DNA from: Rhabdophis nuchalis
Taxonomy: Eukaryota > Chordata > Lepidosauria > Squamata > Natricidae
Assembly: GCA_039707465.1 (NCBI GenBank)
Contig: CM077643.1
Location: forward strand, 43,472,105-43,536,104
Length of the DNA stretch: 64,000 nt
Direction of reading: 5' to 3'
Shown here in pieces: positions 1 to 64,000 of this stretch; positions within the stretch are counted from its first letter, which is position 1, and every line of letters begins with the position of its first letter. Made by a program: the position numbers and the translations under genes. Under the pieces are notes generated by a model that was not told the origin of the DNA, ran no database searches, and worked only from the letters and a program-made list of their open reading frames with translations.

Positions 1-95
1 ACTTAAACCACCTGAAAAATTACCGCCCTGAGTCCTTTCAGGGAGAATAGGGCGGTATATAAATTTGAAAAATAAAATAAAATAAAATACTCTGC
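1..95 (+). mobile_element. L2-type LINE 3' tail
   Basis: The sequence around accgccctgagtcc and gggcggtatataaattt, followed by AAATA-type simple repeat, matches the 3' end of the L2 copy at 4185-4250. Confidence 0.65.
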
Positions 96-300
96 TACCT
101 CCTTTGAAGACTTCTAGCAAAGACAACCCACTTATTTATGTGGCAGCTTGTTTGACTGGCTGGTAGCTCTTACCATCAGGAAATTTCTTCTGAAATCTAG
201 CCTGAATCTGTTTCCCCATACTTTTAACATATGGTTTTATTATTGCCTTTTAGACATTAGAAAATATGTCTACTTCCACTTCGATGTGACAACCCTTCAG

Positions 301-790
301 CTATTTTGAAGGGGCAATCATATGTGGAGATGTGGAGACTCTAGAAAGAGTGCAGAGAAGAGCAACAAAGATGATTAAGGGACTAGAGACTAAAACATAT
401 GAAGAACAGTTGCATGAAATGGGTATGTCTAATTTAATAAAAAGGACTAGGGGAGACATGATAGCAGTGTTCCAATATCTCAGGGGTTGCCACAAAGAAG
501 AGGGAGTCAACTATTCTCCAAGGCACCTGAGGGCAGAACAAGAAGCAATGGGTGGAAACTAATCAAGGAGAGAAGCAACTTAGAACTTAGGAGAAATTTC
601 CTGACAGTTAGAACAATTAATCAGTGGAACAGCTTGCCTCCAGAAGTTGTGAATGCCCCAACACTGCAAGTCTTCAAGAAGATGTTGGATAGCCATTTGT
701 CTGAAATGGTATAGGGCATCCTGCCTAGGCAGGGAGTTGGACTCGATGACCTCCAAGGTCACTTCCAACTCTGTTATTGTATTGTATATC
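301..790 (+). mobile_element. CR1 LINE 3' fragment
   Basis: Translated plus strand gives the CR1 reverse transcriptase C terminus, LERVQRRATKMIKGLE, then RNFLTVRTINQWNSLPPEVV, broken by a frameshift near 540. The DNA tail GTTGGACTCGATGACCTCC is the CR1 3' end. Bases 800-1030 contain a further CR1-like piece in the opposite direction. Confidence 0.8.
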
Positions 791-1106
791 TGTTTGCACA
801 GTTTATTTTCTGAGGGCTAAACATATCCAGATAATTTAACCGTTCCTCACAAGGGTTTCAGTCCTCCTCTGTATTTGCTCCTAGTTGTTGCAGTCCGTTA
901 TGAAACAGGGTGCTCAGAATATGGGAGAGCAGTGTGGAAATCTTCAGAATTCTGCCCACTTTGTCTGCATGAATGCATCCTAGGATAGCATTTGTCTTTT
1001 TTGCAGCTGCATTACACTCCTGGCTAAGTTATGAGCAAGTACCCAAACACAATTTGTCATCTTATCAAATTCAGAGGGAACTCTCTCTGCAGTGCTGTCC
1101 AATTAC

Positions 1107-32052
<30,946 letters not shown>

Positions 32053-32600
32053 AGCCCCTCTTCTTCCTCCTCCCGCGCCTTGGGATGGGATGACGGGGGG
32101 GGGGGGAGGAGGGGAAGGGGCACGGAGCTGTTCCACTGCTCCCCGGCCCTGCCCGCAGGCCCGGCCAACCGCGGTCACATCCGCGTCTCCCAAGCCGCCG
32201 GCCCCGCCGCAAGCCGCAGCAGGCGCCGCCGCCGCTCCACTTTCCCAAGCCTGGGCCGCGGCTGCCTCGGTCTCACGCGCACTGCGCAAACGCAGAGGCC
32301 GGCCTAAAGCAACCGGGCAGGGTCCAGTTGCGCTCTCTAGCGGCCCCGGGAAGAGGACCGGAGGAAGAGGGAGTCGGCCTGTCGGGCAAGTGCCAATGGG
32401 AAAAGAAGGCGGCCCCTTCGGATACTCAGTGGAGGTGGGGCCGCCGGCTTGCCTCGCTTTTCCCTGAGGATGGCTTCTTGCTCGACAGTCGCTCAAGTGA
32501 AGTGCGGGCGGAGAGCGATTCTGGTGCCAGGAAGGCCGAGGCTAGGAAGAAATAGGAGGCTTCGCGGTTAGGCGGCCCGTCACGCTTTGATACCAGAAGC

Positions 32601-34150
32601 TGCCTAATCCTTCGCCGCCCTCTCCTTCGTTCGAGCTTCTTCTAAAATCACCCTCCAGAGATACTCCCCCAATCTCCTTTCCGTTAGTTATGTTGCCAGA
32701 GTATTGTGGAGAGTTGAAGTTCAACACATTTACGGTCTGCGTTGCCAATCCATCTCTATTTCAAGTCAAGGGGAGGAGGGGGACAGGAGCACTTCCAGAC
32801 TTACAAGATTCTGTTTAATGTAACCTTACAATGACATAGAATTAATTCATCAGGTTGTGTTTCCTGATTGCTCTACCCTACAAGGCTGAAAGTACTTCCC
32901 TTTCCCTATCTAATGTTTTACAGCCCCAAAACAAAGAGGGACTATTCTGAGTCTCTTGCGCCAATCACATTCCTACTGTTGGCTAAACTGCCTTTTAATC
33001 TCCTTGCCCTGGCTTCCAAATTCACTCCCACATATCAGAAAATGGCTAGAGGTTGAGCCAGGATGAGAGCATCATTCCCCATCTCACTCCTGTCAGACAT
33101 TCAAAATTGTACCCAATGCTGTTTCTGTGTTTAGGTCTGAATCCTGACTGGAAAGAATCCAGCTAATTGCTTCATCCAGAATCCACTAATGACCACCTTC
33201 CCCACAACAAAAAATTGCCCAGTATGGTGGGATCTAATGATTATTGAGGGGAGCGTGAACCAATCCCTCTAAGGGCAATCTCCTCTCTCAAGGATGCATT
33301 GAAAGATTTTAATCTTTCTACAATTTTGATAACTTAGACTCCAGGTGTAATTCTGATGGGCAGTGATACTAGGCTGGTGGAGTCCAGGAGGAGGGCATTC
33401 TCTGTTGTGACTATGGAACATCTCACCCACTGAGGTGAGATTGGCTCCCACCATTCTGTCCTTTCACAGGAGCCCGAGTTCTTAATGGGGGAACATTGCA
33501 TTGGAGACAGTTGTTGAATTAATAGGCAATTCCATCTCTCTCGCAGAACTGTGTCTCATAATTCCTAGTTAAGGAATGAAGTTGGTAAAGGCTGCCAGAA
33601 AATCTAGTGAAAGGAAATTATTAAACAATCAGTTTTGCACTCTAGTAGCCCATTGTTTTTCTAAAATGTTTCCTAACAGTAAGGCAACACTTAAGGGTTA
33701 AGGGAAATTATTATTACTTACCTTTTTTTAAAATCACTTTCTTTAGAAGGCAGAAGAGTAGTCAAGGCTTCAGTTGCTGCCCTTGAATGGCAAAAATGAA
33801 CTCTATTCCTAGTTCTAAAGGCTTGGACTTAGAATCTTGCTTAACTATAAGATAAATGATTGGAGCACAGTGTGTAGTGATGTCACAGACAATTTTCTGA
33901 TGCTTGTAGAACAAAGGCAGTTGGAGTATGAATAGAAAACCATCATTGGACAAATTACTTGCTAACTCCTTAATCTAGAACTAGTATTTTGACATAAAAG
34001 GCCATGATTCCAACTGGCTGTAAATAAGAAATAGCACTCAACAAAGATTCATCACCATCTAGAAAATGGTTCAACTTAAAGTCACAGTCCTAATGAAAAG
34101 AATTAATCGTTATGAGGTGGGATCAGAAAAGGTAGCACGTTTCTTTTACA
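32601..34150. other. spacer between the SOS2 CpG island and the 34.2-kb reading frame
   Basis: I see no conserved coding exon here. Bases 33350-33470 look like a worn LINE 3' coding fragment (compare the [15 protein letters not shown] stretch of L2). A first exon and intron of the 34.2-kb gene may be hidden here, but I cannot place a convincing donor. Confidence 0.4.
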
Positions 34151-34203
34151 TGTAGCTTTTTAAAAGAAAACAGCTTGGTTCAGAAGGGAGATTTGGCTTG
34201 CTG

Positions 34204-37200
34204 ATGCTGCAAAGGCTGTTACCTCAGGACCTCAGAATTAATTTAGCAATTTTGCTAAAAGAAAAGCTGAGTGATTTTGAAATTGTACTTGCCCAGATAA
34301 ATCCTGGGAATGAGGAAATACTCAATTTGGAGAATCTGGAACCTACTTTTAACACAAATGAGAATTATACTCAGATCAGTCACTATCAGAAAAGTGGATA
34401 TTCTGTGCAAGTAATGGAACAAGAACTTAGAAAGAAGGTTTCTGAAAAAAATGTGGTAGATGAGTCTCTGCAAACAGATAGCAAAGTGAGCATTTTTAGA
34501 CGAAAAGAAATAATGGATGAAAGTGAGCAGACAAATATGTCTGCAAGGACAAGTTGTGTAACACCTCTTAAGAAACAATTACAGTCCAACAGCCCTCAAC
34601 TCCAAGACCAAGAATCCTATTGTAATAATCAGCAGCCTGTTGCTTACCAGCCTTTACAAACCCCAAAGTCTTTTCAAGATGGCTTTGAACAGGAGGTTAT
34701 TTTTCCTGAAGAGACAGAAATAAAAAAACCTTGTGTGCAAGATGAAACCAAACAGCTAGAAAAGTTTGATAGTCAGCAAATAAAGACACAAGTTCCACAC
34801 CATGGTAGCCAAGGTATAAACAGACTGGAATCTCAGCACAGCTGCAAGCAAGCCATTTGTGCTCAAAATCTACCAAACAAAACATTTTCTCAGGGACAGC
34901 CTTTGAACAAAGAAAGGACTTGGATTTGTGAAAGAACAGGTCAGAGGATATCTAGCTATCAGCAAACCAGTATTGTTTGGGGCCCAGAAACACTTTCAGA
35001 ACTTTTACTTCCTTTTCATCAATCCACGTTAAGAAACAATTCAGAAAGAGAAACATTAAACACTGAAAAATTGCCAACATTTTCTGGGGCTTCTGAAATG
35101 AAACCTGTGTCACAAGAATCTCAACATAGTACACAACAGCTCCAGGGGCAAGCATTAGAACAAATTTCTCAAATGCACATGGTACAAGAATCTTGGCACT
35201 GTATTAAGCAGTCAGAGGGACAGGAATCAGGCAGTGATTGTAAGTCTGTAGGTGTACAAGGCTCTCAGGACAGTATTCAACAGCCAGAAGAGCAAGAATC
35301 AAGGCATGATACTCAATCTGTTGCAGCACAGGATTCTTGGCATGGTATTATTCAACAGCCAGAGTGGCAAGAATCAAGACGAGGTAGTCGATCTGTTGCA
35401 GTACAAGAATCTTGCCACAGTATTCAACAGCCAGAGGAGCAAGAATCCAGGCGAGATAGTCGATCTGTTGCAGTACAAGAATCTTGGCATGGTATTCAAC
35501 AGCCAGAGGGGCAAGAATCAAGACAAGGTAGTCAATCTGTTGCAGTAGAAGAATGTCAGTGCAGTATTCAAAAGCGACAGGGGCAAGAATCAAAGCGAGC
35601 TAGTCAAGAACCTGTAGTACCAGAATCCCAATATAATATTCAAGAGCCAAAAATATTTGGAGTACAGCAGGAGACCCAGTTAAGAGACCAACAAGTAGAA
35701 ACAGAAAAAACAAAATCAGAGGGGAAAAAAACAAAGCGACGTAAAAAAATACGGAAAATTAAAATTGACCAAGCTCAGCAGACAGATAGTACTCAGAGTC
35801 TGAAAAGAGAGTTGCTTGAAAAAAGTTTACAGACTGATACGGTTAACATTGCAAAAATTAGAACACAATTAGGAATGCAAGAATCTCGCCATGGTAGTCA
35901 TCAGTATGACTTGCCAAAAACAGGTAAGCCTATTATTTCAGACCTCTGCATTGATAGTCTGCCACAAAAACAAACAAAAGATTTTCACCAAGGAGTCAAG
36001 CCAATTGACATTCCAGAATTTCGCTCTTGCAGTCTACCAGCCAATTTACCAGATACTCTCCATGATAGCGAGCAAAGTGAAGTGCAAGAATTTCGACACA
36101 GTAGTCTCCCTCTTGAAGATCGGCAAGTTTATCACAACAGACCTATAGCTGGGTTAAAAGAATTTGAACGTGATAGTCATCAATTAAAAAAAAAAGATAA
36201 TCAAAATGATATGTTATTTGGACTAAAGCAAAAATCGCAGCATGGTAGCCTAGGGGCAGAAAACAAAATTGATGATGCAAAGGAGCCCTATGGGACAATT
36301 GCTTCTGATAATACAACAATGCCACTGAAACAAAAGATGTCATTTGGTCAACAGACATACAGCATCATTTCTTTGGAGGAAACTACTTGGTTAAACCGAA
36401 GATCTGGCAAATTAATGCAAAACCACAGTCAACAGACTAATGATAGTTGGCTTCAGAATTATAGAGAGAAAAAACAGAAACTTACCAGTAAAGAAGCACT
36501 ATCAAAGAGTAATGAGTCTCAGGTTCAAAAGTCTCAAAGAATTAGCTCAGAGTCAGGGACCAATGAACAGTATACTGCCCTTGAGACTAGAAACAGAGAA
36601 CAGGCTGCTGTGCTTGAGTCCCATGAGGACAGTAAGCACTCCCCAAGTTTAGAATCCCGAAGAAGCAGCAAACAGCCTATATCCCTTGAAATTGAGAACG
36701 CAAGTGAACTGCCTGCTATATCAGACTCTTGGAAAGATAAACTATCTTTTGTTCCAGAATCTCAAACAAATGGTGAAAGGTTTGCCATACTTTATTCCCA
36801 GAAGGATGGTGGCCAGGTCACCATTCCAGAATATCAAAAGGATAGCAACAAATCCATGATCTTAGAGTTTGGGAAAAGTACAGAGGTGACTGCTACCACA
36901 GAATTCCAGAAAGGCAATGAAGACCCCACTTTATCTGAATCCCCAGAGGACACTAATTACCCAACTCCTCCTAACTCCCAAAGGAGCAGCAAAGAATTTG
37001 TTTTCCCTGTATCTGAAAGATGTAGTGAAAAATATACAGTATCTGAATCTTTGAGGACCAGTGAAGAAACTGAGTCCCAGATGACCAATGAGCCACCGAA
37101 CATCATGCAGCTTCACAGGACTAACGAACAGCCTCCTGCAAGTGAATCAAAAACTAGTGAATTATTTCATGAGAAATGGGAGGCCAATGAACCATTTTTG

Positions 37201-39318
37201 CTTAAATCCCAGGGAGGCATGGAATTTCCCAACATACCCCATTCCCGCAGAGTTAGTGCACCTCCCAGCATGTACCAGTCCCAGAACTCCAGGGAACCAC
37301 CCAACTTGCCCCAGTCCAGGAGAGCTAGTGAAACACTCATATCCCAGAAGATTCTTGAACCACATCTTGTATGTGGGTTCCAGAAGGCAGATCGTCCCTC
37401 AGTTTTTGAGTCACAGAGGGAAAGTATGCAACCCATTTCTTCAGAGTCTGAAATGGGCAGTGAATATCCCCCTTTGCTTGACTTTCAGAAAGGCAGTGAA
37501 CAGCCTGCTATTCCAGAATTATCAGAATGCAATGAACTTGAACCCCCAAAGGGCAATGAACAACTTACTGTATCTGAATCCCAAAAGGATAGCAAACAGC
37601 CTGCCATCCCTGAACCCCAAAGGAGCACTGAACTACTGATTGAATGCAGATGCAGGAGGGACACTGTGAAGCCAGATACATCAGAATCTCAAACGTGTAG
37701 TGAATCACTCACCATGCCCAAATCTCAGAGAGATAGTGAGCAAGCCATCATGCCTGAGTCTTGGAGTGTAAACCAGCAACCCACTACATTACTGCCTCAA
37801 TGGGAAAGTAAACAACCTGTTGTGGTAGAGGCAGAACATCAGCTGGTTGCAGATAAAATGAACAAAGTGGATGAGGGTAATACTCTTGAAAGTGACATAA
37901 ATGATTCAAAACAAAAGCCTTCGTGTGCTTCAAAAGCTCAGCAAACTTACAGCATTATTTCAGTTGGAATGAACACCTGGAAAAACAGAAAAACTGGTAA
38001 AATAATGACATGTAGTAGTCAACAAACTGAAAGAAGTTGGCTTCAGGAGCATAGAGCAAGAAAAGCAAATATCACACCTAAGGGAAGTTTTGCTAGGAAT
38101 TCCACACCTGAAGAAAAAAAGACTGAACTTAATAAAATACATCGTGTTGAGGATGACAGAAAGGAAATTATAGCACCGCAAGATACTTGTAAGAAGGAGT
38201 CTCAGCCTGAGAATCAGATGGTGGCAGCAGCCCCGTTGATTAAAGAGAAAGAACACCTACAGGAGGATGCTTTAATAGATGCAGTTCCAAAGCCTGAGTT
38301 ATTAGCTTCACAGCTATCTGGCAAAGAGATGGTGATATCCAAAGTGTTAACAGTATCTCAACAGGCCAGCAAAGAAGCAGAAATGGCAGCAACTCAACAA
38401 GCTAGCCAGAAGACAAAAACATCTCAACAGGCAGAAGATATATCATCCCAGCAGACCAGTCAACAGCAAGAAATAATAGCCTCTGAAGGGATGCCTCTAC
38501 AAATAAGCAGCAAATTGGATTTGGAACAGGAACTCCGTCAAGGAAGTAAGCAGTCTGTGAAACATGAATTTAACTATGATGACATCCTTTGGAGTACACC
38601 CTCAAATGATGCACAGCAGCCTTATGAGTCTGCAAGCAGGAGTACCCTTGACAGTTCATCATCATATGTAGAGGGAGAAGATGAAGCTCTGCAGACATAT
38701 AGCAGAATTTCTCTAGAAAAGGGTGTCTGGCTAAACAGAAAAACTGGAAAAGTACTGATAAATCATAGCCAGCAGACAAGTATGAGCTTGCTTAGTAAAA
38801 CACTCTTGGAGAACAATGGAAATTCTGCAGGTTGTCCCAAACCACCCATATCTGATGTGAAATTGAATGAAGCAAAATTTGATCAGCAAACCTGTAGTGG
38901 CAATAAATCATCTGAAAGTGCTATATCGAATCTCAGCATTCAACAATCTTGGGATGAGATGCAGAGTATTGATGAAGTTGAGAAAGTGCTAGTTTCTCGT
39001 ATAAGTAGGGATATTTTGAGTGCACAATCCTTAGCTTATGTAGAGATGGAATATGAAACTTCGCTCACTTATGATGCAATATCCATGCCAAAAGGAAGCT
39101 GGATAAATCTTAAAACTGGCAAAGTGCTAGTATCTCGTTATCAACAAACAGATGAATCGTCCTTTCAGAAAACTAAGGAAGACATTCAACCATTCAACCG
39201 GCATCCTAGCTATACACCTGATCTGAGTTATTATGATATGAGCGATAGACAGGTAAATGAAGGTTCACAACAAACCTGTAGTGATGCAGATATGGAATCT
39301 GAAATGCCTGATGGATAA
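34204..39318 (+). CDS. unrecognised giant single-exon reading frame, repeat-built Gln/Ser/Glu-rich protein (about 1,704 aa)
   Basis: I do not recognise this gene. The frame runs 5.1 kb without a stop in DNA whose other frames close often, ending TAA at 39316. The first ATG in frame is 34204; the frame is open back to 34156, just after an in-frame TAG at 34153-34155, and AG dinucleotides at 34172-34173 and 34182-34183 could be splice acceptors, so the true start may be in an upstream exon. Residue numbers below count 34198 as codon 1. Visible parts: a hydrophobic, amphipathic N terminus (LRINLAILLKEKLSDFEIVL, about 12-31), a 24-residue repeat (329-484), a strongly basic cluster at 510-522 (KKTKRRKKIRKIK, nuclear-signal-like), a 12-residue repeat (808-1211), four full copies of a 30-residue module (718, 1248, 1498, 1622) with a partial one at 241-258, and many Gln-Thr motifs. 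There is no signal peptide, membrane segment or enzyme motif. It is probably disordered and scaffold-like (inference). The polyadenylation signal is at 39423. The protein shows no reverse transcriptase, integrase or Gag-like motif. Confidence 0.75.
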   Translation: MLQRLLPQDLRINLAILLKEKLSDFEIVLAQINPGNEEILNLENLEPTFNTNENYTQISHYQKSGYSVQVMEQELRKKVSEKNVVDESLQTDSKVSIFRRKEIMDESEQTNMSARTSCVTPLKKQLQSNSPQLQDQESYCNNQQPVAYQPLQTPKSFQDGFEQEVIFPEETEIKKPCVQDETKQLEKFDSQQIKTQVPHHGSQGINRLESQHSCKQAICAQNLPNKTFSQGQPLNKERTWICERTGQRISSYQQTSIVWGPETLSELLLPFHQSTLRNNSERETLNTEKLPTFSGASEMKPVSQESQHSTQQLQGQALEQISQMHMVQESWHCIKQSEGQESGSDCKSVGVQGSQDSIQQPEEQESRHDTQSVAAQDSWHGIIQQPEWQESRRGSRSVAVQESCHSIQQPEEQESRRDSRSVAVQESWHGIQQPEGQESRQGSQSVAVEECQCSIQKRQGQESKRASQEPVVPESQYNIQEPKIFGVQQETQLRDQQVETEKTKSEGKKTKRRKKIRKIKIDQAQQTDSTQSLKRELLEKSLQTDTVNIAKIRTQLGMQESRHGSHQYDLPKTGKPIISDLCIDSLPQKQTKDFHQGVKPIDIPEFRSCSLPANLPDTLHDSEQSEVQEFRHSSLPLEDRQVYHNRPIAGLKEFERDSHQLKKKDNQNDMLFGLKQKSQHGSLGAENKIDDAKEPYGTIASDNTTMPLKQKMSFGQQTYSIISLEETTWLNRRSGKLMQNHSQQTNDSWLQNYREKKQKLTSKEALSKSNESQVQKSQRISSESGTNEQYTALETRNREQAAVLESHEDSKHSPSLESRRSSKQPISLEIENASELPAISDSWKDKLSFVPESQTNGERFAILYSQKDGGQVTIPEYQKDSNKSMILEFGKSTEVTATTEFQKGNEDPTLSESPEDTNYPTPPNSQRSSKEFVFPVSERCSEKYTVSESLRTSEETESQMTNEPPNIMQLHRTNEQPPASESKTSELFHEKWEANEPFLLKSQGGMEFPNIPHSRRVSAPPSMYQSQNSREPPNLPQSRRASETLISQKILEPHLVCGFQKADRPSVFESQRESMQPISSESEMGSEYPPLLDFQKGSEQPAIPELSECNELEPPKGNEQLTVSESQKDSKQPAIPEPQRSTELLIECRCRRDTVKPDTSESQTCSESLTMPKSQRDSEQAIMPESWSVNQQPTTLLPQWESKQPVVVEAEHQLVADKMNKVDEGNTLESDINDSKQKPSCASKAQQTYSIISVGMNTWKNRKTGKIMTCSSQQTERSWLQEHRARKANITPKGSFARNSTPEEKKTELNKIHRVEDDRKEIIAPQDTCKKESQPENQMVAAAPLIKEKEHLQEDALIDAVPKPELLASQLSGKEMVISKVLTVSQQASKEAEMAATQQASQKTKTSQQAEDISSQQTSQQQEIIASEGMPLQISSKLDLEQELRQGSKQSVKHEFNYDDILWSTPSNDAQQPYESASRSTLDSSSSYVEGEDEALQTYSRISLEKGVWLNRKTGKVLINHSQQTSMSLLSKTLLENNGNSAGCPKPPISDVKLNEAKFDQQTCSGNKSSESAISNLSIQQSWDEMQSIDEVEKVLVSRISRDILSAQSLAYVEMEYETSLTYDAISMPKGSWINLKTGKVLVSRYQQTDESSFQKTKEDIQPFNRHPSYTPDLSYYDMSDRQVNEGSQQTCSDADMESEMPDG
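34918..34971 (+). repeat. partial copy of the 30-residue Trp/Gly/QQT module
   Basis: Residues 241-258 of the large frame read TWICERTGQRISSYQQTS. This matches the second half of the full module: Trp, then (R/K)TGx, then QQT about seven residues later. The N-terminal TYSxIS part is absent. Confidence 0.55.
35182..35649 (+). repeat. 24-residue (72-nt) coding tandem repeat, about 6.5 units
   Basis: Within the large frame, residues 329-484 repeat a unit like VQESWHGIQQPEGQESRQGS followed by xSVA. Units begin near residues 329, 353, 377 and onward; the third has one extra Ile. Central units are nearly identical, the first and last more diverged, as expected for recent unequal exchange in the middle of the array. 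Confidence 0.85.
36349..36438 (+). repeat. 30-residue module, copy A
   Basis: Residues 718-747 of the large frame begin QQTYSIISLEETTWLNRRSG and end in HSQQT. The module core is TYSxIS, five variable residues, WLNRxxGK, then a terminal QQT. Confidence 0.8.
36619..37830 (+). repeat. 12-residue (36-nt) coding tandem repeat, about 34 units
   Basis: Within the large frame, residues 808-1211 repeat the pattern S-Q-(K/R)-x-S-(E/K)-Q-P-x-(I/L)-x-E, for example SQKDSKQPAIPE and SQRDSEQAIMPE. Most units are exactly 12 residues; a few are 8-11 or longer. The units are much diverged in sequence but keep their register, which suggests an old array under constraint on the protein. Confidence 0.85.
37939..38028 (+). 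repeat. 30-residue module, copy B
   Basis: Residues 1248-1277 begin QQTYSIISVGMNTWKNRKTG and end SSQQT. The position of every conserved residue matches copy A without gaps. Both A and B are followed by a SW-Leu-Gln stretch (SWLQN, SWLQE). Confidence 0.8.
38689..38778 (+). repeat. 30-residue module, copy C
   Basis: Residues 1498-1527 begin LQTYSRISLEKGVWLNRKTG and end HSQQT, colinear with copies A and B. Confidence 0.8.
39061..39150 (+). repeat. 30-residue module, copy D
   Basis: Residues 1622-1651 begin SLTYDAISMPKGSWINLKTG and end RYQQT. This is the most diverged full copy, 55 residues before the C terminus. Confidence 0.78.
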
Positions 39319-39422
39319 GATTATTGCTTTGAAGTAATTAAGACTGAGAAATAGAGACTTGTGTTATTAAAAAGAAACTTGGAATTTTGGTGGCTGGAGC
39401 ATACAAGAAAGGAAGATAGTGA

Positions 39423-39428
39423 AATAAA
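39423..39428 (+). promoter_or_regulatory. candidate polyadenylation signal of the large frame
   Basis: A consensus AATAAA lies about 105 bases after the TAA stop. In such AT-rich DNA this motif is common, so support is modest. Confidence 0.4.
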
Positions 39429-40735
39429 ATTAAAAATGGGGAAAACTGCCTTTGTTGTGGTTCATCTGATTCAGGGATAAATAATATTTTTATGGCTCCA
39501 TATCTCTTCCTCACTACTTTACAGGAGACATGGTAGACTGAAGTTCAGCTCTGTTTACAAATATGCATTCATTACTTCCTACTTGCAAAGGGATGACTGG
39601 CATATCTGAATGAGCCTTTAGTTAAATACCATGATGATATTATTATTTACTTTATTCATAAAACATGAAACCTATTATTATTATTATTATTATTGTTGTT
39701 GTATTATTCCATATCACTTCCTATAATTGAAATAAATATGCCTATTATAAAAGCATGGTATAGATGACTTTTTGAAGGAAGCTTCAGTATTTTAATATTT
39801 AACCAGCATACTATTAATTCTCAACATTGTTTCCCTTAATTGAATGTGACTGCCTCCATTTAATCAATTAAAATACAATTAGTAAATCTACTTACTGAAA
39901 ACAATTAAGCTCTACAGCCTTTTCTTTTAAGTTCCTATTGGAAATCTTTTATTTATTTATTCTGGTAGTAAAATTTTTTGAATCTCACCCCTGAAATGCA
40001 AGTTTTCTCCAGAGTTATTTTTCACTAAATTCAGAACTCATGTATCAGTGTAGTCTGTGGTAAGAATTTTATGAAATGATTTAATCCACTAAGATTACCT
40101 TTAGTTTTCAAAATGAAGAAAAACCATGTTGCGTAAATTATGCAGGTGAATTGTACACAAAATTTCTTAACTACTCAGTAGAAATACTTCTGCTTGTTTT
40201 AAAATAAAAATACGCAATAAACACAGAACCTTTATACACCCTTTGATTTAAGAAGCAGTGATTATATATGTCTCTAAATCTTAATATAATCTTTTTTACC
40301 TCTTAGATGTACATTGGTGGGAAATTGTAGATTGTGTTTGTAAAAATTGTTGACCCAGTCAACAATTAGAAAAAAGATCTTGGGCAACCACTGTTTGAAT
40401 AGAAAATGCTGGCTAACAATTAATAATCTGTGTATAGAAAAAAAATCTGTATTCTGACCTGTGTAACTATTTTTCTCTTTTTATTGGAATCAAACCCAAA
40501 TATGCAGTGAGATTTGCAGCGTGTTTTGTACCTCAAACCATTGCAGCTCCACTTTAATTTAAAACTGTACAATGGAAAGAGATATTGTTTCAATGATTCC
40601 TAAATGTATTTTATTTGGACCTTAATTTCTTTAAAATTTAAAATCTTGAAAAAGTCAAATAGTAAACTGTTTAATAGCCTATCGAATTTATAAATATGCT
40701 ATAAGTGGAATCTTACATCAAAGAATCCTATAGAA

Positions 40736-40839
40736 CAGGGGTCTCCAACCTTTGCAACTTTAAGTCTGAAGCTTTGCTGGCTGGAGAATTCTGGGAGCTG
40801 AAGTCCTTCAGACTTAAAGTTGCAAAGGTTGGACCCCTG
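40736..40839. mobile_element. 104-bp hairpin MITE (hAT-like)
   Basis: Long inverted ends: caggggtctccaacctttgc extends through aactttaagtctgaag, and the right end is its near-complement finishing ggttggacccctg. Flanks ctatagaa and ctatagat are a 7/8 target duplication. Confidence 0.85.
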
Positions 40840-41571
40840 CTATAGATGACCAAGGTTCTAAACCACACACATTTTCGGGAAAGACTATAAACTGCTAGGA
40901 TGTGGATTTTCTAACATCTTGCGTGTTCTATACTTAAAATAGAAATCATTAGCATAGTGGGAGATAATAGTGAAATATGAAATGACATGAAAATAAAATA
41001 AAATTAAGAACATAAATATTTGCTTCAATTACAGAGACAAACATCACATTCCAAATACCTTCTCCTTGTCCTCTTTTATGTTGTAGAAAATGTTTATTAT
41101 TTGCTGCTTAACAAGATACCATGACTAGTTTTTGCCAAATAAACAAATTAGTTTTGTTCATATAAATCCAAATCTAGATCAAGAGGGCAGAAATTCTGTT
41201 CTGGGCTGCTCAATGCAGAAAGCTTAAAATATCCCAACTGATGAGTCCACAGTTCCTGCCCGAATAAAAGCTACTATCTCATTAGGAATTGCATTACTGA
41301 ATTTTTTCTTTACACTCCATCAAATGTGACTTTTGACAATTTACCATTTTTATTTGTTTTGCAGTCTGATGGGATCAACACCCAGGCCAAAAACCTATTG
41401 GTAAAAAAATTGTACTATATGAAAATGTTTTTAGAAACTTCAATTTCTATGTAGCAGGTACTTTGCTTTCCTAGGTTTAACTTTCTTGCTTAATAACACA
41501 CAGCCTCTCGATAATTGGGAGTAGAATAGAAAAGGGAAGTCAAGTCTCATGTTTATTACACATACAGGTAT

Positions 41572-41945
41572 ATGACTTACAACAGTTCATTTAGTGACTG
41601 TTCAAAGTTGCGATGATACTGAAAAAAGTGATTTATGAGTTTTTCACACTTGCCACTATTGCAATCTCCCCATGTTCAAAATTCAGGCACTTGGCAACTG
41701 GCTCATATTTATGATGGTTGCAGTATTCAGGGGTCATGTGATCATCTTTTGCAGCCTTCTGACAAGCAAGGTCAATGGGGAAGCCAGAGTCACTTAACCA
41801 CCATCTTCCTAACTTAACAACTGCAGTGATTCACTTAACAATTCTGGCAGGAAAGGCAAGAAATGGGGCAAAACTCATTTAACATCTATCTTAACTTAGC
41901 AATGGAAATTATGGGCTCAATTGTGTAAATCAAAAACTATCTGTA
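41572..41945. mobile_element. GTCCTCGACTT-family MITE
   Basis: Blocks gacttacaacagttcattta, acttggcaactggctcatat and tcacttaacaa are in family order; both terminal ends are worn. Confidence 0.75.
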
Positions 41946-42874
41946 TGGAGATTTTAGTGTTTCAGAAAAAATGAGATGTTTGGAACGTCCAATGATTCTA
42001 TTTGAAGATGAACAGAAAATAATGTACAGTACATTAAAACTCAGTTTAAAATTTCCTTGTTCATCACATTTATGCCTGCTTTTTATATTTTATTATTGAT
42101 TAAAATATAAAGTTTTATATGACTTCTAATTATGGTTTGGATCAATGCTTTTATCTCATCATATTCCATTAGCTTTTATTTTAAAAGAACGTCCAAATTC
42201 AGTCACATACAATACTTACATGTTTGGGCCATCTAGAAAAGGAAGACTGTATGCAAATCAACTCATGAAATGATCTCTGATTCATTAACCAACAATTTAA
42301 AGAATGGCCTAATTTCTAGCAACCAGAAAGCAAAAGAAAAAAAAAAACACCTAGAGACAAACCACCGAAAGACAAACGGAAAGACAAACGCCATGTTTTA
42401 CTACCAGTATTTGGAACCTACTATCCTTTTTTCAATGAGTTTTGTAAGGATAATGGAGTAGTTTGCTTCTGGCCAATAGCTGCTTGTATTTTTGTCAGCA
42501 TTCCTTTGCTAAAAATAAAAACTGAAGACCAAAGATGCTTGACTAATATATTTTTCCTGGAAGTTCACAGCGTAACCTCTGCTAAAGATGGCACCAGTTA
42601 TCTTTATAATATCCACTATCTTTCATTACATCATTAGTGCACAAATATTCTTTTCTATTGATACCGTGATCGATGGAGAGTTTATTGACTCCACTTTTTT
42701 CAGATGAATCTAAGATTGAAGAAAAGTCTACAACCACATCTCTTGCTTGCTCCAATATTTTTAAAATGCTAATGGCCATCATTGATTCTTTGTGTAAGTA
42801 AAAAAACAGAAACCTAGGCAGAACTGGCTCTCTAAGTCTAGTCTCCTCCTTACTACTCGATTTGGAAACAGAAC

Positions 42875-42880
42875 TTTATT
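42875..42880 (-). promoter_or_regulatory. L2HGDH: candidate L2HGDH polyadenylation signal
   Basis: TTTATT on the plus strand reads AATAAA on the minus strand, about 300 bases past the L2HGDH stop codon. Position fits a short 3' UTR, but no second signal element was tested. Confidence 0.45.
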
Positions 42881-43180
42881 CAGACACAAGGAGAGCTCTT
42901 AAGGAAAAGGAGGAAGATTCTGGCTTGCTAATTGTTCTAATGTATAAACACCATTTTCCTTTAACAAAGTAATATGACATTCAATGGATCTTCCTATCCC
43001 TTTAAATAGTTTCAGTGCTGTGATACCGATCGTGGTCAAGTTTGATGCTTTTGTATAGCAAACTAGTAGGTGGTTCCTTTTTCTAATCCTCTGTTTCCAA
43101 ATAAGAAACAGCCCTTTTCTTTGCCTGTCACAGTAGCTAAGATGAGGAGGAGCAAAGAGGCCCACGTCTCCACAGTCCAG

Positions 43181-43376
43181 TCACAATTCGAATCTCTGCT
43201 CTACCTCCTTGGCTATCATTTTTGCAATGGCAAGGGAGGAGGTAGCGGCAGGTGAAGGGGCATTCCTGACATGGAGGATTCGAGCAGCAATGTCTCCAGT
43301 TCCACTATCAAACACAAAATCATCAATCAAGTTCCCACCACTGTCCAAGGCTTGAGCTCTGACCCCAGCAGGTCCT
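43181..43376 (-). CDS. L2HGDH: L2HGDH exon 10 (stop)
   Basis: It encodes [20 protein letters not shown] through EVEQRFEL and a TGA stop at 43183-43181. Human ends with the same QRFEL. Acceptor tttttgcag. Confidence 0.96.
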
Positions 43377-46300
43377 CTGCAAAAAGAAAAACATTAAAAC
43401 ATTCAATATTTCATTTGATATCTGCCTCCTCACCAAAGTGACTTAATATGAGGTATCTAAGACAATTACTGCACTATTGTGGTTGATTACAGAATAGAAT
43501 AAAACTGAGTTATAGACCAATAAAAATATATTCTGTAAAACAAATGAAACAAAAGTATCCCGACATCAATAACTCTGGCAATCATTTGTGGGCAAAACGT
43601 ACATATAAAGTAGCACAACTCTGCTACTTTTAGAGAGATAAATTTATCCTGATTGCTTAACAGACAATATGGTTAATTATATACACTTGATTTTAGCTAA
43701 CAGCTGAGAAGCTTATCAAGTTTGCTTCTTTAAATTCAATTGCACAAGGGTTCAGGGTTTGCCCTTGGGATTTAAGTTGTAAACAAAGGGCTGTACTCCA
43801 AAAAAAAGATGGTGTCAGATTAAAAAAAAACCAATATGGGACCAGGACAAAAACTGATTTTGATAACTTTGCATTATATTAAAAACACAAAGACCTTCTT
43901 GAGGGAGATGGGTGGTCTAGAAACATGTTGGAGAAGATTCTTGTGAGTTTCTTGGACTACAAGGCGATCAAACTGGTCAGTCCTAGAGGAGATCAACCCT
44001 GACTGCTCATTAGAAGGCCAGATCCTGAAGAGGAAACTCAAACACTTTGGCCACCTAATGAGAAGGAAGGACTCACTGGAGAAGAGCCTAATGCTAGGAA
44101 AGACTGAAGGCAAAAAGAGAAGGGGATAACAGAGAATGAGGTGGCTGGATGGAGTCATTGAAGCAGGAGGTGTGAGCTTAAATGGACTTGAGGATGGTAG
44201 AGAACAGGAAGGCCTGGAGGAACATTGTCCATGGGGTTGCGATGGGTCGGACACGACTTTGCAACTAACAACAACAAAAATTAAATCTACAAATTTAATT
44301 GGTTATTACTAATAAGTCAGGTTAGTTCAAAGATTCAGTTCAAAGGATCAGTTTAATTAAAATAATAAAATATAAATGTGTGAGGTTGGACTTTGTTCTC
44401 TTGTGATTGCCTAGAATCTAAATTGATTCTACATTTGAGTGCAAAAGACAAGAGATTGGGGAGAGGGGGAAATAAGTGGGAGGGAGGGAAATGAGTAATC
44501 CCTGTGGTCATATGGGCAGGTGGTTGCCAAGCACCCAAACTTTGATCACATGGCTGCAGGTCAGTGCAACAGCCGTTAACTTCAAAGAATAAGAACCAGT
44601 CATTCTGTGCCACCATAACTTCAAACAGTTGCTGAACAAATGGTTATAATTCATGAAGTACATCTATTTGGTATAAGGTTCCTGCCCACGCAGGGGGTTG
44701 GACTAGAAGACCTACAAGGTCCCTTCCAACTCTGCTATTGTATTGTATTTGACTAAGAAACGGAGGGGAAATGTGTATCATAATTTTGATCCTCATGGAA
44801 GTAGCAGAAAAGAGGAGAGACAGCTATGTTGGACTAGTTTTCATCAAATGCGTTTTTCGGGTGTGAACTCTTTATTAAGGAGCTGCTTCTTCAAAATTCT
44901 TAAACATATTCAGCCATGGGGGGGGGGGGGACCCACTCTTGACATCTCAGTAATTTTAAATTTGTTTTACCTCTGAATATCATTGATGGTAACTTCAGGG
45001 ATGATTCTTTGCAGCTGCTTCAATTGGGCATTTAGAAAACATGCTCTGTACATTTCACCCATTCCATATGAAAAATTCTTCAACGCTAGTTTCCATAAGC
45101 CACTGGGAGAGAAAAAAGCAGTTTATTGGGAATTGGCTGGCTAAGAAAGTTAAATTCTCTCATCATCCATAATTCTATAAACTCTGAGACCTTGGAAAAC
45201 ATCAATATAGAAATATAGTAAATAAATGTGTATGTATCTCTGTGTGTTCATAAATCAACTAAAAGTACAAGCTAATAATTGCATCACAATTACATTGAAG
45301 GAATTAAATCAGTACTAACCAAGCCATTTTAGTGCTGTAGCTAAGAAATACTGCACTGGGATTAATAGCTGTCATTTTGATGTAAGCCTTTGATTATTCT
45401 GCTGGTTTTCACTTTACATATCTGATTAAGTGGACTTATCTAAAATGTTTATGTCACAATACATTTTTACATTCTTGGGATGCTGTAAAATTGGTTGTTT
45501 TTCTAATTGCTTTGAATAAAAATATGATTTTAGTTCATTTTTTTAATCTAGTAAAACATGTTTTTGTTAAATAAATAAACAATCTTGTCTTTTTTTTTGT
45601 TTTTCGCCTGCCACTTAGGTTTCTTCAGATGTTAGAAATGATTCTATTGAACTATCGTTTTTTATAAGATCAATATTTGTATTTGCTTTTTCTCCCAACA
45701 TTCCTAAACACAATACTACTTACAACCTCAACTGAACCACACTCTCTGTCCTCTCCTACAGCTCCCCCTGCAAGCAATTGAAGGCTTCTTGCAATGCTCA
45801 CAATTAATACTCTAGTAACAGAAAAACGAGGGAGGGCATATTATCTGGAAAAGATTACCTGTAAGCAACTGCATCTATAAAATCTTGAATGCTGAAATCA
45901 TAAAATTTATAGCCCTCTCGTTTAAATGCAAGGACTGCATTCGGTCCAAGCCAGACACTACCATCCATCCGTGGGGTAAAATGAATGCCCAGAAAGGGAA
46001 AACGGGGATCAGGTACCTGTCATACCAAAACACACATCCTAAATCAAAATTCATTTGAGGTAGGAAAGAAGTGAATGTCTGTATCGCCCTACATGCAAAT
46101 TATAAAACAGTTAAACAAAACAGTTCCCATTGAATTGTAGAGAGATAGGGAGAATAAATGGAGTCAATTTTCCAAAGAGAGAGTGGCTCTTTTTAATTGG
46201 AGATGTTTAAGCAGAAGTGAGATGGCCACCTACCAGAGATGCTTTAATTTGGATACTTGCATGAATCAAGGCCTAAATGCCCCATTTCAATTACACATAA

Positions 46301-49300
46301 CAAAATTTTTAAAAAAGTTTTTTTAAAAAAGAAAGGCAGAGTAAAGGAAAATATGTGGCAATGATCTGGAAAGGAAATTGAGATACTTTCTATTAAGGCT
46401 ATTAAAGTTTAAGGTATAAGGTTTCTGCCTAGGCAGGAAGTTGGACTAGAAGACCTCCAAGGTCCCTTCCAACTCTGCTATTGTATAATTGTTTAAAGAA
46501 CTTTTTGCAACACCAATAGTGCCCAACCCCCTTCCCCCAGGTTTTACTTCCTTCCAACCAATAAGTGAAAGTACTGAGAAATGATATACCGGATAAATGT
46601 TTCCTCTAACTAAATAGCACTTCTCTGGCTTCAGCACCAAATAATCTCCACGGAAAGGCACAATGCGGGGCTCTGGGTCACAACCAGAGATCTGGGAGAG
46701 TCTGTCCGAGTAAAGTCCTGCGCAGGACACAAGATGTCGGCATCGGACCTCCTTCCCCTGTGACAAAAGTAGCACAAATTTACCTCAGCTATAATATACC
46801 TTACACAATCTCAAAAGTAAATAATTTCCAAAGATATTTCCCGTATGTTTCACTTCCTCCTATGCTGCTCCTCATGTCTGAACTGAACTGTCCTAAGATC
46901 AGTAGGACAGGAAGGGATTACTTTTTTCTCTGAAATAGAAGTTCAAATCAAAAATATGTTTTTGGGGAAGAGAGATAACTTCTGGAGAAAGCTAGTCTGG
47001 CCAAACAGCTACCTTAGCCAATGGAAAAGGCCAGATGTCCAACAACTGCACATGACAGGGTTACTTGCATTTGAAGTCAGACCTTCTCAGGGAATGAGAA
47101 ACTTTAAGCCAGGGGTGTCAAACTCGACTTCATTGAGGGCCACATCAGGTTGTGTTTGACCTCGGGGGGGGGGGGGGAGGGCTGGGATGAGCGTGGAGAG
47201 GGTGGGTATGGCCGGCTTAACATCACTCATGTCAGGGGCACCTGGGGTGGCTCAAGCACTCTGCCAGCAAAAACGGGCTCCCAAGCTCAGTTTTCAGCTG
47301 CGATGGCCTCCTGCAGTCCTCTGCCAGCAAAAACTCAGCTGGCAGAGGCACTGCAGGTCAGTCTTTCACTGTTTCTGGGATGGCCCCGTGGACCAGATCT
47401 AAGCACCCCGTGGGCCAGATCTAGCCCTGGAGGCCTTGAGTTTGACACCCCTGCTTTAAGCAATTAGTAAACAGGCACAGCTAGAACTTTGTAAAAACTA
47501 CTAGAACCGTGCCTTTGTAATACTTTGTAATATGGTTATTATCTTTCTCAAATATTTTCAGATATTAAGAATTATGTTTGCTTTTCTATGTAGAGCGCTA
47601 AGGAAAGCCTCAACTAATTTTTAGTATATATTTATGCTTTAAGTAACCTGAAGATTACAGTCTTCTTTTCTATCAACCTCGAATACTGTTTTGTATATTA
47701 ATTCAGTTCTCAGTTTTCCTTAGAGATGAATTCAGAAAATGGATTGCATATGAAAGCACAGATGGCTGAAAAGTAACATACATAGGTATAACCTTCATTT
47801 ATATGTTTAAAGACTTTGGAATGTATTTCTTTTATTATAAAAAGCAGGTGGTGATGGTGCTTTTTAATAAATTATGTATATGCATCACCCTGAATATGCC
47901 ATTTTTATCTTAATATTCTACATCTTCCTATTTCATCGCTGCAAAAACTCTGTAATATACAAACCAGCATTCTAAGCTGAGTGTAATATAAAAGTAACTA
48001 AAGTATTAACCTACTAAATTATCAATTAAGTTAAAAAATTATGCTTAGTACCGTAAGTAAAAATATTGGAAGGTCAAAAATATGTATTTTAAGAAATTGA
48101 ATTTAATGATAATCTTACCTTTGAATTTCTAACAACAATTGGATATTTCATCCCTACAAATAATATGAAAAGAATTTAAATTGGTTATGAAGCAATTGTT
48201 TTATCCCTTGTGCAAAACTAAAACCCAAATGGTAGTTTCTGAAGAGAAAGTAGGCTCATCTGCAGCCATTTTCTCTTTCTTGTAGAAGCATCTTTATTAA
48301 GATGCTAGTATAGGGGGAAAGAACCCTGACTTTATTGTAATATATATTCTTAAGCATGTTTTATGTCTATTAAAAAATTGAGTTTCTTTTCTCGGCCTTA
48401 GTTTAGTTTGAGTTCCATTCAATCCTTCTCATAAAACAAAGTGTATTTCAAAGTACACTAAACCATTTTAAACAGCATGCAATGTGTTGAAAAAAAGATC
48501 AGACTACAGAACTCCTAATAATCCAAAAATAGGAACTCTAGCAACATAAAACATCAATTCTCCTTTGATTATGGACACAATCCATGTAGTTTGCTTGGCA
48601 ACAATACCTTTTGAATGGCTTTTTGCTGTCCCCTTGTTCTATCTCCCTTTCTGCCTTTCTGTTTACTCAAATAATATCTATATTACTAGGTATCCTTTGG
48701 CAAAAGTGGTCAGAAGATTTTTTTTCTGAATTTTGGAAATGATGAAACAACTTTTTCTTGCTAAATTCTCTTTTAGTAAAAGGATTTAAAGTATAGATGT
48801 CAAACCAAGTAGCAGACCAATTGTAATGGCTTCTAATACACATTTGTTATTCTTTATTAAATTGCAAGGAAAAAGTTGTTTAATTGTCCTTTTTCCTAGG
48901 TATAACCCATCTGTCTTTATGATATGAATGAGTTTAAAGTAAAATTTAGTATCTATCAAATTTATAGCAATTTTTGAAGAAGTTCTGAAAAGATATCCTA
49001 TAACATAAACATCTGAACCATACCACTTATTCAAAGCAACCTAAGTACTGAAGGCAATTTCAACCTGCACAATCTTTAAATGTATAGAAAATACCGTCTA
49101 TGTACATAGGCTATGCTAAGCCAGGATTTTTTTAACCTTGGTTTGTTGCACCAGGTATATTAGACTGGTTCATACACACTTAAGGTCGAATGAAATAAAC
49201 TTTGTTGTTGCTTAAATTTATGTCTGCCTAAAGGCCACTCTGGATTTTGCATGGAACATCAAAAGATGTATTCTAAAAATGGAAGAGACCAACTTTTGCT

Positions 49301-52300
49301 TTTTGAAAAGTTTTAGGAGATGAAAGGGCATTGCATCTTAGGGTTGCAAGGGGAATGCTGGTGGACACACTCTTGGGAACATCATCTTAATGCATGTTGA
49401 GTTCAAGGTCTGCATATTACAGTGAATCCTAAGAGGACAATTCCAAAGAACATTGGGGAAGAGTATAACTGTAGAGGTGTCAGAAACGAAAGATTTACTC
49501 TAAATTACCTTCTTTACTTCCTTCAGAACTCTCCTTTGCCATATCCATCTCTTCCACCTCAAACTCTGTCAAGACAGTACCTCCAGCTGTCTGAAAATCT
49601 TCAGCATAGGCTAGGGCCACCTGCCTGTAGTTCACAATGCCAGTGTATGGGGAATCCAGAGCCATCAACCCCTGAAAAGGTGGATGCAGGGACAACACAT
49701 CTGTTCACAGGGTCAATATTGAAAGAACAAAGAAGACACAAAGGGGCCATTTGAATCAATGCAACTTTCAGCAAGGCAGCCTACATGCTTATTAGGTCTA
49801 CATGCTTACTCAGATAGTGCTGCTTATCGGCAAGGAATGACAGAAGGACAATTTAAAGCACACGAAAGTGGCGCTAGACTAATATTTTCCAAAATGGGTT
49901 GTTCAAAAAAACTTTAGCAACAGGACTATCTGACATTCCCAGTGCAATTTTTGACACCGTTCCTACCTTTGAAACCAACAATTGGTAAAAAGATTTGGTG
50001 AGGTAAAATACTGAAGAGTGACATGCACGGATTGAAACTTATTTCTGGAAGTCAAGCATTGATTAGTAGGTATTTGAAGTCTGAGAGATCAAACTGGAGG
50101 ATTTTGCCTGGAAAAGGGAGAAGATACAGACAAAGAAGAAAAGAAGAGGGGCTCTTGAATCTTGAGTAACTGACTGGGTATGATGGTTGGTAGACTTTGA
50201 AGAGTGGGCCTGCTTTTCTGTCTGAGGTAAAGGTTAAGGACATGCAGGGCCTTGATTAAAACTGCCATGAGCTACTGACTCCTGAACAGCCGTAGATCCA
50301 ACTGGGAGGAGAATTTGGCCTCAGCTAGAGCTCTTCCAGAGAAACAACACCTGGAAATATATAACCGAAATAAGTGAGCATGTTAGTTTTGCATGGGAAA
50401 CTCCAAGCAACATGAACAGTGAAGAACACTTTGTGATGATCTGTAAGGTATGAAGGTTTGGCTTTCAAACAGAAAACTTAAACCATGCTTGCTGGAAGTG
50501 GAAGCTTATGTCATTAGAAGAGAACATGAAGGAATAAAGAATTTATATCATCAGACATGAGGGAAGGTAAAAATTTGCTTACTATGATGGGTAAAGCAAC
50601 TCAGTCGGGGCGGAGAAATGATATGAATGCCAAAGAACACAAGAAGGAACAAAAGCTTGTGACCCAGAGAAGCAAGAGGATCAGAAGTTAAGTGCCACTA
50701 GTAGCTCAGCAACCTGCTCTAGAAGGCAGTGCATGGATTCTACCTTACCAACCTCAGTTTCATGGAACAGGATGGAACATACTCAGCCCTGATAAGTCAA
50801 AGAATGCAGGATCCACTTTGAAGAAGAAGAGGTGCATTCTGGTAATGTGTAATTCCCAAATGTGAAAAACTTACTGTATTTTTTGGACTAGAAGATTTTG
50901 AAGAGGTATTTTTTTTTTATTAAAAAAGGGGGTTGCACTCTGCAACCCTCTGCATGCCTAGTTTTTTGGAACAACAGGGCATGCAGAGTTTGGGAGGCCT
51001 GTAAAGTGATCCTGGGGGTTTGGGGGGGCAAATATGAGCAAAAAACAGGCCCATTCTTTTTGCAAAAAACAGGGCATGCATAGGCTTTGGGAGGCTTGTA
51101 GAGTGCTCCTCTACAAGTGGCCCGTTTTTTACTCATTTTTGCCCTCCCCAGCCCCCAGGAGAACTTTGCAGGCCTCCCAAACCCTCTGCATGTCCATTTT
51201 TATGAAGGGGCGGGATTTCAGAGGGCCAAAAAAATGCTGTATTCAGTGTATAAGATGCACCCAGATTTTCACCCTCTTTTGGGGGGAGAAAAGGTGTGTC
51301 TTATACTCTGAAAAATACGGTAGGTTGAAACTTGCAGATTGAATATGATGTCACAGAATATGTATTATCTTCCAGGTCTGTTCAATAGGCTGCCAAAACC
51401 TTTTCCCCTGAATAGACTTCAAGCCTATAAATAACAGTTGTACTATCTATTCAGGGGAACATGAACAAAAAATGCCAGAAAAGACCTCAAAAGCTTTCTC
51501 CAGAGTCAAAGAGGAAAATGACCTAGGAAAATAAAAAAGTGGGAAATGTAAATAGTGTACTTGTCAACTCTTTCACAAAGGGAAAACAAGATCCTGGAAA
51601 TCAGAAAACCTTTATTTAATTTTCTATATCAGCTTTAATTTAATGTACCACTATTGTTAAACTGCACGGAGATATTGATTTCAGACTTTGCCGGGTACCT
51701 TCCCAAAATATTAGATACTGCACAGCAAGACAGCAGCTTACCCGACAATAGGGTTCCTTGGCTTGTATTTCTTTGGGAGAGATTAGTTTCAGTCCCCGGA
51801 CATTATTCTGTGTCCCCCTTTCATAAAGTGCCTTGAGCCTCGGAATTTCTTCATGTTCAACTGCAACAATCAGCTGCCAAAGAAATAAGAAACTAGAGCA
51901 ACCGCAGAACCAAAAAATACCATGGACGAACAACAGGAGACAACCACACTGTGAAGTGTGAAGAAACAGAATTAATATTGGATTAAATTAGACTTCAATT
52001 AAAATTGCAATATAAATTAATTGTGCTTCATATCTTTATTTAGTTGGAGGGATCTTTCCTTGCTGATATTCTTTCTTGATAAAAACAAAACTACAGACTC
52101 TCGATTTCTTTGAATCAAAGAACAATAGAAGAAGTCAAAGTCTCTTGTTCTTTAAAGTAATTGTCAGTGAGAGCTGAACTAGCTAGAAGTATTATATATC
52201 TGCTCCTTCTCTGGATAATATAAGTCAGAGGTCTTCAAACTTGGCAACTTTAAGACTTGTGGACTTCTTTTTTTTTTTTTAAAGATAGTTTTTATTAAGC

Positions 52301-55300
52301 ATTTTTACCTTTAAAAAACAGGAAAGCATACACACACACACACACACACACACACAAAGAAAAAAACAAGACAAATATAAAAATGTAAAATAGTTTTACA
52401 GACATGTGGACTTCAACTCCCAGAATTCTCCAGCCAGCTCCGCTGTCTTAAAGTTGCCAAGTTTGGGGACCCCTGATATACGTATTAGGCTGTTTTTTCT
52501 CTTATCAGGAAAGAAAAAGAATTGCATTATACCAGGTGTTTTTTCAGCATCCACTTCAAACACTTAAGAGAAAACAGAATAGTTTTATCTTATCTTGTTC
52601 ATCATTAAGCCTCCGCTAAATACCTTTGTTGACTCAGCAGGTGGCAGCCACTAGCTTGTCTAGGCTTCAAAGCTAAGCAAGGTGAGGCTTGGTTAGTATT
52701 TGGATCAGAGCTCACCATGAAGTTTGAAGAATCTGCCAGTTGCGTGGCCAAGTTGAAACAGATCTAGTTCTAGTCCTGCCTTAGGCACGAAGCCAGCTGG
52801 ATCACCTTGGGCCCATCATTCCCTCAGCTCTGGGAAGAAGGCAGTGGTAAACCATTTATGAAAAAGAATCATGCCAAGAAAACTGCAAGGACTTGCCAAG
52901 TGTCAAAAACTAACTAAAAGGTACAAAAAAAAGAGACATTCAGTGTAGACTTTATTTTGGGGACAGTTGGAAGAATTTAGCTACTGTATAAGCCTAGTTA
53001 TATGAACTAGTGCAACCAACCTGGTATGTTATGGCTGATTTTTTTTTTAAAGCCTTAGTGTCTCATATTTGGCAGGCAGACATTTCTAGTTGGGCAATGA
53101 GCTGAAGGTGCAATCTTGAATGCCTTCCTGTGAATAAAATTATCTGTACCATCTTTCTGCCAATTGAAACAGCACCCAAATTGCTCCCCATTAGATTTAA
53201 TTGTAAACTGCTGCAGCTTTAGGGAGATGTCACATTAGTCACCCTTCACTGACATCTAAATCAACTGACGTACGCTTTGCTTTTTCAAAGGACACAATTA
53301 TTCTAAGATAGATAAATAGATATGCTGATTTCTGTTCGTACACTGTAATTGCAAATATAAAAATAACAATAAAGCAATGGAACAAGGGAAATGGAGTTAA
53401 TGCAATCATACTCAAGCAGTATACACACGCAAGCATATATATTGGTTTCTGATGTTACTGTATAACAATGATGGAAAAGGCTAATCAATAACATTTCATT
53501 CTGTGTAACTCTTAAGACTGCAGATTATATCATGATTGGAAAGTTGGTTCAGCGATTATAAAGCAGTAATGAAAAAAATCACAATAAGAAAATCCAACAA
53601 TCCCAGATTAGTGTGTACCTATCGTATGATTCTTGGGCCAATTCTACTGTTTGAATAATGACAATAATCATAAATGAAGTGCATTAGAGTTATAGTAGGA
53701 TTAAGTTTGCTTCTCTTTAAATTATTTAGAACACCCTAATATAGCCACCCCAAGAAAATTAAGTAACTTAATCAAGTATATGTGGAGCTGTAGAAGATTA
53801 GCAGCAAAAATTTCAGCACTTACCCTACCTTGCCACATTGTTTATATGGGATTTGTTTTTGGTCACAGTATTCATAGCAGAGAACAGCGCCTTCTACACA
53901 CAACTTGGCTTTTAGGGATCCAGGTGTATAATAGATTCCACTGTGAATAACACCACTGTTATGCCCACTTTGATGAAGAGCTAAACAGAAAGGTACATCT
54001 ATCATTGGATTGATCTTCTAATACATAGAAATATTTTGTTAGTCAAAATATTATTCAATTATTTTACATAATTTCAGTGTTAGTTCGGGAAAAGATAGCA
54101 AGGTAAAATAGAAATAAGCATAAAAAGAGCCACATAGCATGCATAATATGAAAATATAAACATTTATCTTAAGCAGTAAGATTTAAGAACTCACTAAAAT
54201 ATCATGTTCCTGATTTTTTTTTGAGACAGCTATGTGCCCTATGCCAAACCAAGATATACAGGAAACTATATAGATACGATAGGCTTCTATTTGTCAGAAA
54301 ACTATAGATATCATACTATTCTATGTAGGCAACAAAATCCATATCCTAGAAATCATCAATTTTCCATTGAATGGCCACAAAAAATTACAATATAAGTTAC
54401 TAGGAATTTTAATGTTCTCTTATAACAAATGATATGTAAAATTAGCCCATCAAAAAGATTTTTAATGGATTGTAACAACCTGAACCAGAAGTAGTCCACA
54501 ATTGAGGTCCGCAACCTCAATTGAGACCAGCAACTTGGTTATTACGAATACGAATATTTATTTGTATAACCGCGTCCTCTCCCCTAGGGGACTCGGAGCG
54601 GTGTACAGGGAGAAAATTAAAACAGCATAAAAATATACATAAATACACTAAAAACAAATTAAATTTAACTATCCCTGCACTAAAATTCCCATTTAAAATT
54701 AACAATCCCTAATCCCTGGGTAGAGACTAACCTAGGCCGGCCAAGCAGAAAAAATGAGTTTTTAATTTCTGACGGAAGGAGCGGAGGTCCGTAGTTGTTC
54801 TAATGTCGGGGGGAAGGTCGTTCCAGAGGGCTGGGCCCGCCACAGAGAAGGCCCTTCCCCTGGGCGTCGCCCGCTGACAAAGTCTAGTGGACGGCACCCG
54901 GAGAAGTCCCTCTCTGTGGGAGCGAATCGGCCGGGAGGATGTATGAGGCAGAATCCGATCCCGCAGATAGCTAGGTCCCGAGCCATGGAGCGCTTTAAAG
55001 ATGAGAACTAACACCTTGAAGCGCACCCGAAAGACGACAGGTAGCCAGTGCAGCTCGCGCAAGAGCGGTGTTACATGGGTATACCTTGAGGTTCCCATTA
55101 TTGCTCGCGCGGCTGCATTCTGGACCAGCTGAAGTCTTCGGGTGCACCTCAAGGGGAGCCCCATGTAGAGAGAGTTACAATAGTCCAGTCGGGATGTCAC
55201 GAGAGCATGAGTGACTGTGCGAAGGGCGTCCCGATCCAATAGGGGGCGCAACTGGCGAACCAGGCGAACCTGGTAAAACGCCCTCTTGGCCACGGCTGTC

Positions 55301-57129
55301 ACTTGATCTTCCATGGACAGCCGGGCATCCAGGAGGACACCCAAGTTGCGCGCCCCATCCACTGGGGCAAGATGTTCGCCCCCAATGGCCAGCGATGGAG
55401 TCAACTGGTTGAATCGGGCAGCCGGAAACCACAGCCACTCGGTCTTGGTCGGGTTGAGCTTGAGTCCGTTTCTTCCCATCCAGATCCGTACGGCTTCCAG
55501 GCACTGGCACATCACCGCTACGGCATCGTTGGGGTGGTTTGGGGTAGATATATACAGCTGAGTATCATCAGCGTAGAGATGGTACTCTACCCCAAAACCA
55601 CGGATGATCTCACCCAGCGGCTTCATATATGTGTTAAACAGGAGAGGCGAGAGGACCGACCCCTGAGGCACCCCACATGTGAGGGGTCTCGGGGTCGACC
55701 TCTGCTCTCCTGTCAACACAAATTGCGATCGGCCAGAGAGGTAGGAGGAGAACCACCGTAAAACGGTGCCTCCCACCCCCAACCCCCCCAGCCGATGCAA
55801 TAGGATACCATGGTCGATGGTATCGAAAGCCGCCGAGAGGTCTAATAGGACCAGGATGGAGGAACAACCCCCATCTCTGGCCCTCCAGAGATCATCGACC
55901 AACGCGACCAATGCCGTCTCGGTGCTATGCCCGGGCCGAAAGCCGGACTGGCGCGGGTCTAGATAATAAGCCAAATGGTCACTAAATGAAACCATAACTA
56001 TGCTTATGCTTTTACTTCAGCTTTCCTTTGCTTTATACAGCTATGGAGATTGTAAATCCAAGGATTGGTCACGAGCCATCGTAATTGAGAACTGTGGTTA
56101 AACAAGGCAAACACTAAGCAAGGGCTACCTGTATAACATTTAATACTAAAGGAATACTGTACCTATAAGTTAAACATATGCGTGGAAATAATATAGAAGT
56201 CTGTCAACTGTTTTATCAATTTTAGATATCATACCTAATTCTTTTTCCTTTTCAAGTACTGCAAAAGCAAGAGACGGGTGCCGCAGGCTAAGCTCTCTGG
56301 CGGATGCTAGACCCACAATTCCACCACCAATGACAATGACATCAAAGGTACTGTCAAAAACATTGAAAAGTTCATTTGCAAGACACAAACTCCAGATTTT
56401 TTTAAAAAAAATTCAAGTTTACAATTTTTTAAAATTACGAACTATAATGACTTATAGTTATTAGGCAATGATTCCTATTATATTAAGCCACATATTGAAT
56501 TATCATGGTCTGTAGCATAATCACAACCGACTGGGTTCATGCAAGCCAAACCTAAAACTGTGGCTTAAAATAGCAGAATCCACCCAACATGCTGCACATG
56601 TCAACCAGACAAAGCTGATTAGGGTTTAAGTCTAATCTGTAAAACCAGCCAATTTCTGAATTTCTATTTAGTAGTAGTGCTACTGTGCAGTAGATGTTCC
56701 TGGCATGGAAACGGAGAGGTGCCTAAGAGCTGGTGCAGTTACACCTCAGAGCCCAACAAACGGAATACTTAACCTCGGGGCATTAGTTTCCATTGCGCTG
56801 CTTCTAAATTAAATACAAATTTAATTTAATAATAAACACTCTCTTTCCTTTTTTAAGGACTTCCCCGCAGAGGGAAACTCTCCCTGTTGAATGTCTACCT
56901 AGCAGCGGCTGGTAAAAGTTACGCCGTTCGGTGCTGCAGGCTGCTGCCCTGAGGAAGCGGGGGAGGGAGGCGCAGATCGCGGGGCTGCTGAGCCAGGACC
57001 GACGCCACCAGCTGCTCACCTCCTCCGTCGGCCGTTGTCGGCGCTGAGAGGCCGCGAGGGCATCGCCCGACCCCCGGCCCGACAAGGGCGCCAGGCCCCG
57101 CCGACGGCCCGAAGCCACGCCGGGATCAT
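43181..57129 (-). CDS. L2HGDH: L2HGDH, mitochondrial L-2-hydroxyglutarate dehydrogenase, complete (453 aa)
   Basis: L2HGDH is an FAD enzyme of mitochondria that oxidises L-2-hydroxyglutarate, a side product of malate dehydrogenase, to 2-oxoglutarate. Ten exons join in frame: 57020-57129, 56235-56350, 53829-53980, 51742-51873, 49509-49671, 48119-48153, 46590-46757, 45859-46016, 44971-45102, 43181-43376. They give 453 residues against 463 in human, and human also has ten exons. The N terminus ([16 protein letters not shown], Arg-rich, no acidic residue until after position 30) fits a mitochondrial presequence. The FAD-binding fold opens with [16 protein letters not shown] and ends its first beta-alpha-beta unit at VLEKEKE. 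The family signature [12 protein letters not shown] follows. The C terminus [11 protein letters not shown] and [13 protein letters not shown] is strongly conserved. All introns are GT-AG. It shares a CpG island promoter with DMAC2L. Confidence 0.97.
43905..44285 (+). mobile_element. BovB (RTE) LINE 3' fragment
   Basis: The sequence contains ccacctaatgagaaggaagg and ends gatgggtcggacacgacttt followed by an ACAACA-type tail, the hallmark 3' end of BovB. It lies in L2HGDH intron 9. Confidence 0.85.
44510..44655. mobile_element. GTCCTCGACTT-family MITE fragment
   Basis: tggttgccaagcacccaaa and gatcacatggctgcaggtc are family blocks in the reverse direction. Confidence 0.55.
44660..44752 (+). mobile_element. 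CR1 LINE 3' tail
   Basis: ggttggactagaagacctac, cttccaactctgctattgta: the CR1 3' end, as at 720-790 and 46430-46490. Confidence 0.8.
44971..45102 (-). CDS. L2HGDH: L2HGDH exon 9
   Basis: It encodes [20 protein letters not shown] through [10 protein letters not shown]. Acceptor tctcccag, donor gtaaaac; 132 nt. Confidence 0.94.
45859..46016 (-). CDS. L2HGDH: L2HGDH exon 8
   Basis: It encodes [20 protein letters not shown] and then [16 protein letters not shown]. Acceptor atgacag, donor gtaatc; 158 nt. Confidence 0.95.
46155..46492 (+). mobile_element. CR1 LINE 3' fragment, interrupted
   Basis: tggagatgtttaagcagaag and the end gttggactagaagacctcc are CR1 3' sequence with an AT-rich interruption between. 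L2HGDH intron 7. Confidence 0.7.
46590..46757 (-). CDS. L2HGDH: L2HGDH exon 7
   Basis: It encodes residues 237-292, including [17 protein letters not shown] and [20 protein letters not shown]. Acceptor tgtcacag, donor gtatatc; 168 nt, phase 0. Confidence 0.95.
47110..47453. mobile_element. hAT-type MITE with perfect 8-bp target duplication
   Basis: Ends caggggtgtcaaactc and gagtttgacacccctg are perfect inverted repeats, flanked by ctttaagc on both sides (47102-47109, 47454-47461). A run of about 13 G lies inside. L2HGDH intron 6. Confidence 0.92.
47462..49508. other. L2HGDH introns 5 and 6, remaining sequence
   Basis: Apart from the 35-nt exon 6 at 48119-48153, I see no named repeat or gene in this AT-rich stretch. 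Confidence 0.45.
48119..48153 (-). CDS. L2HGDH: L2HGDH exon 6 (35-nt microexon)
   Basis: It encodes only [11 protein letters not shown] plus two bases, matching human MQYPIVIKNTK. Acceptor ttgtag, donor gtaagatt. Its tiny size and exact phase fit between exons 5 and 7 leave little doubt. Confidence 0.9.
49509..49671 (-). CDS. L2HGDH: L2HGDH exon 5
   Basis: It encodes residues 171-224, from [20 protein letters not shown] to [10 protein letters not shown]. Acceptor cttttcag, donor gtaattt; 163 nt. Confidence 0.94.
50872..51322. mobile_element. compact 451-bp copy of the CGTATTTTTCGG-family MITE
   Basis: Left end tactgtattttttggacta and right end ttatactctgaaaaatacgg correspond to the ends of the element at 8418-11287, and the interior has the same repeated blocks with gcccccagg. 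L2HGDH intron 4. Confidence 0.8.
51323..51741. other. L2HGDH intron 4, part next to exon 4
   Basis: I see no repeat or exon here. Confidence 0.4.
51742..51873 (-). CDS. L2HGDH: L2HGDH exon 4
   Basis: It encodes residues 127-170, from [20 protein letters not shown] to KEPYCR. Acceptor ctttggcag, donor gtaagc; 132 nt, phase 0. Confidence 0.94.
52226..52475. mobile_element. hAT-like MITE containing a nested retro-insertion
   Basis: Ends cagaggtcttcaaacttggc and gccaagtttggggacccctg are inverted; flanks atataagt and atatacgt match at 7 of 8. A 138-bp piece (52267-52404) starting with poly-T and holding an (AC)n run is inserted, flanked by tgtggactt on both sides. Confidence 0.85.
52615..52925 (+). 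mobile_element. 5S rRNA-derived SINE
   Basis: ttcaaagctaagcaaggtga followed by ggcttggttagtatttggat resembles the internal promoter region of 5S rRNA (AAGCTAAGCAGGGT, CCTGGTTAGTACTTGGAT). The 3' half (ggcagtggtaaaccatttat, ccaagaaaactgcaaggac) is a SINE/LINE tail. L2HGDH intron 3. Confidence 0.78.
52926..53828. other. L2HGDH intron 3, remaining sequence
   Basis: I see no repeat family or exon in this stretch. Confidence 0.4.
53829..53980 (-). CDS. L2HGDH: L2HGDH exon 3
   Basis: It encodes residues 76-126, starting [20 protein letters not shown], which is the most conserved segment of the family. Acceptor ctgtttag, donor gtaggg; 152 nt. Confidence 0.95.
54540..55970 (-). mobile_element. L2 LINE, 5' truncated, open reverse transcriptase C-terminal frame
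   Basis: Minus-strand frame down to 54727 (about 414 L2 codons, entered from host sequence) carries motif [14 protein letters not shown], the box LYADDTQLY and the L2 C terminus. It is closely related to the copy at 1872-4250 and begins inside the finger region ([13 protein letters not shown]). It lies in L2HGDH intron 2 in the same direction as the gene. Confidence 0.9.
56060..56140. mobile_element. end of a GTCCTCGACTT-family MITE
   Basis: attggtcacgagccatcgta and aagcaagggctacctgtat resemble the family's terminal part. Confidence 0.45.
56235..56350 (-). CDS. L2HGDH: L2HGDH exon 2 (FAD-binding motif)
   Basis: It encodes [20 protein letters not shown] and on to VLEKEKEL, the dinucleotide-binding glycine motif and following acidic strand end. 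Acceptor tttgacag, donor gtatga; 116 nt. Confidence 0.95.
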
Positions 57130-57560
57130 TGCGAGCTCTGGCGGGCGGGAGGGAGAGCGAGCCAGTCTGCCCGACTCCTCCTCCTTCTCCGCCCGCTACA
57201 GGTCGGGCCTTGCTGGTGTGGGTGGGTGGAGGAGCAGATCGAAGGCCGCGCAGGGTGGGCCCGCTACGACCGAAGGAATCCCGCGGAGGCGGAGGGAGAC
57301 TCCACAGGCATCGCGCCCGGGGTGCGTTTCCTCAGAATGTGCCGCCATTCCGGCCCTTCGGAGAGGGAGGGAGGCAGGCCGAGTTCCCTCATTGCTGGGA
57401 GGGAAGGTCGGGGCGGCCTTTTTCCCCCCGCATCCCGCTGATGGATGCGCTTGCAACAACAGCCCTCGAGCCCCTGCTCGCTTTGCCAAGGTGGAGCTAA
57501 CCTCAGGGGCATCATCAGCCCTGGCAGCGGCTCTCGGGAGCTGGGCTGGGCAGGCTCTCC
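56840..57560. promoter_or_regulatory. bidirectional CpG island promoter of L2HGDH and DMAC2L
   Basis: A CpG-dense stretch covers L2HGDH exon 1 (minus strand) and extends toward DMAC2L (plus strand). DMAC2L coding starts in an exon preceded by a splice acceptor at 58313-58314, so a non-coding first exon should lie in this island; I cannot fix its donor. The human pair is also arranged head to head. Confidence 0.8.
57020..57129 (-). CDS. L2HGDH: L2HGDH exon 1 (start and presequence)
   Basis: The start codon is at 57129-57127. Codons 1-36 end NGRRR, then AG is completed by T of exon 2 to give Ser. The donor is a strong gtgagc. The first residues MIPAWLR resemble human MVPALR, which supports this start over other ATGs in the CpG island. 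Confidence 0.85.
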
Positions 57561-57883
57561 CCGTGGCGGAGTGAGGCTCACTGGTGCCCTAAGCACTGGC
57601 GGATCTTGGGCCCCCCCTCCTTTGTATGTACCGTGCAAATTTTCATTGGATTTTCTTTTTGCTTTCTCAACTCTGTGGTGCCCCCTTTGCACCTGGTGCC
57701 CTAAGCACGGGCTTAGTCTGCTTAATGGTTAATGCACCACTGGGGTCTCCCATCGTATGCGTTTGGAGGGGGGGCTGTAAATTGTGGGGTGAATGCAGAA
57801 GGGGCGTTTGCCTTCTACAATACAGTAGCCCCAGCTCCCCCCCCCCCCCATTAGCCATTGTTCCTTTCCTTGCTTGCAGTATG

Positions 57884-58093
57884 CAGAGCCGTCTTTACAC
57901 CATTTTGGGCCCCTGGGCATAGAAATAGTGTTCGGCCCCTGGGCAAAGAAAGAGTGCTGCCCCCCCCCCAAAGGAATAAAAAATAAATGGTTGATAATAT
58001 TAAAAATAATGTATTATTTATTTCGCATGGGGCCCCTATGATCGGGGGGCCCCGGGCAAATGCCCAACGGGCCTATGCGTTAAGACGGCATTG
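57884..58093. mobile_element. 210-bp MITE with perfect 8-bp target duplication
   Basis: Ends cagagccgtctttacac and cgttaagacggcattg are inverted repeats; gcagtatg flanks both sides (57876-57883, 58094-58101). It lies between the shared CpG island and the first coding exon of DMAC2L. Confidence 0.9.
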
Positions 58094-58324
58094 GCAGTAT
58101 GGAGAGAACCACCCTCTAATTCCCGGCAATGTTGTAGTAGAGATGGGCAGAGCTCATGGCTAGAGTATTAGACTGTCCTGAGCTATAATGCACTTTTTTG
58201 TGTGCAAATCCATCCCATATGTGGCTCGTCATCCTGGGTCAAAAGTTACTGATGACAGTAATGCGACTGGTTTCTGGAAATCCACCGAGCTGTCATTACT
58301 GTGATCTTTTTCAGAAGTTACACC

Positions 58325-58428
58325 ATGTTGACGGAAGTGCTGATCCGCCAAGCGAAATTGTTGAAGAGACAGCCGCCTGCTGGGCTGGGAAGGCATTTCT
58401 GGGGATGGTTAAACGCAGTGTTCAATCA
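58325..58428 (+). CDS. DMAC2L: DMAC2L first coding exon
   Basis: It encodes codons 1-34 ending HFWGWLNAVFN, then CA completed by G of the next exon to Gln. The exon probably starts at 58315 after ctttttcag, giving a 10-base 5' UTR piece. Donor gtaaga. Confidence 0.92.
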
Positions 58429-61400
58429 GTAAGAACACAGGCAAGAAAAATAAAGTTGTTTTCATAAGTTGCTTTTACAGTGCTGGCCAAAACTAGTTGC
58501 AGATATGATTGCCTTCTGAACTAGCCTTGAGAATTGTAGCACTCTGGGGATTGAATTTTCCTAGCTCTGTCATGAAAGTATGAACGATTCTTCAGGTTAA
58601 CATGACCATTCGGTTAAAGAAGGCAGCTGCCATAGGAGGCACTTGCTAGGAAAAGTTGCAAACCCCAACACTTCTGAGCCCCTAAAATTGTGCTCCTGCC
58701 TTTCGGTTTCATGGAAGATTTGTAGAAAGGAAAGAGATGCTGTTTGTATCTCAGACAGCAAAATGTGAGTTGTAAGCTCATACCTACTTGGCAGTCTTAT
58801 CTCATATATAGTGGTCCAGTAATCTTTGATGTTTTTCATATATTGAAATTAATTGGGGTATGTGTACGTGTTAAGATTCAATACAATACTTTAAACCTCA
58901 TGCAAGTGCAATACCTCTCTGCTATAAAGGAGCCTGACATTTTTAAATTTAAATTTTTAAATTTTAAATTAAATTTTAAGATTTGAAGCTGTAGAATCCT
59001 ACTGATCAGCATGCTTAGGGAAAACAAATAAGAGTGATTGCCCTTTAGGACTGCAGGAAAGATATTGCTCCCTAGGAAGTGGGAACAGGAATCGTAGCAT
59101 AATTTTTGGTGTCCAAGGAACTTTGTGGTTGAGTGATTGCATGACTAGTCTTTGATTCCTAACTTGAAATCTCTGTGGCTTTTTATCGCTGAATACACAA
59201 GTCATATCTGTACCAATTTGAGATAACAATCTTCTAATAGTGCTTAATATGTCTAATATGTATGAACTCTCTGGGGATGAAGTGTTTTGCTTCCTTCATG
59301 TGAGCTGAGTTGAATAATGTTGGAGTATCATAGAGACTCTTTAGAAGATTTAGAAAAAGGGCTACGATGAAAGCCATTTTTAATTTTTGTTTTCAGTTGC
59401 ATTGATTATATTCTTGGTAATTTTAACACCTTGAGTGTTTACACAGAAATAGTGTAGAAATAAATATTCCTGTTTGATTACCGTAGAATTAAGCAACGTT
59501 TTAGTTTAGGATACATTTGATGAGTGCATTCACAACATGACTACTATAGAAGTTCAACTAGTATATTTCCCTTGATGTTTTAAATGCTTAAGAATAGTCA
59601 TTCAATGTTTAAAGGCTGGTTCTTTGTTTTGCAACAAGTCAAGTGAGGGGTAGGGGGGGACACCTAGGCTAGAAGAGAGGCATCTGAGGGCACAATGGCA
59701 GCCACAGGACTCACATTGCCTGAATGCAGGCACTTCATCTTGACTTTGATATGATTTAAGATTAAACCAAAATGTTCACAGCCAAAGTGAGGACTCAGAT
59801 GTTGCAATTTAATCAAAGCGTAGTTTGTACCCATTGTGTTTTATGAATGCAGGTACTATGATTTGCAAACAATATCTTATTTTTGCTTAAACCTATACAG
59901 TTGTGTTTATTCAATAAACTATAGGTAAATCATGGTTTAAGATTTGCTTAAACAATGTATGTATATATTTATCTTAAATGATTGGTTAAATGTGTATTTA
60001 TTTGAAAATTGCTTCTTGCACTCCCAAGATATATCTGTTCTATGTTATTCTTTATTGTTATTGAATATATTACCTTTTGACAAAGGACCCTCAAGACAGC
60101 TAATTAAGATTAAATTTATTTGTTATGTAAAGCATTGTTTATAACTGGATTTAACTACAATTAACATGTTTCTCATATCACAATCCAGAAACAAAGATTT
60201 TTAAAGCACAACGGATGGATTCATATAGCATATTAAGCCAAAAAACTAAAACAAATGCCTTTTTATTGTGTGAATGAATCCCACACTTACTGGTAGAAAT
60301 GACTTATAAGTTACATATAATCTGCAGTATTTTTCTCAACTTTCTTTGGGCCGTGGGAGGAGTCTATTAATAGGAAAACTTTAACCTTCTTCTCTCAAGG
60401 TTATTTTCCACTCTGACCTACACAATGATTTACTTAGTGAATAATGTACCACATTTATTTTTTTAAGCAGGTTTCTTCCACAGAAGTGTACAAATGTAAG
60501 GCTGTGGCCTTAACATCAGATAAACTAACCCTAATTTCTAAAATCATGCCAGGAAAAGCAGCTGGTTGAGAGGTCAGGAGGGCTGAAGTCCAGAGATGGT
60601 TTTTATGTATGGGCCAGCCCCCTGTGGGAAGTTTGATTGGCCCAACTTGAGGGACCTTCCAGAAACTGCTGAAAATGGAAAGGAATTGACAGCAATTCCT
60701 CTGTTTCAAGTTATATGTTTTTGTATTTTATAATAATGTATTTTTGCTATCCCTTGTTAGCCACTAAATTTTGTTATGATTATGGTGGGATATTAGTGCA
60801 ATACATAACTAAATAAATATTCCAATGAACTAGTCAAACTAGTTTAAAAAACCTTAAAGAATTGTAATTTTGCTTTGAATTAATTGGGAGAAATCTGATT
60901 TAGGCTCAGTGGATTTCATCTGAATGCTCTAGCGTTAAGAAATGAAAGATATTAACAGATGTTAAATTGGGGAGATAGTTTCTTCAGGATCACATCAGGA
61001 AAAATAAATTCCTTGTCTGCCATGATCCCCATAATTATCAAATATCCCCAGAACTTTTATTTCAAGCCTGTTCCTTAAATACAGATGCATATTGTAGTCC
61101 TCAATTTACAACCACATTTAGGAAGGAATTTCTGTTGTTAGTGTGGTCATAAAGCAGGTCATAATCAGACCTGATTTTACAACCATTTTTATGCCAGCCA
61201 TCTGGTTCTTAAGCAAATTCAACTTCTCCAATTTATATGTTTTGTTAGAAACTGGCTGGTCATTAATATGACCGTAGGATGCTACAACTGGTTGTAAATG
61301 CAAACCGATTGCTAGGAACCTGATCTGCAGTGTGATTATGGAGTGGGGGTGTTGTTGTTGTGTAATGGTCATAAGTGTGATGAGAGGTCATAAATCACTT

Positions 61401-63555
61401 TTTATGTCATCACTTTGAACCATCTTTAAATGAATGGTCCTAAGTCGAGGACTATCTGTATTTAATGAACCTTTAATCCAGTGTTTCTCACACTTGGCAA
61501 CTTTTAGATGCGTGGACCTCAATTCCTGGAATTCTCCAACCAGCATATTGACACATCTCAAAACTGCCAATTTGCAAAACACTAGATGTAATCTGTGGTC
61601 CTTTACACCGTCTATGTTGATTTGAAGATACCGCATGTAGTGGAAAGAACTCATTGTGATGCCTTCTTGCCAGGGTTGACCCTGAACGAATCCGGGCTGT
61701 TGGTCCAGATAGAGCAGCTTCAGAGTGGCTCCTTCGGTGTGGTGCATCCGTGCGCTACCATGGCTATGACAAATGGCAAGAAGATTACAATGCACTCCCT
61801 ATGGGGCCGCTGGAGAAATATAAGATCCAAGCAATCAATGCCACAGAATCTTGCATCATGAACAGAGGATTTGATTATTTTGGTATGTTACTCAGCCTAA
61901 CATAACATAACTGATTTAATCTGTAGATATTTGCAGACAAATTGTTTGATAGAGTTTGTTATTTGCCTGCTAGCCCCATTCCCTTTGTGTTGCTCTGATA
62001 CAAGAAGCTTGCCTTTTTAAAGAATTGGGCAAAGGACATCATAGAAACTACAGCCTATTTGGTGCATTGCTTTTATACATGGTGAATTCTGCCTAAGGGT
62101 GGTTCACTTCAATAATAGTGCATAGCAGTTATTATATTTGCACCACTATTATCTTGATGGTATCTACTGAAATCAGGAAGTCAATCCCATCTCTCCCCAT
62201 AACACAATTTCCTCTACCTATTTCATGCCAATCTTTCACAGGATTATCAAAAGTGTAATTTTGAGACAATAGGCAACTTTCCCTGATCTGCTGCCTTCCA
62301 AATGAGTTGATTTCAATTCCTTTAATGCCCAGCCAGCACAAGCAACACATAATTGTTTCTTAGCCAGGTTAGGGAGGCTTGTGTTTAGCAATATATTTGC
62401 CTTACAAGTAATACAAAACAGAATCTAATTTTGTTTGGATTATAGGGTACATGATATTCTCCATTAAGATGTAGAGTTCTGTGCAAACCAGGAAACTGGA
62501 CTTATATTATGCCAAAATCCTGATTAGTTGTGGGTTTTGTCATAATATTGGTCCAACTAAATCACTGACTGGCAATAGCTTGTAAATCTATTGTATGTAG
62601 ACAGATTCCCTGCCTAGAGATGTTAGAAATTGATCCAGGCCCTTTTCTCAGAGTTACAGGTTAACGAGGAATATCACTTTCACCAGAGGTTCCTAAAAAA
62701 ACTTTTTAAAAAATCTATAAGAAGTTAAAATTACTTTCTCCACCGTTGTGAAAATAAACTGTAAGGGAAGGGGGCTTTGCCTATTCAATTGTACCCCATA
62801 TAATTTGTAAGGCACAAATTTATTTATTTTATTTTTTATTTTAATTAAATTTATACCCCACCCTTCTCCGGAGAGGACCCAGGGCGGCACACAGGAATTT
62901 AAAAAACATACAAAATGACAAAATACAGAATTTAAAAGACATATTAAATTCCCATCCTATGCTAAAATCCAATTAAAATCCCCAAATTAAAACTGTCTAA
63001 AATTTATTATCGTAATCCTGAATTATATGTGACTTCGTTGGATTGCCTTTACCAAAATCAGAATGGTTTGATTTTATCTGATGCCAGTAGAAAGACTCCA
63101 CTTACTATGCTTAATGAAGTTTTGCTATTGTTATTGCTAGGTTCGCAAACTAATACTGACTAAGCATGTTCCATATGATGTAATAGTTTTGCATTGAGCT
63201 ATAAACCACAGTTTCTAAATTCTTAATAGCCAAGTTCATGCAACAAACTGAACTAAAACTAAGCAAACCAAATTGTAACTTAAAATAGTGTGAGTCCAAT
63301 CAGTATATGGATAAGAGTAGAAGCCCTTTACATAACCTTTTTGTAATAAGCTGTTCCCTTAGCAAGACATTATGCTGTTTCAGATGGTCTAAAACATCTT
63401 GAAGAAATAAAGTTTTGCAAGTGCATATACATTGAGGATGCATGCTTACAACGGATCAGCGAGACTGCAAGCCTGCAGAAGAGTTTGCTGCGTTTATTTC
63501 TCATTTCTTGTGGAAATGTTACAGATAAAGGCATCATTGCATTGCATAAACTCAG
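58325..63555 (+). CDS. DMAC2L: DMAC2L (ATP5S) mitochondrial leucine-rich-repeat protein, exons 1-3 (last exon off the window)
   Basis: DMAC2L, formerly called ATP synthase coupling factor B (factor B), is a mitochondrial LRR protein related to the complex I assembly factor DMAC2. Coding exons 58325-58428, 61674-61882 and 63384-63555 join in frame to 161 codons plus two bases. The start ATG sits in a good context (acaccATG) just after a splice acceptor, and the N terminus (MLTEVLIRQAKLLKRQPPAG) is basic and amphipathic, as for a mitochondrial presequence. Landmarks matching human are FWGWLNAVFN, RIRAVGPDRAASEWLLRCGA, YKIQAIN, and LRR strands ISCGNVTDKGIIALHKL. The remaining LRR exon (about 50 residues) should lie right of base 64000. 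Confidence 0.95.
58429..61090. other. DMAC2L intron after the first coding exon
   Basis: AT-rich intron. I recognise no exon, RNA gene or repeat family up to 61090. Confidence 0.45.
61093..61463. mobile_element. GTCCTCGACTT-family MITE
   Basis: Left end attgtagtcctcaatttaca and right end taagtcgaggactatctgta are inverted; the body has cataaagcaggtcataatc and related blocks. Confidence 0.8.
61479..61585. mobile_element. small hAT-like MITE
   Basis: It starts cagtgtttctcacacttggc and ends caatttgcaaaacactag, with the core ggaattctccaaccagc. It sits 88 bp before the DMAC2L second coding exon. Confidence 0.65.
61674..61882 (+). CDS. DMAC2L: DMAC2L second coding exon
   Basis: It encodes VDPERIRAVGPDRAASEWLL, VRYHGYDKWQEDYNALP and YKIQAINATESCIM. 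Acceptor cttgccag, donor gtatgt; 209 nt. Confidence 0.95.
61883..62816. other. DMAC2L intron before the L2 fragment
   Basis: I see no exon or named repeat. Confidence 0.4.
62817..63003 (-). mobile_element. L2 LINE 3' fragment
   Basis: TTTA repeats then ccccacccttctccggagag and gacccagggcggcacacagg, the reverse of the L2 3' end. Confidence 0.85.
63384..63555 (+). CDS. DMAC2L: DMAC2L third coding exon
   Basis: It encodes DGLKHLEEIKFCKCIYIEDA through ISCGNVTDKGIIALHKL, two leucine-rich repeats. Acceptor tgtttcag, donor gtatgt; 172 nt. Confidence 0.95.
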
Positions 63556-63689
63556 GTATGTAACACAACTAACACACCTCTGTATTTTATAAAGTAGTTA
63601 TGTTGATTGTGTGGGCTGTTTTCCCTGCTGCAGCCTAGATAAATTAGAGACAGTTAAGTTCTTGGTGTTCTCTGAGCTTGATTATTTTC

Positions 63690-63995
63690 TTTGGTAGCCT
63701 TCAACTTTACAACCACAATTAGAATTGGAATTTCTGTCCTAGGTTATTGCAGTCCTAAGATCAGTTGGACCTGATATTACTACAATTTTCATAGCAGTCA
63801 TTAACTGAATCAGATTAAATCACATAATTATTAAGCAAATCCAGCTTCCCCAATTGGCATGATTTGCAATGACCTGACTGTGGGATGCCGCAACCAGTTG
63901 TAAACGCAAGCCGGTTCCAAGTGCCCGAATTGTGATGATGTGACAACGGGGGTGATGTGATGGTTGTAAGTATAAGTACAGGTCACAAGTCATTT
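63690..63995. mobile_element. GTCCTCGACTT-family MITE, cut by the window edge
   Basis: Left end ggtagccttcaactttacaa and blocks aaatccagcttccccaattg, aagtacaggtcacaagtca; the right terminal sequence would fall at or past base 64000. Confidence 0.65.
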
Positions 63996-64000
63996 TTTCC

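What the first reader, a model, noticed from the sequence alone, without database searches (positions are those of the whole stretch)
34204..39318. A 1.7-thousand-codon unrecognised gene between SOS2 and L2HGDH
A single plus-strand frame stays open for 5.1 kb, while the complementary and shifted frames close often. Human SOS2 and L2HGDH are neighbours with no gene I know of between them. The product has no transposon, viral or enzyme motif, and its coding repeats keep their protein register even where the DNA has diverged. That combination suggests a real, fast-evolving protein-coding gene, lineage-specific or lost in mammals.
Basis: partly seen in the sequence, partly recalled or inferred. 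Interest (0 to 1): 0.9.

Follow-up and report, generated by a model that had tools for sequence, protein, structure and literature searches.

The report
Fast-evolving snake gene beside SOS2
The long open frame is a real protein-coding gene that lizards and other snakes also carry and that has relatives in turtles and birds; it belongs to a little-studied family of floppy, repeat-rich proteins that may be scaffolds in the sperm tail, although nobody has yet tested what it does.

Summary
The + frame is open from 34156 to the stop at 39316-39318 (1,720 codons; 1,704 aa from the ATG at 34204), where about 89 stops are expected. It lies head-to-head with SOS2 and tail-to-tail with L2HGDH.

It is a real, fast-evolving gene with one long coding exon, not a transposon. 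Predicted orthologues exist in Naja, Crotalus, Candoia (partial), Varanus and Pogona. Three paralogous open frames (1,666, 830 and 307 codons) were found on the same chromosome of the window's genome. Turtle and bird relatives exist, so the family predates squamates. It is unnamed rather than unrecognised: automated models call members "futsch-like", "filaggrin-like", "MED12-like" or "fibrous sheath CABYR-binding protein". No Pfam family matches the window protein.

The proteins look mostly disordered, with about five copies of a 45-residue "QQT" module and spacers enriched in PKA-type sites. My best guess at function is an FSCB-like, PKA-phosphorylated scaffold of the sperm tail. That is inferred: no expression data, no cross-species dN/dS and no mammalian sequence could be tested.

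The parts
34204..39318 (+). gene A: single long coding exon, 1,704 aa from this ATG, stop codon included
34156..34203 (+). in-frame extension after a splice-acceptor-like site (tttcttttacatgtag, AG at 34154-34155); reads LFKRKQLGSEGRFGLL, close to the Naja model
   Evidence: splice inferred, no transcript
32396..32434 (+). possible first coding exon in the CpG island (MGKEGGPFGYSVE), followed by GTGGGG; joins in frame to 34156 as in the Naja model
   Evidence: inferred
34267..34269 (+). CTG at the position of the ATG start used by lizard orthologues (MDxxE...); Naja also has L here
   Evidence: alignment; sequence
34909..35004 (+). QQT module 1 (degenerate, 20.2 bits)
35182..35616 (+). tandem array of six 24-aa units (one with an extra codon) that hold R/K-rich PKA-type sites
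36349..36480 (+). QQT module 2 (74.5 bits)
37936..38064 (+). QQT module 3 (66.6 bits)
38686..38814 (+). QQT module 4 (65.3 bits)
39067..39189 (+). QQT module 5 (60.2 bits)
39423..39428 (+). AATAAA about 105 bases after the stop, possible poly(A) signal
31250..32750 (.). CpG island between SOS2 (minus) and gene A (plus); possible shared promoter
   Evidence: role inferred
16498..17244 (-). SOS2 exon region with SOS1/NGEF-like PH domain (neighbour)
43184..56412 (-). L2HGDH coding pieces (neighbour), last coding exon near 43184-43393

Best explanation
Gene A is an intact vertebrate protein-coding gene with one long coding exon. It belongs to a sauropsid family duplicated along one chromosome: A beside SOS2, C, B near MIS18BP1, and a short distant member E. 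Its product is a mostly disordered scaffold. Conserved 45-residue modules (QQTYSIISxExGxWxNRxTGKxMxxxSQQTSxxW) act as repeated binding elements, and fast-changing S/Q/E-rich spacers carry PKA-type sites. The likeliest role is an FSCB-like, PKA-phosphorylated scaffold of the sperm tail. Shown: open frame, conservation as protein, family, modules, motif enrichment. Inferred: scaffold action, PKA control, germ-line use.
For: Open frame. Identity over aligned residues: Naja 82%, Crotalus 79%, Candoia 66%, Varanus 41%, Pogona 40%, Podarcis 37%. Two long and one short paralogous open frames in the same genome; a turtle query finds A, B and C independently. Clades A (98/95), B (100/99), D (100/100) and turtles (100/100) are supported, C with geckos nearly so (94/92). 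In 50-aa windows against two lizards, the windows holding most of a module score 0.49-0.70, one other stretch (501-550, a QTD motif pair) 0.54, and the rest 0.08-0.45. Module pN/pS 0.24-0.46. R[RK]x[ST] sites exceed shuffles in 14 of 17 proteins tested, out of 32 held (at most 2 of 500 shuffles reach the count): A 6 against 1.6, B 40 against 3.6, Varanus 40 against 2.7, Pogona 46 against 3.0. AlphaFold: 0 of 214 and 53 of 800 residues at pLDDT 70 or more. Mouse Fscb has a single coding exon, is testis-enriched and is described as a PKA target (PMC7401351, passages and one section). Two automated names say FSCB (Zootoca, Limosa).
Against: No transcript evidence. No mammalian FSCB among the named hits of any search. 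Gene A does not sit where mammalian FSCB sits (by recall). PKA-site enrichment is weak in 3 of 17 proteins tested (Naja A 4 against 1.7; Grus 3 against 1.0; P0026 1 against 0.2). The tandem 24-aa array shows little constraint. The Podarcis lilfordi model of A runs into a shifted frame inside its repeats (P0006). The names FSCB, futsch, filaggrin and MED12 are automated and contradict one another. Mouse Fscb knock-outs are fertile.
Confidence: 0.5

Rival explanations
1. Real gene of the same family, but working elsewhere: a cytoskeletal or epithelial (filaggrin- or futsch-like) repeat protein, not a sperm protein.
For: Automated names 'futsch-like' and 'filaggrin-like'; S/Q/E-rich repeats.
Against: No Pfam domain of those families in the window protein; such names commonly come from low-complexity similarity (general knowledge). 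No direct evidence about tissue either way.
Confidence: 0.3
2. An orthologue of mammalian FSCB in the strict sense, displaced within the same chromosome segment.
For: Single coding exon in both. In mink, RPS29, FSCB and LRFN5 are listed for markers on one chromosome; in this snake the family lies on one chromosome with FANCM, MIS18BP1 and SOS2. Two automated FSCB names.
Against: No named mammalian protein reached E 1 with the module query. B lies about 70 kb from MIS18BP1 and A beside SOS2; by recall human FSCB lies elsewhere on the same arm, near C14orf28. Several paralogues leave one-to-one orthology unclear.
Confidence: 0.15
3. A relic: an open frame that is no longer expressed.
For: No RNA data; the start codon of the lizard gene is a CTG in this snake; one lizard model is frame-shifted (P0006).
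Against: About 1,700 codons open here and long predicted proteins in other snakes, with module-centred conservation.
Confidence: 0.03
4. Part of a transposable or viral element.
For: Long intronless frame.
Against: One full-length copy found in 1.9 Gb, otherwise diverged paralogues (lower bounds); no Pfam domain of any kind; orthologues in other snakes and lizards.
Confidence: 0.01

Closest known systems
Automated squamate models: LOC120301816 (Crotalus tigris), E2320_021902 (Naja naja), 'futsch-like' (Candoia, Pogona)
   Same: Orthologues of gene A: 79-82% identity over aligned residues in Crotalus and Naja, 66% in Candoia, about 40% in lizards
   Different: Predictions with no characterised function; no held paper names any of five identifiers of the family
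FSCB, fibrous sheath CABYR-binding protein of mammals
   Same: Single coding exon; described as a PKA target; two sauropsid family members carry this automated name
   Different: Homology to mammalian FSCB not shown here; position on the chromosome differs by recall; several paralogues in squamates
Turtle LOC112545400 (Pelodiscus) and G0U57_017945 (Chelydra); bird models (Grus, Limosa)
   Same: Same modules, five clear ones in each of the two turtle proteins
   Different: Shorter (535-815 aa); the two named birds keep two to three modules
WW domain
   Same: Small beta-strand module with a conserved W, N and TG turn (resemblance noted by me)
   Different: No Pfam match for 11 of 11 module sequences; one WW chain in Foldseek only at E 8.0

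Membership tests
Sauropsid QQT-module family (unnamed, delimited here) | Several copies of the 45-residue module | tested here: met
   5 copies, 20-75 bits; modules of the window's close relatives were in the training set
Sauropsid QQT-module family (unnamed, delimited here) | Falls in a supported clade of the family tree | tested here: met
   clade A 98/95, sister to Naja 97/87; 26 of 32 proteins used
Sauropsid QQT-module family (unnamed, delimited here) | Main coding part in one long exon | tested here: met
   A, B, C each one open frame
FSCB (mammalian) | Sequence homology to mammalian FSCB | tested here: inconclusive
   no named mammal among 25 hits at E<=1, but only 7,994 candidates were scored; no mammalian sequence could be compared directly
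FSCB (mammalian) | Single coding exon | tested here: met
   PMC7401351 passage on mouse Fscb; window frame, with a possible short extra exon
FSCB (mammalian) | PKA-type phosphorylation sites | tested here: met
   motif only: 6 against 1.6 in shuffles, 2 of 500 reach it
FSCB (mammalian) | Same chromosomal neighbours | tested here: inconclusive
   family shares a chromosome with FANCM, MIS18BP1, SOS2; mink FSCB listed with LRFN5; LRFN5 not located here
FSCB (mammalian) | Testis expression and CABYR binding | not testable with these tools
   no RNA or protein data
Transposable element | Many near-identical copies or TE domains | tested here: not met
   one full copy plus diverged paralogues found (lower bound); no Pfam domain
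WW domain | Match to the Pfam WW profile | tested here: not met
   0 of 11 modules match any Pfam family at E<=10 (HMMER's filters drop most very weak matches)

The most novel reading that the evidence does not exclude
Sauropsids have a previously uncatalogued multigene family, spread along one chromosome by duplication, whose members combine a new small beta-module (no Pfam match) with tunable arrays of PKA sites. It would be a fast-evolving scaffold system of the sperm tail that is independent of, or split long ago from, mammalian FSCB.
Probability: 0.3. Interest if true: 0.65.

Novelty: new member of a known kind. Interest (0 to 1): 0.45.

Why it matters
A large gene between two well-known genes has so far only contradictory automated names. 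Treating A to E with the turtle and bird relatives as one family would correct many annotations. It would also give a test case for how sperm (or other) scaffolds evolve by repeat turnover while short modules stay fixed. The short list of paralogues makes expression and localisation easy to test.

Full report
WHAT IS THERE. The reported frame is real. In the window's + strand the frame is open from 34156 to 39315 with the stop at 39316-39318. The region's triplet make-up predicts about 89 stops; the frame has only its terminator, and the five other frames have 62 to 189. Its neighbours are SOS2 on the minus strand (SOS1/NGEF-like PH domain at 16498-17244) and L2HGDH on the minus strand. Six L2HGDH pieces were recognised by eye; four of them match the DAO domain at E<=0.01, two above the curated cut-off, and two match nothing. 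The gene therefore lies head-to-head with SOS2, from whose CpG island (about 31250-32750) it may be transcribed, and tail-to-tail with L2HGDH.

GENE ANATOMY. The Naja model (P0001) begins with a short exon. A matching exon can be read in the window at 32396-32434, and it joins in frame to 34156, which follows an acceptor-like tttcttttacatgtag. The donor there reads GTGGGG, not an ideal site, and no transcript was seen, so this exon is only possible. In lizards the protein begins at a methionine (MDxxE...) that aligns with a CTG at 34267 in the window and with L in Naja; these two snakes thus seem to have moved the start upstream. The Crotalus and Candoia models do not cover this point. An AATAAA lies at 39423.

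ORTHOLOGUES AND PARALOGUES. Three protein searches returned 11, 16 and 25 proteins, 29 different ones in all: 19 with a named organism (squamates, two turtles, two birds; no mammal) and 10 from unnamed assemblies. Each search scored only about 8,000 candidates. Identity of gene A over aligned residues is 82% with Naja, 79% with Crotalus, 66% with Candoia, 41% with Varanus, 40% with Pogona and 37% with Podarcis lilfordi. In the window's own genome (1.92 Gb, 348 contigs) gene A is at C1:43506308-43511419. Paralogue C (830 aa, open) is at 42651389-42653881 and paralogue B (1,666 codons open from a GTG; its first ATG comes slightly later) at 41019636-41024636. A short member E (open frame of 307 codons with two modules, 28 and 30 bits) is at about 63.817 Mb. 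A turtle protein used as query finds A, B and C again but not E. No orthologue of the fourth lizard clade, D, was found with a D query, whose best match was C. The SANTA domain of MIS18BP1 lies at 40.952 Mb and FANCM at 40.898 Mb, about 70 and 120 kb from B; other genes in between were not excluded.

TREE. A tree of the two last modules and the stretch between them used 26 of 32 proteins; I left out P0006 and P0019, whose ends are out of frame or cut, and four birds or bird-like proteins (P0025, P0026, P0027, P0029). It gives clades D (100/100), turtles (100/100), B (100/99) and A (98/95), with C and geckos just under the tool's threshold (94/92), and gene A sister to Naja (97/87). The root is at the midpoint, for drawing only. 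Clades A, B and C each hold a snake and Pogona, so at least three copies predate their split; D (Phrynocephalus and two unnamed) probably makes four. Turtle and bird members show that the family is older than squamates.

PROTEIN. It is rich in S, Q and E (34%). AlphaFold gives mean pLDDT 44.7 for its C-terminal 214 residues (12 sequences). For a whole turtle relative (P0021, 21 sequences) mean pLDDT is 43.7. There the last module reaches 86-90 over residues 701-720 as a three-stranded sheet, followed by a helix (728-741) at only 48-66; the module before it reaches 66-76, and the other three are short strand pairs at low confidence. Pfam does not match the module (0 of 11), solved structures give one chance hit (E 0.63), and fold search found nothing convincing. 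Conservation between the window and two lizards peaks at the modules and at a QTD motif pair near residues 501-550. Between modules 2, 3 and 4 of the window pN/pS is 0.30, 0.24 and 0.46 with pS 0.62-0.83. The six units of the 24-codon array give 0.72 overall, with pairs from 0.31 to 2.85 and 5 of 15 above 1, so that array is under weak or no constraint. In paralogue B, 13 repeats give 0.25, but those were picked by a protein pattern. PKA-type sites R[RK]x[ST] exceed shuffles clearly in 14 of the 17 proteins tested (of 32 held): strongly in B (40 against 3.6), Varanus A (40 against 2.7) and Pogona A (46 against 3.0), modestly in the window (6 against 1.6), and not clearly in Naja A, Grus and P0026.

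HOW IT MAY WORK. The shape of the evidence (fixed short modules, a shifting disordered spacer with kinase sites, one main coding exon, fast evolution) fits a scaffold whose modules bind partners and whose spacers are phosphorylated. The closest named protein is FSCB. Mouse Fscb has a single coding exon, is testis-enriched and is described as a PKA target, and its knock-out is fertile (PMC7401351, passages and one section read). PMC3398308 (passages) says that FSCB co-immunoprecipitated with CABYR from sperm lysates. That two sauropsid members are called FSCB is an automated label. Mammalian FSCB was not among the hits and could not be compared directly. A mink association study lists RPS29, FSCB and LRFN5 for markers on one chromosome (PMC11431770, passages); from recall, human FSCB lies near C14orf28 and KLHL28, not at SOS2. 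So I hold 'works like FSCB' as the best guess and 'is FSCB' as undecided.

VERDICT. It is new to Pfam but not to automated annotation, and it belongs to a sauropsid family older than squamates. Its function remains open.

Noticed in passing
1954-4062 (+) and 54730-55995 (-): Two reverse-transcriptase frames of a non-LTR-type retrotransposon (RVT_1, E 9.6e-36 and 2.9e-31); the first is open for 702 codons.
   Followed up: partly
9370-10146 (-): Frame with a weak GIY-YIG match (E 0.0021, below cut-off), perhaps a Penelope-like element (recalled).
   Followed up: partly
7677-9070 (-): Open frames made of a simple repeat (YLPTYLP...), probably not genes.
   Followed up: no
L040:4167-5087 (+), C1:63817166-63818086: Short further member of the family (307-codon open frame, two modules) about 20 Mb from gene A.
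   Followed up: partly
L010:2637-7637 (-): Paralogue B carries a long array of similar 24-aa units rich in PKA-type sites (40 R[RK]x[ST] in the protein), about 70 kb from MIS18BP1.
   Followed up: partly
P0006 (Podarcis lilfordi): The model's tail reads the repeats in another frame, so this lizard copy of A is broken, mis-assembled or mis-annotated.
   Followed up: no
34267-34269: This snake and Naja appear to have lost the start codon that lizards use for gene A and to read an upstream extension.
   Followed up: partly
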